Virus record (IMG/VR): IMGVR_UViG_3300009503_000019
Span: 1-64,000 of that record
DNA: 64,000 nucleotides
Strand: one strand, 5' to 3'
From: a virus
Shown here: piece by piece, positions 1 through 64,000 of the stretch
Numbering within the stretch: position 1 is the first letter of the stretch
How the letters are laid out: each line of letters opens with the position of its first letter
The notes under the pieces: model-generated
Told to the model about the DNA's origin: nothing
The model's database searches: none
What the model saw: only the letters and a program-made list of their open reading frames with translations
Position numbers and translations under genes: made by a program

Positions 1-1337
1 AGGAAAAAACTAAAAAGAAACTATCTCCATTAATAGCAGACTATCCTGCACTCTACATTACAGTTATGGGAGACGAAATAATAAATAGATTTAATGCTTT
101 GACTACCGATTATGCATACACCGTTGCAAGAGAAGATTTATGGAACTCTTTAGTGGATGGAACATTAGGACAGGGATCATCTGAATATTCGACTATTATG
201 AATTTCATACAAGAATTTCTTGATGCACTGGATATGATCTGGGTTACTTGTTCTGGACTTCATTATTTCAATCCAACAACTGGTGAAAAAGGTAAAAGTA
301 TAATTAATTTATTAATGCTTCCTTATTTATTTGCAGCACGTGTTCCAAATTGTAATGTCATCGCACAAATGGAATATTGTCAAATATCCCAAAACATACT
401 TAATCAACCTACAAGAATGTTATATATGTTACCATTTGCTGGAATTCCAGCAACAACAGGTGAAGAAAGAAGTGTTAATGATGTCAAATATTTAATCGCA
501 CCTTCCGAATTGTCAGATGCAATAACAAAAACAATTAATGAAGAAAAAAAGACTAAAACATTTTATCAAATATATTATTCTCATTATACTAAAGAAGAAT
601 CTATCCGTGGAATAAATAATATAGTAAAAGAAATGCCAAAATGTTTTACAAATACAAAAGAAAACTTTTCAAGTAGTGAAAAACCTCCGCTTATTGAACA
701 AGCACAGAATTTTGCTCAAAAGATTTTACATTATGATTTTTTAGTATCAAAACTTTCTTCAGCAAATGTTTATATTTCAATGATTTTTAACCCATTTCTC
801 GTACCTGGATTTCCAGCGTTGATTTATGATAAAAATAACGAATTTACAGGAAGATTCTTGCCGTTAGAGGTTTCACACTCTATTTCAGCATCTGGAACAA
901 CAACAACGATAAATGGGGCATTCTACCAAAATATTGAAAAGATACAAATCCAAACAGAAGGTAAAATTGTTGACCCTATCGCAAACATTGTTAATGATGT
1001 ATCTCCGGCCTTAGTGGATCCCGTTACTTTTTATAAACAATTTGGAATCAAATTTGATTTAGTTCATAAAGGAGATTCACAAGAGTTTAATATGGATAAT
1101 TTAAATCAATTAGAATCAATTAAATTGTGGATGCTTTTTGCAAAAGATAGATATATTCCTACTATTACAGATTTTGAACAATTTATGCAATTAACTTTGA
1201 AAAATACAAAAATCGCGGGGAAATCTTATTATTATTTCACCGATGAAAATAATAAGGGATATTACCATCCGGATAGACGAAAGATTATCGAAGATATGCT
1301 TTCTGAAATACTTATGAAAAAGATTAAATTAGGATAA
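1..1337 (+). CDS. Tail/baseplate-type structural protein, 5' partial
   Basis: The frame is open from the left edge of the window (codons run from base 3 with no stop before the ATG at 66), so this is the C-terminal part of a longer gene; about 445 residues are visible. Around residues 240-290 it has a stretch (NPFLVPGFPALIYD, then GRFLPLEVSHSISASG) resembling the 'VPGFPA ... VSHSI...G' pattern of baseplate hub or tail-tip proteins. That is a resemblance judged by eye. It precedes a sigma-like gene and fibre genes. Exact role not established. Confidence 0.55.
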   Translation, partial: EKTKKKLSPLIADYPALYITVMGDEIINRFNALTTDYAYTVAREDLWNSLVDGTLGQGSSEYSTIMNFIQEFLDALDMIWVTCSGLHYFNPTTGEKGKSIINLLMLPYLFAARVPNCNVIAQMEYCQISQNILNQPTRMLYMLPFAGIPATTGEERSVNDVKYLIAPSELSDAITKTINEEKKTKTFYQIYYSHYTKEESIRGINNIVKEMPKCFTNTKENFSSSEKPPLIEQAQNFAQKILHYDFLVSKLSSANVYISMIFNPFLVPGFPALIYDKNNEFTGRFLPLEVSHSISASGTTTTINGAFYQNIEKIQIQTEGKIVDPIANIVNDVSPALVDPVTFYKQFGIKFDLVHKGDSQEFNMDNLNQLESIKLWMLFAKDRYIPTITDFEQFMQLTLKNTKIAGKSYYYFTDENNKGYYHPDRRKIIEDMLSEILMKKIKLG

Positions 1338-1369
1338 AATATGATGAGAGTTCTGATTCAGAGAGCACT

Positions 1370-2071
1370 ATGATAACAAAAGAACGAAAACAAGAAGAAT
1401 TTCAACTCTGGCAAACATGGAAGAAAACAGGAGATAAAGAAGTTCTAAATAATCTTTTGAAAACATTCAATCCGCTAATCCAAAAAGAAGTAAATAAATG
1501 GACTGGTAATTTACCAAGAGAGTTTATTGAAGCAGAAGCGAAAAGATTAGCAGTTAATGCATTCAAAACATATTCACCCAAAAAAGGGGCATTAACTACA
1601 CATTTAGTTAACCAATTAAAACCTATTTCAAGATATGTTTATACTTATCAAAACATTGTTCGTATTCCATCAGAGGAAAGAATAAGAAAGATAACAATAT
1701 TCAAAAATGCTCTTGACGACTTAGAAACTTCATTAGGAAGACCACCTTCTACTGATGAATTAGCAGACTATTTGAAATGGAATAAGAAAGAAATTCATAA
1801 ATTAATGAAAGAATTGAGACCAGAATTAGTATCAACATTTGAATTTGCAAAGGAACCTGTATATTATGATGAACATACAAGAAGAATTCTTACTGCAATT
1901 TATTATGACTTAACTCCTAGAGACAGAGCAATATTTGAATATTTAACCGGATATAATGGAAGACAGATTATGTCTGTTGAAAAATTATCAAAAAAATTTA
2001 ATGTCCCCAGAAGTTATATTGAAGATTTGAAAAATCGTATAAAAAAGGAATTAAAAACTATGAGAATTTAA
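1370..2071 (+). CDS. Sigma-70-like RNA polymerase sigma factor
   Basis: 233 residues with the layout of a small sigma factor: an N-terminal region-2-like helical part (residues 1-90), a region-3-like segment with LGRPPSTDELADYL near residue 123, and a C-terminal helix-turn-helix of region-4 type (LSKKFNVPRSYIEDLKNRI). The phrase LGRPPSTDELA is common in bacterial sigma-70 factors. It probably programs either the host polymerase or the phage polymerase encoded at 38543-46039 for one of the two promoter classes seen here; which one is not visible. A strong terminator hairpin follows at 2146-2166. There is no good Shine-Dalgarno before the ATG, which lies 32 bases after the upstream stop. Confidence 0.8.
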   Translation: MITKERKQEEFQLWQTWKKTGDKEVLNNLLKTFNPLIQKEVNKWTGNLPREFIEAEAKRLAVNAFKTYSPKKGALTTHLVNQLKPISRYVYTYQNIVRIPSEERIRKITIFKNALDDLETSLGRPPSTDELADYLKWNKKEIHKLMKELRPELVSTFEFAKEPVYYDEHTRRILTAIYYDLTPRDRAIFEYLTGYNGRQIMSVEKLSKKFNVPRSYIEDLKNRIKKELKTMRI

Positions 2072-2093
2072 AAAACTTTATTTTTTTAAAAGA

Positions 2094-2104
2094 TTTGATA
2101 TAAT
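2094..2104 (+). promoter_or_regulatory. Extended -10 promoter-like site before a short terminated stretch
   Basis: TTTGATATAAT contains TGnTATAAT, an extended -10. It is followed within about 45 bases by a pyrimidine-rich stretch and a perfect terminator-like hairpin, so a short RNA of about 55-60 nt is possible. No convincing -35. Confidence 0.4.
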
Positions 2105-2145
2105 GAAGTTAGCTTCCATATCCTTTCCTTCCCATAACCTCATCT

Positions 2146-2166
2146 TAGGGGGGAAACTCCCCCCTA
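2146..2166 (+). terminator. Hairpin terminator after the sigma-like gene
   Basis: Perfect 9-bp stem (TAGGGGGGA / TCCCCCCTA) with a 3-base loop, followed a few bases later by a long T-rich run (2178-2190). It separates the sigma-factor transcript from the glycosyltransferase unit. Confidence 0.75.
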
Positions 2167-2195
2167 TTGACTTGTTATTTTTTTTGTTTTAATAA
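2167..2195 (+). promoter_or_regulatory. Leaderless-type promoter for 2204-3280
   Basis: TTGACT (2167-2172), 17-base spacer, TAATAA (2190-2195), then 8 bases to the ATG at 2204. No Shine-Dalgarno is present, so the mRNA would start at or within a few bases of the ATG. Confidence 0.6.
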
Positions 2196-2203
2196 TTGTT
2201 TTA

Positions 2204-3280
2204 ATGAATGAGAAGTTAAAAGTTCTTTTTGCAACTTCTGATGATCCAAATGTATCCGGATGTGGAGTTTATCGTGTATTGCAACCATCATTGTGGTTAT
2301 CACATTTATTCGGAGATCAGATAGAACTTATGTTTACCGATGTTCTTATGGAAGAAGACATGTATAAGCAGGACATATTTTATTTCACCCGTCAGGCAAA
2401 ACCCGATGTTGTTAATTATGTTGAAAAAATGAAAAAAGAGACAAATAAATTTGTTGTACTCGATTTTGATGATAATTTGAATGCAATTCCTCCTCACATA
2501 GCACATGCCCAAAAGTATTACAATGAGAACAAATCTTATTTGAGAAAAATGATGCAATTGTCCGATTTATTCGTCTTTACACATACATATCTTGCTGAAC
2601 AAACAATTAACACAAATGGGATAAGAAAACCGTTTATTTTATTACCAAATGCAGTGAATGTTGATTATCTAAAAAATCATCCGGATGAAGAAGATAATTG
2701 TGTGAGAATAGGCTGGTTCGGGTCATATACACACAAATATGATTTAGCAATAATTAGGGGGATGATGGAAGAAGTTTATAAGAAATTGAATGGTCAAAAG
2801 AAAATTAAATTGTTCACTATAGGTCCTCCAAAAGAATTCATTCCAGAGTATTTATTTATTTCAAATAATCCTCCATTTGAATGGAAGCATTTATACTGGC
2901 AACCGACGATAAAATACTTAGAAACTATTTTAGATTTGAAAATTCATATAGGACTTGCTCCATTAGAAGATACTTATTTCAATAGATGCAAATCCAATTT
3001 GAAGATGCTTGAATATGTGTGGTGTGGAGCGGTTCCGCTTGCATCCGATGTTTATCCCTATTCAGAGGCATTCACTGCTTATAAACAATACACACATTGT
3101 GAAAATAGATTCAAAGACTGGATTTCAAAATTGATAACATTAATAATGAATTCTGATTTGCGTAAACAAATCCATGATGAATTGAAAAAAGAATTGAATG
3201 AGAAATGGAGTTGTAAAGTTGTATATCAAAAATTTGGAGAAGAATTGCTATCTAAATATAGAGAATTGAATAATAAATAA
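2204..3280 (+). CDS. Glycosyltransferase, GT-B fold (GT4-like)
   Basis: 358 residues. The C-terminal half has the features of GT4-type glycosyltransferases: a Rossmann-like start VRIGWFGSYTHKYDL near residue 167, and a nucleotide-sugar-binding region LAPLEDTYFNRCKSNLKMLEYV followed by GAVPLASDV. The N-terminal half contains VVLDFDDN. It probably transfers a sugar onto phage DNA bases, a virion protein or a host surface polymer; the sequence does not show which. It sits alone between a terminator and a fibre-like gene, each with its own leaderless-type promoter. No signal peptide or membrane segment, so cytoplasmic. Confidence 0.75.
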   Translation: MNEKLKVLFATSDDPNVSGCGVYRVLQPSLWLSHLFGDQIELMFTDVLMEEDMYKQDIFYFTRQAKPDVVNYVEKMKKETNKFVVLDFDDNLNAIPPHIAHAQKYYNENKSYLRKMMQLSDLFVFTHTYLAEQTINTNGIRKPFILLPNAVNVDYLKNHPDEEDNCVRIGWFGSYTHKYDLAIIRGMMEEVYKKLNGQKKIKLFTIGPPKEFIPEYLFISNNPPFEWKHLYWQPTIKYLETILDLKIHIGLAPLEDTYFNRCKSNLKMLEYVWCGAVPLASDVYPYSEAFTAYKQYTHCENRFKDWISKLITLIMNSDLRKQIHDELKKELNEKWSCKVVYQKFGEELLSKYRELNNK

Positions 3281-3294
3281 TTCTTTCTTATAAT
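3266..3294 (+). promoter_or_regulatory. Leaderless-type promoter for 3304-4506
   Basis: TTGAAT (3266-3271), N17, TATAAT (3289-3294). The ATG at 3304 is 9 bases downstream, whereas the ATG at 3298 is only 3 bases downstream and would lie upstream of the expected transcription start. Confidence 0.6.
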
Positions 3295-3303
3295 AAAATG
3301 ACA

Positions 3304-4506
3304 ATGTTAAAAAACATTATAAATTTTTATTTAGACGACATTAATATATTTCCGATAAATCTATATGAAGAAGTTATTACATGTTTGCCTGAAACTGTAA
3401 TTTGTTCATTGGACGATAATGAAAGTTTGATTATTCCTAAATATTTTCCAGATACAAAAAAAATAAAATTGTATTTAAAAAGTTCAATCAAAAATAATAA
3501 TGTTGTTGATATTTTTGAGACTTATAATAATACTGGCGATCTGAAAAACGTTTGGAAAACAAACTCTAATTTTGTCTCTTTAGAATTGGTTTCTTTAGAG
3601 ACAAAGATGATGAAAATACAATTGACAAAGAGCACTTCAAAAGATTCTATGATTTACAGAAGCTATTTCCCGACTATCGATTGGACTAACTTTGATGGCG
3701 TTAAATTTAAATGGTTTCAATCTGATTTCGGCAGTAATTTCAATTTTTATATATACGATGGTAAAGTAAAATTGGTAAAAAATATAGAACCTAAAAATGA
3801 ACAAAATTTTGAGGATATATTTTTATTTTTCTCAGAATTCAGTCAAATTGGAACAGGAAATTTTAACTTTGCTACTATAAAAGAAATTGGATTTACAGTT
3901 TTGAGAAGTATAGAAAATACATATGTATATGTAGACGATATTTATTTATTTCCAAAAAGTGATTTCATAACGACTTATGTGGGAAATTATGATATTGATA
4001 ATAATTCTTTTACAAAAATTAAAAGTAATACCAACAAAATAAATCTCGCCTGGAATATTATCGAAATAGATACATCTGATATAAACAATTGGGATTGGAA
4101 TTATATAAAAATTTTTAAAAATCCTTCAAATTTATTCAGATGTGATTTTTATGGCAGTTCGGAAGAATCTAATAGTATCTTCAAAATTGATTCTAATAAC
4201 ACTTTATCTCAAATAAGCGGTAAAATATATTCAGGCTGTTTAATTTATAAAAATATAGTCAGGATAAGTCGAATTGTGCTGTATCCTGACACAGAGTTCA
4301 ATGGGGATATAATCAAAATATACAAATATGATTTTACAATCAGCACTTTTCAAATATTATTTTACAATCCGGCGTTTGGAAGAGAAATTGTAATTGATAT
4401 TAACGATGTTTGTATGAACGGAAGAATTTTTTTAGAAATCTTGCGAAAAAGTAATATTAAACAAATAACTGCAATAATTGAATTTGAAGAAGGGGTAATA
4501 TACTGA
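3304..4506 (+). CDS. Beta-rich virion/appendage protein with CBM-like domain
   Basis: 400 residues from the ATG at 3304, preferred over 3298 because of the promoter position. Rich in Asn, Asp, Phe, Tyr and beta-prone segments. The middle (about residues 80-220) resembles a carbohydrate-binding jelly-roll: a W..FDGVKFKWFQS strand and the closing pattern TIKEIGFTVL...YVYVDDIYL seen in CBM11/CIA30-like modules. That suggests an adhesin or tail appendage that binds host polysaccharide. It ends in a 1-base TGATG overlap with the next gene, so the two are translationally coupled. Function inferred from fold pattern only. Confidence 0.45.
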   Translation: MLKNIINFYLDDINIFPINLYEEVITCLPETVICSLDDNESLIIPKYFPDTKKIKLYLKSSIKNNNVVDIFETYNNTGDLKNVWKTNSNFVSLELVSLETKMMKIQLTKSTSKDSMIYRSYFPTIDWTNFDGVKFKWFQSDFGSNFNFYIYDGKVKLVKNIEPKNEQNFEDIFLFFSEFSQIGTGNFNFATIKEIGFTVLRSIENTYVYVDDIYLFPKSDFITTYVGNYDIDNNSFTKIKSNTNKINLAWNIIEIDTSDINNWDWNYIKIFKNPSNLFRCDFYGSSEESNSIFKIDSNNTLSQISGKIYSGCLIYKNIVRISRIVLYPDTEFNGDIIKIYKYDFTISTFQILFYNPAFGREIVIDINDVCMNGRIFLEILRKSNIKQITAIIEFEEGVIY

Positions 4507-5171
4507 TGAAATTGATGTGGGCAGAATTCAAAGACATTGTTTCAAAGTATGATAAACAATTAAAAGGAATTCGTTATGTTGATTTGGGAAATGTGTATTC
4601 TATATGGATTGAGCTCGGAGGAAAGGTTTTTGAATGTGATGTTTATAAAGATACGCAGGACGCTGTTGAATTTGAGACATATTATAAGGCGTATGTAAAA
4701 TCTGAATATATTGAGGGTGGGAAATATGTATCTTCATCATTGCCCGTTGTATTTGGAAATACGATTTGGCGGGGAGATGAAAATGGGATAGAGTTAAAAT
4801 TTTTGATAACCGCAGGTGTTGAAAACTTTTTTGATATTCAAATCACTAAAACAAAATGCCTGCGAGGAGGTAGATATATTATTATGAATCCCGAAGATGT
4901 TCATGAGGATGACTATATTGAGTTTTCAATCATAGATAAGGACAATGTTTTAGGATTATTTCAGATATATGGAGTTCCCGAAGGAGGTTTCCTTGAATTA
5001 ACTAAATTTGTCAAGAAATGGTGGGTATATAAAACACCAACATGGGAGTTCAAGAGTGAGAGTTACAATAAAATTCTTCAAGGATTGTATTTTAGAATTG
5101 GATATAATTCTCACGGCACGGTTGATATAAAACTTAAAGGGACGCTACAATGGATAGAGAATACTTGTTAG
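4506..5171 (+). CDS. Hypothetical tail-region protein
   Basis: 221 residues, no family recognised. Mixed alpha/beta composition with many aromatic residues and no membrane segment. Its start overlaps the stop of the preceding CBM-like gene by one base. A strong AGGAGGT ribosome binding site for the following small gene overlaps its stop. Position argues for a fibre or baseplate accessory. Confidence 0.6.
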   Translation: MKLMWAEFKDIVSKYDKQLKGIRYVDLGNVYSIWIELGGKVFECDVYKDTQDAVEFETYYKAYVKSEYIEGGKYVSSSLPVVFGNTIWRGDENGIELKFLITAGVENFFDIQITKTKCLRGGRYIIMNPEDVHEDDYIEFSIIDKDNVLGLFQIYGVPEGGFLELTKFVKKWWVYKTPTWEFKSESYNKILQGLYFRIGYNSHGTVDIKLKGTLQWIENTC

Positions 5172-5183
5172 GAGGTTTAAAAT

Positions 5184-5342
5184 ATGGCAGTAATAGTTGC
5201 TGTGATAAAACCGAATGAAATACAAGGTGAGAAAACAGAAGACGGATATGTGAAAGGAATTGAGCAGATAAATGAAATTAAGAAAATTAAAGTTGAGGAT
5301 AAAGATGTTAATACACTGATTGAAGAGGTAATGAGAAAATGA
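5184..5342 (+). CDS. Small hypothetical protein, 52 aa
   Basis: Short frame preceded by a strong TAGGAGGT site with ideal spacing. The protein starts MAVIVAVIKPNEIQGEKTED and continues as a charged, Lys/Glu-rich helical tail. Its stop overlaps the next start (ATGA at 5339-5342), the tight coupling typical of this operon, which supports it being real. Confidence 0.7.
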   Translation: MAVIVAVIKPNEIQGEKTEDGYVKGIEQINEIKKIKVEDKDVNTLIEEVMRK

Positions 5343-5896
5343 ATTTGGTTGAAGGAGCAATAGGATTTTCCAGTTCACCATCATGGATTAGTAAAATTAT
5401 AAAATGGTTTACAAAGTCCAAATGGTCACATTGTTTTGTCATCTGGAAAATTTTTGGACAATCTGATGACGAAATTTTATTGGTAGAAGCAGGTGAATTC
5501 CAGGTTCAAATAGTTCCATTTAGCAAATATGTGCGTGGAAATTATGAATTTGAAATTTTAGATATAATTCCATTAATCAATTCTGAAAAGAAAAAAGAAG
5601 CAGATAAAAAATTGATATCGAAAATAGAAACTCTTTACGGATGGTTACAATTGATTGGTTTCGGAATTGTAATATTATTAAGAAAATGGTTTGGATGGAA
5701 AAGTAAAACGAATATTTGGGGCAAAGGAAAAATATGTTCTGAGATTGTCGCTGAGTATTTAATTGATTGTGGAATTGATTATAAAAGCTTATGCGGAGAT
5801 AAAGACATAAATTTAATTTCACCTGAAGATATATATCAATTTTTGAAAAAAAGGAATTGTTCTGTTATAATGAAGTCATTAAATTTAGGAGGATAA
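5339..5896 (+). CDS. Permuted NlpC/P60-like (YiiX/C92-type) cysteine peptidase
   Basis: 185 residues. Circularly permuted papain-like layout: catalytic His in WSHCFVIW (His31) comes before the catalytic Cys in GKICSEIVAEYL (Cys133), the order seen in YiiX/YebB-type NlpC/P60 relatives. These enzymes hydrolyse peptide or amide bonds, often in peptidoglycan. A hydrophobic segment lies at about residues 103-115. Followed two bases later by a small membrane protein and, further on, by a transglycosylase-like gene, so a role in wall degradation at entry or lysis is likely. Coupled to the upstream gene by ATGA. Confidence 0.65.
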   Translation: MNLVEGAIGFSSSPSWISKIIKWFTKSKWSHCFVIWKIFGQSDDEILLVEAGEFQVQIVPFSKYVRGNYEFEILDIIPLINSEKKKEADKKLISKIETLYGWLQLIGFGIVILLRKWFGWKSKTNIWGKGKICSEIVAEYLIDCGIDYKSLCGDKDINLISPEDIYQFLKKRNCSVIMKSLNLGG

Positions 5897-5897
5897 A

Positions 5898-6188
5898 ATG
5901 GTTGATAAAATTGCTGAAGTATTGCTTAAAGAATTTGATTTGATAGTTGGTGGAATCATTATTGCATTGATTGAATGGCCAATATTCAAAACATTAAAAA
6001 AAATAATTATGGAGCAGTGGTGGGACATTCTGGGGTTATTGATAGCAATAATACTTGGAATTGCATACGGATTCATAAGACAATCTGCATTCTCTGCATT
6101 AGAAGCAATTGCAGGTGCACAGTTGATATTTATTTTAATTAAAAAGGGTTTAATTTCTATATTTAATTTTAATAAGAAAAATGGATAG
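5898..6188 (+). CDS. Small membrane protein, holin candidate
   Basis: 96 residues with two to three predicted membrane spans (about 13-30, 42-62 and 66-86). Immediately follows a cysteine peptidase gene, with AGGAGG directly upstream. Small size, multiple spans and proximity to wall hydrolases fit a holin, but no family-specific motif is seen and it could be another phage membrane protein. Confidence 0.5.
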   Translation: MVDKIAEVLLKEFDLIVGGIIIALIEWPIFKTLKKIIMEQWWDILGLLIAIILGIAYGFIRQSAFSALEAIAGAQLIFILIKKGLISIFNFNKKNG

Positions 6189-6432
6189 ATTCACATTCTT
6201 AAGATATTTACTACAACAAGCAGGTGCATTAACACCCGACAAATGCTTATTAGATGCAGATGTTTCAAAGCTATTAAAAATTCTAGAAATGTCTGGTAAT
6301 GTTAGTGGACTTTCAAATGATGCTCTGCTTTCATTGATTAAACTTGTGGAGAATGAAATCACGACAAAAAATGCGGATTTGAAAGTTTTGTATAAGATGT
6401 TGACTGATGAAAAAACGAGGAGAGGGTTATGA
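6181..6432 (+). CDS. Small helical hypothetical protein
   Basis: 83 residues, Leu-rich and helical, overlapping the end of the holin candidate by 8 bases and the next gene by 4 bases (ATGA). Contains GNVSGLSNDALLSLIKLVE. No family recognised. The overlaps support it as a real member of the operon. Confidence 0.6.
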   Translation: MDRFTFLRYLLQQAGALTPDKCLLDADVSKLLKILEMSGNVSGLSNDALLSLIKLVENEITTKNADLKVLYKMLTDEKTRRGL

Positions 6433-7976
6433 TAAACCAAACAATAAAACCTTTTGAATATGGCGAAAAATGGTATGTGGATTCAGATAATGGAAACGAT
6501 TTCAATGATGGGAGAAGTTGGAATAGCTCTAAAAAAACACTTCAAAATGCAATAAATAGTGCTAATAGTGGTGATATAATTTTAGCACGAGGATTTTTTA
6601 ATGAAGATATTACCATTTCAAATAAAAACTTAATGATTGTATGTATTGGTGAGACATATATTGCTGGGACAAATGATTTGACTAAAAGCATCATAACAAT
6701 AGATTCTGGAACTGTTATAGTTGTAGGAGGAACATTAGGAATTGTTTGGAATGCTGACCAATCATGTATTCTGCTTGATAACCCTATTGGTAGTCAATCT
6801 GAACAAATTGTTGAAATTTTTGGCGCTGTAGATGATTTAAATGTAGGATGGTGGATAGGAGATTCTTTTAATACTGAAGAATTGACATCCAATAGATTAC
6901 TTGAAAAATATGTAGCAAATGTGGTTCAAAAGCCCTCTCCTGGGGATACAACTTTAGTGGTTCAAGGGAATATAGCCGTTGAGCCATGGCTTTCCGTGAA
7001 AAAATTTATGCAAAGAGGTCATGCGTTGATACCTGCATATATAACAAGGATTTATCAGAACATAACTTATGATAGTGGAAATGATGTATCAATTATTTCT
7101 GGGATTGACCCGCCGTTCACACAGGATACCTTGCCAGGAGACCCACCAAAAAATCAAATTTATCTGTGTGCTATAAAAATCAACCCTTCACAATTTACGG
7201 CACCACATTTTGCTGGAGAACAGATAACAAATAATCCACAGAATTTAAAAAATTTAATTTCTATTCAAGGATTGGCTCTATTTCCTGTGATTTTCGTGGG
7301 TTCAAAAATTATGGCTTTCATAAGCCCACAAGTTCAATTCCCTGTTCCAGTTGCTAATGTTATTTTTGATGGCTGTTGGTTCATGGGATTTAATAGTGTC
7401 GGAAGATACTTTTTTAATTTTATAATGTGGATGCCGTTTAGCCCTTTTGCAATTCGTGATTCTGTTTTTTTACTTACAGAGAGTTCAGGGATAGCACGAA
7501 TATATGGTGTTACAGCAGAAGTATTGCATGCTCTGGGAGCCCCTATGGATAAAGATTTTAGAGATTTGCTTAAAGCAGGCGGATTTTATCACAATATCAT
7601 AAGTGTAGTATCATTTGGTAATTTTGATACGCCCTCCGTAAGAAACTGGATAACTTCAAAAATACAATTGGGTTTAGTGATTGGGAGAGAAGCAACATCA
7701 ATTGATCCCAATACAGGAATAACAATTGAGCCATTGAATTTGGAACTTCCCTTTGCTGAAAACTTATGGGTAAAATATGCAATGTCTGGATTCTTTCCGA
7801 AGTATTATGATATCGTTAAAGACATAAATCAATGTCCTTCTGGGAATGTTGCAAGTGATTATAAAGATAAATCACCATTAAGCAATGTTGCTCCAACTGA
7901 AGAATCGCTTGTGTTTAATGCAGTTGCGTCAATAAAAGATATCATAAGAGCTAAAAAAATAGAAATTATAAAATGA
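6429..7976 (+). CDS. Tail spike/fibre-like protein with beta-helix start
   Basis: 515 residues. Residues 14-60 have the opening of right-handed beta-helix (pectin-lyase-like) repeats: WYVDSDNGNDFNDGRSW, then KKTLQNAINSANSGDIILA. This signature is common in phage tail spikes and surface polysaccharide lyases. The rest has turn- and Gly-rich strands. Likely a virion appendage acting on host surface glycans. The start overlaps the previous gene by 4 bases and the end overlaps the next by 4 bases. Enzymatic residues cannot be assigned. Confidence 0.55.
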   Translation: MINQTIKPFEYGEKWYVDSDNGNDFNDGRSWNSSKKTLQNAINSANSGDIILARGFFNEDITISNKNLMIVCIGETYIAGTNDLTKSIITIDSGTVIVVGGTLGIVWNADQSCILLDNPIGSQSEQIVEIFGAVDDLNVGWWIGDSFNTEELTSNRLLEKYVANVVQKPSPGDTTLVVQGNIAVEPWLSVKKFMQRGHALIPAYITRIYQNITYDSGNDVSIISGIDPPFTQDTLPGDPPKNQIYLCAIKINPSQFTAPHFAGEQITNNPQNLKNLISIQGLALFPVIFVGSKIMAFISPQVQFPVPVANVIFDGCWFMGFNSVGRYFFNFIMWMPFSPFAIRDSVFLLTESSGIARIYGVTAEVLHALGAPMDKDFRDLLKAGGFYHNIISVVSFGNFDTPSVRNWITSKIQLGLVIGREATSIDPNTGITIEPLNLELPFAENLWVKYAMSGFFPKYYDIVKDINQCPSGNVASDYKDKSPLSNVAPTEESLVFNAVASIKDIIRAKKIEIIK

Positions 7977-8818
7977 GATATAGAATAGGAGAACAGATTA
8001 TTATTTTCACTACATTATATAATGAACAGGGAAATGTTGTAACTGGTGCAACTATAACTGCGGAGATGGAAAAACCTAATGGTGTATCTGCGGGACCATT
8101 TTTGTCAACAGAAAGTTCATCATTTCCTGGAATTTATAAAATTGAAATTCCGTCTCAAGAATTAGATCAATTAGGCAATTACATAGTTAGAACTCTGTCA
8201 ACGGGTTATTCACCAGAATTTACAACATTTTTCCTGGGACAAAGTGGTGGTGGAGGAGGTGGTGGTATAGGTGCATATAAATTATCAATTGATTGTAAAG
8301 ATCAATATAATCATATTATTTCTGATGCCTTAGTCTCAATAAGAATTGGAAATACAATAATATCTTCGTTGTTAACTGATGTATCAGGACATGCTGAATT
8401 TAATTTAGAAGCCGGAACTTATAATGTTTTAGTTTACAAAGCAGGATATTCATTTGAAAAATATACATTTACAATAAATAATGATGTAACCGCAACAATT
8501 ACCGGCAGCATTCTTTCATTACCTCCCGCAGAAAATCCCGAGTTATGCCGAGTATATATAAGAACAGTAGATTTGGGTTTAGGAGCAGTATCCGGGGTTG
8601 AAATCAATATTAATTATGACGTCCCTGAAGAAATCGGTACTAATTTAGGAATAGATAAATGGACAAAAGTTATTACAGACAATAATGGAGTTGCATATTT
8701 CGACGCGCCTAAAGGAAGCAATGTGTTGGTGCGTGTACATAAAGCTAGTGTTAATGTTAAAGTGAAAATACCTGATAAAGATTCAGTTTATTTGACTGAT
8801 TTATTTGAATTTACATGA
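7973..8818 (+). CDS. Ig-like/carboxypeptidase-regulatory-like adhesin
   Basis: 281 residues. Three beta-sandwich modules: an N-terminal one (1-90, 'YRIGEQIIIFTTLYNEQGN'), a poly-Gly linker of seven consecutive glycines at about residues 94-100, then two modules of carboxypeptidase-regulatory type with the repeated theme 'TDVSGHAEFNLEAGTYNVLV' and 'TDNNGVAYFDAPKGSNVLV'. Such modules build the shafts and tips of phage fibres. Last gene of the fibre operon, followed by a promoter-like site and a terminator-like hairpin. Confidence 0.55.
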   Translation: MRYRIGEQIIIFTTLYNEQGNVVTGATITAEMEKPNGVSAGPFLSTESSSFPGIYKIEIPSQELDQLGNYIVRTLSTGYSPEFTTFFLGQSGGGGGGGIGAYKLSIDCKDQYNHIISDALVSIRIGNTIISSLLTDVSGHAEFNLEAGTYNVLVYKAGYSFEKYTFTINNDVTATITGSILSLPPAENPELCRVYIRTVDLGLGAVSGVEININYDVPEEIGTNLGIDKWTKVITDNNGVAYFDAPKGSNVLVRVHKASVNVKVKIPDKDSVYLTDLFEFT

Positions 8819-8820
8819 TT

Positions 8821-8832
8821 TTTTGTTATAAA
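8821..8832 (+). promoter_or_regulatory. TTTTGTTATAAA promoter, + orientation
   Basis: Only clear + strand copy of the extended -10 motif otherwise found upstream of minus-strand operons; a TTGAAT lies 16 bases upstream (8805-8810). It would start a short transcript running into the hairpin at 8879-8898. Confidence 0.45.
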
Positions 8833-8878
8833 ATAAATAACCTTCATACTTACCTCCTTACCATATCCCTTCCTCATG

Positions 8879-8898
8879 GGGAGAGCATTTGCTCTCCC
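8879..8898 (+). terminator. Hairpin terminator between fibre operon and transglycosylase gene
   Basis: Stem GGGAGAGC / GCTCTCCC (8 bp) with loop ATTT, followed by TTAATAAAA. It is preceded by a pyrimidine-rich stretch containing ACCTCCTTA, the complement of a Shine-Dalgarno sequence. Confidence 0.6.
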
Positions 8899-8927
8899 TT
8901 AATAAAAAATAATTAAAGGAGGATATA

Positions 8928-9476
8928 ATGGTAAAAAAAATATTCCCAGTAATACTATTTTATTTATGCATAATTTTCCTTATGAAAATATTCTTTGATT
9001 ATAGATTAGTAGAAAAAAAAGAAAATAATTATAATAAAATTTGTTCAATTGAAGAAGAAAGATTTGATCCGATACAATATGATTCAAGATTTAATTTTAT
9101 TGATGATATAAATTATAGAAATGCTATTTTTCATTATGGTAAGAATCTATCTTATTATATAAATGATCCATATGGATTTTTAATTGCATTGTCATGTGTA
9201 GAAAGTTCATTCGGGAAAAATCAATATGGCAAAGATGGAGAAAAAGGACTTTTTCAAATACATCCTTACTGGAAGAGAGTTTATAATTTAGAAGAAATGT
9301 ATCTAGAAAACCCTGAAATTAATGTATATATTGCCGTTGATATTTTAACAAAATTATTCAAAACATATGGAGATCCTTTTATTGTATTAAATGTGTATAA
9401 CACTGGAAATAATAAGAAAAAAAATAAAAAATATATAAATAGATTTCTTGAATGTTATACAAAAATAAATTTTTAA
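8928..9476 (+). CDS. Membrane-anchored lytic transglycosylase (SLT-like)
   Basis: 182 residues. N-terminal signal anchor (residues 4-24, hydrophobic after KK). Catalytic domain of soluble lytic transglycosylase/lysozyme type: catalytic Glu in ALSCVESSFGK (Glu92), then GEKGLFQIHPYW (equivalent of the GLMQI motif) and a C-terminal VLNVYNTGN. Cleaves the glycan strand of peptidoglycan. A strong AAAGGAGG site precedes the ATG. The stop overlaps by 4 bases the stop of the convergent gene at 9473. Could serve lysis or cell-wall penetration. Confidence 0.75.
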   Translation: MVKKIFPVILFYLCIIFLMKIFFDYRLVEKKENNYNKICSIEEERFDPIQYDSRFNFIDDINYRNAIFHYGKNLSYYINDPYGFLIALSCVESSFGKNQYGKDGEKGLFQIHPYWKRVYNLEEMYLENPEINVYIAVDILTKLFKTYGDPFIVLNVYNTGNNKKKNKKYINRFLECYTKINF

Positions 9477-10249
9477 ACTTCCTCATCTTCTTCAAAATCA
9501 AATAATAATTTCATTATTTCAATTACACCTATTATCATTTTTTTTGTATTTTCTTTTTCATATTCTTTTATAAACTTTTCTTCAAACAAATCTGCCCATC
9601 TATCAGGATCAATTGAATTTATTTCTTTTACAAGATGAAAAAATCGTTCGACGGTATCCCTCTTCACTTTGACAAAATTTACGATATTTTCGTCTGATAA
9701 CTCCTGAATTAACCAATTTTCAAATTCTCCAAGAATGTTTATTATTTGTATTTCTCCGGAATCTTCATAAGAAATTTTATCATTCTCTAAATCCCCAATA
9801 AATGTTGAAAATAATGCAATTGCATATTCTTCTGAGACATTTTCCGGGACAAATTCAAGATCCACATCTTCGGCATTCAACGCCAGTGTATCAAAATCTA
9901 TCCAGAATACTTTACAACCTAATATACTTTCAAATTCAATAATAATATCATCTATCATTACTTCTGTTAAATACTCTTCATTTTTTTCTACAAATTCTTC
10001 TGCAAATTCTTCTGGTATTGAATGCTTCTCGGCAAGATATTTAAAAATACTATCTAAAGTTGGAAGAGTCACATGAGCACGAATTGTAGGATACTCGTTT
10101 CTACCATGATGCACCTCATACAATTCTTTTAATAAATTCTGTTCATCTATTGTTTGAAGATAATTATCATGAGTATCTATTACAATTTCATGAATTTTTT
10201 CTCTAAAATCTTTATCAATTTCAGCTAAAATTATCATATTTTCATACAT
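9473..10249 (-). CDS. Acidic hypothetical protein
   Basis: 258 residues from the ATG at 10249, chosen because AGGAGG sits just upstream (10253-10258); a longer frame to 10375 has no ribosome binding site and crosses the promoter. Strongly acidic (many Glu/Asp) and helical, with no recognised domain. First minus-strand gene, expressed from the TTTTGTTATAAA promoter at 10274-10285. It lies next to the bipartite element at 10327-10369. Confidence 0.7.
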   Translation of the reverse strand: MYENMIILAEIDKDFREKIHEIVIDTHDNYLQTIDEQNLLKELYEVHHGRNEYPTIRAHVTLPTLDSIFKYLAEKHSIPEEFAEEFVEKNEEYLTEVMIDDIIIEFESILGCKVFWIDFDTLALNAEDVDLEFVPENVSEEYAIALFSTFIGDLENDKISYEDSGEIQIINILGEFENWLIQELSDENIVNFVKVKRDTVERFFHLVKEINSIDPDRWADLFEEKFIKEYEKENTKKMIIGVIEIMKLLFDFEEDEEV

Positions 10250-10273
10250 GGTTCCTCCTTTGATTTTGATGTT

Positions 10274-10285
10274 TTTATAACAAAA
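10274..10285 (-). promoter_or_regulatory. TTTTGTTATAAA promoter for 9473-10249
   Basis: Minus-strand TTTTGTTATAAA, an extended -10 (TGnTATAAA) without a recognisable -35, about 25 bases upstream of the start codon. Confidence 0.55.
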
Positions 10286-10326
10286 ATTATTAAATTTAAA
10301 ACATCGGTAAAATTGGCATCGAAAAT

Positions 10327-10369
10327 GAGATCTCTTAACCTGGCTTAAACTGTGCATTCTGGCGCCTAT
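10327..10369 (+). repeat. Bipartite 43-bp element, copy 1
   Basis: GAGATCTCTTAACCTG (10327-10342), 15 variable bases, TCTGGCGCCTAT (10358-10369). An exact inverted copy of both arms with the same 15-base spacer lies at 19142-19184. Each arm contains a restriction-site-like palindrome (GAGATCTC, GGCGCC). Could be a binding site for a dimeric protein, an origin element or a recombination site. Confidence 0.75.
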
Positions 10370-10605
10370 TTTCAAAAATCGATAGCGGTAAAATCGCTAT
10401 TTTTTAAAAGGAAATAGGGAGAGTAGGGGTCGCACTAGATCGTTAAAATTTCGAAGGTCAAAATGGTTAACATTTCAAAAAAAATAGTATTAAAAAGGAA
10501 TAGTTATTTGAAAAAAATAAAATTGATTCGTGATATTTTATACAACATGTAATGAAATTGATATCATTTTTTTTCAATTCTAATAATGTTCGTAATTTTA
10601 TACCT

Positions 10606-11202
10606 CTATTTTTCGGAATCACTGATTTTGATTAACTTGTTTATTGATGAGATGAATTCGGGAATTACTTTTAATTCATTTATTAACTTCTTTGCAAACA
10701 TAGTTCGCAAATTCTCACCGCTCTTTTCAACTGGTGAGAACTTGAGTAAATTTATATTTAAAAAAGAAAAAGATATGCAAATATCATCAGAAGCTTGACT
10801 TCTTACTATTTCTACATATACACTATCAAAATACCTGGACAAACCTTTAGAAGATTTTTGTAAAACATATAACATGTGGTTCTCACGATTATCTACCAAA
10901 TTCTTTACATATATTCCTGTAATTTTATTGGTAAGAATTTTGAAATTTAATTTTAATTCTACTCCCTTATATTCATGTTTAGAAAAATGAATTAATACCT
11001 TATCTGTTTTTTTTATTAATAAATTATAATCTGCCATAGTATCTTTTATATTATTATTGAAAAACTTATACAGATTAGAATATAATTTATTACTAAGGTT
11101 TATGAGTTTCTTTATATTTTCATCAAATTCTTCAATATCTTTATCTGAATATAAATATTCATTTATTATTAATTGTATATACAATAATTGTTGTGCTGTC
11201 AT
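10606..11202 (-). CDS. Family A protein
   Basis: 198 residues. N-terminal family A signature: MTAQQLLYIQLIINEYLYSD, then KDIEEFDENIKKL, i.e. a helix with I-x-x-x-I-N-x-x-L/I-F/Y followed by an acidic turn and a second helix. The middle is beta-rich, the end helical. No known domain recognised. Last gene of a three-gene minus-strand operon (12396 to 10606) whose genes abut or overlap. No Cys/zinc motif. Confidence 0.7.
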   Translation of the reverse strand: MTAQQLLYIQLIINEYLYSDKDIEEFDENIKKLINLSNKLYSNLYKFFNNNIKDTMADYNLLIKKTDKVLIHFSKHEYKGVELKLNFKILTNKITGIYVKNLVDNRENHMLYVLQKSSKGLSRYFDSVYVEIVRSQASDDICISFSFLNINLLKFSPVEKSGENLRTMFAKKLINELKVIPEFISSINKLIKISDSEK

Positions 11203-11203
11203 C

Positions 11204-11845
11204 TTATTCTCCCGATATTAATAAAGATTTTAAATCTTTATTTAGATTTTTTATAAAAGGATAAAAGAGATATAACATTCTCACGTTTTCTCCACGAGAG
11301 ACCAGCATGCGTTTTTCGTTTTGTTCATCCCATTGGTAATCCATAGAATCTATTATTAGATCTTTTGTATATGGTTTATAATAAATATTAAACTCATTCA
11401 ATTTTTTGTATAAAGAAAACATATTATGCCAGCATAGGTTCATTTGTATATCTTCTGAACGCTCTTTCGTTATCTTTAGTGATGCAACTGCTTTCATTGA
11501 GTTCGTGACATAAAATAAATGAAATCTTGGATAATTCTTAGTTCCAAAATGTGCGTGTTCATCCTGATAGAAAAGGAAAGGACATTTTTTTAATATTGTA
11601 ATCTTTGCGGTTAAATTATATCTTTTTTCATAATGAATAGATACGGATACAAAATAATCCATATATTTTCTGCCTGTTGTCCTTTTGTATGTATGATAAT
11701 TAGTTTTTAACGATGTATAAAGTTCATTTATAAAATCAAATACTTCTTTCATTAATTTTTTTAGTTCTTCTTCTACAATTTTTTTATTCATAAATAGTGA
11801 GTCGTTTATAATTTTTTGATATTCAATGATTTCATTTATTCTCAT
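11204..11845 (-). CDS. Family A protein
   Basis: 213 residues beginning MRINEIIEYQKIINDSLF, matching the family A start (helix, then IINxxLF, then a charged second helix VEEELKKLMKEVFDFINELY). Beta-rich centre. Overlaps its upstream neighbour by one base and is one base from its downstream neighbour, so it is co-translated. Function unknown. Confidence 0.7.
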   Translation of the reverse strand: MRINEIIEYQKIINDSLFMNKKIVEEELKKLMKEVFDFINELYTSLKTNYHTYKRTTGRKYMDYFVSVSIHYEKRYNLTAKITILKKCPFLFYQDEHAHFGTKNYPRFHLFYVTNSMKAVASLKITKERSEDIQMNLCWHNMFSLYKKLNEFNIYYKPYTKDLIIDSMDYQWDEQNEKRMLVSRGENVRMLYLFYPFIKNLNKDLKSLLISGE

Positions 11846-12396
11846 TAGCTTCTCTCCAGTGTTAATTTTATTACATTCATAATATTGATTATCTGGTCGT
11901 GATAAAATGGTACAAATTCTATAATATTATGCCCTTTAGAATATGCAACTGTATTTTGTCCCACATCGGCATCAATAAGTTTACAGTAGATTGAGTTATG
12001 GACTGAATGTACCCACGCGTAAATGTTGATTTTTGTTATAAATGATGTCACATAGTATTTGTTTATGTCAATTATCATTTTTCCTGGAAATTTTAGCATA
12101 TGAATCTTAAATAATGCCCGCATGAGATCAGGCTTTTCAGGAATTTTTTCTAAACAAAAATATAGATTTCTTATCCTCTTTTCCCCATTTATGAATTCAC
12201 TCATGTCCGTACGATACCCAAGTGATAATTGCACAAACTGATTGTTCATATTTGGTTCTATTCTCTTATATATAACTTGTTTTATATTTGTTCTTGCAAT
12301 TAATTTGACAAAATCAACTAATCTACAATAAAAATCATCCAGATTTATTTCATACCACATATAATTTATTCGCTGTTGAAGTTTTGATAAATTCAT
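11845..12396 (-). CDS. Family A protein (divergent)
   Basis: 183 residues. Starts MNLSKLQQRINYMWYEIN, a diverged family A helix. First gene of the operon, with GGAGACAAC upstream as ribosome binding site and the TTTTGTTATAAA promoter at 12416-12427. The remainder is alternating strands and helices. Function unknown. Confidence 0.65.
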   Translation of the reverse strand: MNLSKLQQRINYMWYEINLDDFYCRLVDFVKLIARTNIKQVIYKRIEPNMNNQFVQLSLGYRTDMSEFINGEKRIRNLYFCLEKIPEKPDLMRALFKIHMLKFPGKMIIDINKYYVTSFITKINIYAWVHSVHNSIYCKLIDADVGQNTVAYSKGHNIIEFVPFYHDQIINIMNVIKLTLERS

Positions 12397-12415
12397 TGTT
12401 GTCTCCTTTTATTCC

Positions 12416-12427
12416 TTTATAACAAAA
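12416..12427 (-). promoter_or_regulatory. TTTTGTTATAAA promoter for the 12396-10606 operon
   Basis: Minus-strand extended -10 motif about 20 bases before the ATG at 12396. Confidence 0.55.
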
Positions 12428-12431
12428 AAAA

Positions 12432-13094
12432 TTATTTTACAGCATTTTTTAATTCTTTTGATTTCAAAATTCGAATTACATCATCTATAATCATCATATT
12501 AAGTAAATAAAACAGTGATTCATATTTCATATTAAAATTTTTTTTACTTAAATATAAATCATTGTTAATCAAAAATATTGTAAATGACGGATAAGATGAC
12601 ATTTCTGAAATACGATTATGTTCTAAAACCGTCCTGTAATGATATAATGTACATACAATTTTTTCCTCTGGAGTTAACAATATAGTTGAATTTACAGGAA
12701 AAATTACATCTTCATATGGCTCTGAATATTTGAATTTAAAGAGATATTTTTTATTTCCAGATATATAACTACAATAAATACGAAAACAATATGTATTGAA
12801 CTTTTTATTAAATGGGTGGTTTTTTTCCAGTGCAATTGTTAAAAGTGAATTAGTAAGGTCTGGAACATACTCCATTTCAATTCCAAGATTATTATCCATA
12901 CGATATGAAAAAATCTTTTCTTCTTCGGCTTCCCGGAAAAGATATTTTAATCTGATTTTTGTTGCATAAAACTTGTTAAAAATAGTATCAATTTCTTTTA
13001 TTTTAATTTTGTATTTTTCTATTATTGATTCAATATCTTCCTTACTAAAATTATATTCTATTCTATTAATTGTTTTCTGCACTTTTGTTAACAT
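12432..13094 (-). CDS. Family A protein
   Basis: 220 residues starting MLTKVQKTINRIEYNFSKED, then IESIIEKYKIKIKEI (family A helix-turn-helix start). Beta-rich middle and a Leu/Ile-rich C-terminal helix. A Shine-Dalgarno AAAGGAGG is present upstream. A variant promoter, TTTATTATAAAT, lies at about 13146-13157 on the minus strand. Confidence 0.65.
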   Translation of the reverse strand: MLTKVQKTINRIEYNFSKEDIESIIEKYKIKIKEIDTIFNKFYATKIRLKYLFREAEEEKIFSYRMDNNLGIEMEYVPDLTNSLLTIALEKNHPFNKKFNTYCFRIYCSYISGNKKYLFKFKYSEPYEDVIFPVNSTILLTPEEKIVCTLYHYRTVLEHNRISEMSSYPSFTIFLINNDLYLSKKNFNMKYESLFYLLNMMIIDDVIRILKSKELKNAVK

Positions 13095-13190
13095 TCATGT
13101 TTCCTCCTTTAGTTTTCTAAAAATCAGCGAATTTTCATTATTAAAAATATTTATAATAAAACAAAAGGTGAGGAGAATAACTTCTCACCC

Positions 13191-13229
13191 GGATCCCTTA
13201 AAAAAATATAATAATAGTTGCGAAGGGAT
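13191..13229. repeat. GGATCCCTT inverted repeat
   Basis: 9-bp perfect inverted repeat GGATCCCTT / AAGGGATCC separated by an AT-rich loop of about 21 bases; could form a hairpin or serve as a protein-binding site. Confidence 0.55.
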
Positions 13230-13232
13230 CCT

Positions 13233-13391
13233 TGAAATTGTTTATAACATTTTTAAGAAAAAATTTCTTCCGGAAAAATTAGACAAAAAAATCAATTTTT
13301 ATTACAATTTTTTTATGATTGACCCGTACCGATTTATAATCATTATTAATTCCCCAGAAGATTTATATGAATTAGAAAAAATATCGGAATA
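13233..13391 (+). pseudogene. Possible gene remnant
   Basis: The + frame from 13233 to a TAA at 13391 reads like protein (FKKKFLPEKLDKKINF, then DPYRFIIIINSPEDLYELE) but has no ribosome binding site. The only internal ATG (13313) would leave 25 residues. It could be the decayed end of a family-A-like gene or a short gene with an unrecognised start. Weak evidence. Confidence 0.25.
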
Positions 13392-13570
13392 AATTTGAAA
13401 ACCTGACGAGGGGAGATATTTAATTATTTTTCCTTCTAATATAAATAAAGAGAATACCTACTTACATGTTATATAGATAGGAATATTATTCTAGAATGTT
13501 TATTTCTTAAGAATGATTCTATTAAATAACAATTAAAATTATTTAAAAGAAATTAAATTATTAAATAAAA

Positions 13571-13597
13571 TAATACCCCCGCTCTGCGGGGGTATTA
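13571..13597. terminator. G+C hairpin 1
   Basis: 12-bp perfect stem TAATACCCCCGC / GCGGGGGTATTA with a 3-base loop in very AT-rich DNA. Could act as a bidirectional terminator or as a structural part of an origin. Near-identical to the hairpin at 13669-13695. Confidence 0.55.
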
Positions 13598-13668
13598 ATT
13601 ATTTCTTTAACCTTATTTTATTTAATATTAAACACTATTTATTATTTCTTTTTATTATTTATTATTTA

Positions 13669-13695
13669 AATATCCCCCGCGAAGCGGGGGATATT
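13669..13695. terminator. G+C hairpin 2
   Basis: 12-bp perfect stem AATATCCCCCGC / GCGGGGGATATT with loop GAA. Part of a duplicated unit (hairpin plus downstream TTTAATATTAAACACTA). Confidence 0.55.
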
Positions 13696-13891
13696 ATTAA
13701 TTATTTTCTTAAATTATTTATTTTATTTTAATATTATGTTTAATATTAAACACTAAACGTTATCTATTATTTTTTTTATTATTTAATATTTTAATATATT
13801 TCTTAGAATCACCTAGGTACTTTTAATTAATTATTTATCTTATCTTATCTCATCTTTTCTCTTCTTATCTTATCTCTTCTTCCTTAAATAA

Positions 13892-14416
13892 ATGTTTAAT
13901 AAATACGTGCTTAAACAAATATTTAAACAAGACTTGACTAAATATTTTTGTTTGATTATATTTAAAAGTATGAATGAACCGTGGTATGAAATATTTGTAT
14001 ATTTAGAAGGGGAAATAGTAAAATTTTTTAAATTTTTAAGAAAGGTTCAAGATTATGATAAAGATATTTATAAAAAAATACCCAATGTTTTGCAAGAATA
14101 CATAATTTCACATTTATTCAAACTAGGTTTAGAAAAACATATGATTCCTTTTCCAGAATATAGACCTTTTCTAAATAAAGGGAATAGAATTGATTTAGTA
14201 TGGTTTTCGTATGAAGGATTAATAGATTCCGCTTTTGAGGTTGGTCGTCCTAAAATGAGAGATATAAAAAAATTATTAAGTTTAGGAAGATATTGTGACA
14301 AATATATAATTTTTGTAAATAAAGACAGAAATGAAAAATTTTATCAATTATGTAAATATGCAGAATCAAATGGTATAAAATTATTAGATTTAAGTTGGAC
14401 TTTGGGATTTAAATAA
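13892..14416 (+). CDS. Possible PD-(D/E)XK-type nuclease-like protein
   Basis: 174 residues. The C-terminal half (about 95-170) has a restriction-endonuclease-like pattern: NRIDLVWF with the acidic residue, then DSAFEVGRPKMRDIKKLL, a strand KYIIFVNKD and a final strand GIKLLDLSW. The usual E-x-K reads E-V-G, so activity is doubtful or the lysine is supplied elsewhere. No ribosome binding site; a TCTTATCT microsatellite precedes the ATG. Lies 23 bases upstream of the replisome-organizer-like gene and probably shares its transcript. Confidence 0.45.
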   Translation: MFNKYVLKQIFKQDLTKYFCLIIFKSMNEPWYEIFVYLEGEIVKFFKFLRKVQDYDKDIYKKIPNVLQEYIISHLFKLGLEKHMIPFPEYRPFLNKGNRIDLVWFSYEGLIDSAFEVGRPKMRDIKKLLSLGRYCDKYIIFVNKDRNEKFYQLCKYAESNGIKLLDLSWTLGFK

Positions 14417-14439
14417 AAAATTATTACGGAGGTGGTGAA

Positions 14440-14775
14440 ATGAGATGGATAAAAATATGGATAGACGAGCTACTAACAGGCACAACTTTGAAAGAGCTGG
14501 ATGGAGAAGAATTTAAAGTCTGGATACTTCTTTTATGCCACGCAGCTAAAAGCAAAAATAATCCCGGGATTGTGGAGAAATATGATGGTGCTGCTTATAA
14601 ACTGGAAACTCTCGCAGATTTATTAGATTGTGATGTTGAAAAATTCAAAAAAATTTTAAAAAAATTAGAAGAAGTTGGGAAAATAAAAATTCTTACTGAT
14701 AAACGTATTGAAATAATTAATTTTAAAAAATATCAAACAATATATGAGAAGTATTATAAGAAAAAGAAAAGTTAG
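14440..14775 (+). CDS. Phage replisome organizer N-terminal-domain protein
   Basis: 111 residues. Closely follows the pattern of the phage replisome-organizer N-terminal winged-helix domain: MRWIKIWIDELL at the start, the central GEEFKVWILLLCHAAKSKNNPG, an ETLADLLD helix, and the end IEIINFKKYQ. These proteins bind origin DNA and help load the helicase. The C-terminal helicase-interacting domain of larger homologues is missing. A strong GGAGGTGG site precedes the start. Adjacent palindromic DNA (upstream) and GTTCCATTTTAAA repeats (downstream) are plausible binding sites. Confidence 0.7.
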   Translation: MRWIKIWIDELLTGTTLKELDGEEFKVWILLLCHAAKSKNNPGIVEKYDGAAYKLETLADLLDCDVEKFKKILKKLEEVGKIKILTDKRIEIINFKKYQTIYEKYYKKKKS

Positions 14776-14777
14776 TT

Positions 14778-14896
14778 GTTCCATTTTAAAATTATATTTA
14801 AAGTATAATTAAATATTTAATAATGGAATTTTAGAAGAAGTATGGTTTCCATTTTAAAAATATAAATATTAAATTATTATTAATTTAAAATGGAAC
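14778..14896. repeat. GTTCCATTTTAAA repeats (two arms inverted, one direct)
   Basis: GTTCCATTTTAAA at 14778-14790 has a perfect inverted copy at 14884-14896, and a TTTCCATTTTAAA copy lies between them at 14846-14858. Spaced over 119 bases of non-coding DNA directly after the replisome-organizer-like gene; candidate operator or origin iterons. Confidence 0.6.
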
Positions 14897-14954
14897 ATGA
14901 GAATAGAAAAAAATAAATATACAAAAAATTTTTTTAAAATTTATATCAATTTTT

Positions 14955-15128
14955 TTATTTAATTTCTTCATCTTCTGATGATTCCAGTTCAGAAGTTTCT
15001 ATCAATAGCCATTCTCTTCCACAGGAGGAACATATACCCTGGTATTCATTCTGGTATTGTCCACCAATAATTTCTAGAAATAATTCTTTTCCACATAAAC
15101 ATTTTAGTGTAATTTTGCTCAGCTCCAT
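14955..15128 (-). CDS. Small zinc-ribbon protein, 57 aa
   Basis: Short minus-strand frame with AGGAGGAAAG upstream. Contains LKCLCGKELF and GICSSCGREWL, i.e. two Cys pairs (CLC and CSSC) that can form a zinc ribbon, and an acidic C-terminal tail. One of about eight small Cys-rich proteins in the accessory region; partner unknown. Confidence 0.7.
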   Translation of the reverse strand: MELSKITLKCLCGKELFLEIIGGQYQNEYQGICSSCGREWLLIETSELESSEDEEIK

Positions 15129-15147
15129 TTCTTTCCTCCTGCATAAT

Positions 15148-15726
15148 TTAAGTGATTTTATTAAGACAAAATATTTTCAAACTTTCAAGGAGTTCGTTGA
15201 GTGCATTTATTCTCTGCTCATCAAAATTGAGAAGAGCAGTAGTGCTTCCAAATTCATCAAGACAGCTTTTAACTTCTGTTGCAATAAGAGTCTGTTTTGA
15301 TTCCTCGCGAATACGCACTGATATAAATCGATTATCATCGAGCTGAACTTTCACATAATATTCTTTAGATTCACGTGAAAATTGTTCAATTAATATATAA
15401 ATCGTATCCTTCCTCTTCCTGTAAAAATCTATACAATGTATTTTTCCATATGCATACCATGTTGAGCTAACCTTCCATTTAATTGCAAGTTTATTTATTT
15501 TTTTTCTTGAATATATAACAAAATAATTTTTATAGAATCTTGCACAAATAAAAATCCCTTTTGTTTCATCTTTGTATAGTTCATTTGGTTGTATATTCTG
15601 AAAATAATCTATCAATTCAGCAATTTTTGTTGAAACAATCGTCCGTATTTTTTCTTTTGTTTGCTCAAAATTGAATATCCGGGAATCAATTATATTTTTC
15701 ATTTCAATTAATTTATTTACATTCAT
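15148..15726 (-). CDS. Family A protein
   Basis: 192 residues from the ATG at 15726 (CGGAGAA upstream); an extended frame reaches 15795 but its extra residues derive from the repeat region next to the insertion element. Starts MNVNKLIEMKNIIDSRIFNF, typical of family A. Beta-rich middle (residues 70-140) and helical end. Confidence 0.7.
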   Translation of the reverse strand: MNVNKLIEMKNIIDSRIFNFEQTKEKIRTIVSTKIAELIDYFQNIQPNELYKDETKGIFICARFYKNYFVIYSRKKINKLAIKWKVSSTWYAYGKIHCIDFYRKRKDTIYILIEQFSRESKEYYVKVQLDDNRFISVRIREESKQTLIATEVKSCLDEFGSTTALLNFDEQRINALNELLESLKIFCLNKIT

Positions 15727-15754
15727 TTTTTCTCCGTTGTTATCCATTCTTTGC

Positions 15755-15998
15755 GTGGATTGTCCAATATTATGGACTTTGTTTCCTTCAGACACAATGA
15801 CGGGAAAGGACCCTAGTGGATTGTCTTATAGACTTTGTTTCCTGTTTAGAAGGAAACTGGCTTCTCCCAAGCCTTGGTAAGAAATATTTAATGTGGTTTG
15901 CTCATTATTGTGAACTATTTTTTATGAGCTTCTGTCCTCTTTCAAAGAGAACAAGGCCTCTCCCAGGCCTCTTTAAATTCGATGAAAAAGATGTGGAC
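15755..15998 (-). ncRNA. Insertion-element right end / candidate omega (guide) RNA region
   Basis: Downstream of tnpB on the minus strand. Two hairpins with identical CTCCC loops (+ strand view): GGCTT/AAGCC at about 15869-15883 and AGGCCT/AGGCCT near 15954-15970, plus a 7-bp hairpin across the tnpB stop (16001-16020). A sequence GGATTGTC...GACTTTGTTTCCT is directly repeated (15755 and 15818). TnpB enzymes of the IS200/IS605 group use an RNA made from this end of the element; whether this decayed copy still makes one is unknown. Confidence 0.35.
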
Positions 15999-17053
15999 TA
16001 TCCAGCATTTATTTGCTGGACTTCGCTCTTAGTATCAAAGAGCAAGCTCATCCCGAGCTTTTGTAGAACTTTCGCCGCATTCAAATCTCTATGCATTTTA
16101 ATTCCACAATACGGGCATATATGCATTCTTTGTTTCAATTCTTTCTTAACAATATTTCCACAATTACAACATATTTGTGAGGTATTTCTCGGGTCAACCT
16201 TTATCACACGCTTTCCATTCTTAATTGCCTTATATTCAATAAAACTTAATAATCTGTTCCATGATGCATCTGTAATTTCTTTATTCAATTCAGACTTATT
16301 TTTCATTAACATCTGCATAATATTTAAATCTTCAACTACAATAACATCATATTTATCAACAATTTGTTTGGAGATTTGATGTAGATAATTATTTCGCAAA
16401 TTAAGTATTTTTTCATGTAATCTTTCAACTTTTATTTTCGCATTCTCATATGCTTTTGTCCCTTTCTTTTTCTTTGAAAGTATTTGTTGTGCCAATTTTA
16501 ATTTCCATTCCATCGCTTTGAAATACTTTGGAAAATCAATTATTGTTCCGTCAGATAAAGTTGCTAGATGCTCAAGACCGACATCTATACCAACAATTTT
16601 CTCTGTATTTATTTCTTTCGGTTGAATATTGTTATCTATTTCCAAACCAACTGATATATAATACTTATCTGCATGTTTTATAACATGAAAGAACTTAATT
16701 CTTGCATTTTCTGGCAAATCCCGGTGCCATTTTATTTTTACATATCCAATCTTTGGAATATAAATTTTTCTATATCTGCTATTTCCGATTAAATCTAATT
16801 TATAAACCTGTGGATAGGTTATGCTTTTATATTTATGTGAGGGCTTGTATTTTGGGAATCCAACCCATTTTTTCTTACCATTTCCATTTAATTTCTTCAA
16901 TTTCTTATTTCTTTTTATTGCATTAAAAAAGTTATCAAATGCGTTTTTAACCCTGAAAACAACATCATATAGAACTTGTGAATAAACTTCTTGATACTCC
17001 GGGAATTCTTTTTTAAGTAATGGTAATTCTTTACTTATAATTTAAATTCAGCA
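15998..17053 (-). pseudogene. tnpB: tnpB (IS200/IS605 family), 5' deletion and frameshift
   Basis: The main frame (300 residues from a TTG at 16900) has the TnpB RuvC nuclease signature: GIDVGL (Asp), VVEDLN (Glu), the zinc ribbon CCNCG...CPYCG and HRDLNAA (Asp). The same frame extends upstream without ATG through ELPLLKKEFPEYQEVYSQVL and AFDNFFNAIKR, conserved TnpB sequence, up to a stop near 17041. A ribosome binding site and ATG at 17053 encode MLNLNYK and then a stop, in another frame. Roughly the first 50 residues of a TnpB are thus missing. TnpA is absent. A phage-type promoter (17086-17097) precedes it. Confidence 0.75.
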
Positions 17054-17085
17054 TCTGCACCTCCTTTGAATTTTTTACTTTTAAA

Positions 17086-17097
17086 TTTATAACAATT
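17086..17097 (-). promoter_or_regulatory. Phage-type promoter upstream of the tnpB remnant
   Basis: AATTGTTATAAA on the minus strand, a copy of the accessory-region promoter, with an AAGGAGG site and ATG within 45 bases. Confidence 0.45.
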
Positions 17098-17123
17098 TTT
17101 AATCTAAATTTTTAATAAAAATA

Positions 17124-17810
17124 TTATTCTTTCTCTTTTATAAGATTTTTTAATACATTAAAACATTCATTCAGGTATGGAAATAAAGTTTTTAATATCA
17201 AATTATTCAATTTTAATTTTGATTCATCCATATGTTTATGATATTCACAATTTTTATCTAAAATTATAATTTCTCTCAGAATTGATTTGTCATTAATAGT
17301 TCTGAAAAGTGCAATGAATGAGAGTTCTTGTTTTTCCTCCGAATAAGTCATTATAAATGTTGGTGGTTTAGACAATTTTTCCGGTTTATTGAAACAAAGA
17401 AATACAGGTCTTGCAAAGAATTCTCGCGCAAAACTATCTCTTTCTTCATAAGTAGGGCTGTGTGGGATAATATGATATGGAAATATTTTCATGTCTTTTT
17501 TCATATAAAATGAAAGAGAAATATCGATGTGGAACGATAGAGTATCTGAGGGCTTATCACTTTTCTTTACATTCACTGAAAAATTTTTGTAAATCCTGTA
17601 TGAATCATCTTCATATATTATTTTTGTGCATTCACACTTATGTTCGGTAATTTCCTCTAATTTACCGCATATTGCACAACCATTAATTAAGTCAGAACGA
17701 ATATTCTTAAAGAAATTATGCAATGAGATTGACAATTTTTCAATTTCTTCATCTGAAATAAATAACAATTTATTTAGATTCTTTTGATGTTCTATTATGT
17801 CTATATTCAT
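17124..17810 (-). CDS. Family A protein with Cys motif
   Basis: 228 residues starting MNIDIIEHQKNLNKLLFISD, then EEIEKLSISLHNFF, a very typical family A start. Residues 43-58 add CAICGKLEEITEHKCEC, a likely zinc-binding insertion shared in position with 27786-28397. Beta-rich centre and helical C-terminus. Promoter AATTGTTATAAA at 17892-17903. Confidence 0.7.
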   Translation of the reverse strand: MNIDIIEHQKNLNKLLFISDEEIEKLSISLHNFFKNIRSDLINGCAICGKLEEITEHKCECTKIIYEDDSYRIYKNFSVNVKKSDKPSDTLSFHIDISLSFYMKKDMKIFPYHIIPHSPTYEERDSFAREFFARPVFLCFNKPEKLSKPPTFIMTYSEEKQELSFIALFRTINDKSILREIIILDKNCEYHKHMDESKLKLNNLILKTLFPYLNECFNVLKNLIKEKE

Positions 17811-17891
17811 TGTGATTTCCTCATTTTGTTTTGTAAAATTTCCATTTCATAATTAATTTATTATAAATAACATCTTTCAGCTCTCAAAATT

Positions 17892-17903
17892 TTATAACAA
17901 TTT
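17892..17903 (-). promoter_or_regulatory. TGTTATAAA promoter for 17124-17810
   Basis: Minus-strand AATTGTTATAAA, about 80 bases before the ATG at 17810 and directly after the stop of the upstream gene. Confidence 0.5.
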
Positions 17904-17907
17904 TTTT

Positions 17908-18171
17908 TCAATTTATTGTAGCAATCCAAATATCAAATCCTTCTTTTTTGCATTTTTCTATATAATCTTTAATACAATTTTCACATATAAAAATACTATC
18001 TTCTTTCACATAATAAAAGAATTCAGTATTATTTGATAATTTATTATTACATTGAGCACATATTAGATAAGAAATATTGAATTGTTTTCCTAATTGCTCA
18101 CTGGCTTCTTTAATCTTAGTTAACCATTTATCCATCTTCTTCGTTTCTATTTTGCGAATCATTTTATTCAT
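17908..18171 (-). CDS. Small zinc-binding protein, 87 aa
   Basis: Two Cys pairs, LICAQCNNKLS and IFICENCIKDYI, separated by about 20 residues, form a treble-clef/zinc-ribbon pattern after a basic N-terminal helix. Immediately follows (3-base gap) a family A gene on the same strand. Possibly nucleic-acid or protein binding; function unknown. Confidence 0.6.
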   Translation of the reverse strand: MNKMIRKIETKKMDKWLTKIKEASEQLGKQFNISYLICAQCNNKLSNNTEFFYYVKEDSIFICENCIKDYIEKCKKEGFDIWIATIN

Positions 18172-18174
18172 TTC

Positions 18175-18849
18175 TTATATTCCCCCTATTCCTTGCCATT
18201 TTTCATCTCTATCTCTCATTTCATATTCACTACATTTTCTGAATTTTTTAATATCTGTTAAAAAATCTTCCAGGATACTTAAAAATTCTATAATTTGGTC
18301 TTTATAAATCATAGTATTTATATAATCCATTCCATAATCATCGCTGAATCTATATTCTTGAAGTGCTTCATCAATCTCTGGTGCATTTGGGAACAATCGT
18401 GGGTATTTTGAAAATAATAGAGCTAATAGATGAGTATCATCAAAGATTTTAATATTAATTCGTAATGATTTGTCGATATATCCTTCCAAATATAGAGAAG
18501 AATTTTCTACATATTTGACATCCAAAAAGGATTTATATAACTCAACTGTACTCGTATCTCTGATCCTCATAAAAATATTCTCTTTACAATGAAATCCGTT
18601 GAAACGTTGATTCGAATATATTGATATTGTCAAATAGGAATTCTCACGCTTAGAACTAACTACGTTTTTAGTTTCTCTGTGCACATATACTGTAACAAGC
18701 TGTTTATTTTCTAAAGATTCCATATTTTGTATTGTATAATTAATCTTATCTACTATAGAATCAATCTTGTTATTGATTATATTTTTTATTTCGTCCGGAG
18801 AGAATATTGCATTATCTATTATTTCTTTAATGTTTCCTTTTAACTCCAT
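18175..18849 (-). CDS. Family A protein
   Basis: 224 residues, starting MELKGNIKEIIDNAIFSPDE, then IKNIINNKIDSIV. AAGGAGAAG precedes the ATG. Middle of alternating strands (residues 45-130), Asp/Tyr-rich end. Operon leader for the zinc protein at 17908. Confidence 0.65.
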   Translation of the reverse strand: MELKGNIKEIIDNAIFSPDEIKNIINNKIDSIVDKINYTIQNMESLENKQLVTVYVHRETKNVVSSKRENSYLTISIYSNQRFNGFHCKENIFMRIRDTSTVELYKSFLDVKYVENSSLYLEGYIDKSLRINIKIFDDTHLLALLFSKYPRLFPNAPEIDEALQEYRFSDDYGMDYINTMIYKDQIIEFLSILEDFLTDIKKFRKCSEYEMRDRDEKWQGIGGI

Positions 18850-18895
18850 TTCTTCTCCTTGACTTAATCATTATAATATAATAGAATCATATTCA

Positions 18896-19117
18896 ATGGA
18901 TTTAGACAAAATAGCATATATTGCATGGTGCATAATATTCTTAATTCTTTGCTTTATTATAGCTAAAAATTTGAAAGTTCCAGAAATAGTTTTAGATATC
19001 ACTATTATGGTGGCTTTTCTTTTGATCATCAGCCTTGTTTATTTCCATTTAATTTTTTTTACATTTCTTGCAATTTCTATATTTGCTCTCCTTTATGTGC
19101 TTCGTATAAAATCTTAA
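18896..19117 (+). CDS. Small membrane protein, 73 aa
   Basis: Two to three hydrophobic spans (about 7-24, 30-50 and 50-68) and a basic C-terminus (LRIKS). Divergent from 18175-18849, sharing the intervening TATAATATAAT region. No Shine-Dalgarno. Function unknown; moderately supported by composition. Confidence 0.5.
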   Translation: MDLDKIAYIAWCIIFLILCFIIAKNLKVPEIVLDITIMVAFLLIISLVYFHLIFFTFLAISIFALLYVLRIKS

Positions 19118-19141
19118 GACAATCACTGACTTCTTAAAAAC

Positions 19142-19184
19142 ATAGGCGCCAGATTTTACCGGTTGCGTCAGGTTAAGAGATCTC
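19142..19184 (-). repeat. Bipartite 43-bp element, copy 2 (inverted)
   Basis: ATAGGCGCCAGA (19142-19153), 15 variable bases, CAGGTTAAGAGATCTC (19169-19184): both arms are identical to copy 1 at 10327-10369, in opposite orientation. Confidence 0.75.
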
Positions 19185-19292
19185 AGTGTCTAACGAGGGG
19201 GGGAAATAGAGGGTAAGATAAAAAATGCGATTTTTCCGATGATTAATTTTTAAATTTTTAACCAGACGCACGGAAATAGGTCTATTTTTAAT

Positions 19293-19312
19293 TTTCCACA
19301 GGTTTTCCACAG
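19293..19312 (+). repeat. Tandem TTTTCCACAG repeats
   Basis: Two adjacent copies of TTTTCCACAG, DnaA-box-like. Could bind host DnaA. Confidence 0.4.
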
Positions 19313-19345
19313 CAAAAAACGAAGCACCAACTTAATTTTTTTAAG

Positions 19346-19975
19346 TTATTTATAAATTATTCCACCTAAATTATCAACTTTTTCAATTGCAGCTTCAATA
19401 ATTTTTGAATCATTTATTCTCTTTAAAACGATATATTTGTATATTGGATCTAATTTATTTGCAAAATTAATTCTATATTTATCTTTTGAGAATTTGATTG
19501 TTAAAATTCTATTATAATTATCTATTTCATAAGACACATAAGCTATATGCTGTGGAATATTAAAATAAATTCTTATTCTCATTAAATCAGGGTTGTTGAT
19601 ATTGATAATGCATTTATAACCTTTAATATAATCAATTTCAAATAATGATAATTCTCCATTTATATATTTTGGACAATATATTGTATCTTTATCTTCAATG
19701 CTTTTGTTAATCTCTGTGGTAATATCGCAATAAAGCTTATAAATATCCTTATTGAAATGGATATTGAATAATACTTTATAATTAGATGTGTAACCTTTTA
19801 TGAATCGTATATTTCGTTTCGCCAAGAATTGCATAAATTCTTCTGAATAAAAATTATCTTTATAATATTTCATACATTTTTCTTTTAATTTTTTACAACT
19901 TTCTACAAATATTCCTTTCTCTTTAGTTTCAGATTCAAAAATCAATTTATTTAACTCTGCTTGCAATTTCAGCAT
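19346..19975 (-). CDS. Family A protein
   Basis: 209 residues starting MLKLQAELNKLIFESETKEK, then a long charged helix to residue 45. Contains strands KVLFNIHF and MRIRIYFNIP in the middle. Upstream minus-strand motif CTTTTGTTAAAA (20009-20020) resembles the accessory promoter. Confidence 0.7.
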   Translation of the reverse strand: MLKLQAELNKLIFESETKEKGIFVESCKKLKEKCMKYYKDNFYSEEFMQFLAKRNIRFIKGYTSNYKVLFNIHFNKDIYKLYCDITTEINKSIEDKDTIYCPKYINGELSLFEIDYIKGYKCIININNPDLMRIRIYFNIPQHIAYVSYEIDNYNRILTIKFSKDKYRINFANKLDPIYKYIVLKRINDSKIIEAAIEKVDNLGGIIYK

Positions 19976-20017
19976 TAGACTATCTCCTATTAAAGTTTTT
20001 TTTTAATCTTTTAACAA

Positions 20018-20063
20018 AAGATAAATGATAGAATCAGGGAAAGATAAATGATAAACTCAGGGA
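20018..20063. repeat. 23-bp tandem repeat
   Basis: Two adjacent 23-bp units, AAGATAAATGAT followed by AGAATCAGGGA or AAACTCAGGGA, spanning the stop codon of 20034-20759. One copy is translated as the last residues (SLSFIFP), the other lies beyond the stop. Confidence 0.65.
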
Positions 20064-20759
20064 TCGATGATTGATTTTATTATAAAATTTTTCGATTAAG
20101 CTAGACAGTTTATTGTAAATAATGTTATTGAATAAGAAATATGCAATTTTCTTTTCATAGGCGTATGTCTTCTTTTCAATAAGATTCAATTTATTTATAT
20201 TTTTTATGATTTTTATATAAAACTTATCGGATGTATAGCTCCGGTGTAATTGGGGTACTTCGCAAAGTGTAACTGCATATTTATAATATAGCATTGCACT
20301 TCTTGCGTCCATCATTAAGGAAATTACTGGTAGATAATTGAAAAATGTATTATGTGCAGTTTCATTTTCTTTTAATGAAAAATTAATTTCTTCATAAGGA
20401 ACTTGCAGAATTAACATAAATTTGTGAAATGTCCATTTGTGAGCAAGAGTTAACATATCGTAAGCAATTGAGTATCTTCCGATACGAAATATATCATCAA
20501 TCATCGGAAATTTTTTATTATTATTGTGATAAGAAACATCATAAATGAAGAGCAGAATTGCATTATTCATTTTCCATGGACTTACTGCACTGGTTAATGG
20601 AATTTTTGAATTTTCAATATAATTTTCTAAATAATCTTTTATTTTTTGTAATTGTGTTAAGAGTTGATGAAATTTATTTATGAAATGCTTTCTTTCAATC
20701 TGTAATTTTATGTTGTAAATGGAATGGTCAATTACTTCTTTTACACAAACTCTATTCAT
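20034..20759 (-). CDS. Family A-like protein
   Basis: 241 residues from the ATG at 20759, which has AAAGGAGGTGTAATT upstream. N-terminus MNRVCVKEVIDHSIYNIKLQ resembles family A at lower similarity. Predominantly helical. The C-terminus has been altered by a 23-bp duplication. Promoter TTTTGTTATAAA at 20792-20803. Confidence 0.6.
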   Translation of the reverse strand: MNRVCVKEVIDHSIYNIKLQIERKHFINKFHQLLTQLQKIKDYLENYIENSKIPLTSAVSPWKMNNAILLFIYDVSYHNNNKKFPMIDDIFRIGRYSIAYDMLTLAHKWTFHKFMLILQVPYEEINFSLKENETAHNTFFNYLPVISLMMDARSAMLYYKYAVTLCEVPQLHRSYTSDKFYIKIIKNINKLNLIEKKTYAYEKKIAYFLFNNIIYNKLSSLIEKFYNKINHRSLSLSFIFP

Positions 20760-20791
20760 AATTACACCTCCTTTTTTCAAATAGTTAATTA

Positions 20792-20803
20792 TTTATAACA
20801 AAA
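20792..20803 (-). promoter_or_regulatory. TTTTGTTATAAA promoter for 20034-20759
   Basis: Minus-strand extended -10 motif, about 35 bases before the start codon. Confidence 0.55.
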
Positions 20804-20826
20804 ATGAAAAAAAATTATTTTTTCAA

Positions 20827-21030
20827 TTAATCTTTTTCAACATAGATACAAATACAGGATGCGTTGTCAGATAAAGCTAAAGTCTTAACATCTACTATTC
20901 TTTCTTTTGGACCAACTTGTGCTAAAGCATTTTTCAGTTTTTCTTCAACTGCTTCTGGTAAAGAAGATTTAGAGTTGTAGACTTCACTGACGATCACACG
21001 ATATTGTGGTAGATTACATTTTTTTACCAT
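20827..21030 (-). CDS. Small hypothetical protein, 67 aa
   Basis: Start at the ATG at 21030, 4-7 bases after AAGGAGGTGAG; a GTG nine bases upstream lies inside the Shine-Dalgarno and is unlikely to be used. Starts MVKKCNLPQYRVIVSEVY. The layout (strand, helix EAVEEKLKNALAQ, two strands ending CICIYVEKD) looks like a small ferredoxin-like alpha/beta fold. No family recognised. Confidence 0.6.
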   Translation of the reverse strand: MVKKCNLPQYRVIVSEVYNSKSSLPEAVEEKLKNALAQVGPKERIVDVKTLALSDNASCICIYVEKD

Positions 21031-21035
21031 TTTTC

Positions 21036-21410
21036 TCACCTCCTTTTCTTTAAAATTTTATCGAAACATTCAGGACATATCCATCTTCCTGCTTCTTTAT
21101 CGCAGAACCATCCATGTCGGTCCACATAGAATGGCAATTGTTTTGAAATAGGTTTGCCTACAAATAAATATCCTCCTCCAATATATGCATGTTTTCCACA
21201 AATATAACATGAATCATTTATCATTGTAAAACATTCGCCATCTTTCACAACCGCAATTATTTTTTGTCCTTTTACTGTCGCTTTATACCATTTTCCTTCC
21301 AAATATACACGACTACCTTTAGGTAATTTATTTACAAAAATACCAACTTCTTCAATATAATCATCAATAGCCTTTTCATCTTTTTTGTATTTAAATCTTT
21401 GTTTTTTCAT
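21036..21410 (-). CDS. Zinc-ribbon-containing hypothetical protein
   Basis: 124 residues from the ATG at 21410. Contains SCYICGKHAYIGG, a C-terminal WFCDKEAG and WICPECFDKIL, so two Cys pairs plus an extra Cys. N-terminal part is basic. In a row of small overlapping minus-strand genes (26475 to 20827). Likely a zinc-stabilised phage accessory protein. Confidence 0.6.
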   Translation of the reverse strand: MKKQRFKYKKDEKAIDDYIEEVGIFVNKLPKGSRVYLEGKWYKATVKGQKIIAVVKDGECFTMINDSCYICGKHAYIGGGYLFVGKPISKQLPFYVDRHGWFCDKEAGRWICPECFDKILKKRR

Positions 21411-21411
21411 T

Positions 21412-21645
21412 TTATTTCCCCCATCCAAGTTGTTTTGCAATTCTCACTATTTCTTCATAATCCTCTCGTGTAAGTTCAATAAGTAATTCTCCATTATTCA
21501 TTCCAATTGTATTTTTATAAACTTTTCCAAAATTTGTTTCCGGCATTGCTTCTAATATTTCTCCAGTTTCAGTGCATACAAGAAATATTCTTGGTGTATC
21601 TTCATCAGATTCAATAAATTTCTTTTTATATTCTTCGTTGGGCAT
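21412..21645 (-). CDS. Small hypothetical protein, 77 aa
   Basis: Acidic alpha/beta protein with AAGGAGGAAAAAAT upstream. Overlaps the end of the upstream gene (21626) by 20 bases. Begins MPNEEYKKKFIESDED and ends EEIVRIAKQLGWGK. No family recognised. Confidence 0.6.
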   Translation of the reverse strand: MPNEEYKKKFIESDEDTPRIFLVCTETGEILEAMPETNFGKVYKNTIGMNNGELLIELTREDYEEIVRIAKQLGWGK

Positions 21646-21928
21646 ATTTTTTCCTCCTTTTCCATCGTTCTTTCAGATATTTATCTCCAAATTTTTCTAT
21701 CAACACTTTAATAATATCAGATGGTGTCATATGCACTATTTTTCTAATATCCTCTAAAGATTTTCCTTTTTTCCACAGCTCAATAATTTTCTTATTTTTC
21801 ATTTTTTTTCTTTCAGGGTTATATCGTTTATGAAAACTCAAATGTCCCGCAATTCTACTCCTATCTTTCGGAGTTTTTATTACAATCTCTTTCTTGCATT
21901 GCGGGCAGATCCATTTGTTTTCCACCAT
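21626..21928 (-). CDS. Zinc-finger plus helix-turn-helix protein
   Basis: 100 residues. N-terminal WICPQCKKEIVI...HLSFHKRY has two Cys and two His in a zinc-finger-like arrangement (residues 8-32). It is followed by a helix-turn-helix-like segment, KKIIELWKKGKSLEDIRKI, then TPSDIIKVL, and a very basic end. Possible DNA-binding regulator of the accessory region. Overlaps the upstream gene by 68 bases in another frame. Confidence 0.6.
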   Translation of the reverse strand: MVENKWICPQCKKEIVIKTPKDRSRIAGHLSFHKRYNPERKKMKNKKIIELWKKGKSLEDIRKIVHMTPSDIIKVLIEKFGDKYLKERWKRRKKYAQRRI

Positions 21929-22352
21929 AATCCTCCTGTATCTGATATAATTGTTCAGCTAATTTTATAACTTCTTTTGTGACATATTCAATAGTTCTAT
22001 AAGTTTCATTTTCGCCAAGAATTGGATGGAATGGAATACAATCACCCGCATGTGCTGTATCAAATCCGAACCACCATAATTCTTCTTTGTCTGGCAACTC
22101 ATATCCACGAAGATATTTGTCTGAATAGGATATTCCACCATGAACATCAAGTTCCTTTATTTTTGGGTCATCAATATCTTTTCCAAATAACGGATGACCT
22201 TTTGGTACTGCAACATATCCATTCAAAAATCCTAATAACGGCATTCTAAAAATAACGCATTTCAATCCTTTATGCTCAAATATTTTAAAACTCCCCTCTT
22301 TGTTGATTTGCTTATATATTTTAACAGGAATTTTGAGTTTATATATTTTCAT
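21861..22352 (-). CDS. Conserved phage hypothetical protein (HGG/GFDTAHAGD type)
   Basis: 163 residues. Carries motifs I associate with a conserved phage protein of unknown function: NGYVAVPKGHPLFGKDID, then DVHGGISYS and WWFGFDTAHAGD. The invariant His/Asp residues suggest a metal- or nucleotide-binding site. The C-terminal helix precedes a short tail that overlaps the next gene. Role unknown. Confidence 0.6.
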   Translation of the reverse strand: MKIYKLKIPVKIYKQINKEGSFKIFEHKGLKCVIFRMPLLGFLNGYVAVPKGHPLFGKDIDDPKIKELDVHGGISYSDKYLRGYELPDKEELWWFGFDTAHAGDCIPFHPILGENETYRTIEYVTKEVIKLAEQLYQIQEDYGGKQMDLPAMQERDCNKNSER

Positions 22353-22368
22353 TTTATTCCTCCTCTAT

Positions 22369-22593
22369 TTACTCTCTATAACGCAAATTTATGAATGGAA
22401 AATAGTATTTTGCATCTTTGCTAGACAATTTGCATCCATATTTTGCTACATATTCAACAGTTTCTTGCTCTGTTTTTGAATCATCAGTAGCACCAATATA
22501 AGCCGCCCAATCAATTCCTTCAGTAATAACTGCAACAATAGCAACGGCGAAACCATTTGAATTCCAATATCTACCTTCTATTATTTTTTTCAT
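22369..22593 (-). CDS. Small hypothetical protein, 74 aa
   Basis: Begins MKKIIEGRYWNSNGFAVAIV with GGAGGGTTAAA upstream. Gly/Ala-rich centre and a KYYFPFINLRYRE tail. Not recognised; supported by ribosome binding site and operon position. Confidence 0.55.
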   Translation of the reverse strand: MKKIIEGRYWNSNGFAVAIVAVITEGIDWAAYIGATDDSKTEQETVEYVAKYGCKLSSKDAKYYFPFINLRYRE

Positions 22594-22623
22594 TTTAACC
22601 CTCCTTTGAATTTAATATTTTTT

Positions 22624-22770
22624 TTAAGAATAAGGAATTACGCAAAAAGGCGGATCACGAACAATTTTTGAAAATCTACCACAGAATGCCGCACGAGTTT
22701 CTAAATCCATCTCCTTCAAAATTCTTGGTCTTTTCCACTTTTTCTTTTTTAATTTCTTTTTATTTTTCAT
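22624..22770 (-). CDS. Small basic protein, 48 aa
   Basis: Extremely Lys-rich N-terminus (MKNKKKLKKKKWKRPRIL) followed by MDLETRAAFCGRFSKIV and a Pro-rich end. Weak ribosome binding site. Six bases downstream of the next gene's stop on the same strand. Probably nucleic-acid binding if real. Confidence 0.45.
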   Translation of the reverse strand: MKNKKKLKKKKWKRPRILKEMDLETRAAFCGRFSKIVRDPPFCVIPYS

Positions 22771-22775
22771 TTCAA

Positions 22776-22955
22776 TTACACCGTCACACTATCAACGGTT
22801 GCGCGTATTTGGAATCTTGATTCACATTTTTCGCAATAGCAATCTGCATATATCCTTCCATTTGCATATTCATAGTTATTTATGACCCAATTTTCTTCTT
22901 GACATCGTGGACATTTTATTATTCTATAATGTTGTTGTTTATTTTTCTTTGCCAT
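22776..22955 (-). CDS. Zinc-ribbon protein, 59 aa
   Basis: AAAAGGAGGCAAAA precedes the ATG. Motifs IKCPRCQEENWVI and CYCEKCESRFQI form a four-Cys zinc ribbon. Clearly similar to the neighbouring 22939-23223 product (CPNCDSRNW ... CECEDCKIVF), so the two arose by duplication. Overlaps that gene by 17 bases. Confidence 0.7.
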   Translation of the reverse strand: MAKKNKQQHYRIIKCPRCQEENWVINNYEYANGRIYADCYCEKCESRFQIRATVDSVTV

Positions 22956-23223
22956 TTTTGCCTCCTTTTATTATTTCAAATAATACTGGAATTGCACTCA
23001 CTTTGAAAACAATTTTACAATCTTCACATTCACACTCTGCAAATAACCATCCATCGCGATATGAAATATCGGAAGTAAATCTCCAATTTCTGCTATCGCA
23101 ATTTGGGCACAACATATTCCAATAACGAATTATTGAAGTATTCTCAACCGATTTTTTCAATGAAAATATTTCAAAGCATTTATCTAAAATTTTTGATTTT
23201 GGATTGGTCTTCTTTTTCATCAT
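22939..23223 (-). CDS. Zinc-ribbon protein, paralogue of 22776-22955
   Basis: 94 residues: a basic N-terminal extension (about 35 residues), then LCPNCDSRNWRF ... AECECEDCKIVFKV, the same ribbon as its neighbour. The extension KKKTNPKSKILDK may contact nucleic acid. Real judging by duplication and operon position. Confidence 0.65.
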   Translation of the reverse strand: MMKKKTNPKSKILDKCFEIFSLKKSVENTSIIRYWNMLCPNCDSRNWRFTSDISYRDGWLFAECECEDCKIVFKVSAIPVLFEIIKGGKNGKEK

Positions 23224-23485
23224 TTACTCCTTTGATGTCGTCGATAAGAGACATTGTTAATATAAATATTGCTATAATCGATATAATTAATAATATTCCA
23301 CCAATTTTCCACTTTATAAGTGTAATAATAATTAGAGATATCATTGCCCCAATTTTAAAAATTATATCAAAAATTTTGTCTTTAATAATTTTACTTTTCA
23401 AAAATCTATTTATAATAAAAATAATAAAAAATCCCAGTAAAAATAAAGCAATTACTCTGTCCATTGTTGTTAAAATTTCTTCCAT
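23180..23485 (-). CDS. Small membrane protein, 101 aa
   Basis: Three strongly hydrophobic segments (about 11-27, 43-60 and 62-80) with a charged C-terminal tail. AGGAGGAATAA upstream. Overlaps the next gene's start by 44 bases. Possible inner-membrane accessory protein. Confidence 0.55.
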   Translation of the reverse strand: MEEILTTMDRVIALFLLGFFIIFIINRFLKSKIIKDKIFDIIFKIGAMISLIIITLIKWKIGGILLIISIIAIFILTMSLIDDIKGVNDEKEDQSKIKNFR

Positions 23486-23728
23486 TTATTCCTCCTTTAC
23501 ATCAAAATATTCTTCTAACAATTGTTTCAATTCATTTTTGTATTTTCCTCCAGTTTTGATACTATCAGGAACTTCCATTGTGGAACGTGCACTTGCGAAG
23601 GTAAATGCAATTTCATCCAGTAATTGCCAGAATTCTTCTCGTCTGACTGTTAACTCTCCTGCTAAAGCACTATTAATATAAATTCTCATGTGAATATGAG
23701 TGTCAATTTGGTCTATATGAATTGTCAT
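23486..23728 (-). CDS. Small hypothetical protein, 80 aa
   Basis: Beta-hairpin-like N-terminus (THIHMRIYINSALAGELTVR) and two helices. Four-base overlap with the upstream gene (23725) indicates translational coupling. Not recognised. Confidence 0.6.
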   Translation of the reverse strand: MTIHIDQIDTHIHMRIYINSALAGELTVRREEFWQLLDEIAFTFASARSTMEVPDSIKTGGKYKNELKQLLEEYFDVKEE

Positions 23729-24018
23729 TGTGCACCTCCTTGTTTGATAATGTATACAAAAATTGTTTCAAAATTATTTAACAATTTAAATAATTTTTTC
23801 TTTCTATTTTGTATGTCATTCAATATTTTTATAAGTTTTGCAGCCTGCTTTTTCAATTTTGAATAATCCTTCTTGTCAATTAGTTTTTTATCCAGTTTTT
23901 GTTTCATATCAATTAGAATGGTTTCTACCAGAATGCTTGCATAAGTATACATATTGAGCATTTCTTCATCAAAGAGTTTTTTCAAATTTTCCATCGTTTT
24001 TTCTAAATGTTTATTCAT
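23725..24018 (-). CDS. Helical hypothetical protein, 97 aa
   Basis: Start at ATG 24018, seven bases after AAGGAGG; a TTG further upstream overlaps the Shine-Dalgarno. Almost entirely helical and Lys-rich (KKLFDEEMLNMYTYASILVE), probably a coiled coil. Promoter TTTTGTTATAAA at 24049-24060. Confidence 0.6.
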   Translation of the reverse strand: MNKHLEKTMENLKKLFDEEMLNMYTYASILVETILIDMKQKLDKKLIDKKDYSKLKKQAAKLIKILNDIQNRKKKLFKLLNNFETIFVYIIKQGGAQ

Positions 24019-24048
24019 AACGACCTCCTTCAATTTTTTTTCTATTTC

Positions 24049-24060
24049 TTTATAACAAAA
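24049..24060 (-). promoter_or_regulatory. TTTTGTTATAAA promoter for the 24018 operon
   Basis: Minus-strand extended -10 motif, about 30 bases before the start; lies just past the terminator of the preceding transcription unit. Confidence 0.55.
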
Positions 24061-24079
24061 AAAAGAAAAAAATAAAATA

Positions 24080-24103
24080 GGGGAAGGAACTTATTCCTTC
24101 CCC
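24080..24103 (-). terminator. Terminator after 24129-24656
   Basis: Perfect 10-bp stem GGGGAAGGAA / TTCCTTCCCC with a 4-base loop. On the minus strand it is followed by TATTTTATTTTTTTC, a good U-tract. It separates two minus-strand units. Confidence 0.75.
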
Positions 24104-24128
24104 GTTAATCCAGAAGGCAGCAGTAGCC

Positions 24129-24656
24129 TTATTCTAATTCTTTTTTCAACTCATCCAATGCTTCAAGTCCATCGGGGACATCTTCAAAATCTTTTTCTTC
24201 ACCATTTTCAAGTACAATTCGGATTCCTTCGGTTGGATTTCCGTAAGTTCGTCCAGTTCTTTTCCATTTATATTTCAAGACACTTCCTTTTGGAATAGTT
24301 ACCAATGCTCCATGGGAAATTCCACAATTCCCCCGTGGACTTTCATAAACACGATATTCACATATTTGTTCAACTTGAGGTTCTAATATTTTGAATGATG
24401 AACTCCCACGGTATCCACATTGAACAAAGATATTATGAGTGATATGATTTTCGGACGGCTTTAGTATAAGAGATCCTTTTTCTGTTTTTATAATCATTGC
24501 GTTCATCGGAAATTCGATTATGTCTTTTTCATCTTTTTTCTTAATGAGCTTGTGACTGACCCATAGACGAAAAGATTTTCGTCCATGGTCCTCAGAGCCG
24601 ACATCTACATAGGGAAATTTCTCCCCGGCCTCATTTTGTTTGTAGTTCACTATCAT
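24129..24656 (-). CDS. Hypothetical protein with structured leader
   Basis: 175 residues, beta-rich (KGSLILKPSENHITHNIFV) with an acidic C-terminal helix. No family recognised. It is a monocistronic unit with its own promoter (24740), a GC-rich leader hairpin (24670-24712) immediately before its Shine-Dalgarno, and its own terminator (24080). This isolated, structured arrangement suggests higher or regulated expression. Confidence 0.65.
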   Translation of the reverse strand: MIVNYKQNEAGEKFPYVDVGSEDHGRKSFRLWVSHKLIKKKDEKDIIEFPMNAMIIKTEKGSLILKPSENHITHNIFVQCGYRGSSSFKILEPQVEQICEYRVYESPRGNCGISHGALVTIPKGSVLKYKWKRTGRTYGNPTEGIRIVLENGEEKDFEDVPDGLEALDELKKELE

Positions 24657-24669
24657 TTTTACCTCCTTT

Positions 24670-24712
24670 TTCCCCCATTGCGCATGGGATTAGAACCCTT
24701 CGCGTGGGGGAA
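24670..24712 (-). promoter_or_regulatory. 5' leader hairpin of 24129-24656
   Basis: Outer stem TTCCCCCA / TGGGGGAA (8 bp) plus inner CGC/GCG and GGG/CCC pairing, ending two bases before the AAGGAGGT site on the minus strand. It may stabilise the mRNA or control access to the ribosome binding site. Confidence 0.6.
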
Positions 24713-24739
24713 ATAATTTTGTATTTTCATTACAATTAA

Positions 24740-24751
24740 TTTATAACAAAA
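24740..24751 (-). promoter_or_regulatory. TTTTGTTATAAA promoter for 24129-24656
   Basis: Minus-strand extended -10 motif; transcription would start near 24732, just before the leader hairpin. Confidence 0.55.
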
Positions 24752-24772
24752 AAATTAAAGATTTGTAATATC

Positions 24773-24937
24773 CTATGACCTGTATATCAAAATCATTATT
24801 ATTATTGACAATGTATATAATCCAACAAGTTGAATAGAAAAATTCTTTGTTGCTTCTATAATAAAACCAATTGTGCTAAGAATTCCTAATGTTATTGCAA
24901 AAGTTTTTATTGATATGTTAAGAATTTTGTTCAGCAT
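24773..24937 (-). CDS. Small membrane protein, 54 aa
   Basis: Start at ATG 24937, with AAGGAAATTCA upstream; a longer frame exists to 24994. Two hydrophobic spans (TFAITLGILSTIGFIIEA and LVGLYTLSIIIMILIY). Last gene of the 26475-24773 run. Function unknown. Confidence 0.5.
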   Translation of the reverse strand: MLNKILNISIKTFAITLGILSTIGFIIEATKNFSIQLVGLYTLSIIIMILIYRS

Positions 24938-24948
24938 TGAATTTCCTT

Positions 24949-25197
24949 TCATTTTTCTGAAACAATTATTGCTGAATTTACATTTTTCTGCCATTTTTTA
25001 AAACATTCATCGCATAAAAAAGAATAATCTATTCCAGGATGAGGCATTCCTGGTGTCACACTTATATCTTTAAGAATAGTCAATTTTCCGGTTTTCAAAG
25101 ATTCTTTCACGTAATAACAATGGATTATCACAGATGCTTTGTTTCCACACTCATCACATTCATAAATTTCTTTTGTTTTTGATTTTTTTCTACGCAT
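24949..25197 (-). CDS. Small zinc-binding protein, 82 aa
   Basis: YECDECGNKASVI and FLCDECFKKWQK give two CDEC pairs about 45 residues apart: a treble-clef-like zinc site, the same layout as 25571-25762 (CDFC ... CDECFEDW). Basic N-terminus MRRKKSKTKEI. Overlaps the end of the repeat protein by 8 bases. Confidence 0.65.
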   Translation of the reverse strand: MRRKKSKTKEIYECDECGNKASVIIHCYYVKESLKTGKLTILKDISVTPGMPHPGIDYSFLCDECFKKWQKNVNSAIIVSEK

Positions 25198-25558
25198 CGT
25201 ATGTCACCTTCATTGCTTCAACTTCAGCTGCTTTTTCTGCACAATATTCCAAATCTTTCCACTTACGAGCATCTTCTGGGGAGAATCCATAATTTGACCA
25301 TTCTTCCGCTTCAATCGGATCAAAATCTGCATCTCGCCATTCAGATGCTTCCATTGGGTCGTCAAAATTATGTTCTACCCATTCAGCCGCTTCATTTGCA
25401 TTAAAATTTTCGTTATACCAATCCAATGCGATTGAGGCGTTATCAAATTTTTCTGCAAAATCAGCTGCTGTTTCAATATCATCAAAGGTTTCAATCCAAT
25501 CTTTTAGATCATCTAAACTTGAAACACAATTTATTAGTCTTAGTATTGCATCTTTCAT
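25190..25558 (-). CDS. Tandem EAxEW-repeat protein
   Basis: 122 residues built from about six 15-residue repeats with consensus 'FD--EA-EW-----' (for example ANEAAEWVEHNFDDPMEASE, then FDPIEAEEWSNYGFSPEDAR). Ala, Trp and Phe recur in fixed register, so a helical solenoid is expected. Very acidic. Related W/F repeats occur in uncharacterised bacterial proteins. GGAGGAAAAA precedes the start. Likely a protein-binding or DNA-mimic-like scaffold; inference only. Confidence 0.65.
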   Translation of the reverse strand: MKDAILRLINCVSSLDDLKDWIETFDDIETAADFAEKFDNASIALDWYNENFNANEAAEWVEHNFDDPMEASEWRDADFDPIEAEEWSNYGFSPEDARKWKDLEYCAEKAAEVEAMKVTYDA

Positions 25559-25570
25559 TTTTTCCTCCTT

Positions 25571-25762
25571 TTAAAATTTTTCTCCTTCATACCAGTCTTC
25601 AAAACATTCATCACATAAGTGTATATTTTCATTTGTATCAGGTTCAATATCTGTTATTATTTCGGGGTCAATATAATTACCTTTATTATCAATTTTCCAT
25701 ATTACCCATAATTTTTGAATATTAATTGCAGCATTTTTTTCTTTGCAGAAATCACATTTCAT
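25571..25762 (-). CDS. Small zinc-binding protein, 63 aa
   Basis: MKCDFCKEKNAAI at the start and HLCDECFEDWYEGEKF at the end: paired CxxC motifs with an intervening beta hairpin. Paralogue of 24949-25197. AAGGAGGAAAAA upstream. Confidence 0.65.
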   Translation of the reverse strand: MKCDFCKEKNAAINIQKLWVIWKIDNKGNYIDPEIITDIEPDTNENIHLCDECFEDWYEGEKF

Positions 25763-25773
25763 TTTTTCCTCCT

Positions 25774-26475
25774 TTAAATTAATTTTGCATAAACTGGTTT
25801 TTGATGAAAAATATCATCTGGAATTTTTAATAATTCTTCAAATGTATTTTTTACAATGAAAATTATTAATTTTTCATTTAAATGATGCCTGGGATTGGCA
25901 TAAACTTTCAGTTGTTGATTGGAGACACTAAAATATAGTATATATTCATATATTTTCTTTTTGGAAATAATAGAAATCTCAAAATCAATTGAATTATAAG
26001 ATTTACTATTTTTTATCTTTGATTCATATTTTCTAAACGTAATTTGTATTCTTATTGATTTTATTGGGAATACTGAATATATATTTTCTGATTTTTCCCT
26101 GATATGGCTAAAATTGATATAAATGTCAGAAGGAAATGCTTTTTCAATAATAATTTCATCAGTTGTACCATCGTAACAACTTCTATGTTCAATTCTTTTT
26201 ATAATATATTCTTCCCATAATATTTCCCACGGAAAAAAGCTTTTATAGTAAAAACGATTATTAGCTGCGATATGATAGTAGGGACAATATTTATTATCAC
26301 ATTTTTTTATTTTAAACATCAATTTTGATTCAATTACATTAAATACATTTATTGCTAGTTCAATTAATTTTTTTTCATTGATTTCTTGATTCGTGTTAAA
26401 AATGATTTCATTTAGGTTATTCTGACTTTTAATTAAAGTTTGCATTCTTTTAGTTAACATTGCCTTCTCCATCAC
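25774..26475 (-). CDS. Family A protein
   Basis: 233 residues. After a short extension, residues 7-40 give the family A start (MQTLIKSQNNLNEIIFNTNQ, then EINEKKLIELAINVF). KKCDNKYCPYYH follows at about residue 56, reminiscent of the Cys insert in other members. Beta-rich centre. Four bases from the next upstream gene. Confidence 0.65.
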   Translation of the reverse strand: MMEKAMLTKRMQTLIKSQNNLNEIIFNTNQEINEKKLIELAINVFNVIESKLMFKIKKCDNKYCPYYHIAANNRFYYKSFFPWEILWEEYIIKRIEHRSCYDGTTDEIIIEKAFPSDIYINFSHIREKSENIYSVFPIKSIRIQITFRKYESKIKNSKSYNSIDFEISIISKKKIYEYILYFSVSNQQLKVYANPRHHLNEKLIIFIVKNTFEELLKIPDDIFHQKPVYAKLI

Positions 26476-26478
26476 AAG

Positions 26479-26865
26479 TTATACTAAATTTTTTAATCTT
26501 GTCTCTTCTTGTGGAAGTAATTTATCTACTCTATTTTTAAAATCTTCTAATTTGCAATATGTGTTGGTTCCGCCATGATAGTCTTTTTCATTTTGTGCCG
26601 TTCTCACTAGAATATTATCAATCCATAGATTATTAAATCTTACATCAGGAATACTAAAATATACATATCCATCTCCTCGACGGATGAAACCATAAATATA
26701 AAAATGACCAACTTCATATTTTATCAAACGTGCTCCTAATGGAAGTAAAGAAATAATAATTTGCTTAAATTCTTTTGCAAATTGTAAAAATTCTGGTGTG
26801 TTCGCCAAAGAACTATAAAAAGTAAAATTTGAATACTTTTGCTTGAATTTTACTATTTTATTCAT
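26479..26865 (-). CDS. Hypothetical protein, 128 aa, possibly family A C-terminal half
   Basis: GGAGGTGTTCT precedes the ATG. Contains FAKEFKQIIISLLPLGARL, strands, and a conserved-looking TAQNEKDYHGGTNTY. Lacks the family A N-terminus, whereas the gene just upstream (26884-27102) has only the N-terminus. The pair may be a split family A gene. No clear family on its own. Confidence 0.5.
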   Translation of the reverse strand: MNKIVKFKQKYSNFTFYSSLANTPEFLQFAKEFKQIIISLLPLGARLIKYEVGHFYIYGFIRRGDGYVYFSIPDVRFNNLWIDNILVRTAQNEKDYHGGTNTYCKLEDFKNRVDKLLPQEETRLKNLV

Positions 26866-26883
26866 AGAACACCTCCAATTTTA

Positions 26884-27102
26884 TTATTGATATTTATATG
26901 AATCACTCCAGAAATAAAAATCAATATAATACATGCTTGTATCAGTTTCGTTTATATGTATTGATGAAGGTAATGATTGGAAATTTGATAAATTGGTTTT
27001 ACTGAGCAATTCAACGAGATGTAATAAATTGTTTTCTAAATCCGGCTTTATAATTTCAAAATTAAATATTGCATTATTTATTCGTTTTTGTAATTCTAAC
27101 AC
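26884..27102 (-). CDS. Short family A protein (N-terminal half only)
   Basis: 72 residues starting MLELQKRINNAIFNFEIIKP, a perfect family A start, but the frame stops after the first strands (YYIDFYFWSDSYKYQ). Family members are usually 180-240 residues. Truncated or split; 18 bases separate it from the next frame. Confidence 0.55.
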   Translation of the reverse strand: MLELQKRINNAIFNFEIIKPDLENNLLHLVELLSKTNLSNFQSLPSSIHINETDTSMYYIDFYFWSDSYKYQ

Positions 27103-27198
27103 TTCATTTCCTCCTGAAACTTTTTCTTTCCTTTTAACTTAAAAATTATTTATTTTTGTTAAAAGTTCAATAAAATATTTAAAAAGGAGGTTTTTCCA

Positions 27199-27789
27199 TT
27201 GAAAATTAATATCGACAAAATAATAAAATGTCAAAGTAAATTGAATGAAAAGTTATTTGTTCCGGATAAAGATATAAAATTGATAATAGATTCATTAAGA
27301 GATGTATTACTTCCAGATGGTTATGAATTAGAGATAGATTGGAAGAAATTGCATGAACATAAGTATTGGATATTCAGAGTTGATAAGTATTCTTATAAAA
27401 AAGTTAATATTGACATTGATCATATTTTAATACATTCTATGAGTTCTAATCGATTTGTAAAACGACTTAGAACTAGAGATTTGGCATTTGATCTTATGTT
27501 CTATGTAGATAATTTAGATTTTGATAGAAATTTCATTCCTTTCACAATATCATTGAAAAGTATTAAAAGAAGAAAAATAAATCTTACTATCAGTTATAAT
27601 GCTAACACTGATGAATTTTATATAAGAATAATAACGCGAGATTATAATTGGAGTTGGGATTGGTTTATTCCATTTCCTGATAAATATCTTGATAAGATTT
27701 CTATTGATAAAATTTATATAATTTTTAAATTATTATATCCATTACTTGAAAAAATAATGGAAGTTCTGACTAAAGGAGTTGTGGAATGA
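27199..27789 (+). CDS. Family A protein, TTG start
   Basis: 196 residues. The TTG at 27199 follows AAGGAGG with good spacing and gives the family start KINIDKIIKCQSKLNEKLFV, then PDKDIKLIIDSLRDVL. No ATG is available nearby. Four-base overlap (ATGA) with the next gene. A TTTTTGTTAAAAG promoter-like motif lies at about 27155-27167 on the plus strand, so here the family is read in the opposite direction. Confidence 0.7.
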   Translation: MKINIDKIIKCQSKLNEKLFVPDKDIKLIIDSLRDVLLPDGYELEIDWKKLHEHKYWIFRVDKYSYKKVNIDIDHILIHSMSSNRFVKRLRTRDLAFDLMFYVDNLDFDRNFIPFTISLKSIKRRKINLTISYNANTDEFYIRIITRDYNWSWDWFIPFPDKYLDKISIDKIYIIFKLLYPLLEKIMEVLTKGVVE

Positions 27790-28397
27790 ATGAAATGATA
27801 GATGAATTAGTAAGATTGCAGAATTATACAAATTATTGTCAATATTATGTCAGTAATGAAGAGACTTTAGATTTAATTAAAGAAATTTATAAATATTTGA
27901 TGGTATTTCCGTTGAAATGTGGTAAATGTAATAAGATGGGAAAATGTGATTGTGACAAAACATACATCAGAAAAAAAAATTTATATGTTGCTCGTCATTA
28001 TAAGCAGATCTTGCAGCGTTTTCCTATAGAAATTTTAAGTATATTGGATGTTTTTATTGACGGAGAAGATTTTAAATTTTATAAATATAAGCATTATGAA
28101 GATCATGGTATTCAAACTATTAATGTGAATCTTGAAAATGAAGATATTTTAATTGTTTTGTCATTGAGTACTGTTCCTACCGAGAACTATGTATATGCAA
28201 TGGTTCTTAATTTATGTCATAAGTTTGATATTCATTCATCATTTGAACATCATTATTACAATCCGAATGTCAAAATGAATTTTCAATCAAGTCCTTCAGA
28301 TCGTGCCTGGATTCATGCATGGAAATTCAATTATGTTCTTTTGAAAAAAATACTTTCATTGTTAAAAAACATTTATATAAAATATACAAAAAAATAA
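27786..28397 (+). CDS. Family A protein with Cys motif
   Basis: 203 residues: MNEMIDELVRLQNYTNYCQY, then NEETLDLIKEIYKYL, followed at residues 44-58 by CGKCNKMGKCDCDK, a zinc-binding insertion in the same place as in 17124-17810. His-rich near residues 140-160. Its stop abuts exactly the stop of the convergent family A gene at 28398. Confidence 0.65.
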   Translation: MNEMIDELVRLQNYTNYCQYYVSNEETLDLIKEIYKYLMVFPLKCGKCNKMGKCDCDKTYIRKKNLYVARHYKQILQRFPIEILSILDVFIDGEDFKFYKYKHYEDHGIQTINVNLENEDILIVLSLSTVPTENYVYAMVLNLCHKFDIHSSFEHHYYNPNVKMNFQSSPSDRAWIHAWKFNYVLLKKILSLLKNIYIKYTKK

Positions 28398-29027
28398 CTA
28401 CAGTTTCCATTTTTTTTTGATTCTTAATATTTTTTCTTTAAATACTGGTAATGTTTTCATTGCAATATGTAATGCAAGAAATTCAACGTATTTGATATCA
28501 TCTAAATTTAAACATTTGGATAAGTTTCGGGATTTGTAAATATTTAATTTATTTTTCGAATAAGTTATTTTCAATTTATACCACCACCAGGCAGCATAAA
28601 TGCAATATCCAAAATCAATTTCAACAGTATTATAGATATTTTTTTTGAATAATTGCATCTTCACCGTGCTATATTTATCTAGATGAATTTGTGCAGATGA
28701 ATTAAGTAAATTTAGTTCGCTATTTAGATAAATAGGAATTTGTGTAGATATATAAACTTCTTCATCATTATAAGCATTATTATATACGGAGAAAGTAGTA
28801 CCATCAAATGTTTTAGATAATTCCACATTAATATAATCACAATTGAATTTTTTACTAAATTTTTCAAGGTCTTTTTTCACCGGTATACACATCTTTGCAA
28901 TATCCGAGATTATATCTACAATTTGTTTTTCAAGCTTCTTTTTTGCAATTAACATATTTTTTCTGTCACATTCGTATAAACATTTATTAACTTTATTAAT
29001 TCTGTTTTTAATTTTTATGATGTTCAT
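28398..29027 (-). CDS. Family A protein
   Basis: 209 residues, start MNIIKIKNRINKVNKCLYEC, followed by a charged helix (KKKLEKQIVDIISDIAKMC). Beta-rich middle (VYISTQIPIYLNSELNLL). Overlaps the upstream family A gene by 4 bases; the two are co-translated. Confidence 0.65.
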   Translation of the reverse strand: MNIIKIKNRINKVNKCLYECDRKNMLIAKKKLEKQIVDIISDIAKMCIPVKKDLEKFSKKFNCDYINVELSKTFDGTTFSVYNNAYNDEEVYISTQIPIYLNSELNLLNSSAQIHLDKYSTVKMQLFKKNIYNTVEIDFGYCIYAAWWWYKLKITYSKNKLNIYKSRNLSKCLNLDDIKYVEFLALHIAMKTLPVFKEKILRIKKKWKL

Positions 29028-29647
29028 TCTTTTCCCTCTTTTTCAAGTGATTTAATTACTTCCAGAATTTTCATATTTAGTTTCTCCGCTAATTGTAATT
29101 TTATTATATGATTATATATAAAATTTTCTATCATGCCCTTTCTAAAATTATCTGTGAGACCGGAATTATTAGAATATGAAATATATGTATATTTAGTTTT
29201 GATACGGTATGCTTCCGGAGAAGATAATACTATTTCCATCGGATAAATACGAATCACATCATCATCACATCTAATAGAAGGAATTTTTTCTAGTATTAAA
29301 ATCATTTTATTATTTATATGATTATTTATAATGATTCTATTTGTCTTAATTTTTTTTTCTGAACTGACTGCTACTGAAAGTTCTATTTTTGGTTCTTCAG
29401 ATTCTCTATAAATATCTATATTTAAACTTAAATTTTCATGTTCTATATGATTATATCCGAATAATCGTTCCAATTTAGAATCTTCATAAGCAGAAATGAA
29501 TTTATCATAAAAAATCTTTTTCAATTTTTGTGCATTTTCCAAAATTGCTTTTAATTGATACATAAAATTGTTTTTTAATTCTTTAATCTCTTTAGGTTTC
29601 ATATAGATTGCTTGATTTATTTGTTTTTGTGCGTTCTCTATATTCAA
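29024..29647 (-). CDS. Family A protein
   Basis: 207 residues, start MNIENAQKQINQAIYMKPKE, then IKELKNNFMYQLKAI. Strand-rich middle (LNIDIYRESEEPKIELSVAV). Preceded by GGAGGTAAAAATTGA and a long structured non-coding stretch (29660-29925). Confidence 0.65.
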   Translation of the reverse strand: MNIENAQKQINQAIYMKPKEIKELKNNFMYQLKAILENAQKLKKIFYDKFISAYEDSKLERLFGYNHIEHENLSLNIDIYRESEEPKIELSVAVSSEKKIKTNRIIINNHINNKMILILEKIPSIRCDDDVIRIYPMEIVLSSPEAYRIKTKYTYISYSNNSGLTDNFRKGMIENFIYNHIIKLQLAEKLNMKILEVIKSLEKEGKE

Positions 29648-29659
29648 TTTTTACCTCCA

Positions 29660-29920
29660 TAAAAAAAAGATAGGTTTTGAATTTGTTAATTGGTTGTGTA
29701 ACGGAACCTGGAAGGTGGAGTGGAACAGGCAATTTTGAACAAGAGATAAATTTTGCCATCGATAACAATGGCATTGTCCTATCTTTTGTCCTTGTAATGT
29801 CAGAAGATAGATTTAATTTGTTTGTTGTCCAAAATTTACGCTGTTTAAATTTTGGACACGATTTCTATTAGATTTTTATTTTGCTATCGATATCAATAGC
29901 AAATCCTTCTATCTTCCGAC
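29660..29920 (-). ncRNA. Highly structured non-coding region, candidate RNA or leader
   Basis: About 260 bases between two minus-strand genes with nested pairing. AAAAGATAGG (about 29664) pairs with CCTATCTTTT (about 29780) around a TGCCAT/ATGGCA hairpin; GAAGATAG (about 29804) pairs with CTATCTTC (about 29911) around a perfect 13-bp hairpin (29826-29838/29846-29858) and an 8-bp TTTGCTAT/ATAGCAAA hairpin. Two of the hairpins share a CGATAnCA loop. Read on the minus strand it ends in CCTATC followed by eight T, like a terminator or attenuator just before the Shine-Dalgarno of 29024-29647. Confidence 0.5.
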
Positions 29921-29924
29921 GAAT

Positions 29925-30227
29925 TCAAAATTCCCAGCTACAGTGATAAATTGCTAATTCGCTCAATTTATGAATTAAATCAAACTGATTTATTCTTGCT
30001 TTATTAGACCGTTGATAATTTTTTATTAATTCATATACTTGTGTTTCGTCTTCTAATTTGAATATAAAATCTATATCTTCAGGTGAAATTTCGGTCAATT
30101 TATTTCCATTTACTCTGTTCCAGGTCCACATTTGTAATCCGAATACATTTCCTTGATGTTCTTCAACAATATGTTTAATATCTTCCAATATGTGCTCATG
30201 GATCCATTCTATGTCTTCATCGTTCAT
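29925..30227 (-). CDS. Hypothetical protein, 100 aa
   Basis: Start at ATG 30227 with CAAGGAGGATTTGCA upstream; a longer frame crosses the promoter. Helical and acidic (MNDEDIEWIHEHILEDIKHI), with a WTWNRVNGNKL centre. No family recognised. Promoter at 30259-30270. Confidence 0.6.
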   Translation of the reverse strand: MNDEDIEWIHEHILEDIKHIVEEHQGNVFGLQMWTWNRVNGNKLTEISPEDIDFIFKLEDETQVYELIKNYQRSNKARINQFDLIHKLSELAIYHCSWEF

Positions 30228-30254
30228 TGCAAATCCTCCTTGTGAATAATTTGA

Positions 30255-30283
30255 TTGATTTATAACAAAATTTTTGATAAATT
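30255..30283 (+). promoter_or_regulatory. Leaderless-type promoter for 30292-30918
   Basis: TTGATT (30255-30260), N17, TAAATT (30278-30283), then 8 bases to the ATG at 30292. The 30-base module is nearly identical to the one at 38505. Confidence 0.6.
30259..30270 (-). promoter_or_regulatory. TTTTGTTATAAA promoter for 29925-30227
   Basis: Minus-strand extended -10 motif, overlapping the -35 box of the divergent + strand promoter. Confidence 0.55.
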
Positions 30284-30291
30284 TCATTATA

Positions 30292-30918
30292 ATGTTTTTA
30301 ATTTATGAATTAAATATCTATCATTATTTGAATAGACAATTTGGGAATAAGTGGTTATTATGGCTTCCAGAAACGTTAAAAAAGGAGATTGAGACCACTC
30401 AATGTTTGGTTCTTGACGACTTAATATGGAATAAAATACGGGCTATTAGAGCAATACTTTATACAGATTCGTTTTTCGAATATTTTTATATTTTTGAAAA
30501 GATAGTAACTACATTTAACAATCGTATGCCTAATTTTTCAATTTTTACACCTATTTCTCCGCATGAACTTGTTTGGGGGATATTTATTTCTAAGAATATA
30601 AGAGATGATAAGTTCTCCGAGGAAGTAAAGAATTATATTGAAAAGGTTTTTGAATATAATGGTATACTTTTTCCGCATCCTATTGTTGATTTTAACAACA
30701 AATTCAATAAATATAAAGATATTGTTAGAACTATGAATGACAAGTTTGATTCAATCATTGACGAAGATGAAATTACAGACCCGATAGAGCATTCTGCATT
30801 TGAAATTGTCCGAATGGATAGAATCCTTCAAATTAAAAAGAAAGATATGTTTAGAGAAGCAGAGAATAATGGCATAATTTATCAGTTGAAGTTTGACTTT
30901 GATTTAAACTTGATTTAG
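30292..30918 (+). CDS. Hypothetical protein upstream of portal
   Basis: 208 residues from the ATG at 30292, fitted by promoter position. Aromatic-rich and helical: MFLIYELNIYHYLNRQFGNK, with later PHELVWGIF and a GILFPHPIVDF segment. Not recognised. Immediately precedes the portal gene and may be a head or neck component; the portal promoter lies within its 3' end. Confidence 0.6.
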   Translation: MFLIYELNIYHYLNRQFGNKWLLWLPETLKKEIETTQCLVLDDLIWNKIRAIRAILYTDSFFEYFYIFEKIVTTFNNRMPNFSIFTPISPHELVWGIFISKNIRDDKFSEEVKNYIEKVFEYNGILFPHPIVDFNNKFNKYKDIVRTMNDKFDSIIDEDEITDPIEHSAFEIVRMDRILQIKKKDMFREAENNGIIYQLKFDFDLNLI

Positions 30919-30921
30919 TAT
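30893..30921 (+). promoter_or_regulatory. Leaderless-type promoter for the portal gene
   Basis: TTGACT (30893-30898), N17, TAGTAT (30916-30921), then 6 bases to the ATG at 30928. The -10 is imperfect. Confidence 0.5.
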
Positions 30922-30927
30922 ATAACT

Positions 30928-32781
30928 ATGCTGTTTTTTGATTTAAAATATGATATTGGAATCCCATCTGGTTTAGAACCATCTTTTGAAATTGAGAAGA
31001 CATTAAAGGTTTCTAATATCAAAGATATATTTAAACATATAAACTATTTTTCGAACAATGATGGATTTTTAGCATCTATAATCTTTAAACTTGCTCTCTA
31101 TCCAACAACAGATATTGTTGTTCAACCAGAGAATGACGCAACTGCAAAAATTATAAAGGATTTATTTTATGATGTTTTCGATATAAAGACTATTATTTTG
31201 AATGCATTAATTAGTTATTACATGTATGGGAATTTATTTGTTTCCATATTACCTGCTCGCAAAAGGCATTTTAAGTGCAAACAATGTAATCAAGATTTAG
31301 ATATAAATGATATTCCAATGATTAAATATGCGAAGAAGCAAAAATTTTATGGGATTTGCCCAAAGTGTAATACACGAGTTAATTTTGATGTTTATGATGA
31401 ATTAGACCGATCTGTAGAGAAAATGACTATAAAAATCTGGAATCCTATAGATATAGAATTAAATGATGATGGTTTTGGATATGTAGAAATTTATCACACA
31501 ATTTCTGCAACTCTGAAGAATAAGATTTCCAGAGCTGCAGAAGAAATAGTTTCATATGATCCATCTAAACCACCTCAATTGTCGCCAATGAGACATACAA
31601 AGACTATTTTAAAAAATATTCCATTAGAATTTCTTGATGCTGCAGTTAATGATGTATGGGTTAAATTTCATCCATCTAATATTTTCTTTAAAGCACGTCC
31701 CTCAGATTTAAACTGGATAGATCAGCCGTGGGGAATGCCATTACCTCGTCCTGCATTGAGTGATTTATGGTCATATAATTATCTAAAAAAATTATTGAAT
31801 TATGTTGCAAAAGAGAGAACATTTCTTCGTCGTATTGTATTCCCACAACCATCCGGTTCTGGGGATCCCGCAGAATTAATTAATCTTGCACGTTTCAAAT
31901 CAGAAATTCAGCAGGCGTGGCAGATGTGGAAGTATTATCCTGAAATTTTAAAATTCTTACCATTTCCAATAGGGATTCAGCATATTGGAGGAGAAGAATT
32001 ACAAATTCCTATTGTAGAATTGATGGATGCATTAGAAAAAAGGATTATTCGTGTTATGAATGTTCCTCTTGAATTTGCATACGGAGGTGCTGGCTTTACA
32101 TGGTCTGGAACGAGTGTAGGAATAAGAATGCTGGAAAATCTATTTACTAATGCTCGATTTGTTGCAATATCGTTATTAAAATTCATATTGCAAAAGATGC
32201 AAGATATTTATCAAATTGATACACAGAAACTAAATATCAGATTTACAGATATGAAAACTGCAGATGATTTAGCACGAACCAGATTACTATTTGAACTTGC
32301 ACAAGGAAATAGAATATCATGGTCAACACTTTTAAGAGAGGTTGGTTTAAATTATGAAGAAGAAATGAAAACATTAAAAAAAGATACCGAATTGTTTGCA
32401 GAATTTATGGCAGCATCTGCATTGGCTGAGGCACATGCCCAAAGAGAAGCACAAAAGACTTTAGCAACAACTCCTCTATATCAACAAATGATGCAACAAA
32501 TAGTAGCGGCTGGATTATCTATACCTTCTGACGAGGCAATTTCTCTTCCACCTCCAGTATTAGAGTTTTTGGGTCAAATAATGCAATTAGCACCGGCAGA
32601 ACAAGAATATATATTAAGAATGATGGAAAAAAAGATGCCTACTCTTGTTAAATATACGAGGAAAATTTTAGAAAAAATAAAACTGAGAGCCCCCTCCCCT
32701 CCACAAAGCGAGGAGGGCACAGAAGAATCTTTGCCTGAAGAAAAACCCCCACGGCGTGAGGGGGAAAAGAAACTTATTTAG
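30928..32781 (+). CDS. Portal protein with zinc-ribbon insertion
   Basis: 617 residues. Portal-like organisation: an N-terminal region, a wing with IKIWNPIDIELNDDGFGYVE, the segment VKFHPSNIFFKARPSDLNWI, a stem-like helical region LMDALEKRIIRVMNVPLEFA followed by Gly-rich AYGGAGFTWSGTSVGIRML, and a helical C-terminus ending in a Pro/Glu-rich tail. Residues 112-140 hold a zinc ribbon (CKQCNQDLD ... GICPKCNTRV), an unusual insertion also seen in the terminase here. The portal forms the dodecameric DNA channel at the capsid vertex. The family call rests on pattern and context. The stop overlaps a convergent gene by 4 bases. Confidence 0.75.
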   Translation: MLFFDLKYDIGIPSGLEPSFEIEKTLKVSNIKDIFKHINYFSNNDGFLASIIFKLALYPTTDIVVQPENDATAKIIKDLFYDVFDIKTIILNALISYYMYGNLFVSILPARKRHFKCKQCNQDLDINDIPMIKYAKKQKFYGICPKCNTRVNFDVYDELDRSVEKMTIKIWNPIDIELNDDGFGYVEIYHTISATLKNKISRAAEEIVSYDPSKPPQLSPMRHTKTILKNIPLEFLDAAVNDVWVKFHPSNIFFKARPSDLNWIDQPWGMPLPRPALSDLWSYNYLKKLLNYVAKERTFLRRIVFPQPSGSGDPAELINLARFKSEIQQAWQMWKYYPEILKFLPFPIGIQHIGGEELQIPIVELMDALEKRIIRVMNVPLEFAYGGAGFTWSGTSVGIRMLENLFTNARFVAISLLKFILQKMQDIYQIDTQKLNIRFTDMKTADDLARTRLLFELAQGNRISWSTLLREVGLNYEEEMKTLKKDTELFAEFMAASALAEAHAQREAQKTLATTPLYQQMMQQIVAAGLSIPSDEAISLPPPVLEFLGQIMQLAPAEQEYILRMMEKKMPTLVKYTRKILEKIKLRAPSPPQSEEGTEESLPEEKPPRREGEKKLI

Positions 32782-32960
32782 TTTTCTTTTTTTTCGTAAT
32801 AATAGTTGTCATATGTGTTTGATTGTTGGGAATTATTATCAACATTATAAAGTTGATTATTATAATCCCCGTATAATTTTTGGTTGATTTTGTCCTGGAT
32901 ATACTGTCCAACCATTTGTCCTATTAAATATCCTATTGCACCAAAAAGTTTGTCTAACAT
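32778..32960 (-). CDS. Small glycine-zipper protein, 60 aa
   Basis: Start at ATG 32960, after AAGGAGGTGAATATT; a longer frame to 33038 lacks a ribosome binding site. N-terminal MLDKLFGAIGYLIGQMVGQY is a short Gly-spaced amphipathic or membrane helix; the rest is Asn/Tyr/Gln-rich and disordered. Unknown function. A promoter-like TTATAAA lies upstream at 33043-33052. Confidence 0.55.
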   Translation of the reverse strand: MLDKLFGAIGYLIGQMVGQYIQDKINQKLYGDYNNQLYNVDNNSQQSNTYDNYYYEKKEN

Positions 32961-33042
32961 AATATTCACCTCCTTCCAATATATAGTCGGTTCAATTGAC
33001 TCATTCCAATAGATTCTTCTGTGCCTCCAAATTAACAATTGA

Positions 33043-33052
33043 TTTATAACAG
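33043..33052 (-). promoter_or_regulatory. TGTTATAAA promoter for 32778-32960
   Basis: Minus-strand CTGTTATAAA, extended -10 type. Confidence 0.45.
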
Positions 33053-33068
33053 GAAATTTAATTTTTTT

Positions 33069-33097
33069 TTGATTTTAGATTTTTTTTCTTGTATAAT
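33069..33097 (+). promoter_or_regulatory. Leaderless-type promoter for 33105-33401
   Basis: TTGATT (33069-33074), N17, TATAAT (33092-33097), then 7 bases to the ATG at 33105. Confidence 0.6.
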
Positions 33098-33104
33098 TGT
33101 ATTT

Positions 33105-33401
33105 ATGACGAGAATAAAATTTGATGTTTTCAATCTTTTATCTAAACGGGATGTCAACCGACTTAATAAAATTTTGAATGATCCTCATGTTTCTATATTG
33201 AAGTTTGAGATTAGAGATAATAATGCAATTGGATTGCGTCTTATAATGCAATGGAATGAATTTGATGAATCTATTCCAAAACAAATAGAAAAGATGATAA
33301 ATCTAGTTCCAGAAGAAGATTTGAGTAAGTATCCTGAAATTAAACATGAAACTAACGAAGAAAGGAAACGAAAGATGAAGGAGTCAACGGAACTTAAATG
33401 A
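33105..33401 (+). CDS. Hypothetical protein, 98 aa
   Basis: Start at ATG 33105 from the promoter position; a longer upstream frame would begin inside the promoter. Begins MTRIKFDVFNLLSKRDVNRL; charged, helical, with a basic C-terminal end (NEERKRKMKESTELK). Four-base overlap with the next gene. Unknown. Confidence 0.6.
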   Translation: MTRIKFDVFNLLSKRDVNRLNKILNDPHVSILKFEIRDNNAIGLRLIMQWNEFDESIPKQIEKMINLVPEEDLSKYPEIKHETNEERKRKMKESTELK

Positions 33402-33928
33402 ATACAAATTCTCAAATAGAGCGGACAAAAGAATATGCAAGACAATTGGCAGAACAATTAAAACTAAGTCCAAAACCAATTGTAACATTTCATCCTGCGG
33501 GTGCTTTTGCATATCAACCATCTAAAGGCAAGCCAATCGTTTATTTATATCAATTCACACCAGAAGAACTGGCACATGAAATGGGACATATATATTTATT
33601 TCAGAGACATCCATTTTTATCATCTGTTGCTCAAAGTTTGTATGAGTTGCGGCCATTAACTACTTTTCTAGGGGGGATCACACCTATAGCTCTGATACGA
33701 GAAAGACCGTTGTGGGGGAAACCATTGTTAAAATCAATACCGTTGTCTATTTTAGGAATGTTGGCAGGTTATGGAATAGCAACTATTCCGAAATTGTTAG
33801 AAGAATCGGCTGCAACACAAGTTGGTATAAGAGGTTTGAAACAGTTAGGATATCAGCCTGCGCCTGGACTAACTCGAAGAGAAATGAAATTCTTGTATAG
33901 TTATGCGAAACCACATGTTTCAAGTTGA
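33398..33928 (+). CDS. Zinc metalloprotease-like protein (HEMGH)
   Basis: 176 residues. EELAHEMGHIYLF (residues 57-69) contains the HExxH zinc-protease motif, and a later EESAATQVGIRGLKQLGY could supply the third (Glu) ligand, a gluzincin-like arrangement. The region between is hydrophobic with Pro/Gly (about 85-135) and may insert in membrane. Possible roles are virion protein processing or cutting a host protein. In an operon between portal and small KEA-type proteins. Confidence 0.6.
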   Translation: MNTNSQIERTKEYARQLAEQLKLSPKPIVTFHPAGAFAYQPSKGKPIVYLYQFTPEELAHEMGHIYLFQRHPFLSSVAQSLYELRPLTTFLGGITPIALIRERPLWGKPLLKSIPLSILGMLAGYGIATIPKLLEESAATQVGIRGLKQLGYQPAPGLTRREMKFLYSYAKPHVSS

Positions 33929-33953
33929 CAAATAATGAAATTTGTGTTAATAT
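33925..33953 (+). promoter_or_regulatory. Leaderless-type promoter for 33963-34972
   Basis: TTGACA (33925-33930), N17, TAATAT (33948-33953), then 9 bases to the ATG at 33963. The -35 overlaps the stop of the protease-like gene. Confidence 0.65.
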
Positions 33954-33962
33954 AAATGCAAC

Positions 33963-34235
33963 ATGTGGAATGATATTTTTAAAATTGCTTATCTGAAGAC
34001 TTTAGTAAAAGAAGCCGGAGTTTTACCATTGACTAAACAGGAAGAATTATGGAAAGCTCTAAAAAAAATGAGACAAGCATTAGGGCATGCTACTTTTGAA
34101 CAGGTGTTACCATCAACAATTGGCAGAGAAACAGAATACTTTACTAAAGCAAGGGCATTAAAAACAATGCCATGGCAGAGATTTACAGAAGAACTTTATA
34201 GAGAGGTACCACAAGTTCGATATTTATATAAATAA
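33963..34235 (+). CDS. Small virion-type protein, 90 aa
   Basis: N-terminus MWNDIFKIAYLKTLVKEAGV is related to the family B leader (aromatic start, then KxxxKEA). Remainder helical, with RFTEELYREVPQVRYLYK at the end. Promoter-proximal gene; TAATGA overlap with the next frame. Likely an internal or minor virion protein. Confidence 0.5.
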   Translation: MWNDIFKIAYLKTLVKEAGVLPLTKQEELWKALKKMRQALGHATFEQVLPSTIGRETEYFTKARALKTMPWQRFTEELYREVPQVRYLYK

Positions 34236-34255
34236 TGATTTTTGGAGGTAAAAAA

Positions 34256-34645
34256 ATGTGGCTAAAATATTTGATTGAAATGGAAAAACAGGCAGCAGAA
34301 TTTAGATTAACAACCCTATCACCAAGGGCACGAATGTTGATAAGAGACCTAATAGGAAAAATTGAAAAAGAACGAGCAGCTCAAGCACCAGTATTAAAAG
34401 AAACGTTACAAAAGATGTTACCTATTCCAGCATATGTGCCTCCGCCACAGCCCGGTTTTCTAAGAGGTTTACTTGAAGATACTTTAAATGTGCTCCGTGA
34501 ACCTCGTCGACAGCTTCCTCTTATTTTATCTCCGAAGACATGGAGAGGAGATATTGCTGTTGCAAGAAGGCAATTAGCAAGAAGGATGCGTGGTGCAGGA
34601 CAAGCAATGAGAAGGAGATTAGGGCAACTATTTCCTTTAAGATAA
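34256..34645 (+). CDS. Basic, Arg-rich small virion-type protein, 129 aa
   Basis: Start at ATG 34256 after TTTGGAGGT. N-terminus MWLKYLIEMEKQAAEFRL echoes the family B leader. The remainder is Arg- and Pro-rich (RRQLARRMRGAGQAMRRRL), probably DNA-contacting inside the capsid. Unknown family. Confidence 0.55.
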   Translation: MWLKYLIEMEKQAAEFRLTTLSPRARMLIRDLIGKIEKERAAQAPVLKETLQKMLPIPAYVPPPQPGFLRGLLEDTLNVLREPRRQLPLILSPKTWRGDIAVARRQLARRMRGAGQAMRRRLGQLFPLR

Positions 34646-34663
34646 AAAATTAGCGAGGTTAAG

Positions 34664-34972
34664 ATGTGGAAAGAAATTTTTGATGAAGCATATGTAAAGT
34701 TAGCAAAGAAGCTAACTTATCGAGAGCGTCAGCAACTCCCAGACAGTGCATTTGCTATACCTGAAGAACGTAGATATCCTATTATGGATCGAGCGCATGC
34801 GAAAAATGCTCTTGCACGAGTAGCTCAGTTTGGAACTCCTGAAGAGAGACAGAGAGTGCGTGAAGCGGTTTACAGAAGATATCCTGATTTGAAAGAGCAG
34901 CGTGAAGAAAAAATTGGTCGTCCAATGTCTCGTAGAGAGTTAAAAGAAAAAAAGAAACTCCCAAAAAAATAA
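34664..34972 (+). CDS. DUF6582-like small protein
   Basis: 102 residues. Residues 28-75 match by eye a motif common in phage proteins: SAFAIPEERRYPIMDRAHAK followed by NALARVAQFGTPEERQRV and VYRRYPDL (DUF6582-like). N-terminus MWKEIFDEAYVKLAKKL again resembles a family B leader; very basic C-terminus. Such motifs often occur next to prohead protease or capsid genes. Confidence 0.55.
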   Translation: MWKEIFDEAYVKLAKKLTYRERQQLPDSAFAIPEERRYPIMDRAHAKNALARVAQFGTPEERQRVREAVYRRYPDLKEQREEKIGRPMSRRELKEKKKLPKK

Positions 34973-34984
34973 AAAATTAATTAT

Positions 34985-35779
34985 TTAATCCATTGCATAA
35001 GTATTTTCAGGCATTGATGCAATAATTTCTTCTAAATCTGGTAATTTTTTGGTTTTTTTCATAGTTTCCAGATGTTTTCTTATTTCAATAGCCCTACAAT
35101 ATCTTTTTACTTCTTCTGGGCAATAAGCACATAATGGACCGAATTCTGCAATTGAATTCGATATATCTTTTGAACCTTCATGAATTGCTTTAATTCTGTC
35201 AATTATAAAGTTTTTAATTTCTGTAGAGTTTTCAATGTCAACTTGAAATCTTTTTACTCCACGCATTGAAATATATATTAATTCTAATCGCTTAATATTG
35301 TCACTATGAGTTTTTTCATACATATATTTGTATAAATTTACTTGTTTTTTATGTGCTTCATATGGATGATATGGAAATTCCGATGTTGTTTTGTAATCTC
35401 TTAAAATTTTATTTTTGATATCAATTTCATCAATTCTTCCTACAATTTTTTCATTGTGTAATAAAAGCTGTACATCATATTCAGTTAATAAATTTTTATT
35501 ACTATGAAATTCTACTGCTAAATGTAATCCAGTTCCTCTAAATTTAAAAAATAGATTTTCAGGTTTTTCTAAGTAATCAATTTGTCTTTTCAATACTTTT
35601 TGTCTTGGACATACTGTCAAATCAGTAACATGAATATCTTCATCCATTCTTTCTTTTATCATACTCCTTAATATACTTGCCGTATAATCACATGGATTAT
35701 CTCCACTTTCTGCACATGTTAAACATTCTTTAACAGTAAATACATTTTTTCTTTTATTACACATTATTCCTTTTATCAT
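34985..35779 (-). CDS. Cas4/RecB-like PD-(D/E)XK nuclease with Cys cluster
   Basis: 264 residues. Motifs: HVTDLTVCPRQKVLKRQ (Cys58), RGTGLHLAVEFHS, the active-site stretch VGRIDEIDIKNKILRDYKTT (Asp and the D-Y-K equivalent of E-x-K), then HKKQVNLYKYMYE and a C-terminal CAYCPEEVKRYC. Together with CLTC near the N-terminus this fits a Cas4-type exonuclease with an Fe-S or zinc cluster. No cas1/cas2 or CRISPR array is present. AAGGAGGATATA precedes the start, which overlaps the E1-like gene by 23 bases, placing it in the RT operon. Confidence 0.7.
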   Translation of the reverse strand: MIKGIMCNKRKNVFTVKECLTCAESGDNPCDYTASILRSMIKERMDEDIHVTDLTVCPRQKVLKRQIDYLEKPENLFFKFRGTGLHLAVEFHSNKNLLTEYDVQLLLHNEKIVGRIDEIDIKNKILRDYKTTSEFPYHPYEAHKKQVNLYKYMYEKTHSDNIKRLELIYISMRGVKRFQVDIENSTEIKNFIIDRIKAIHEGSKDISNSIAEFGPLCAYCPEEVKRYCRAIEIRKHLETMKKTKKLPDLEEIIASMPENTYAMD

Positions 35780-36545
35780 TATATCCTCCTTGTACTAATC
35801 TGATCATATTATAAAATTCATCACAATCATAGAATTTATATTTATCCCCAAAAAATATTCCAAGATATTTAATAGTTTTTTTAGTGAGTATCTTAATTAT
35901 GAAAGATGTTGCTAATGATGCTCCAATGATATTCCATATTGGAAGTATACCATTTCCACAATGTACTTTTGACACGTTATTCTTTGATAACATTATATGC
36001 CATGGGACTATGTCAGTAATTTTGAATCCATCAAATATTTGTTTACCTGATTTATGTCTTATATTATAATATTGTGAGGAATGACTTATTGGAAATAATA
36101 GAGTTTGCCCTCCATTTTCATGAACGCCAGTATCGATGATTGCGATAATTTTTGAAATTAAAAAACGTGAACAATGATGGAATATTTTCAGTCGGGTTTC
36201 GAAGTTATCAACACACAAAACAATAATTGCATACATATTTAAAAAATTATTAATTGCATATTCTATTTTGTTTATTATATAGTACAAATTTGAGTATATT
36301 TTTGAATATCTTTGTGCTATGACCTCAGCTTTATATTTTTTTAAATCACTTTTTATAAAGTTCTGATTTAATAAATTTTTTTCTTCTACTCTATCAAAAT
36401 CTATAACAACAATATCTATATTTTTTAAATTTAATGCAGTTAGATTTCTTGCTAGAAAATTAGTGAGATAACTTCCAGTCGCTCCTGCGCCAACTATAAG
36501 TATGTTTATAGGGGCATCATAATCTTGTAAGTTAGCATATAGCAT
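35757..36545 (-). CDS. ThiF/E1-like adenylating protein
   Basis: 262 residues. Rossmann ATP-binding start NILIVGAGATGSYLTNFLAR (GAGATG at 19-24), acidic strand IDIVVIDFDRVEEKNLLNQ, then KAEVIAQRYSKIY and IVLCVDNFETRLKI, IAIIDTGVHENGGQ: the ThiF/MoeB/E1 fold, which adenylates the C-terminus of a ubiquitin-like protein. No CxxC zinc pairs are seen, as in compact prokaryotic E1s of PRTRC-type cassettes. The neighbour 36547-37050 could be the E2 partner. GGAGGAATAAA upstream. Confidence 0.7.
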   Translation of the reverse strand: MLYANLQDYDAPINILIVGAGATGSYLTNFLARNLTALNLKNIDIVVIDFDRVEEKNLLNQNFIKSDLKKYKAEVIAQRYSKIYSNLYYIINKIEYAINNFLNMYAIIVLCVDNFETRLKIFHHCSRFLISKIIAIIDTGVHENGGQTLLFPISHSSQYYNIRHKSGKQIFDGFKITDIVPWHIMLSKNNVSKVHCGNGILPIWNIIGASLATSFIIKILTKKTIKYLGIFFGDKYKFYDCDEFYNMIRLVQGGYNDKRNNV

Positions 36546-36546
36546 T

Positions 36547-37050
36547 TTATTCCTCCAGTGCGAGAAATTTTAAAAATACTTCTATGTTAATTTTTTTATA
36601 TAGAAAATTTGGTTTTTGAGAGAACGGCATTAATATAAATTTTTGAACTGCATCTTGTGCTGAATGCGGTATATAGTTGTTATAGCATATAGCTTTAAAT
36701 TCAGGTATTTCTTGAAATCCATCAATTTGATTTGGCATTTGTGGGAATATGCCTATAGATTCATTAGGAGTATTTCTATCTATTATACCAAAAAGGAATG
36801 TCTTTTTATTTTTTAAAACAATAAATAATTTTAAATTAGATGGTATTTCAATTTTTTCTATTATCTTATTATCGTTATTACCATTAATATAATACAGGTA
36901 TTTACTATCAACAAATTTGATGTCCAGAGATTTAATGAATTTATTTTTAAATAATATACTTAGCGGAACAATTTTAGTTCCTTTTATAGTATGGATATAT
37001 GCTACTTTATTTGTGTCGGGGTATATATCCATTTTCTTTGATTTATTCAT
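36547..37050 (-). CDS. Possible E2-like (PRTRC protein B-like) partner
   Basis: 167 residues from ATG 37050, after GGAGGATGATA. Strand-rich: KLFIVLKNKKTFLFGIID, IGIFPQMPNQIDGFQEIPEF, then KAICYNNYIPHSAQDAV. The single cysteine of the protein (Cys122, in AICYNN) sits where E2-like folds of PRTRC protein B carry a V-C-x-G-N segment. Similarity is faint and judged by eye, but the neighbouring E1-like gene supports it. One base from the E1-like gene's start. Confidence 0.35.
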   Translation of the reverse strand: MNKSKKMDIYPDTNKVAYIHTIKGTKIVPLSILFKNKFIKSLDIKFVDSKYLYYINGNNDNKIIEKIEIPSNLKLFIVLKNKKTFLFGIIDRNTPNESIGIFPQMPNQIDGFQEIPEFKAICYNNYIPHSAQDAVQKFILMPFSQKPNFLYKKINIEVFLKFLALEE

Positions 37051-37285
37051 TATCATCCTCCCATTTGATTGTTATGCCTGTTCCGTTTAATACGAATTTG
37101 ATAAAGGAGTTAATATTTTTATCCCAAAGATATTTTTCATTAGTCAATGTATTTTTTATTTTTTCTGGATATATGAGGATTAAATGTGGGAATAGAAAGA
37201 TATTATATTTTTCAAATGCGGTGCGTAATCGTTCATAGAATTTTGATTTTTCCAAAATTTTATATAAATTCTTCGTCGGTTTCAT
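37043..37285 (-). CDS. Small hypothetical protein of the RT/E1 operon, 80 aa
   Basis: Start at ATG 37285, after GGAGGGTGATT. Begins MKPTKNLYKILEKSKFYERL; helical N-half and a beta-prone end (FVLNGTGITIKWEDDNE). Overlaps both neighbours (8 and 26 bases). Not recognised; small size leaves open a ubiquitin-like role but no motif supports it. Confidence 0.5.
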   Translation of the reverse strand: MKPTKNLYKILEKSKFYERLRTAFEKYNIFLFPHLILIYPEKIKNTLTNEKYLWDKNINSFIKFVLNGTGITIKWEDDNE

Positions 37286-37649
37286 AATCACCCTCCAAAG
37301 ACTTTAATTGATTTGCAATTTCTTTTAAAACGTCTATATTTTTATGTATTTCAATAAAAAAATTTATTGCTTTATAAAGATCTTCTTTCAATTTAGGATC
37401 CAATGATAAATCCGGATCGAATTCTAATTTGAAATTATATCCCTTTTCACCAACAATTAATCCGACTTTATAAATAGAATCATCAATTTTTTCTATATTA
37501 TTTTCGTCAATTTTTATGTTAAGTCCGTCTAATTCATGAATAATTTCTTTTTTAATTTCTTCTTCTGACAGGGTATCATTCAATTCCAATACAATTTCAA
37601 AATCTGTGCTTGTTGGGTAGTTAGGACCTACTATTTTAATTTCTTTCAT
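37260..37649 (-). CDS. Acidic hypothetical protein of the RT/E1 operon, 129 aa
   Basis: AAGGAGGTACTAAA upstream. Alpha/beta with two beta-hairpin-like halves (MKEIKIVGPNYPTSTDFEIV; YKVGLIVGEKGYNFKLEF) and an acidic C-terminal helix ending ETDEEFI. Between the RT and the E1/E2-like genes. Could be the modified substrate protein, but it does not end in Gly, so this is speculation. Confidence 0.5.
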   Translation of the reverse strand: MKEIKIVGPNYPTSTDFEIVLELNDTLSEEEIKKEIIHELDGLNIKIDENNIEKIDDSIYKVGLIVGEKGYNFKLEFDPDLSLDPKLKEDLYKAINFFIEIHKNIDVLKEIANQLKSLEGDYETDEEFI

Positions 37650-37667
37650 TTTAGTACCTCCTTATTT

Positions 37668-38477
37668 TTATTTGTTCATTATTTCTATAATATTTTTCCA
37701 TGAACGGTATCCCATCAATTTTTTGTGAAGATTTTCATCATAATTTTTTTCTAAATGATGCTGTAATCCACGTATGGTATGAGAATGCTTCTGTCGAATT
37801 TTTGCTACGATTTTTCCATCATAATCATCTCTATATATAGTGAATCCAAGCATTTTTACAAATGGTTTGTTTTCAGATTTATATGGAATTTTTCTACATT
37901 TGAATTTTGATATTTTGAAACCGTAGTTTAGTATTGAAGCTACTAAGTATTTATTCATTTTTTTATCTGAGTGAAACATATAAAAATTATCTATATAATT
38001 TATAATTGCTACTGCTTTATATTTAAAAATATAATCAAACATTCTGAATAATTTAAATAAAGCAAATGAAGACAATCTAGGCGAAGTTGGTGCGCCTTGA
38101 GGCAATATTAATTTTCCTTTATATTCAACAAAACATTTTTCTACAATATTTATAAATTTTGAATTGCTCCATTTGTAGAAAATATTTAATAGATAATCTG
38201 GAGTCACATTCGTAAAAAAATTTTTGATATCACACGCTGTTAAGAATATTTCATCGGGATTAGGATCGTAAAATTGTGCGTTAATGAATTTAAATATGTA
38301 GCTTGGAGAACATTTATGTTGACCCAATATTATAGTGTTTTTTAATTTTGGATATTTAATTATTGCTAATTCATGATGTAGAATTTCTTTTTGTTGTTTT
38401 TTTAAATCATCATCTGGAATATGGAGGATTCTAAATCCTCCTTTCCTTTTTGGGATTTTAATAATTTTATACGGCAT
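37668..38477 (-). CDS. Reverse transcriptase with YIDN active-site box
   Basis: 269 residues. RT blocks in order: KRKGGFRILHIPDDDLKKQQ (RT1), FINAQFYDPNPDEIFLTACD and IKNFFTNV (RT3, Asp83), LPQGAPTSPRLSSF (RT4, residues 125-138), INYIDNFYMF (RT5, where YxDD reads Y161-I-D163-N164), and KMLGFTIYRDD (RT7). The LPQGAPTSP box is typical of retron and related bacterial RTs. The second catalytic Asp is Asn, which would lower or change polymerase activity. No thumb-X maturase domain. CGGAGGAAAC upstream; promoter at 38510-38521. No obvious msr/msd RNA beside it. Confidence 0.8.
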   Translation of the reverse strand: MPYKIIKIPKRKGGFRILHIPDDDLKKQQKEILHHELAIIKYPKLKNTIILGQHKCSPSYIFKFINAQFYDPNPDEIFLTACDIKNFFTNVTPDYLLNIFYKWSNSKFINIVEKCFVEYKGKLILPQGAPTSPRLSSFALFKLFRMFDYIFKYKAVAIINYIDNFYMFHSDKKMNKYLVASILNYGFKISKFKCRKIPYKSENKPFVKMLGFTIYRDDYDGKIVAKIRQKHSHTIRGLQHHLEKNYDENLHKKLMGYRSWKNIIEIMNK

Positions 38478-38504
38478 GTTTCCTCCGAAATCTGGATTTA
38501 TTAT

Positions 38505-38533
38505 TTGAATTTATAACAAAAAATTGATAAATT
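38505..38533 (+). promoter_or_regulatory. Leaderless-type promoter for the RNA polymerase gene
   Basis: TTGAAT (38505-38510), N17, TAAATT (38528-38533), then 9 bases to the ATG at 38543. No Shine-Dalgarno. Confidence 0.6.
38510..38521 (-). promoter_or_regulatory. TTTTGTTATAAA promoter for the RT operon
   Basis: Minus-strand extended -10 motif, about 33 bases before the RT start codon, abutting the -35 of the RNA polymerase promoter. Confidence 0.55.
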
Positions 38534-38542
38534 TAATGTCAA

Positions 38543-41500
38543 ATGCTGAAAGGGTATATTGAAGCTATTCAGAATCTCTTTCCCATTGATTCCCCAAATT
38601 ATACAATTAATGTATCTAATATAACGCCTAAGATCAAAGAAGATGTTTTTATTCCTGAGAATATAAAAAAAATGAAATTGGAAGGAAAGATTTTGACTAC
38701 TCCTATATATGCAGATGTTACAATTACTGACAAAAATGGTAAAGTTATTAGTTCCAGGAAACAGATGAAGATTGCAGAAATACCTGCACTTATTCCTGCA
38801 ACAAATTCTTATCTTGGAGGTAAAGGTAAAGAAATTACTATATTGGGTCAATTTAGATTCAAGCCAGGAATTTATACTATAATTCCATCTTCTGGTAATG
38901 TTAAAACAACTTTTCATTTAAAAGGTACGAGTTTTCATCTGACAAGCGATGCAGGAAAATTATATTTCACTGTAGATTCAAAACATTTCGCTATCTATCC
39001 AATATTAAAATTTTTTGGTATTACTGATAATGATATTATTAATAATTTTGGAAATAAATTTTTAGAGGATAATAAAATAGATATTTCTCCTGCAGAAATG
39101 GAAAGATTGATAAAGAGATTTTACAAAAATATTTCAAGAGATCAACGTTCCGAAGATGAGATTAGTATCAATGATATTATAACATATTTTTCAGGTAATA
39201 TTTTTGATCCGAATGTAAACAAAGTCACATTAGGTCAGGATTTTTCTCAATTAAATAAAGAAACATTATTAGCAGCTATTAAGAAATTTTTAAATGTTTC
39301 TACTGGAGTTGAACCACCAGATTCAAAAGATTTATTAATATTTAAAAGATTTCATAATGTAAATGATTTTATTAAAGAACGTATAGAAGGTCTTAAATGG
39401 CAATTAAAAAAGAAAATTCAGCGAAATCTTGAATTACATCCAGAGGAGATTCGCCGGGTTTTACCTACTGGATTATTGTCTAAACCATCGTTTGAATTAT
39501 TGAATTCTTCAGTAGCGTCTATGGAAAAATATACTAATCCCGCATCAATATTATCGGCAATGACGAAAATGACTTATCTTGGGGAAGGAGGATTACAGAC
39601 TGAATATGCCGCTACACCAGAAATGCGAAATTTCAATTTTTCTATGCTTTCAACCTTAGATCCTATACAAATGCCAGAGTCTGAGAAAATTGGGTTAGTT
39701 TTTCATGCTGCTTTGGGTGCTAATGTAGATAATCAAGGTAATATAACTAAAATTGTTTTCAATCATAAAACTGGAAAATATGAAACAATAAGTGGAACTG
39801 ATTTCTGGATAAAAAATATTGCTTTTCCTGATCAATATGAAAACGGTAAATTCAAGAATCCAAATTCAGTTAAAGTTATGAATGAAGGTAAAATAAAATA
39901 TGTAAAATCTAAAGATGTAGATTATATTCTTCCTATGAGTACTTCTTTTTCAATGCTTAGTTCGTTAATTCCAATGATTTCATCATTCCATCCTACAAGA
40001 GCTTTAATTGCTTCTAAAATGATTGGGCAAGCTTTGGCATTAAAGAATAAAGAAGCGCCTTTAGTTCAAAGTGAGATCCCTTCAGAATTATTAGAAATCA
40101 GGAAACAATTACATCCTGAATTGACTGGTGCCTTATCTGATCATTTAGAACATTCTAATTCCTTTGAAGAATTATTAGGTGCAAAATATTCTGTTGTTTC
40201 CCCAGTTAATGGAACGGTTACGTTAGTATCCAAAGATGAAATTGTCATTACTGATAAAAAAGGAGAAAAATACAGATTTCCTCTATATAATAATTTTCCC
40301 GTATATCCAGATTCTTTTATTCATCAGGAGCCTATAGTAAAAGTTGGTGATAAAGTTTCAAAAGGGATGCCATTAGCTAAAAGTAATTTTACTGATGGTA
40401 AAACATTAGCATTAGGTACTAATTTATTAACGGCTTATATACCTTTTAAAGGGTATAATTATGAAGATGCTATAGTTATATCAGAGAGTGCATCAAAAAA
40501 ATTGACTTCAGAAAGAATTATACATGAATATTTTGAAATTCGAGAGGGTATGATTCTTGATAAAAATAAATTTAGAGCAATTTTTCCAACATTATTATTA
40601 GAAGAAAATGCACGCAAATTAGATGATGATGGTGTAGTCAAAAAAGGAGCAATTGTTAAAAAAGGAGAAATTTTAATTGCGGCATTAATGCCTCGTATTA
40701 TAACTCCAGATGAATATCAACTTATGCGTATACACAGGAAATTAGTGCCTAAGTATCGTGATGCTTCATTAGTATGGAATAGGGAGAACGACGGAGAAGT
40801 TATAGAAGTGCGCAAAACAAGACATTCAATAAGTTTATTAATAAAAACATCAGATCCTGCTGAGATTGGTGATAAATTGGTAGGACGATTTGGTGAAAAA
40901 GGGCTCATTGCTTATATAGTTCCAGATAGTGAAATGCCAAGAACTAAAGATGGAAAGGTAATTGATGTCATTTTTAATCCATTAAGTGTTATTTCAAGAA
41001 TTAATACTGGACAATTAGTAGAACTTGCATTAGGTAAAGTTGCTCAGAAACAAGGAAAACCAATTTATGTTCCTTTATTCACAAAACAAAATTATGTAGA
41101 ATATGCAAAAAAATTATTGAAAGATCATGGATTATCCGACACCGAAACATTAATTGATCCAAAAACTGGAAAAGAAATACCTAATGTGATGGTTGGTCCA
41201 AAATATATATTTAAATTGGAACATGAGATTAAAGATAAATTAGATGCTCGTTACAAAGGTTCTTACGATATGGATTTAGCACCTGCTAGACAAGGAGAAG
41301 AAGGGGCAAAAGCATTAGATACTTATACTGCATATGGATTATTTGCACATGGAGCACTAGCAAATTTAAAAGAAATGGCAACATATAAAGCAGAGAAGAA
41401 TGATGCATTCTGGGATGCAATTGAAAATGGTTTTATGTTGCCAGCACCTAAACCTACATTTGCAATGGATAAATTTTTAGCAATGTTAAAATCTGCAGGG

Positions 41501-44500
41501 ATAAATGTTGAAAAACAAGGTACAACTTTTAGATTATTACCCCTAACTGATAAAGATGTCACTGAAATTGCAAAAATAAAAATAGAAAATCCGAGGACGG
41601 TATCTGGTGCAGAATTAAAACCCGAAAAAGGAGGTTTATTTGACCCGGCATTAGGAGGATTAACAGGAACACGCTGGGGATATATTCAATTAGCTGAACC
41701 GATGCCAAATCCTATCGTAGAAAAAGCATTATTACAAATATTACAATTAAGTTCTGCTCAATTTGAAGATTTGATTGCTGGTAAAACTGTTAATGGTATT
41801 CAAGGAATAGAAGGATTAAAACAATACTTAAAAAATTTAGATATTGATAAATTAATTACTCAGTATCAAGAAATGGCAAAGAATGCTCGTTTAGATGAAT
41901 TGGATAAATATAATAGAATAATAAGATTTTTAAAAGGACTAAAAGAAGCTAAAATAAAACCAGAATCATTAATAATAACAAAAATACCAGTAATTCCACC
42001 AAAAATGAGACCTATTTATGTGAAAGATGATCAGGTTATTTATTCTCCATTTAATGACTTGTATAAGCATTTATTGATGGCAAATGAATTATTAGAAAGA
42101 ACAAAAGAACTTCCTGAAGAACATCGTGCTTCTATACGATTAAAAGCTTATGAAGCCTTAAAAGCTATTGCAGGATTAACTGACCCCATTTCACCTGCAT
42201 TTTCAAAACGGCCTGTTCAAGGAATTTTATCAATGATTGCAGGTCCAACTCCTAAATTAGGATATTTTCAGTCTAAACTTGCACGTAAAGAGCAAGATTT
42301 AGTAGGAAGAACTGCAATTATTCCAGAACCAGATTTACATCCTGATGAAGTTGGATTGCCGTATGAGATTGCATGGAAGATATTTGAACCATTTGTTATT
42401 CGTAAACTTATTCAGCAAGGATATACAAAAATTCAAGCTGTTAAGAATGTAGAAGATAGAACTCCTATAGCAAAAGCTGCATTAGAAGCAGTTGCAAAAG
42501 AAAGATTAGTTTTATTAAATAGAGCACCAAGTTTGCATAAATATAATATACTTGCATTCAAACCCAGACTCATTGAAGGAAATGCAATGAAAATACCTCC
42601 ATTAGTTGTTGTTGGCTTTAATGCTGATTTTGATGGCGATGAGCAGCTAGGGTCGATATTGATTTCAGTTAAAAAAGATTTTAAATTACAGAAATGGTAT
42701 TTAGATTTGATAAAAACTGGGGCCAGAATAATGTTCGATAAAAATGCGAAAATACCCATTAAATCAGATCGTGAATATTTTATTATTAATCTTGCGGATT
42801 TTCCGAGACTTCATTTAGTAGCTTCTAAAAATCATATAGATTTTTATGCAGTTCCAGACGATATTGAAGTACTGGCATACGACGAGAAAATTCATACGAT
42901 TTCATGGCAAAAAGCGACTTCATGGTCGTTACATCATAAAAGAAAAATTTGTTTTATCAATTTGAAATCAGGCAAACAAATTGTGTCTGATGATGATCCA
43001 AGGGCAGTTTATGGGATAGATCCAGTTACATTAGAATACGGACGGTGGAGACCTGCAGAAAGTATTGGTAAATTAGTGCCGGTTGTAAAAAATTTGAAAT
43101 TGCAAGAATATGTAAAGCAAATAAGCACCAAAGGTTGTCCTTACTGGAAATTGAAGAATTGTCTAAAAGAAACAATAGAATTGAATGAGGAATTTGGTTA
43201 CTTACTTGGTTATATTATAGGCGACGGCTGGATATCTTATACAAAAGACGAAGAAAAAAATGTAAGCATTGCTATTGATCCAAAAAATTCAGAGCTCAAA
43301 AAACATTTGATTTCAATAACGAAAAAACTTTTCAATAAAAAATATAATCTCATTAGTGAACAAAAAGTATCAAAATCAAAGTGGCAATCTTCCAAAATAA
43401 CAATCAATTCCAAACAACTTGCATGGTTAATTTCTCCATGGATTGGTAAAAATGCAGAAAATAAACATTTACCTCCATTTACATTAATTTCTCCGGAAGA
43501 ATTCAGACGAGGATTATTAGCTGGTTTAATTGATTCAGATGGTAGCATCTCAATCTCTCATGCTAAGTCCAAACCACAATTACTTATAAATTTATCAACT
43601 GCAAGCATACGACTGGCACAGGAAATACAATTGCTAGCAAAAAGTTTAGGAATCCCTGCTTCTATAACTGCATATAATGGTGGAATGAAAAATAGCAAAA
43701 ATTATATGATTAATTTTTCTAATTATCATTTCCAGAAAGCTAATTTGAATATTAAACATCCTGAAAAAAGAAGAAAATTGTTATCAATTTCGATTGAATC
43801 TTCTCCTGGTTTGATGTCTCATGATTTAGTTCCATTTAATTCAACACTGGCGGAAATTATTATGAAACGAATAAATCGCAATAAAGAATGGAGTTTGTAT
43901 GTAATAGTGCAGAGGTATAAAAATTTGAATTATATAACTCGTTCTTCAGCATTAAAAATTCTAAAAATTGTTGATAATGATGATCCATTATTTTTGAGAT
44001 GGAAGCAGATTGTATTGAATGATTCAATAACATGGGATCCCGTAGTTTCTTATGAACAAACTGATATTGAAGAAGATGGTTATGATATCACCGTTCCAGG
44101 ATACGAAACATTTATGAACATTGAAGGAGTGATTTTATCAAACACAATGACTATTCATACTCCTGTAACTCAGGAAGCATTAGAAGAAGCACGTAGACTT
44201 TTGCCTTCAAATAACTGGGTACATGAAGCAAAAGGGACTATATTATTGATGCCACGTCATGAGGCAATTATTGGAATCTACAGATTGACTTCTGAAGGAC
44301 GCCAATTGAATATTACTTTCAACAATGAAAAGGAAGTGGAGGATGCTTATAAAGCAAATAAGATAAATTTCAATGATATTGTCAATGTCAAGGGAATAGG
44401 CAGGACGTCGTTTGGAAGAATAATTGTTAATAAAGTTTTACCTCCTGAATTGAGAGATTATAAATCTCAAATTGATGGTTCCAAATTACATGACATATTG

Positions 44501-46039
44501 ATGAAAATTTTTAGACGAGACCAAAAATTAGGAACTGATATTTCACATTATCTTGACAAAATAGGTAAAGAATTTGCATACTTATCTGGATATAGTTTAA
44601 GTTTGGATGATATAACACCAATTGATTTATCTGATATAAATCGTAAAATCAGAGAAACTATGCCGAAATTATCTTCTGATAAAGAAAGGCAAAAATTTTT
44701 ATCAGAATTAGCAGATAAAATAGATCAAAGGGTAATGTCTTCTAAAAGCCGATTAGTAGAGGCAATTAAATCTCGTGCAAGAGGAAAAGTTATTGATGCT
44801 AGACAAATTATAGGTGCACCTATTGTTGCAACTGATATTAATGACAATATTATACCCGCTCCTGTGAATACCAGTTATGCAGCAGGAATGTCTTTTTCAG
44901 ATTGGTTTAAATCAATATTTGGAGGAAGAAAAGCGGCAATAGATAAAGTAACTTCAGTGAGTGAACCTGGGATGATGACTAAAGAATTATTTTCAGCAAT
45001 GTCTTCATTTCGTATAGTAGAGCATGATTGCGGAACTAAAAATGGTGTTGAAATGGATTTAAATGAAGCGGATGCGTTAGATTATTGTTTAGCAGAAAAT
45101 ATTTATTCTCATGGAAGATTAATAGCAAAAAGGAATTCACCATTAACTTCAGATGTTGTAAATGCCTTAGTTGCACACAAAATAAATAGAGTTAAAGTTA
45201 GAACACCATTAACATGTGAATCCATAGATGGAGTTTGTCAATTATGTTATGGATTGGATAAATTCGGGCAATTTCCATCAATTGGAGAATATGTTGGAAT
45301 TAAAGCTGCACAATATATAGGCGAGCCGATGACACAATTAATTCTTTCAAGAGCCCATTTTGGTGGAACCAAAGGTGCACCATCATTACAGGGATATAAA
45401 TTATTTGAAAACATATTAAATTTTTCACCTTCAATTCGTCCTCGTGCAACACTTGCTAAATTAGATGGGAGAGTTCAAAAAATTTTGATTAATCCGGACG
45501 GATCTAAAGATGTGTTAATAGATGGAGTTAGTCATCCTGTTTCAAGAGAAAGTGTGGTTACAGTTAAAACTGGAGAAATTGTAAAAAAAGGACAACAAAT
45601 TTCAGAAGGAATTCCGCATCCTGTAGATGTATATGCTACTAGAGGGATGATGGAAATGAGAAAATATTTGTCAGAGCAATTAAGAAAAATATATTATGAT
45701 AATGGACTTAAAGTGGATAAAAGAATGTTTGATGTATTGGCAAAGGCTATGACAAATACCGGAATTATTACTGATCCTGGTGATTCTGATTATATAATAG
45801 GAGATAAAGTTTCAATAGATAAAATAGAAAATAAAAATAAAGAATTGAAGCACCCAATAAAATATACACCTGTTTTTCGTGGATTGCCCCATCAAGTCTT
45901 GCTTTCAACAGATTGGTTGAATAGAATTTCAAGAAAGGATATAAAAAATACATTGGTAGAAGGAACGATTAGGCAGTGGACTGGAGATATTTCAAGGTAT
46001 CCAATACCTGCATTCGCTTATGGAGTTGAGCTAAAGTGA
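38543..46039 (+). CDS. Fused beta/beta-prime RNA polymerase with intein
   Basis: 2,498 residues. Beta part (1 to about 1000): NPASILSAMTKMTYLGEGGL (fork-loop region), KGYNYEDAIVISE (about 636-648), EIGDKLVGRFGEKG (about 774-787) and the beta C-terminus LAPARQGEEGAKALDTYTAY. Beta-prime part: starts near GLFDPALGGLTG (about 1029), LLNRAPSLHKYNILAFKP, the catalytic NADFDGD (1360-1366) interrupted by an intein, the zinc site CESIDGVCQLCYG, and the trigger-loop start VGIKAAQYIGEPMTQL (about 2251). The N-terminal beta-prime zinc finger appears to be missing. The mature chain would be about 2,000 residues, shorter than bacterial beta plus beta-prime. No alpha or omega gene is visible. Likely transcribes phage genes; a virion-packaged role is possible because it heads a structural operon. 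Confidence 0.9.
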   Translation: MLKGYIEAIQNLFPIDSPNYTINVSNITPKIKEDVFIPENIKKMKLEGKILTTPIYADVTITDKNGKVISSRKQMKIAEIPALIPATNSYLGGKGKEITILGQFRFKPGIYTIIPSSGNVKTTFHLKGTSFHLTSDAGKLYFTVDSKHFAIYPILKFFGITDNDIINNFGNKFLEDNKIDISPAEMERLIKRFYKNISRDQRSEDEISINDIITYFSGNIFDPNVNKVTLGQDFSQLNKETLLAAIKKFLNVSTGVEPPDSKDLLIFKRFHNVNDFIKERIEGLKWQLKKKIQRNLELHPEEIRRVLPTGLLSKPSFELLNSSVASMEKYTNPASILSAMTKMTYLGEGGLQTEYAATPEMRNFNFSMLSTLDPIQMPESEKIGLVFHAALGANVDNQGNITKIVFNHKTGKYETISGTDFWIKNIAFPDQYENGKFKNPNSVKVMNEGKIKYVKSKDVDYILPMSTSFSMLSSLIPMISSFHPTRALIASKMIGQALALKNKEAPLVQSEIPSELLEIRKQLHPELTGALSDHLEHSNSFEELLGAKYSVVSPVNGTVTLVSKDEIVITDKKGEKYRFPLYNNFPVYPDSFIHQEPIVKVGDKVSKGMPLAKSNFTDGKTLALGTNLLTAYIPFKGYNYEDAIVISESASKKLTSERIIHEYFEIREGMILDKNKFRAIFPTLLLEENARKLDDDGVVKKGAIVKKGEILIAALMPRIITPDEYQLMRIHRKLVPKYRDASLVWNRENDGEVIEVRKTRHSISLLIKTSDPAEIGDKLVGRFGEKGLIAYIVPDSEMPRTKDGKVIDVIFNPLSVISRINTGQLVELALGKVAQKQGKPIYVPLFTKQNYVEYAKKLLKDHGLSDTETLIDPKTGKEIPNVMVGPKYIFKLEHEIKDKLDARYKGSYDMDLAPARQGEEGAKALDTYTAYGLFAHGALANLKEMATYKAEKNDAFWDAIENGFMLPAPKPTFAMDKFLAMLKSAGINVEKQGTTFRLLPLTDKDVTEIAKIKIENPRTVSGAELKPEKGGLFDPALGGLTGTRWGYIQLAEPMPNPIVEKALLQILQLSSAQFEDLIAGKTVNGIQGIEGLKQYLKNLDIDKLITQYQEMAKNARLDELDKYNRIIRFLKGLKEAKIKPESLIITKIPVIPPKMRPIYVKDDQVIYSPFNDLYKHLLMANELLERTKELPEEHRASIRLKAYEALKAIAGLTDPISPAFSKRPVQGILSMIAGPTPKLGYFQSKLARKEQDLVGRTAIIPEPDLHPDEVGLPYEIAWKIFEPFVIRKLIQQGYTKIQAVKNVEDRTPIAKAALEAVAKERLVLLNRAPSLHKYNILAFKPRLIEGNAMKIPPLVVVGFNADFDGDEQLGSILISVKKDFKLQKWYLDLIKTGARIMFDKNAKIPIKSDREYFIINLADFPRLHLVASKNHIDFYAVPDDIEVLAYDEKIHTISWQKATSWSLHHKRKICFINLKSGKQIVSDDDPRAVYGIDPVTLEYGRWRPAESIGKLVPVVKNLKLQEYVKQISTKGCPYWKLKNCLKETIELNEEFGYLLGYIIGDGWISYTKDEEKNVSIAIDPKNSELKKHLISITKKLFNKKYNLISEQKVSKSKWQSSKITINSKQLAWLISPWIGKNAENKHLPPFTLISPEEFRRGLLAGLIDSDGSISISHAKSKPQLLINLSTASIRLAQEIQLLAKSLGIPASITAYNGGMKNSKNYMINFSNYHFQKANLNIKHPEKRRKLLSISIESSPGLMSHDLVPFNSTLAEIIMKRINRNKEWSLYVIVQRYKNLNYITRSSALKILKIVDNDDPLFLRWKQIVLNDSITWDPVVSYEQTDIEEDGYDITVPGYETFMNIEGVILSNTMTIHTPVTQEALEEARRLLPSNNWVHEAKGTILLMPRHEAIIGIYRLTSEGRQLNITFNNEKEVEDAYKANKINFNDIVNVKGIGRTSFGRIIVNKVLPPELRDYKSQIDGSKLHDILMKIFRRDQKLGTDISHYLDKIGKEFAYLSGYSLSLDDITPIDLSDINRKIRETMPKLSSDKERQKFLSELADKIDQRVMSSKSRLVEAIKSRARGKVIDARQIIGAPIVATDINDNIIPAPVNTSYAAGMSFSDWFKSIFGGRKAAIDKVTSVSEPGMMTKELFSAMSSFRIVEHDCGTKNGVEMDLNEADALDYCLAENIYSHGRLIAKRNSPLTSDVVNALVAHKINRVKVRTPLTCESIDGVCQLCYGLDKFGQFPSIGEYVGIKAAQYIGEPMTQLILSRAHFGGTKGAPSLQGYKLFENILNFSPSIRPRATLAKLDGRVQKILINPDGSKDVLIDGVSHPVSRESVVTVKTGEIVKKGQQISEGIPHPVDVYATRGMMEMRKYLSEQLRKIYYDNGLKVDKRMFDVLAKAMTNTGIITDPGDSDYIIGDKVSIDKIENKNKELKHPIKYTPVFRGLPHQVLLSTDWLNRISRKDIKNTLVEGTIRQWTGDISRYPIPAFAYGVELK
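42641..44143 (+). other. Intein with LAGLIDADG homing endonuclease in RNA polymerase
   Basis: About 501 residues inserted directly after NADFDGD in the catalytic loop. The C-terminal splice region reads YDITVPGYETFMNIEGVILSN followed by Thr (extein TMTIHTP), with Asn1867 as the cyclising residue and Thr as +1 nucleophile. The N-terminal residue is not the usual Cys or Ser: the sequence runs DGD-E-Q-LGSILISV, so residue 1 would be Glu or Gln. The endonuclease carries LLGYIIGDGWIS (about 1555-1565) and LLAGLIDSDGSIS (about 1658-1670), both acidic residues intact. Exact N-terminal boundary uncertain by one residue. Confidence 0.85.
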
Positions 46040-46506
46040 TTGTATGTAAAAATTATACTATAGTTTCTGGTGTTGGTAGAGATGAAGATGAACTTGTTGC
46101 ATTTGATAAAGCATTAAAAAGTGCAGGATTGCATAGATTTAATTTAGTGCCTGTTTCAAGTGTGTTTCCTACTTTAGCTGAATATCATCCGCCAAGAGAT
46201 TTGAAGGAACTTGATCGTGGGGCAATCATTCATGTTGTTTTGAGTAAAATAAATGTGAAAAAAGAATTTGTAGATATATCGGCAGGAATTTGTTTAGCAA
46301 TTTCCAAAATAAGTGGTGGAGGGATCATAAGTGAATATTCGGGAGAAGTAAATAAGGAAAAATGTAAATCTATTCTAAGGGAAAGAGCCAATAAAATTGC
46401 AGAAACTCACGATCTTTTTGATATGACTATGGAATTTGAAATAATGAGTGCAAAATCTAATCCTGTAACTTATACTTGTTGTATAGCGGCAGTAGTTTTA
46501 TGGTGA
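46036..46506 (+). CDS. Pyruvoyl-dependent arginine decarboxylase homologue
   Basis: 156 residues from GTG 46036 (overlaps the polymerase stop). Matches the small PvlArgDC family: VSGVGRDEDELVAFDKAL near the start, the self-cleavage site FNLVPVSSVFPTLAE with Ser41-Ser42 (cleavage would convert Ser42 to the pyruvoyl group), then LDRGAIIHVVLSKI and an ISAGICLAISK segment, and SEYSG. Length equals the usual 155-165 residues. The family decarboxylates arginine to agmatine, a polyamine precursor; the active trimer contains both cleaved chains. Here it lies between RNA polymerase and baseplate spike genes. It could also have another decarboxylase or structural role. Confidence 0.75.
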   Translation: MIVCKNYTIVSGVGRDEDELVAFDKALKSAGLHRFNLVPVSSVFPTLAEYHPPRDLKELDRGAIIHVVLSKINVKKEFVDISAGICLAISKISGGGIISEYSGEVNKEKCKSILRERANKIAETHDLFDMTMEFEIMSAKSNPVTYTCCIAAVVLW

Positions 46507-46510
46507 AATA

Positions 46511-47386
46511 ATGGAACTAGCTTTAGAAAAAGCTAAAGTTATTTCAGTTGATCCAGAAAAAAGGACATTTACATTATTAACATTGAGAACAAAGAGAGAG
46601 ATTCGTTCTCCTTTTCCAGTTTCATTATATAGATCGCAAGATGGTGTTACAGGATTGTTATATATACCACAAAATGGTGATATATGCGTGGTATTATATG
46701 ATGAAAAATCTCCCGAAGTATATGTTTTAGGATTTATTTCTTCTGAAAATTTAATTAAGGAATTTCCCTTTCCCGTTGAGCAAGGAGATATCATTTTTGT
46801 TGGTGGAGAAAATAATTATATCCTTATGAATAAGCATGGATTAATTAGATTAATCGGTAGTCCAATGTGCAGATTAGATCTTATTCCACAGATAGCAAAG
46901 GAAGTAATGAGAGCTTTTTCTACACAATTCGATTTTCAAACACCTTATTGGGGAGAAAGAATTATAGTAGATGATTTTGGATATAATTATCGATTTCAAT
47001 TCAATGATTCCTCTACTGCTATCCCAACGGGTTATTTTTTTGTTTATGAAGTATTTGATTCAACAATGCAGCCAAGATTATCTATTCATATTGACAGATT
47101 GGGAAAATTAGAATATCAATCCGGATTAGTAAAAATGACTATTTTTAATAATATTGTAACAATTGATGGGATAATGCAATTAGATGTTAAAGCTCAAAAG
47201 ATAAATTTAGGCTCATCTCCGATGGCACCATTTGTGTTAGGTAATGTTTTAAATTCATTTTTAACTTCTTTGATCACCTGGTTAACTTCTCATACGCATC
47301 CAACTGCAATGGGTCCAAGTGGTCCTCCAGCTGCACCCCCACCGCAATTACCAAATATTCTATCTCAAATTATAACTGGGCAATGA
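46511..47386 (+). CDS. Baseplate spike / membrane-puncturing protein
   Basis: 291 residues. N-terminal OB-fold-like part (residues 1-100, IRSPFPVSLYRSQDGVTGLL, YIPQNGDICVVLYD, YVLGFIS) as in gpV/gp5-type spikes. Middle of repeated beta strands. C-terminus LTSHTHPTAMGPSGPPAAP has the HxH metal-binding tip motif and GPSGPP typical of contractile or siphophage spike tips. It punctures the host envelope. Weak ribosome binding site; probably coupled to the gene four bases upstream. Confidence 0.75.
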   Translation: MELALEKAKVISVDPEKRTFTLLTLRTKREIRSPFPVSLYRSQDGVTGLLYIPQNGDICVVLYDEKSPEVYVLGFISSENLIKEFPFPVEQGDIIFVGGENNYILMNKHGLIRLIGSPMCRLDLIPQIAKEVMRAFSTQFDFQTPYWGERIIVDDFGYNYRFQFNDSSTAIPTGYFFVYEVFDSTMQPRLSIHIDRLGKLEYQSGLVKMTIFNNIVTIDGIMQLDVKAQKINLGSSPMAPFVLGNVLNSFLTSLITWLTSHTHPTAMGPSGPPAAPPPQLPNILSQIITGQ

Positions 47387-47568
47387 TTATATATAAGATA
47401 ATGCCTGTATGGCCAGATGATAAAGAAATGCATAAAAAATTGAAACAAAGAGGATATAGATTATGGAAAAAAGATGCAATTGTTTGTAATAGAAAAATTT
47501 TTCTTTTTCGTAAAAAAGATGAAGTTATTGATAAACCATATCCTTTTGGAAGGAGGAATGACGAATGA
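47383..47568 (+). CDS. Small hypothetical protein, 61 aa
   Basis: Lys-rich, starts MIIYKIMPVWPDDKEMHKKL. Overlaps the spike gene by 4 bases and the next by 4 bases (ATGA). Baseplate or tail accessory by position; no family recognised. Confidence 0.6.
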   Translation: MIIYKIMPVWPDDKEMHKKLKQRGYRLWKKDAIVCNRKIFLFRKKDEVIDKPYPFGRRNDE

Positions 47569-47867
47569 CCTATTTTTTAAGTGACGATGAGAAAAATGAG
47601 TTCAAGCAGGGTTTAAAAGTTAGAATTTCTGCGGCATTAACAGCATGTGATACAATTCCTGTGACTGGAACTATCAATGAAATAATTTCTGCTATTAGAG
47701 ATACAATTTCGGAGGAATTATCCAGTAAAATTACAAATGAATTACTTCAAAATATGACAATCATTATTCCGGCAAATACAGTAATCAAATTGAAAACTTC
47801 TACTGATTCAGTTACTGCTTTTACTATTACGGAAGATGTAACGGCAATAAGGGTTAAACTTGATTAA
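47565..47867 (+). CDS. Small hypothetical tail-region protein, 100 aa
   Basis: GGAAGGAGGAATGACGA precedes the ATG. N-terminal charged helix, Thr/Ile-rich beta C-terminus (TIIIPANTVIKLKTSTDSVT). Last gene of the polymerase-spike operon before a new promoter. Confidence 0.6.
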   Translation: MTYFLSDDEKNEFKQGLKVRISAALTACDTIPVTGTINEIISAIRDTISEELSSKITNELLQNMTIIIPANTVIKLKTSTDSVTAFTITEDVTAIRVKLD

Positions 47868-47873
47868 TTAAAT

Positions 47874-47902
47874 TTGACTTTAAATTTTTAATTTTGTAAA
47901 AT
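47874..47902 (+). promoter_or_regulatory. Leaderless-type promoter for 47911-49902
   Basis: TTGACT (47874-47879), N17, TAAAAT (47897-47902), then 8 bases to the ATG at 47911. Confidence 0.65.
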
Positions 47903-47910
47903 CATTAAAA

Positions 47911-49902
47911 ATGTTAAAGACAAGTGAAAATTTTTATCAACTTTCAGATGATCCTTCATCATGGATTCCAGAGATTTCTCATATTTTTTCAGAACAGTTC
48001 CCGGAATTAGCAGAATTTGGTGCAGAAGTTAAGCTTTCTAAAGTAAATCCTGAAATTGGATTTGCTTTAGGCAGTATAACGATATTTTCTGATGTTGATG
48101 AAGTTCATATTCCTATTGTTATTCGTGAAAAAAAATTAGCTCCATTTGATATATTTGAGTATAAAAAAACTTATTATCCACTAAAGTCTTCAAAAATTAT
48201 AAATATACTGTATGCAGGTAAATTAGGATCACCTGTTGCTGCAATTCCTACCGAACGAGCAACACAACCGACAATGCTCGGTGAAATAATGCCACCTCCT
48301 TTCGGCTTGGGACCGCGCGCTGAATATTATACTGAAGTTAGGAGTTTGCCTAAAGGGGCATCATCATTATTTTTATCAATTTCAAAATCAACTTTTAGTG
48401 AAGAAGTAAAAAAAGCATATGACAAATTTATAAAAATAGCTCAATCATTGTCTTTGGTAGATACGGTTAGAACAATTTTAGACAAAATTTTATCTTTACA
48501 GAGTGGAATTGTTTCAGCAAAGAGTTATTTGAAAAATGAAATACGCCGGGTTCGTAGAAATGCATTTTTAATTAAAAAAATAGGACCAGATCAATATCAG
48601 ATTATTTTTAATCCAATCAACGAAATTTCCATGTCTTCTGCTGTAGTTAATTCAGATGGAATTATAAAATTATTAACTGCATTGAAATATGATATTCCTA
48701 CCGCATTTACAGATTTAGATTCTGGAAAAGTTATTTATTTTTCGCCTGAAATGCAACAATTAGTTCCTATTATACTCGAAAAAATAGATGGTCAACCTGT
48801 AATTAGTCCAGGAAAATATGTATTTATTACAGCTAATGGCAAAATTATTAGAGGATTGGTTATTAAAAATCTTTTTGGTGGTTGGATGTTATGGTCCGAT
48901 CCTTATGCAATATCAGATTCTTTATATGGTGTGAAAGAATCTGATTATATTGAAAAAACTCCATTTGTAGATGAATGTTCTCCAGGACAGACAATTTTAT
49001 TACGAATCATTTCTTGTAATAACTCTATAGGATTGGGTCCAATTAAAGTCTTCAGAGTTATTTCAAAAAGAGCTTCCTGTGAAGCAAAGCCTGTGATGAA
49101 ACTTGAAAATGCAGAATTTCCAAAGCTTATTGGTAAGATTTTGACGATAACTGGTAAATATGGAGATTTTCCAATAAAGATAGAAATTAGCCCCTTTAAA
49201 AATGAGAATAAAATAATTAATTTACAAAAAAGTGCAATAGGCGAAATAGAAATTACAATTTGTGGAGCACCTGTTGATATACTTCCTGTAACTTATGAAG
49301 TTACTTTACCAACTAACGAGCAGGAATTCTATGATTATTTGTCATTGTTCAAACGACCTGTTAATGTTGAATATCTTGGTGATGAAACTTATATGATTGC
49401 AAGTAATGGTGAAAAATATAAAGTTGATGGAACAGACAAATTAGTTTTATCATTGATATCAATGACAATACCAAAAGAGAGTGCTATGAAAATTGCTTCT
49501 GCAACCAAAACGGTTAGGAAATTAACACTTCTTGGTCCAAGTTTAACGAATAAAAAAGAAATTCCATTAGAAAAGATAGGAGTATCAAGTCAAAAGATAA
49601 AAGATATTCTTGGGATATCCGATGATTTAATAAAATCCGCAATTGTATCAAGAGAAGGATTAACAATTGATACTGTATTTTCTTTAAATTTAATAACACC
49701 ACAGAATATTCAAAAATTTATTGAATCCGTGCCTATAATCAGAGAAACCGTGAATCATCTTGCAAAATTACTTATATTTTCAAGATTAGGTTTCAAAGAA
49801 TTTTCAGAAGAAGATTTATCTTACTTAATGAAAAAATTAGATGAAATTGCTGATAAATTAGAATCATTAAAAATAATCTATAAATTAAAATCAATGGCAT
49901 AA
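47911..49902 (+). CDS. Large structural protein of unknown family
   Basis: 663 residues. N-terminal ELAEFGAEVKLSKVNPEIGF, then VHIPIVIREKKLAPFDIF. Central part of strands and Pro-rich turns; helical C-terminus (residues 560-663). No membrane segments. Position after spike genes and its own strong promoter suggest a tail, baseplate or tape-associated virion protein. Not recognised. Confidence 0.6.
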   Translation: MLKTSENFYQLSDDPSSWIPEISHIFSEQFPELAEFGAEVKLSKVNPEIGFALGSITIFSDVDEVHIPIVIREKKLAPFDIFEYKKTYYPLKSSKIINILYAGKLGSPVAAIPTERATQPTMLGEIMPPPFGLGPRAEYYTEVRSLPKGASSLFLSISKSTFSEEVKKAYDKFIKIAQSLSLVDTVRTILDKILSLQSGIVSAKSYLKNEIRRVRRNAFLIKKIGPDQYQIIFNPINEISMSSAVVNSDGIIKLLTALKYDIPTAFTDLDSGKVIYFSPEMQQLVPIILEKIDGQPVISPGKYVFITANGKIIRGLVIKNLFGGWMLWSDPYAISDSLYGVKESDYIEKTPFVDECSPGQTILLRIISCNNSIGLGPIKVFRVISKRASCEAKPVMKLENAEFPKLIGKILTITGKYGDFPIKIEISPFKNENKIINLQKSAIGEIEITICGAPVDILPVTYEVTLPTNEQEFYDYLSLFKRPVNVEYLGDETYMIASNGEKYKVDGTDKLVLSLISMTIPKESAMKIASATKTVRKLTLLGPSLTNKKEIPLEKIGVSSQKIKDILGISDDLIKSAIVSREGLTIDTVFSLNLITPQNIQKFIESVPIIRETVNHLAKLLIFSRLGFKEFSEEDLSYLMKKLDEIADKLESLKIIYKLKSMA

Positions 49903-49908
49903 ACATAG

Positions 49909-49937
49909 TTGAAAAAATTATGAGGTTTTATTAAAAT
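49909..49937 (+). promoter_or_regulatory. Promoter for a possible short RNA
   Basis: TTGAAA (49909-49914), N17, TAAAAT (49932-49937). No gene follows on this strand; instead a pyrimidine-rich stretch and a terminator hairpin end near 50010. Confidence 0.5.
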
Positions 49938-49944
49938 GTTTTCA

Positions 49945-50010
49945 GCCCATGCCCTTCTCTTCCTCCTCCATACACGCCTCCTGCAGGAGGGAGACAACAA
50001 TCTCCCTCCT
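49945..50010 (+). ncRNA. Candidate small RNA, pyrimidine-rich with terminator
   Basis: After the promoter at 49909 the sequence is almost all C and T (CCCTTCTCTTCCTCCTCC), then a CTCCTGCAGGAG palindrome and a 10-bp terminator stem. It contains anti-Shine-Dalgarno-like CCTCC. Expected length about 65-70 nt. Could also simply be an untranslated tail. Confidence 0.4.
49985..50010. terminator. Bidirectional terminator hairpin
   Basis: 10-bp perfect stem AGGAGGGAGA / TCTCCCTCCT with loop CAACAA, lying between the convergent genes 47911-49902 and 50027-50386. Confidence 0.7.
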
Positions 50011-50026
50011 GATAAATTTGTTTAAT

Positions 50027-50386
50027 TTATCCTCCTTTTACTACTGTTCTAATAAAAGTTTGTGTTCCTCTTAATGGTCGAAATGGTACTGGTTCAGGAT
50101 ATCTTTCAATTATTTTTATTGGATAAAAATACAATTTATTCGGGAATCCCCACCATTTCATTGCTTCTTCTTGTGTGACTTTATGAATTGCTCTTAATTT
50201 TTCAAATTCTTTTCTTGATATCAATTTTGGTTCTTGTAATGAAATAATTCCCAGTATTCCTTCCGGTCCAACAAGTGCTAATGGAATATTTATCATTTTT
50301 GGATAATATCTTTTCTTCAGTAAAGCTTTTTTCTTTTGTTCAATTATCCATTGTGCGTGTGGAGAGATTATATATATTCCACGCAT
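50027..50386 (-). CDS. ASCH/PUA-like hypothetical protein
   Basis: 119 residues. Features LVGPEGILGIISLQEPKLIS, then HKVTQEEAMKWWG and LYFYPIKIIERYPEPVPF: the alternating-strand pattern of small ASCH/PUA-like RNA-binding domains in phages. Ends RGTQTFIRTVVKGG. Family call by pattern; RNA binding is inference. Single minus-strand gene between structural units. Confidence 0.5.
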   Translation of the reverse strand: MRGIYIISPHAQWIIEQKKKALLKKRYYPKMINIPLALVGPEGILGIISLQEPKLISRKEFEKLRAIHKVTQEEAMKWWGFPNKLYFYPIKIIERYPEPVPFRPLRGTQTFIRTVVKGG

Positions 50387-50405
50387 GAAGGAATTTTAGA
50401 AAAAA

Positions 50406-50415
50406 TTGTTATAAT
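50406..50415 (+). promoter_or_regulatory. Extended -10 promoter before structured RNA
   Basis: TTGTTATAAT on the + strand, an extended -10, about 55 bases upstream of the GC-rich structure at 50471-50553 and the family A gene at 50598. Confidence 0.45.
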
Positions 50416-50470
50416 ATTCAATGTTAAGAAATTTTTGAAAAAAAAGAAAAAAATAAGTTTTTAACTTTTA

Positions 50471-50553
50471 TGCGTCGGCTCCCCCCGCCGTCTCTTCCTT
50501 ATCACCTCTCTTGGGCTTATACCCATTGGAGCGGCCGCAGGGAGCCGAACGCA
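50471..50553 (+). ncRNA. GC-rich structured RNA or 5' leader element
   Basis: In a very AT-rich setting this 83-base stretch folds as nested stems: TGCGT+CGGCTCCC (50471-50483) pairs with GGGAGCCG+(A)ACGCA (50540-50553); GCCG(T)CTC (50487-50494) pairs with GAGCGGC (50529-50535); TGGG/CCCA hairpin at 50512-50525. The internal strand TCTTCCTTATCACCTCTC stays unpaired. Located 45 bases before a family A gene start. Looks like a riboswitch-type leader or stable ncRNA; class not recognised. Confidence 0.55.
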
Positions 50554-50597
50554 AAAATCTTTCCAATATACTTATAACATTTTTTAAGGAGAAAAAA

Positions 50598-51212
50598 ATG
50601 AACAAAGAATTGGTAAAAATTCAAAATGAATTAAATAGAGCGATGTATATATCTGATGACGAATTTGAAAAGAAATATATGGAATTTATAAATAACTTAT
50701 TAAAGATAAAAACTTTGGTTTATAAAATATATAATTTATTTCGGCATCGTTTTGTAGATAGACCGGGTTATATTTTTCCATGGTCTGGTAGAATAAATTT
50801 TAAAAAAACATATTATAGATTTAATATTCTTGATACAGTTGATAACTTAGAAATTGATATGTTAATAAATTTAACTTCTAATTTGTTATGGGGTATAAAA
50901 AGAATTTGTATAAAAAAAACACACGATATTATAGAAGTGCTTCAATCAAATTTTGATTTACCAATTGATATTAATATCAGATTAACTAAAAAAGGTAATT
51001 ATAATGTTTATTTTTACTGTCTAGTTTGGGATGAAAATTTTACTAATTGTCATTATGTTTCTATAAAATATTTAGATCAAAAAAATAAATTGTATTTAAA
51101 ATATAGAAACGAGATTGAATTCATAGCACATTATATTTTCTTAAGACTATGTGATACAAAATTGAAATTTATAATTGATACATTGAAGAATGATTTTAAG
51201 GGATTTTTATGA
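50598..51212 (+). CDS. Family A protein
   Basis: 204 residues from ATG 50598 (TTAAGGAG upstream). A longer frame to 50511 would read through the structured RNA. Starts MNKELVKIQNELNRAMYISD, then DEFEKKYMEFINNLL, a typical family A start. Overlaps by 6 bases the stop of the convergent family A gene. One of two members outside the 10-30 kb region. Confidence 0.7.
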   Translation: MNKELVKIQNELNRAMYISDDEFEKKYMEFINNLLKIKTLVYKIYNLFRHRFVDRPGYIFPWSGRINFKKTYYRFNILDTVDNLEIDMLINLTSNLLWGIKRICIKKTHDIIEVLQSNFDLPIDINIRLTKKGNYNVYFYCLVWDENFTNCHYVSIKYLDQKNKLYLKYRNEIEFIAHYIFLRLCDTKLKFIIDTLKNDFKGFL

Positions 51213-51794
51213 TAATTTTTTTTCTATTATTGAGAAAATATTAGATCTATTAATTATTCTAATGAGTAGATTTTTTATTTCTTTATTTAGATATCGTGAG
51301 AATTGTAAACTGGGTTTAGAATTTATATAAAAGAAATACAATCTAAAATCTTTAATTATTTTCTCTACAGTGATAATGTGAGGTTTAATGATTATATCTT
51401 CCAAGCGAATGTAAACATTTTTGTTTGCGGAGACTGTTAATTTTGATGGAAATGTATATTCAGAAGAATGTATTTGAAAAGATAGTATTTTTTCTGAAGG
51501 TATGGATATAGGAATTGTTAAATGTAAATATACATCGAAATATGAATTACCATTTGTTGCTGAAATTTTTAAAGACCAGTTTTTCATATATCCAAATAAA
51601 TAATTAAATCTTTCGACTTCAGAATTATGTAGATTGCAATTTAATTCAATTAAATTCATTAATATTTTATTATACAAATTTATTGCTTTTTCCGAGATTG
51701 ATATAAATTTTTCAATAATTTCTTTTTTTTCTTTTTTTATTTCATCGTTTGGGAGAAATAATGTTTTGTTAATAATAGCTAATGAATTTTCCAT
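51207..51794 (-). CDS. Family A protein
   Basis: 195 residues, start MENSLAIINKTLFLPNDEIK, then KEKKEIIEKFISISEKAINL; AAAGGAGGTAAAA upstream. Beta-rich centre (FDVYLHLTIPISIPSEKI). Tail-to-tail with 50598-51212. Confidence 0.7.
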   Translation of the reverse strand: MENSLAIINKTLFLPNDEIKKEKKEIIEKFISISEKAINLYNKILMNLIELNCNLHNSEVERFNYLFGYMKNWSLKISATNGNSYFDVYLHLTIPISIPSEKILSFQIHSSEYTFPSKLTVSANKNVYIRLEDIIIKPHIITVEKIIKDFRLYFFYINSKPSLQFSRYLNKEIKNLLIRIINRSNIFSIIEKKLS

Positions 51795-51805
51795 TTTTAC
51801 CTCCT

Positions 51806-51834
51806 TTGCATTTTTTTTAATTATTGTTTATAAT
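51806..51834 (+). promoter_or_regulatory. Leaderless-type promoter for the terminase operon
   Basis: TTGCAT (51806-51811), N17, TATAAT (51829-51834), then 7 bases to the ATG at 51842. Confidence 0.6.
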
Positions 51835-51841
51835 AATTCTT

Positions 51842-52621
51842 ATGAAATTACCATTTAGAAGATTTCTTGCTGCACTTATTGTTGATAGCCCTAATGATAT
51901 TAATTTGATCAAACGTATTCTTAGTGAATGCGGAATATTTATAACAGATAATGACGATATTTTAAGTTTCAGAGCTCGCATATTCAATAAATTCAAGCGT
52001 ATTCCTAAAAATAAGAATTTGACATTTAAGAAATTGGGTTTAACAGAATATTTAGAAAATAAAGAAAAAGGTAATATAGATTTTCTTGGGGCATATTTTG
52101 CACAAAAAGATCAATTTTTGAGAAAAGCATTTCAAGCATATATTTTTACTCATAACGAGAAATTTTTAGATTTTATTCCATCACAAAATAAAGAAACTGA
52201 AATAAATATATTTAAAAAATACTTTTTTGATATTGATAATTTATCTTTAGCAGAATGGACATATTATAAGAAATTTATTTCAGGAGCAGATGTGTTATTT
52301 TTAAATGCATTATTAAATAATGATTTGGGATTAGCCCTTCATTATCTCAAAAGGTCTATACCACCATCGGTTGAAGAGGGATTATCAAAATTATTATCAA
52401 TTTCATACTGGAGGGCAATGGAAACTGCTTATAATGCAGACCCATCTGATTTTATCAAACTATCGGACACTTTCTTAAAAATATATAAAGCATCCAAGGA
52501 CGTTTTAATTGAAAAGAAAAAAGAAACTTTACCTGATTTAATCTTTGAAGAGAAAAATCCAGAAGAAGATGAAAGGTTAGTTTCCTATGACGAACTTGGA
52601 AAACAATCAAAAACAAAGTAA
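51842..52621 (+). CDS. Hypothetical protein, small-terminase candidate
   Basis: 259 residues from ATG 51842, placed by the promoter; a longer frame starts inside the -10. Helical (MKLPFRRFLAALIVDSPNDI; LNLSL-type LSLAEWTYYKKFI). C-terminal acidic tail EEKNPEEDERLVSYDEL. Overlaps the large terminase by 35 bases, the place of a small terminase subunit in many phages, but no family motif is seen. Confidence 0.45.
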   Translation: MKLPFRRFLAALIVDSPNDINLIKRILSECGIFITDNDDILSFRARIFNKFKRIPKNKNLTFKKLGLTEYLENKEKGNIDFLGAYFAQKDQFLRKAFQAYIFTHNEKFLDFIPSQNKETEINIFKKYFFDIDNLSLAEWTYYKKFISGADVLFLNALLNNDLGLALHYLKRSIPPSVEEGLSKLLSISYWRAMETAYNADPSDFIKLSDTFLKIYKASKDVLIEKKKETLPDLIFEEKNPEEDERLVSYDELGKQSKTK

Positions 52622-54155
52622 AATTTCTCGCGCAGATATTGCTCAAAAAATTCTTTATTTGAGAGGAAACCCATTTTCTTTGAATGAACGGCCACATTTA
52701 AAATTTATTTATGATTATGCAGATAAGGTCTGGGTCATAAAAGCAGGTAGACAGGTAGAGAAATCTACTACATTGGCAGCAATTATTCTTACAGAATCGA
52801 TAATAATTCCACATTTTAATTCTTTATATGTAACTTATTCTAATAAGCAGGTTTCTGATTTCTCTTCAGATAAGATTGTTCCTATGATATTACATTCTCC
52901 ATTTGTAAGAAATTATTATCATTCCGGTGAAGTTGTGAAAAGAGTTACAGACAGAACTTTTACAAATGGCTCACATATTTTTTTGAGATCTGCATATAAT
53001 AATCCAGAAACATTAAGAGGTATTCCTGCCGATAGAGTAGTTTTCGATGAGGTTCAGAATTTGATTCCTGAAGTTATTTATGTAGCTGAGGAATCACTTG
53101 CTCATAGCAAATATCAATGGAAGATATTTTCAGGCACGGCAAAAACGAGAAATAATCTTATAGAGACTTACTGGAATCTTTCAAAGCAAATAGAGTATAT
53201 GATTAAATGTGAAGCGTGTAATAATTGGAATTATCAGGATGAAAAAATTATAGGTAAGGATTCTTATATATGTACTAAATGTGGGAAGAAAATTGATATC
53301 AGGAATGGAAGATTTGTAATGCTTAATCCATCAGGCAAATTTATGGGAATTCGTATTACTCAAGTTATGGTTCCATGGATGACTTTTGAAAATATTAAAG
53401 AAAAATTTGAGTTAAAGCCAATGTCTTATTTTTATAATGAAGTCCTCGGACTTCCTTATGAATCAATGGAACAGCCCGTTACAGAATTAGAACTTCGTCA
53501 ATGTTGTTCCGACTACCCAATGAATCTGGATTTTGTGAAATCAATTCCTTATGAATCAATTATTGTAGGTATTGACTGGGGAATGGGATTGAATTCTTCT
53601 ACTGTTGTGACAATAGGGCATCTACATGCGGGTAAAGCTCGTGTTTTGTATGCAGTTCGTATTATGGAAACAGATGCAGTAAAGCAATATGAACAGATTA
53701 AAAATTTATTATCATATTGTAAAGCGTCTATTATAATTACTGATTTTGGTGCGGGATTTGGCTTAAATGACATGTTAAGAAGAGATTTTAATATGGTTAT
53801 TCCAGTTTTATATACAGAAGGTGGTGTGGGAAAGGTTTTAAAATGGGATACAAAAGGAAAAAAATATATTGCGTTGAGAACACCATTATTGAATATTGTT
53901 TTCAGTTCTTTAAAACGGCAGGATATCATATTTCCTAAATATGAGAATATAAAAGATTTTTTACAGGATATAATGAATGTTTATGTTGATTACAGAACAG
54001 TTAAAGGAAGAGAAATTCCATATTATACTCATAATGTGCAAGAATATGATGATTTTTTACATAGCCTTACTTATTTCTTAATTGGATGCTGGTTATATTC
54101 TGGAAAACAATATTTATTTACGTCAGTTGCGGAATTTCCAAGAGAATTTGAGTAA
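52587..54155 (+). CDS. terL: Terminase large subunit
   Basis: 522 residues. ATPase: variant Walker A AGRQVEKST (residues 53-61, Glu where Gly is usual), Walker B DRVVFDEVQ (about 150), coupling SGTAKT. Nuclease: GIDWG (Asp330), ITDFG (Asp386), YDDF (Asp488-Asp489). A zinc ribbon, CEACNNWNY ... CTKCGKKI (about 208-240), is inserted between ATPase and nuclease. The enzyme pumps DNA through the portal and cuts the concatemer. It starts inside the preceding gene, giving translational coupling. Confidence 0.9.
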   Translation: MTNLENNQKQSKISRADIAQKILYLRGNPFSLNERPHLKFIYDYADKVWVIKAGRQVEKSTTLAAIILTESIIIPHFNSLYVTYSNKQVSDFSSDKIVPMILHSPFVRNYYHSGEVVKRVTDRTFTNGSHIFLRSAYNNPETLRGIPADRVVFDEVQNLIPEVIYVAEESLAHSKYQWKIFSGTAKTRNNLIETYWNLSKQIEYMIKCEACNNWNYQDEKIIGKDSYICTKCGKKIDIRNGRFVMLNPSGKFMGIRITQVMVPWMTFENIKEKFELKPMSYFYNEVLGLPYESMEQPVTELELRQCCSDYPMNLDFVKSIPYESIIVGIDWGMGLNSSTVVTIGHLHAGKARVLYAVRIMETDAVKQYEQIKNLLSYCKASIIITDFGAGFGLNDMLRRDFNMVIPVLYTEGGVGKVLKWDTKGKKYIALRTPLLNIVFSSLKRQDIIFPKYENIKDFLQDIMNVYVDYRTVKGREIPYYTHNVQEYDDFLHSLTYFLIGCWLYSGKQYLFTSVAEFPREFE

Positions 54156-54157
54156 AT

Positions 54158-54186
54158 TTGACATCATTTAAAAAAAATTGTATTAT
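54158..54186 (+). promoter_or_regulatory. Leaderless-type promoter for 54193-56983
   Basis: TTGACA (54158-54163), N17, TATTAT (54181-54186), then 6 bases to the ATG at 54193. Confidence 0.65.
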
Positions 54187-54192
54187 ATTCTT

Positions 54193-55293
54193 ATGTTTAA
54201 AACTGCAATAAAACTTGATGAAGATGCGATAAGTCTTCTGGCTTCTGTAGCTGCTAATGATTATATAGAGAACAATACTCCACCTGCAGAAGCAATCGCT
54301 AAAGTAATAGTTGAACAAGGATATGAACTTACGCCAGAGCAAGTTTCGAGAATTGCTGAAAAAACTAATAACTATATATATTTGCAGTTATTAAAAACTA
54401 AAAAACAACCTCCTAAATTTCCAGTTGCAAAACGTGATGATATATTAAAAATTATTGATCAAAAAATTCATCCTCCTGAAAAAACCGCTAATCATCCTAT
54501 ATCTTCGTTATTTGATAAAGAATTGAAAGATTATTCTGATTTATTCGACAGATATATTGAACAATTATTATCCAAAACTGGTAGTAAAGAAATTGAAAAA
54601 GACAAGATTTCATCTCCATCCATTCCTTATTTTGAAGTTGTTGATGATTTGAAAAAGTTTAAATTTATTGTTGAGGATGAAATTGAAAAAATTGAATCTG
54701 GGCGATTTGAAACTTTGAATAGTATGATTAAAAAGGCGGCAAATGAAATAGTTAATAATGAATTAAAATTAACTGATTTTGTCAAATTCATATTCAAAAC
54801 TGCAAATAATGAAGTATTAGCACAGGAAATTATTTTAGAACTTGATAAAGAATTAAATAAACTCGGATTTAATAAATATGCAAATCAACCTAAATATTTA
54901 ATTAGACAATCTCCTATGCAATATACATATACTTTGACAACAATTATGGATCAGGATGCTTACAGAGATGCCCTATACAAACTTCCAACTATAACGAATG
55001 ACTGGATTATGTATCTGGAGAAAACAATGAGTGATTTGATAGAAATGAATAAAATCGCAGAATCAGTACCAGAAACAATATTAATAAAGATTTTAAATGA
55101 TGTTGTTGTTCCAGCGCATAATGCGGGATTATTTAAGAAATCTCAAGAAGCTGCAATATGGGCAAAATCTACACTTTCAAAGGAACCATGGTATAAAAGC
55201 TTTTTTAGTCTCAAGAAAGGACTGAAAGCAGTTAAGAGTCATGGATTATGGTCTTTATTTGGAACATTTCTTGAACCGGGGTTGAAGATATGA
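54193..55293 (+). CDS. Hypothetical head protein, 366 aa
   Basis: Start at ATG 54193 by promoter position. Helical, Lys/Glu-rich. Begins MFKTAIKLDEDAISLLASVA. Contains PEQVSRIAEKTNNYIYLQLL and a C-terminal SLKKGLKAVKSHGLW. Between terminase and protease genes, so a head, core or internal protein is likely. Not recognised. Four-base overlap with the next gene. Confidence 0.55.
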   Translation: MFKTAIKLDEDAISLLASVAANDYIENNTPPAEAIAKVIVEQGYELTPEQVSRIAEKTNNYIYLQLLKTKKQPPKFPVAKRDDILKIIDQKIHPPEKTANHPISSLFDKELKDYSDLFDRYIEQLLSKTGSKEIEKDKISSPSIPYFEVVDDLKKFKFIVEDEIEKIESGRFETLNSMIKKAANEIVNNELKLTDFVKFIFKTANNEVLAQEIILELDKELNKLGFNKYANQPKYLIRQSPMQYTYTLTTIMDQDAYRDALYKLPTITNDWIMYLEKTMSDLIEMNKIAESVPETILIKILNDVVVPAHNAGLFKKSQEAAIWAKSTLSKEPWYKSFFSLKKGLKAVKSHGLWSLFGTFLEPGLKI

Positions 55294-55790
55294 AGAAAAG
55301 AATTGTAACAAAAAAAGCTATGAAAAAACAGGCTGGTGCTATTGCACCAATTAAATTGGAATCATGGGCACTTCCGCTTGCAGTTACTGCGTTAGGAGCA
55401 ACTACCGTTGGATTTCCTTTACTCGTAGAGGCAATTCACCATGCAAAATTGAAGAAGCAGCAAGAACGAGCGTACCAAGTTGCTACTAAATTATATGAAC
55501 CTGAATTGAAATCATATCCGGAGCAAGAGAAAAGATTATATTTTCATACATTGAGAACATTGGCTCCTTCATTAGCAACCGATCCGATACTTGTAGGGAC
55601 TTTTTTAAAGCAAACTCTTGCTATGAGAGCAATTGATCCTAATCTCATAAAAAATTTAAGAGAAGCAACTCCCGTAGAAAGGATGGTGTATACGCATACA
55701 CCTCCAATGGCTACGGAAGCTGGAAAGATGCTTGCACAAACAATATTAGGTTTAGGCACAATTGGACCTACTGGAACTAGTGAGACATGA
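55290..55790 (+). CDS. Hypothetical membrane-segment head protein
   Basis: 166 residues: a Lys-rich start followed by a hydrophobic segment LPLAVTALGATTVGFPLLVE (residues 31-50), then a helical region and an EAGKMLAQTILGLGTIG end with Gly-spaced hydrophobics. The architecture (basic, hydrophobic, Gly-rich) resembles the family B proteins downstream. Overlaps the protease gene by 4 bases. Confidence 0.5.
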   Translation: MKKRIVTKKAMKKQAGAIAPIKLESWALPLAVTALGATTVGFPLLVEAIHHAKLKKQQERAYQVATKLYEPELKSYPEQEKRLYFHTLRTLAPSLATDPILVGTFLKQTLAMRAIDPNLIKNLREATPVERMVYTHTPPMATEAGKMLAQTILGLGTIGPTGTSET

Positions 55791-56983
55791 TAAAAACTAT
55801 AACAATACCTTATCAAGATAAAGAAGGATTAAGAATTTCTGTTGTTAATAAAAAATGTCTCCATAAACTTGCGAGTGATTCTTTATCCCAAGAATTAGAT
55901 AAATTCTTATCTAATGAGCCTCCGCGTAAAAATGAATCTTATATTTTGATTAATGCATTAGGTGCAGGAGAAATATGGGGTCCTAATAATCGTGGTGATT
56001 ATTTTCCCGAATCTCAATTGAATGTGGAAAATCCCACATATGGATATAAAACTTTTGAAGTTTATGGAAATTTTTATCAACATCATGAAAATAAAGTTTT
56101 TGCAAATCGCATTGGTTATGTGAAAAAAGCAATATGGGTAGATGATTTAAAAAAAGTTTATCTTATTGTTTCTGCAGGAAGAATGTATGGTCCAATTTCA
56201 GAAAAAATTGTTATTGATATTGAATCTGGAAAACCAGTTGCTACATCCATGGGATGTCGTGTTCCATACGAAGTATGTTCTTTATGTTTAAAAAAAATTA
56301 CATCATTTCCAGAGAGGTGTGAACATCTTAAGTATCACATGAATGAAATCCTTGACGATGGCCAGCAAATATTTGCTATAAACTATTATCCCTTATTTTT
56401 TGATATATCTGCAGTATATTCTCCTGCAGATCAAACTTCTTATGTACTTGCAAAAGTTGCTTCTGATAAAGTTGCAGATATGGAAAAAAGGTTCCCTGCA
56501 TTGACTTTGCCTTTATCTGTGGATGAAGAAACTTATAGGAAAGCTGCTCTAATTCGTATGTTAAGACAGAGAGAACCATTTTTACATGAATTAGAATATA
56601 TGCATGATTATTTTGATCCAAGAGAATTATTATCAGCATTAACTCTTGGTGGAATTGCACTTTCTCCTTATGAATTCAATAAATATTTTGGTAAATTTCC
56701 TGGATTTACTGAAGAAATCAGTCCAAATTTACTAAGTATTATTCCACAATTAGCAGAAAAAAGATCAATATTTAAACCATATGTTCAAAAAAGAATAACA
56801 ATAATAATTCAAGGAGCTCCTCAGCCTCCTGCTGAAACTACAAGAGAGTATTTGAAATATAAATTATTCTTAAAACAAATACTACCATTTATTCTGGAGA
56901 AGTTTAGAGAATTATTATCAATAATAGATGCGGAAATGGTTGGAATTGACCCTGAATTATTAGATTATTATCTGGAGATGTAA
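55787..56983 (+). CDS. Prohead (capsid maturation) protease
   Basis: 398 residues. N-terminal protease domain: GAGEIWGPNNRGDYFPESQL, then YGNFYQHHEN with the candidate catalytic His, a strand VYLIVSAGR, and KPVATSMGCRVPYE with the candidate catalytic Ser, followed by CSLCLKK...CEHLKYH and YPLFFDISAVYSPAD. The GWGPN/HHEN/SMGC pattern is that of phage prohead serine proteases. It would cleave core and head proteins, plausibly the KEAA leaders of family B. The C-terminal 180 residues may be a scaffold-like extension. Classification by pattern. Confidence 0.65.
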   Translation: MIKTITIPYQDKEGLRISVVNKKCLHKLASDSLSQELDKFLSNEPPRKNESYILINALGAGEIWGPNNRGDYFPESQLNVENPTYGYKTFEVYGNFYQHHENKVFANRIGYVKKAIWVDDLKKVYLIVSAGRMYGPISEKIVIDIESGKPVATSMGCRVPYEVCSLCLKKITSFPERCEHLKYHMNEILDDGQQIFAINYYPLFFDISAVYSPADQTSYVLAKVASDKVADMEKRFPALTLPLSVDEETYRKAALIRMLRQREPFLHELEYMHDYFDPRELLSALTLGGIALSPYEFNKYFGKFPGFTEEISPNLLSIIPQLAEKRSIFKPYVQKRITIIIQGAPQPPAETTREYLKYKLFLKQILPFILEKFRELLSIIDAEMVGIDPELLDYYLEM

Positions 56984-56986
56984 AAA

Positions 56987-57340
56987 ATGGAAGATTTAAT
57001 TTTACAAGCATTAATCAAAGAAGCAGCTGCTGAAAAATTATTAGAAGAAGCAGAATTATTAAAAATTGCAGCAGAACAATTGTCTGCTCCCCCTAAACCA
57101 GAATTACCATGGTCTTATAGACATCCTGTATTAGCGAATGCTTCAGCATTAGCGACTATGGGGCTATTGGCGGCATCTCCATTCGCAATTCGAAAATTTA
57201 TAACAAAAGAACCTGAAGAAGCATGGGGATTGCTTGCTAGTGGGCTTCTTGCAGGTGTTGTAATCGGAGGGTTACGTGGACATCTCCAATCTCGCGAATT
57301 GGAAAGATATAAAAGAATGAAAAAATTAGGAATAACATGA
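56987..57340 (+). CDS. Family B protein
   Basis: 117 residues. N-terminus MEDLILQALIKEAAAEKLLE, then EAELLKIAAEQL: the family B amphipathic leader. Then a Pro-rich linker and two Gly/Ala-rich hydrophobic segments (about 50-65 and 80-95) with a basic C-terminus (RYKRMKKLGIT). Likely an internal virion protein. Only three bases from the protease stop. Confidence 0.6.
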   Translation: MEDLILQALIKEAAAEKLLEEAELLKIAAEQLSAPPKPELPWSYRHPVLANASALATMGLLAASPFAIRKFITKEPEEAWGLLASGLLAGVVIGGLRGHLQSRELERYKRMKKLGIT

Positions 57341-57394
57341 GAAATTTGCTTTTTAAATTTTTTTTGATATCATTATCAAAAATGGAGGTTTGCG

Positions 57395-57880
57395 ATGTAT
57401 TACTTAGAAGACTTAATCGAAGAGGCAATGCTTAAAGAAGCCGCGGCACTAGAACTTCTAGAAGAAAGTGATTATCTATATAAACTTGCAGCGGCTGAAG
57501 CTAAAGCAGAAGAAGAGGAAGAATTAGCGGATGAAGAACCTACTGAAGAGGAACTTGAGGAAGAAGAGGAAGAAAAAAAGGCATTTGGAGGTCTAATGAG
57601 AGCTCTTAAATTACGATTACTCAGTAGATTAGCTCCGGATGTAGAAACTTTTGCAGAAGCTTTAGGTCGACGTGCCGCTAGAAGAATGGGTCCAGAACAG
57701 TTTAGGGCATTAGGGATGAGAGAAATTGGTGAAGCTTTAGGCAGACCTGCGAGAACGATAGGAAGAGAATCCTGGTGGTCTAGATACGGTGCTCCTATAG
57801 GAATTGGACTAGGTGGTGTTGGAGCGGGATTAGGTGCAGCAGCTCTTATAGATTTATTATCAAAACCACGTGGATTATAA
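57395..57880 (+). CDS. Family B protein with acidic linker
   Basis: 161 residues. Leader MYYLEDLIEEAMLKEAAALE, then LLEESDYLYKLA; a long Glu-rich stretch (residues 36-62); an Arg-rich region; and a C-terminal glycine-zipper IGIGLGGVGAGLGAAALIDL followed by a KPRGL tail. GGAGGTTTGCG upstream. Modular mixture typical of this cluster. Confidence 0.65.
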   Translation: MYYLEDLIEEAMLKEAAALELLEESDYLYKLAAAEAKAEEEEELADEEPTEEELEEEEEEKKAFGGLMRALKLRLLSRLAPDVETFAEALGRRAARRMGPEQFRALGMREIGEALGRPARTIGRESWWSRYGAPIGIGLGGVGAGLGAAALIDLLSKPRGL

Positions 57881-57900
57881 TATTGATAATTCATTTAAAG

Positions 57901-57929
57901 TTGACAAAAGATTTTTTTTATATTAAAAT
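57901..57929 (+). promoter_or_regulatory. Promoter for the scaffold-capsid operon
   Basis: TTGACA (57901-57906), N17, TAAAAT (57924-57929). Here a 31-base leader with AAGGAGG separates it from the ATG at 57961, so this unit is not leaderless. Confidence 0.65.
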
Positions 57930-57960
57930 TGACAACAATAAAATTTAAGGAGGTTAAAAA

Positions 57961-58794
57961 ATGGCCGGAATAGATGAGCTTATAAGGACAATTTTATCCG
58001 AAGGTGATGCTGAACTTCAGAAACTTGCTGAAGACTTAAATACAGAATTACTCGCTCAGAAAAAAAATGAAGAAAAAATTCTGAAATCTTATGAGAAGCA
58101 GGGACAAGCATTTGCAAGAGGATTTATCAATGAACTTCGTAAAAGAGGATTTGGTAAACTTGCTCAGGGAATAGTTTCTCCTGCAGTTACGCCTGAATCA
58201 AATGTTGAAAAACAACCTGAGCCTGCCGCTCCAACAGTGAATGAACCTACGGGTGAAGCTCCAGAAGATGTTGGAGAAGCAATAGAAACAATGATTGCAG
58301 CACCAGAAGCTGCATCGGATGTTGCGGGAGAGAATGTAACTGCAATAGAAGGACAGATGGAAACAACTCCTGGTGGAGAAACTCAACCAGTCGATGAGGC
58401 TGCTCTTGATGCATTAAATACTCTTATTCAAGGTGCTGTATCACAAAGTCCAGAAGCCGCATCTGCTGTTGCATCTACATCGCCATCTGCAGAACAACAG
58501 GCGCAGTCTCGAACTTCTAGCATAGAAGCTGCTCTTAGCGATCTAGCTTCTCAACTTGAAGTTACTTCTCAAGCCACTACACCGGAAGAAGTTATAGACC
58601 AAGCAATAGGAGAAGGAGAATCTGCACCTTCTTCAGAAGCTGCACCAGCCACACCAACCGGAGGATTAATAATGGATCCTACAACTGGATTATTGGTTAA
58701 CCCTGCTACTGGCGAAGCTTATGATCCACTAACTGGAATGCCTGTAGAAGCATCATTCTATGATCCTTGGTTGTACCCATTTTATGAATATTAA
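57961..58794 (+). CDS. Scaffold-like Ala/Glu/Pro/Thr-rich head protein
   Basis: 277 residues. Helical N-terminus MAGIDELIRTILSEGDAELQ (1-60) with EEKILKSYEKQGQAFARGF, a long low-complexity Ala/Glu/Pro/Thr/Ser region (75-220), and a C-terminus with repeats of 'DPTTGLLVNPATGEAYDPLTG' type. Composition and position (between protease and capsid genes) fit a scaffold or core protein. AAGGAGGTTAAAAA upstream. Confidence 0.5.
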   Translation: MAGIDELIRTILSEGDAELQKLAEDLNTELLAQKKNEEKILKSYEKQGQAFARGFINELRKRGFGKLAQGIVSPAVTPESNVEKQPEPAAPTVNEPTGEAPEDVGEAIETMIAAPEAASDVAGENVTAIEGQMETTPGGETQPVDEAALDALNTLIQGAVSQSPEAASAVASTSPSAEQQAQSRTSSIEAALSDLASQLEVTSQATTPEEVIDQAIGEGESAPSSEAAPATPTGGLIMDPTTGLLVNPATGEAYDPLTGMPVEASFYDPWLYPFYEY

Positions 58795-58815
58795 TATTAA
58801 AAATGGAGGCTAGCC

Positions 58816-59061
58816 ATGTATAGAGACGAAGCACTTTTTGAGGATCCGCTGGTAAAAATAGCGGAAAAGGAATTAAAATTTCCTACAATAACAGAATTTG
58901 AAAAAATCGCCGCTGGATATCGCTTGAAGTTAAATGCTCATGATCTTAAAACAGCACAGAAAATTGCTTCTATGATAAAATTCTTTTCAAAACATCCAAA
59001 AGTTGCTACCGTAGTTCGCGATGCGGCAACTATTGGTTTGATTAAGTCTAGAAAAAAATAA
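58816..59061 (+). CDS. Small head-cluster protein, 81 aa
   Basis: Starts MYRDEALFEDPLVKIAEKEL, loosely like family B leaders (acidic start, KIAE). Helical, basic C-terminus (LIKSRKK). GGAGGCTAGCC upstream. Unknown. Confidence 0.55.
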   Translation: MYRDEALFEDPLVKIAEKELKFPTITEFEKIAAGYRLKLNAHDLKTAQKIASMIKFFSKHPKVATVVRDAATIGLIKSRKK

Positions 59062-59079
59062 TTTATAAGGAGGTTTAAA

Positions 59080-59430
59080 ATGATGTACTACGACGACATA
59101 AACGCTCTTTTAGAAGAGGCAATGATAAAAGAAGCAGCTGCTGAAGAGCTGCTTGCTGAAAGTGAAGAGCTTTATAAATTGGCTCAACTTGGAGAACTTT
59201 TAGGGATTCCTGCTGCAGAAGTTTTATCTCGTGCAAGACAAGAGACTGTTCCAATTACGCAACTTGTAGGATATGAAACAAGACTTACTCCTAGTGTAAC
59301 ACAAAGAATGAGAGCAGCTTTAGCAAGATTAATAAGAGCTAAGGCGTTCTTACCTACTGCAGTCGGTCTAGGAGCTCTCGGACTTGGTGCTGGAGCAGGA
59401 TATTTAGCAGCTCGTCCACGTAAGAGATAA
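59080..59430 (+). CDS. Family B protein
   Basis: 116 residues. Canonical leader MMYYDDINALLEEAMIKEAA, then AEELLAESEELYKLA (residues 1-35), a short linker, and a C-terminal AVGLGALGLGAGAGYLAA hydrophobic glycine-zipper with ARPRKR tail. The clearest example of the two-module architecture. AAGGAGGTTTAAA upstream. Confidence 0.7.
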   Translation: MMYYDDINALLEEAMIKEAAAEELLAESEELYKLAQLGELLGIPAAEVLSRARQETVPITQLVGYETRLTPSVTQRMRAALARLIRAKAFLPTAVGLGALGLGAGAGYLAARPRKR

Positions 59431-59439
59431 AAATAATTA

Positions 59440-59847
59440 ATGCATTCTTCTATCTTCTACACTAGAGCGTTGATGAAAAGCGCAGCAGCGGAAAAACTTC
59501 ATATTGAAAGTATATTGCTTTATAAATTGGCTGGAGAACTTTATCGCGAAGAAACAGAAGCATTATTAAAATCAATAGGAATTAATCCAGAAACTGTTGT
59601 ATATCATCCTCCTCTAGGCGAACTTTATAGACAAGAAGTTGCCCCTGTAATTCAAGCACGTCCACAAGAAATATTATCTGCCGAACAAGAGATAGCTGAA
59701 CTTCCGAAAACTATCGAAACTGCTCAACAGGCAGGTAAACTTAGAAGATTAATTAAATCCAAAGCATTCTTACCGGCGGCAGTTGGTCTCGGAGCTTTAG
59801 GACTTGGTTTAGGTGGGAGCTACTTATTATCCCATAGGAGATATTAA
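59440..59847 (+). CDS. Family B protein
   Basis: 135 residues. Leader MHSSIFYTRALMKSAAAEKL (K-S-A-A-A instead of K-E-A-A-A), a helical linker with GELYRQEVAPVIQARP, and a C-terminal KAFLPAAVGLGALGLGLGGS that matches 59080-59430 closely, then YLLSHRRY. Only weak ribosome binding; 1-base overlap with the next gene. Confidence 0.65.
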   Translation: MHSSIFYTRALMKSAAAEKLHIESILLYKLAGELYREETEALLKSIGINPETVVYHPPLGELYRQEVAPVIQARPQEILSAEQEIAELPKTIETAQQAGKLRRLIKSKAFLPAAVGLGALGLGLGGSYLLSHRRY

Positions 59848-60458
59848 TGTATTATTCTAATTTCAATACTGATATTAATTCTTTAAAAGAATCTCTTATT
59901 CTTGATGAGCTTCAAAAGGAATTGATAAAAGAAGCACAATGGGAATGGTTAAAACAGTTAGGACGTCGTGTTTCAGGCGGTTTTGCTCGATATTTTAGAG
60001 GAGCGTCGCCTGCAATTAGAACATCCGCAGAGGAAGCTGCACGACAAAGAGAATTATATGAACATTTCATAAGAGGTCTTCCTGGAGCAGAAGCAACTCG
60101 TAAAGGACGGATAGGACGTGCTTTTGAAAAAGCAAAAGGATTACTACGACGAAAACAAAAAGTTCCAGAAGCTCCGGCAGCAAAAGGACCAGGTGAACGT
60201 TATTGGGGAGAGGTTGCACCTGTGATTCAACCACGTCCTGCGGAGAGAATTGAAGAAGCATTTGAAACTGCATTAGCTAGAGAGACTGCAACTCAGCCTA
60301 CTGCAACAGAAGTGGCTCAAACTGTGACTCAAACTGCTCCAGTAGCAGAAACTACTCAAGGTCGAAGATGGATTGGTCCAGCAATTGTTGGTGGTGGATT
60401 GGCAGCAGGTGGATTATTAGGATATGGTTTAAGTAGAAGAAGGAGAGAAGAAGAATGA
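59847..60458 (+). CDS. Family B-like protein, 203 aa
   Basis: Longer member: leader region with LDELQKELIKEAQWEWLKQL, an Arg-rich middle (RRVSGGFARYFRG), the segment GEVAPVIQPRPAERI shared with 59440-59847, a Thr/Ala-rich stretch, and a C-terminal IGPAIVGGGLAAGGLLGYGL with SRRRREEE. Same modular plan with diverged leader. Confidence 0.6.
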   Translation: MYYSNFNTDINSLKESLILDELQKELIKEAQWEWLKQLGRRVSGGFARYFRGASPAIRTSAEEAARQRELYEHFIRGLPGAEATRKGRIGRAFEKAKGLLRRKQKVPEAPAAKGPGERYWGEVAPVIQPRPAERIEEAFETALARETATQPTATEVAQTVTQTAPVAETTQGRRWIGPAIVGGGLAAGGLLGYGLSRRRREEE

Positions 60459-60730
60459 TGCCTTATAGAGATTTAATTTTTGAGGCAATGTTAAAAGAAG
60501 CGGCAGCATACGAACTTCTGAGAGAAAGTAATTATTTGTATAAACTCGCAGGTGGATTCTGGGCTAGAGCTGGCGAATACTTATCAAAAGTTCCAGAATA
60601 CTGGCAGAAATTCAGAACTTCTAAATATTTCTGGCCTACTGTTGCAGGTGTTGGGGGATTAACCGTTGGTGGACTAGGTGGTGCAGTGTATGGACTCAGT
60701 AGACCCAGGAAACGATATATTGAAGAATAA
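60455..60730 (+). CDS. Family B protein
   Basis: 91 residues: MMPYRDLIFEAMLKEAAAYE leader, LLRESNYLYKLA, short helical linker, then YFWPTVAGVGGLTVGGLGGA and a LSRPRKRYIEE basic tail. Four-base overlap with the upstream gene. Confidence 0.65.
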   Translation: MMPYRDLIFEAMLKEAAAYELLRESNYLYKLAGGFWARAGEYLSKVPEYWQKFRTSKYFWPTVAGVGGLTVGGLGGAVYGLSRPRKRYIEE

Positions 60731-60749
60731 AATTAAGGAGGTTTAAAAA

Positions 60750-61127
60750 ATGTACTACGATGAGTTTGATCTTTTGATAGAATTAGAGAAAGAAGCAGCT
60801 TTAGAAAAAATAGCACAAGGTAAACTTAGATCAGTTTTACGCAAAATTCCATTGCTTGGTAGATTAGTAAAAGCCCCGCCTCGTCCTTTAACCAGAACAG
60901 AAAGATTAGCTGCAAGATTGGGGGCATTTGCAACAAGACATCCATATCTTTCTTTAGGAATTCCAGCAGCTGGATTAGGCCTTGGTGTAGCAGGTGGATA
61001 TCTTCTTGGTAGCAGAATGGGAGGTATTGGATTAGCAGCGGGTCAAGAACCTCTTACAACTGAATTAGCAGCTGATCAGGAACCTCTTACAATAGAGGAT
61101 TTGGGATATTATCTCGGTGAGATTTAA
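60750..61127 (+). CDS. Family B-like protein, 125 aa
   Basis: Leader MYYDEFDLLIELEKEAALEK is shorter but retains KEAALEKIA. Arg-rich linker, then a glycine-zipper LGIPAAGLGLGVAGGYLLGS. The C-terminus carries a near repeat QEPLTTEL/QEPLTIED instead of the basic tail. AAGGAGGTTTAAAA upstream. Confidence 0.65.
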   Translation: MYYDEFDLLIELEKEAALEKIAQGKLRSVLRKIPLLGRLVKAPPRPLTRTERLAARLGAFATRHPYLSLGIPAAGLGLGVAGGYLLGSRMGGIGLAAGQEPLTTELAADQEPLTIEDLGYYLGEI

Positions 61128-61588
61128 TGATAGTTCCTAAGAGAATAAATAAATATTCTCATATCGCTCTTCTCAAAAAAATTGCACAAGCAGCGGAGAC
61201 TGCAACAATAACAACAGAAAAAGCATTGAAGAAACCTACACCTCAAATATCACATCCTAAAATTTCGCAGCAAAAACCATCTGCTCAGAAGAAATTTGAA
61301 AAGATGGGTTCATTCGAGAATATTGCTATTAAATATGCTAATTTCTTGAATAAAGTTGGTTCTTCTATATTACCCACATTAAATATCAATATTGACAATG
61401 AAATGAAAAAAGAAGCGATTAAATGGTGGCCCTGGATGAAACGATTGGGATTACTTGGAGCAGGATATTATCTTGGATATAGATCCGCAAAGAGCAAATA
61501 TGGTCCGCAGCCCCCACCAGAAATGGCGAATCCCCTTGAAAGTGGTTATTTTCTTACACCTGAAATGGAATATGGAGGTATGAAATGA
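61127..61588 (+). CDS. Head-cluster protein with Gly hydrophobic segment
   Basis: 153 residues, basic N-terminus with LKKIAQAAETATITTEKALK, Pro-rich linker, and WWPWMKRLGLLGAGYYLGYR with a basic stretch, followed by a Pro/Glu tail. Related in plan to family B. One-base overlap with 60750-61127 and 4-base overlap with 61585. Confidence 0.55.
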   Translation: MIVPKRINKYSHIALLKKIAQAAETATITTEKALKKPTPQISHPKISQQKPSAQKKFEKMGSFENIAIKYANFLNKVGSSILPTLNINIDNEMKKEAIKWWPWMKRLGLLGAGYYLGYRSAKSKYGPQPPPEMANPLESGYFLTPEMEYGGMK

Positions 61589-61917
61589 CAGGACCAGAAA
61601 AAATAAGAACTTTATTTAAAGTAGCTTCACAAGTGATAATTAAACTTGCAAATGAGAATAAACAATTGAAAGCTAAATTAGATTATTATGAGAAAAGGGC
61701 TAAAGCGGAGAAAATAGTGGATAAATTGATTCGTGCTGGGCATCTTTCAGAATTTCAAAAAGAAGCAAAGATAAATGAATTGATGAAAGATGATCTCAAA
61801 GCATGGGAAAAAGCAGCTTCTTTAGTATCGACAATGACTTCGTTAGGAGAAACCGTATCTCCAGTTCAATCAAATGATGCAGAAAATGAACTCATTAAAG
61901 CTTTATTGAGTTCGTAA
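61585..61917 (+). CDS. Coiled-coil small head-cluster protein
   Basis: 110 residues, mostly helical: residues 15-60 form a coiled-coil-like stretch (KLANENKQLKAKLDYYEKRA). No membrane segment. Possibly a scaffold or core component. Coupled by ATGA to the upstream gene. Confidence 0.55.
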   Translation: MTGPEKIRTLFKVASQVIIKLANENKQLKAKLDYYEKRAKAEKIVDKLIRAGHLSEFQKEAKINELMKDDLKAWEKAASLVSTMTSLGETVSPVQSNDAENELIKALLSS

Positions 61918-61938
61918 AAAAAAGAAGGAGGTTAAAAT

Positions 61939-62355
61939 ATGGCGCTGACAGAACTAAAACTGAGACTTTTAAAAGCAGCAATAGGTGTTACCGAAGAAAA
62001 GGTGAGTTTAAGTACAGCATTTAATGAAGGTATGGCTCTGGTATATGATGCAACTGCCGGAGCCTGGAAAGCAGGTAATGCAACTGATGGAAAGGTTCCA
62101 CTCAGAGTAGTCTATTTTGGCTATGCATCAGATCGACCGGATGTTATGCAACTCGGGCAGTGTAAAACAATTGCCGCTCCATGCGTGATAACCGTTAGTG
62201 TAGACAACGTTATAACTGCAACTGGTAGAATTCCAACTGCAGGAAGTGGAATTATCATAACTGGTGGTAAATATGCAGCTGTGAGTGGTACTGAAGTTCC
62301 ATGTGGAATGTGCCTCGGCGTGAAAGGCGATGAATACGAGATTGAACTCTATTAA
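61939..62355 (+). CDS. Head decoration-type protein
   Basis: 138 residues, beta-rich: AFNEGMALVYDATAGAWKAG, then PLRVVYFGYASDRPDV and CVITVSVDNVITATGRIPTA. The pattern and position just before the major capsid gene fit a small capsid decoration or stabilising protein. AAGGAGGTTAAAAT upstream. Family not firmly identified. Confidence 0.5.
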   Translation: MALTELKLRLLKAAIGVTEEKVSLSTAFNEGMALVYDATAGAWKAGNATDGKVPLRVVYFGYASDRPDVMQLGQCKTIAAPCVITVSVDNVITATGRIPTAGSGIIITGGKYAAVSGTEVPCGMCLGVKGDEYEIELY

Positions 62356-62367
62356 GGAGGTGAAACA

Positions 62368-63339
62368 ATGTACGGAAATACAATGAGATTATTCTTAAAT
62401 AAATTAGACACAGGTTTATCAAAAGAGGCACAAGGAGCCCTTGCAACAGTAATAAGAAGAAAAGTTCGTGAAAGAGGTATATCTCCAAGAGTTATTCCTT
62501 TTGAAACAATAAGTCCAGGAGATGTGAGAATTCAGAGAGATCTTGATAGAGATATTATCTATTTTGTTGGTGAAAAAGAAGCTGATTCTTATGCAATGGT
62601 TCTTACTCTTGAAGGTAAACCCGGTATAATTGAGCCCAGAGGTACAAGATTTAGGGTTGATTTCTATCAGTTTGCAACTCCGAAAGTCAAAAAGCATGAA
62701 ATCAATCTTCTTTCCTATACATATTCATTTGAAAAATGGTTAGAAGAAAATGTTGTATATGATATTGAAGAAGCTTACGATACCAAATTCTTAACACTTG
62801 CTTTGAGATCGGCTGAAACGACAAATCAGATTGTTCAAACTACAAGTGCAAAATTTACACTTAATGATTTAATTGATCTTCAAAAAGTATTAACTCAAAC
62901 AAAGAAGGCTTCTGATGCTAATATTGTAGTTATGAATAAAACTACATTCCTTGAGTTCTTATCACAGGGTACAACAGTATTCGGTGATGTTCTGCAGAAG
63001 GAAATTGTAATCAATGGATACAAATATCAAACTCTACTTGATACTGCATTTGTCGTAACTGAAAATAATGTTGTCGTTCCTCCAGGAATAGTTTATGCAT
63101 TTGCAAAACCTCAGTATCTTGGTGTAGTTCCAGTTCTTCATGATATAAAATTTTTCATCAAGAAAGAAGGACCAGAAGTTGAATGGAATACATGGTCAAT
63201 ACTCGGAATGAACATTGCTAATGCTTATGGGGTTGCGGTTTTAATTTATGGCTCTAAAGGTTGGTCTGTTAAAAATGGTAAAATCACATATACAGTAGAC
63301 ACTGTTGATTACACCGAACCACCATATCCTGAGAAGTAA
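62368..63339 (+). CDS. Major capsid protein (HK97-fold type)
   Basis: 323 residues. N-terminus with KLDTGLSKEAQGALATVIRR; P-domain-like ...VDFYQFATPKVKKHEINLLS, a long helix region SFEKWLEENVVYDIEEAYDT, the core ANIVVMNKTTFLEF, and strands with PPGIVYAFAKPQYLGVVPVL and a C-terminal GVAVLIYGSKGW. Length, layout and position after protease, scaffold and decoration-type genes identify it as the major capsid protein; a few N-terminal residues may be removed by the prohead protease. AAGGAGGTGAAAC upstream; strong terminator follows. Confidence 0.8.
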   Translation: MYGNTMRLFLNKLDTGLSKEAQGALATVIRRKVRERGISPRVIPFETISPGDVRIQRDLDRDIIYFVGEKEADSYAMVLTLEGKPGIIEPRGTRFRVDFYQFATPKVKKHEINLLSYTYSFEKWLEENVVYDIEEAYDTKFLTLALRSAETTNQIVQTTSAKFTLNDLIDLQKVLTQTKKASDANIVVMNKTTFLEFLSQGTTVFGDVLQKEIVINGYKYQTLLDTAFVVTENNVVVPPGIVYAFAKPQYLGVVPVLHDIKFFIKKEGPEVEWNTWSILGMNIANAYGVAVLIYGSKGWSVKNGKITYTVDTVDYTEPPYPEK

Positions 63340-63362
63340 ATTGTTGTTCTTTTGTATAATTG

Positions 63363-63385
63363 AAGGAGGGGTAAATCCCCTCCTT
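63363..63385 (+). terminator. Strong terminator after the major capsid gene
   Basis: AAGGAGGGG / CCCCTCCTT stem (9 bp) with loop TAAAT, followed by TTTTTTCTTTTT. A textbook rho-independent terminator; it ends the capsid transcript. Confidence 0.85.
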
Positions 63386-63417
63386 TTTTTCTTTTTAAAC
63401 AAAAATAGGAGGTAACA

Positions 63418-63786
63418 ATGGCAATAAAAATACAAAGTGCAGTAAAATATTTAATATCATTAGGGGAAATAATTTTTAATCCTGGAATAATTTATGAACT
63501 TTCAGACGAATTTTATAATAAACATAAAGATGTACTGGATAATCTTGTTAAGAATGGGTTATTAAAAAGAATAGATATACCAGATATTCCTTCAGCATCA
63601 TCTGAGACTGATGAATCATCTAAAGAGGAACCAAAAGTTGAAATAGAAACTAAAGTAGAAGAGAAAAAAGAAGAAGAATCTATACCTAAATTAGAAGTGG
63701 ATGCAGAAGTTGTAGATGAAGTTGCAAATCTTTCTGTTGAGGAAGATTCTTCAAAAAGAAGAGGAAGAAGAAAAAAGGCGGATTAA
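63418..63786 (+). CDS. Small acidic head/neck-region protein
   Basis: 122 residues: globular N-terminus (AIKIQSAVKYLISLGEIIFN, PGIIYELSDEF), then a highly charged Glu/Lys/Ser tail ending KRRGRRKKAD. Preceded by AGGAGGTAACA. Resembles small proteins following capsid genes; no family identified. Confidence 0.55.
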   Translation: MAIKIQSAVKYLISLGEIIFNPGIIYELSDEFYNKHKDVLDNLVKNGLLKRIDIPDIPSASSETDESSKEEPKVEIETKVEEKKEEESIPKLEVDAEVVDEVANLSVEEDSSKRRGRRKKAD

Positions 63787-63859
63787 CATGTATAATTATT
63801 TTCTAATACAATTTTCAATATTATGAAATAAGGAGGTTAGCATGTATAATTATTTTCTA
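63787..63859 (+). repeat. 19-bp direct repeat of a family B start
   Basis: CATGTATAATTATTTTCTA occurs at 63787-63805 and 63841-63859. The first copy encodes MYNYFLIQFSIL and then stops; the second starts the real family B gene. This looks like a partial duplication of the gene start. Confidence 0.65.
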
Positions 63860-64000
63860 GCACAAGCTTTAATTAAAGAAGCAACGGCGTTAGAGCTTTT
63901 AAGGGAAGCGCGATTATTAAAATTAGCTGCTCGTGAAAGTTCTCTAACTCCTGAAGAAAAACTTCGTCTAATAGGACGTGGTGCATTATATGGAGGCCTA
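63842..64000 (+). CDS. Family B protein, 3' partial
   Basis: Runs off the right edge; 53 codons visible. Starts MYNYFLAQALIKEATALELL, then REARLLKLAAR, a clear family B leader. GGAGGTTAGC upstream. Shows that the family continues beyond the major capsid gene. Confidence 0.65.
   Translation, partial: MYNYFLAQALIKEATALELLREARLLKLAARESSLTPEEKLRLIGRGALYGGL

Follow-up and report, generated by a model that had tools for sequence, protein, structure and literature searches.

The operon at positions 34985-38477 of the window (the whole stretch analysed, positions 1 to 64,000 of the IMG/VR virus record IMGVR_UViG_3300009503_000019) is probably a PRTRC / type-6d operon for ubiquitin-like conjugation in a compact, rearranged phage form, in which a gene for a retron-type reverse transcriptase (RT) takes the leading position. 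The gene set, its catalytic motifs and the recurrence of its linkage are read from the sequences themselves. Many large phages that are only distant relatives have the pairing of RT with E1 as well, and this recurrence suggests a system of tagging plus reverse transcription in large phages.

Organization of the operon

Gene calling on the window returned all six ORFs on the minus strand between 34985 and 38477. The genes are tightly packed, with neighbours overlapping or abutting and a widest spacing of 18 bases (3' of the RT gene), and each of the six starts is preceded by a Shine-Dalgarno sequence that makes a good ribosome-binding site. The arrangement of six overlapping minus-strand genes described in the initial annotation was thus recovered in full. 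The single promoter proposed for them was not, as a promoter scan gave 28 sigma-70-like matches where shuffled sequence would lead one to expect 30.9, which is no excess. A divergent RNA polymerase gene lies only about 65 bp from the RT start, so that there is no space for a retron RNA ahead of the RT; an Rfam search of the window likewise gave no match, and no retron RNA had been seen in the initial annotation. When the fused RNA polymerase was used in a scan, relatives were found at no more than 37% identity, and their flanks carry no such operon.

E1-like and E2-like proteins

The E1-like protein (36545-35757, minus strand, 262 aa) matches ThiF (E = 1e-21), and its top profile is PRTRC_ThiF (TIGR03736, E = 8e-20; 71 bits, below the cut-off of 144.75). 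It has a glycine-rich loop at residues 18-24, and its Cys196 (within 35952-35966) aligns with the invariant cysteine of the SCAD/SCAE motif of phage relatives. The PADLOC E1-E2 models match it in the adenylation domain only. On the basis of its sequence, this gene, which had been called a ThiF/E1-like adenylating protein, is one of the PRTRC / "operon type 6d" family of ubiquitin-like conjugation genes.

The adjacent protein (37050-36547, minus strand, 167 aa) had been likened to E2 and PRTRC-B as a guess, and the sequence comparisons support it as a putative, divergent E2-like protein. Among the 152 ORFs of the phage it ranks first against a profile of phage E2 proteins; its sole cysteine, Cys122 (codon within 36682-36693), and Asn107, the last residue of an MPN motif at residues 105-107, are invariant in an alignment of 20 proteins. 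The profile built from this alignment places the cysteine at the active site of RAD6 and, when compared with the PDB, matches ubiquitin-conjugating enzymes only, with E = 0.28-0.69 over the region HPN...C. The PRTRC_B profile (TIGR03737) gave no direct match to the protein, and AlphaFold2 modelled it poorly (pLDDT 55), Foldseek finding no usable fold match for the result.

Candidate ubiquitin-like protein and the remaining small protein

The initial annotation left two small proteins as unknown. One of them (37649-37260, minus strand, 129 aa) is most likely a fusion of two parts, a ubiquitin-like protein (UBL; residues 1-70, ending in GEKG) and a small helical partner protein (residues 71-129, ending in EEFI). 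The GEKG at residues 67-70 (37440..37451, minus strand) aligns with the GxKG column that is invariant in phage UBLs and is the predicted mature C-terminus and JAB cut site; among the 152 ORFs of the phage, this is the only one with both a GxKG-type motif and a fused tail. AlphaFold2 predicts, with low confidence, two strands, a helix and two strands, followed by two helices. A search with a UBL profile gave no support, the protein ranking 59th of 152, and Foldseek found no significant fold match for the model. The ORF ranked first in that search (L002:12056-12409) was dismissed as a chance match because it lacks the C-terminal glycine motif.

The other small protein (37285-37043, minus strand, 80 aa counted from the ATG behind GGAGG) keeps its earlier status, having no family match in domain and family profile searches. 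By its position it would be the counterpart of the 200-300-aa protein found between UBL and E2 in relatives.

A JAB peptidase elsewhere in the phage

The predicted conjugation system is larger than the initial annotation saw, as the JAB peptidase missing from the operon is encoded elsewhere in the same phage. The JAB gene (P0002, 102275-102940) matches PRTRC_A (TIGR03735, E = 1.1e-8, under the cut-off), carries the motif HSH...SGTDDKDD and forms a two-gene operon at 100.6-102.9 kb with an overlapping AAA ATPase gene whose nearest relatives are CDC48/PAN. It is thus far from the six-gene operon and not co-operonic with it. Inspection by eye shows apparent baseplate and tail genes around the pair.

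Reverse transcriptase and Cas4-like nuclease

The RT (38477-37668, minus strand, 269 aa) matches RVT_1 (E = 9e-13), and its top NCBIfam profile is retron_St85 (E = 1.4e-18, under the cut-off). It keeps the motif A aspartate and QGAPTSP; a motif check also places YIDN, already noted as a replacement of YxDD, at residues 161-164, where the RTs of relatives have YADD. Both retron motifs are missing, with INAQF where NAxxH is expected and MLG in place of VTG. The loss of these two motifs, together with a long branch in the RT tree, argues for YIDN being a true divergence rather than a one-base sequencing error. This RT is degenerate and probably impaired in activity, and nucleic-acid binding is a likelier role for it than cDNA synthesis. 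A reading as the RT of a diversity-generating retroelement (DGR) was rejected on its motif QGAPTSP, and near the RTs of ten relatives no TR/VR-like direct repeats were found, the search turning up nothing beyond inverted repeats (palindromes) and the UBL repeat.

The nuclease identity of the last gene (35779-34985, minus strand, 264 aa), earlier called a Cas4-like PD-(D/E)XK protein, is well founded. It matches PDDEXK_1 (E = 1e-8), phrog_1706 (E = 9e-18) and a Cas4 profile (E = 3e-11), and its RecB-type nuclease motifs and Fe-S cysteines are intact (CPRQ, GTGLH, GRID, DYKT, QxxxY and CxxC). Its membership in the module is not supported: Cas4-like genes are present in some related phages and never in the operon, and a function shared with the operon was rejected because of this missing linkage. 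Family profile searches found no cas1 or cas2 among the six operon genes. The Cas4-like gene is probably an accessory neighbour.

Recurrence of RT with the conjugation module

When the E1 and RT of the window were each scanned as single sequences against viral contigs, nothing was found. With E1 as bait, RVT_1 was found in nine of the 44 E2-positive phage records; one of these RTs (L037) was excluded as DGR-like (YMDD, 'IPIGALTSQ'), which leaves a retron-type RT in eight of 44, each within about 9 kb of E1. Among the 35 E2-negative control records, none has an RT. With RT as an independent bait, E1 was found in 24 of 80 loci. The combination of RT with E1/E2-like genes, which the initial annotation had made its own test, is therefore conserved, although the clade-A loci are syntenic and the linkage counts are for this reason not independent.

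The RTs involved belong to at least three clades of the RT tree, in two of which, unrelated to each other, RT comes right after E1. The order E2-JAB-E1-(0-1 gene)-RT is found in five loci (L092, L094, L095, L131 and L132), whereas in clade A the RT is 4-9 kb from E1, beyond genes on the opposite strand. The RTs of clades B and C match retron profiles, with scores under the NCBIfam cut-offs (L131, retron_St85 E = 1.4e-51); four RTs keep NAxxH and VTG, B-clade relatives have both of these motifs together with YxDD, and genes for Whirly proteins lie near RT, downstream of it, in B and C loci. Between E1 and HNH-RT, L094 and L095 have a structured stretch of 240-350 nt; an Rfam search gave no retron RNA match. 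As 35 of the 44 E2-positive records show no RT (several of them being fragments), the module can do without RT.

Full UBL/E2/JAB/E1 sets are found in many viral contigs and in cultured phages, with Vibrio D181, Salmonella Arash and Bacillus KLEB27-3 as cultured carriers of the module, which also occurs in bacterial genomes. The annotation of Arash labels its E1- and E2-like genes 'structural protein', and a PAAR spike gene is close by.

Comparison with known systems

The PRTRC, or 'operon type 6d', systems described by Iyer, Burroughs and Aravind (2006; PMC1779556) comprise a small UBL with a C-terminal glycine, a helical protein, an E2-like protein whose Cys is conserved, a JAB and an E1-like protein, and PRTRC as NCBI names it also has a ParB-related gene; RT is unmentioned in that founding survey. 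Counterparts of the survey's five genes, putative ones for UBL and E2, are found here, and the PRTRC_ThiF, _A, _B and _C profiles match across the phages. The phage systems differ in being phage-borne, in the presence of RT and in profile scores under the curated cut-offs, and the phage of the window differs further: its JAB lies apart, next to an AAA ATPase, its UBL and helical protein probably form one fusion, and it has Cas4 in addition. The logic of E1, E2 and JAB, and in Bil also UBL, is shared with Bil (BilABCD) and CBASS Cap2/Cap3; however, the E1 of the window is a separate single-domain protein of 262 aa, neither a large BilD-type E1 nor a Cap2 E2-E1 fusion, its operon has no CD-NTase, and it is encoded by a phage whereas Bil and CBASS are encoded by hosts. 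JAB has been described as trimming UBL ahead of activation (PMC11354881). St85-type retrons share the RT fold and, in relatives, NAxxH, VTG and YADD, but near the phage RTs no template RNA gene is recognisable by Rfam, and the RT of the window is degenerate. The overlap of JAB with a PAN/CDC48-like AAA gene resembles the lid-base pairing of the Rpn11 JAMM protein with Rpt/PAN in the eukaryotic and archaeal proteasome, in arrangement only; no gene for a proteasome core was noticed. In the open-access library searched we found no paper joining PRTRC, ubiquitin and phage, and an earlier description of a system of tagging and reverse transcription was found nowhere.

Proposed mechanism and alternatives

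We infer each chemical step of the model below, and likewise that the fusion is cut, which proteins are targeted and what RT does. JAB (102.3-102.9 kb of the same phage) would cleave the 129-aa fusion after GEKG and expose a C-terminal glycine, which the E1-like protein would adenylate before accepting UBL on Cys196. The E2-like protein would then receive UBL on its Cys122, from where it would go to target proteins. JAB and its overlapping PAN/CDC48-like AAA ATPase may strip the tag from modified targets or unfold them, as Rpn11 and the Rpt subunits do in the proteasome. RT would be a functional partner, and a complex of RT with nucleic acid is probably what tagging either acts upon or is guided by, since the RTs of relatives have an intact YADD and are sometimes followed by Whirly-type ssDNA-binding proteins. 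The setting is most likely a conflict between phage and host or between phages, in which the system may act in defence or counter-defence. With chances a little short of even, it represents a new class of phage system, in which ubiquitin-like conjugation and RT act together against host defences or rival phages and the modification has RT, or the RNA/cDNA that RT produces, as its substrate, sensor or scaffold.

The module might instead serve virion assembly or genome replication; UBL would then modify the phage's own structural or replication proteins, and the RT and ssDNA-binding genes would belong to replication. The 'structural protein' labels and nearby spike gene of Arash, the apparent baseplate and tail genes around the JAB-AAA pair, the Whirly proteins after RT in B and C loci and the JAB and UBL-like domains of lambdoid tail assembly (PMC1779556) all fit this reading; however, we consider it somewhat unlikely, as bacterial genomes carry the module too, its occurrence is sporadic and the labels may be mere predictions. 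It is also unlikely, although the absence of RT from most E2-positive records, the distant clade-A RTs, the degenerate RT of the window and the unlinked Cas4 would be expected of it, that the module is real and RT and Cas4 are unrelated passengers, co-transcribed with it by chance in this phage and lying in a shared accessory region in others. Such passengers would not explain why RT leads the operon of the window and comes right after E1 in two unrelated RT clades, why the controls have no RT, or why RT as bait recovers the conjugation module.

That RT is a true retron, with its reverse-transcribed RNA encoded nearby and the adjoining conjugation system (or Cas4) as effector, seems quite improbable. 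The retron-profile matches of the B and C RTs, the NAxxH and VTG retained in four RTs and the structured stretch in L094/L095 point that way; against this, an RNA gene would not fit immediately ahead of RT in the window, L092, L131 or L132, Rfam gives no retron match, the scores stay under the NCBIfam cut-offs and the RT of the window has neither YxDD, NAxxH nor VTG.

Implications

Bacteria use ubiquitin-like tagging and, separately, reverse transcriptases against phages. The recurrent pairing of tagging with RT in phages suggests a ubiquitin-like pathway that is run by the phage and tied to reverse transcription, and the cultured carriers of the module make the targets of PRTRC-type systems directly testable.

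The operon and its phage

The six minus-strand ORFs of the operon (34985-38477) overlap or abut at their ends, as initially annotated, and each has a good ribosome-binding site; the single promoter proposed for them could not be demonstrated by a consensus scan. The reverse transcriptase (RT) domain matches RVT_1 (E = 9e-13), the Cas4-like gene matches phrog_1706 (E = 9e-18), and the E1-like call is borne out by matches to ThiF (E = 1e-21) and PRTRC_ThiF (E = 8e-20). From their best-supported starts, the third gene (37285-37043, minus strand) encodes 80 aa and the fourth, E2-like gene (37050-36547, minus strand) 167 aa.

The virus record spans 121,041 bases (GC 30%), of which the window is bases 1-64000, and the window also carries a large terminase gene and a 2498-aa RNA polymerase gene with fused beta and beta-prime and an apparent intein. 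No relative of this polymerase exceeded about 37% identity with the patterns used for the scan, so remote comparison was required throughout. A tblastn search of phages with E1 led to Vibrio phages D69, D148 and D181 and Salmonella phage Arash, which are also among the best RNA polymerase matches of the window phage. Numerous proteins of 160-250 aa, encoded on both strands at 10606-29647 and 50511-51794, appear similar by eye, with an N-terminal 'xxLNKxxFxxDxEIxx' pattern, and possibly form a large paralogous family; a pyruvoyl-dependent arginine decarboxylase-like protein (46036-46506) and a TnpB-like transposon protein (15998-16900) were recognised by eye only.

A ubiquitin-like conjugation module

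The D181 locus combines E1 and a PRTRC_A JAB with a PRTRC_B/E2-like protein and with ubiquitin-like (UBL) repeats that terminate in GTKG. Genes of these kinds are also present in Arash, and PRTRC_B-like and PRTRC_A-like genes adjoin E1 in Bacillus phage KLEB27-3. Viral contigs scanned with the E1 alignment yielded 80 loci, and iterative profiles across 91 loci recovered 48 E2-like, 44 JAB and 39 UBL proteins. NCBIfam connects the UBL with PRTRC_C (locus L047, E = 6e-10), the JAB with PRTRC_A (D181, E = 4e-20) and, through a weak match, the E2 with PRTRC_B. The gene set is that of operon type 6d, the fourth type in PMC1779556, and the E1-like gene of the window belongs to this phage module. The UBL proteins of D181 (L005:4392-5180) and of a relative (L044:3595-4701) each carry ubiquitin-like repeats in tandem, the repeats ending in GTKG, and in this respect resemble polyubiquitin.

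The suggestion that 36547-37050 is E2/PRTRC-B-like gained support: this protein ranks first among the 152 phage ORFs against the E2 profile (hhalign, E = 0.0016), with a match spanning the catalytic region, and N107 and C122 are invariant in an alignment of 20 proteins that includes it. A PDB search with this alignment as the profile found ubiquitin-conjugating enzymes only (E = 0.28-0.69 each, none singly significant), with 'fpNvysgGniCwG' opposite 'HPNVYADGSICLD' of UBE2B. This profile comparison supports an E2 identity for the family as a whole, to whose alignment the window protein contributes one row; the AF2 model of the window protein is poor (pLDDT 55) and gave no fold match.

In the UBL candidate (37260-37649), GEKG at residues 67-70 sits on the invariant GxKG column, and AGEKG is also the end of the L092 (clade B) UBL. 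The UBL-to-E2 interval of relatives encodes small proteins, 21 of 43 of which have an aromatic-aliphatic C-terminus, versus 2% of other ORFs; the candidate ends in EEFI, and UBL-tail fusions occur in the relatives L018, L021 and L024. The motif and a C-terminus of this kind occur together in this ORF alone among the 152 and in none of 3434 ORFs of other loci (known UBLs set aside), counts that are descriptive only, the features having been defined after the motif was seen. Against UBL identity, however, the candidate ranks 59th of 152 in profile comparison. Its AF2 model (pLDDT 64) shows bb-a-bb followed by two helices, with GEKG in a loop; it is at most compatible with the UBL reading, and a fold search with it gave no significant match.

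The JAB gene is absent from the operon and lies at 102275-102940 of the same record, overlapping by 10 bp an AAA ATPase gene whose best profile is CDC48. As follows from the protein families, the UBL would be matured, E1 and E2 would form thioesters, the JAB would perform removal and the AAA ATPase unfolding. The Cas4-like protein has intact motifs; phrog_1706 matches occur in 8 of 24 related records, never inside the operon, and Cas4, for which a joint function with the other genes had been suggested, is treated here as an accessory or chance neighbour.

Linkage of the RT to E1

With E1 as bait, RVT_1 searches of whole records gave an RT for 9 of the 44 that were E2-positive: eight of these RTs are retron-like and lie no more than about 9 kb from E1, and the ninth is DGR-like. 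None of the 35 E2-negative records had an RT (Fisher p = 0.008, 8/44 vs 0/35). With the RT as bait, E1 lay within 10 kb in 24 of 80 loci, some of them near-duplicates, and most of the 24 also had E2 and JAB. The proposed pairing of RT and E1-like gene thus recurs in other phages. Five loci (L092, L094, L095, L131, L132) have the order UBL, small protein and 200-300-aa protein, E2, JAB, E1, 0-1 gene, RT.

The RT tree contains three module-linked groups (A, B, C). Clade A has the module in the locus for 14 of 26 rows; in the remaining 12 the contig runs out no more than about 2.6 kb upstream of the RT, except in L170, whose record does contain JAB. Because synteny is common to clade A, the counts are not independent. 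Ends 0.2-2.6 kb upstream of the RT, seen in eleven clade A contigs (L139, L143, L146, L147, L151, L152, L154, L155, L160, L167, L133) are commoner than chance would suggest, and assembly breaks at palindromes or the genome end may explain them. Imperfect, origin-like palindromes, 530-660 bp long, AT-rich at the centre and containing iteron-like repeats, adjoin the UBL gene in L014 (3384-4033) and L019 (3355-3963) and lie upstream of the RT in L148 (7831-8361) and L158 (8105-8639).

Relatives add Whirly (ssDNA-binding) proteins, and clade B a CCA-adding enzyme, ClpP (L092) and a tmRNA gene, placing nucleic-acid handling and proteolysis close at hand. The tmRNA genes (Rfam RF00023; L094:11403-11808, 89.7 bits; L095:11513-11966, 71.2 bits) lie just downstream of the RT and a SpoVG-like gene in two clade B loci with the ubiquitin-like operon. 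Between their E1 and HNH-RT genes is a structured stretch (L094:8988-9332, L095:9099-9334) ending in a conserved tRNA T-arm-like GGTTCGATTCCT...ACCACA; the RT may use this stretch as an RNA partner or start from it as from a tRNA. Small proteins encoded immediately behind the RT (L131:10783-11124, weakly SpoVG-like; L132:10836-11162; L092:10776-11156) end in DDIPF, DDLPF or DGIPF, resembling the bacterial SSB C-terminal tip.

Role of the RT

Coupling to the module competes with three other explanations: that the RT is a passenger, that the module serves replication or assembly, or that the RT is a retron. The intact reading frame of the window RT argues that the gene is kept. The motif A Asp and QGAPTSP are retained in the window RT, and NAxxH and VTG are missing; its branch is long (5.3 substitutions per site) and joins clade A weakly. 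It has YIDN, all other module-linked RTs having YxDD. When YxDD loses its second Asp, polymerisation is usually crippled, which makes a binding role more likely for the window RT.

Every part of the system is already known singly. The combination, a conjugation module carried by phages and coupled to an RT, did not turn up in the literature searched, which covers few subscription papers or preprints. Since an RT is present in just 2 of 47 bacterial loci that have both E1 and E2, and there 8-9 kb away, the pairing looks like a particular feature of large phages.
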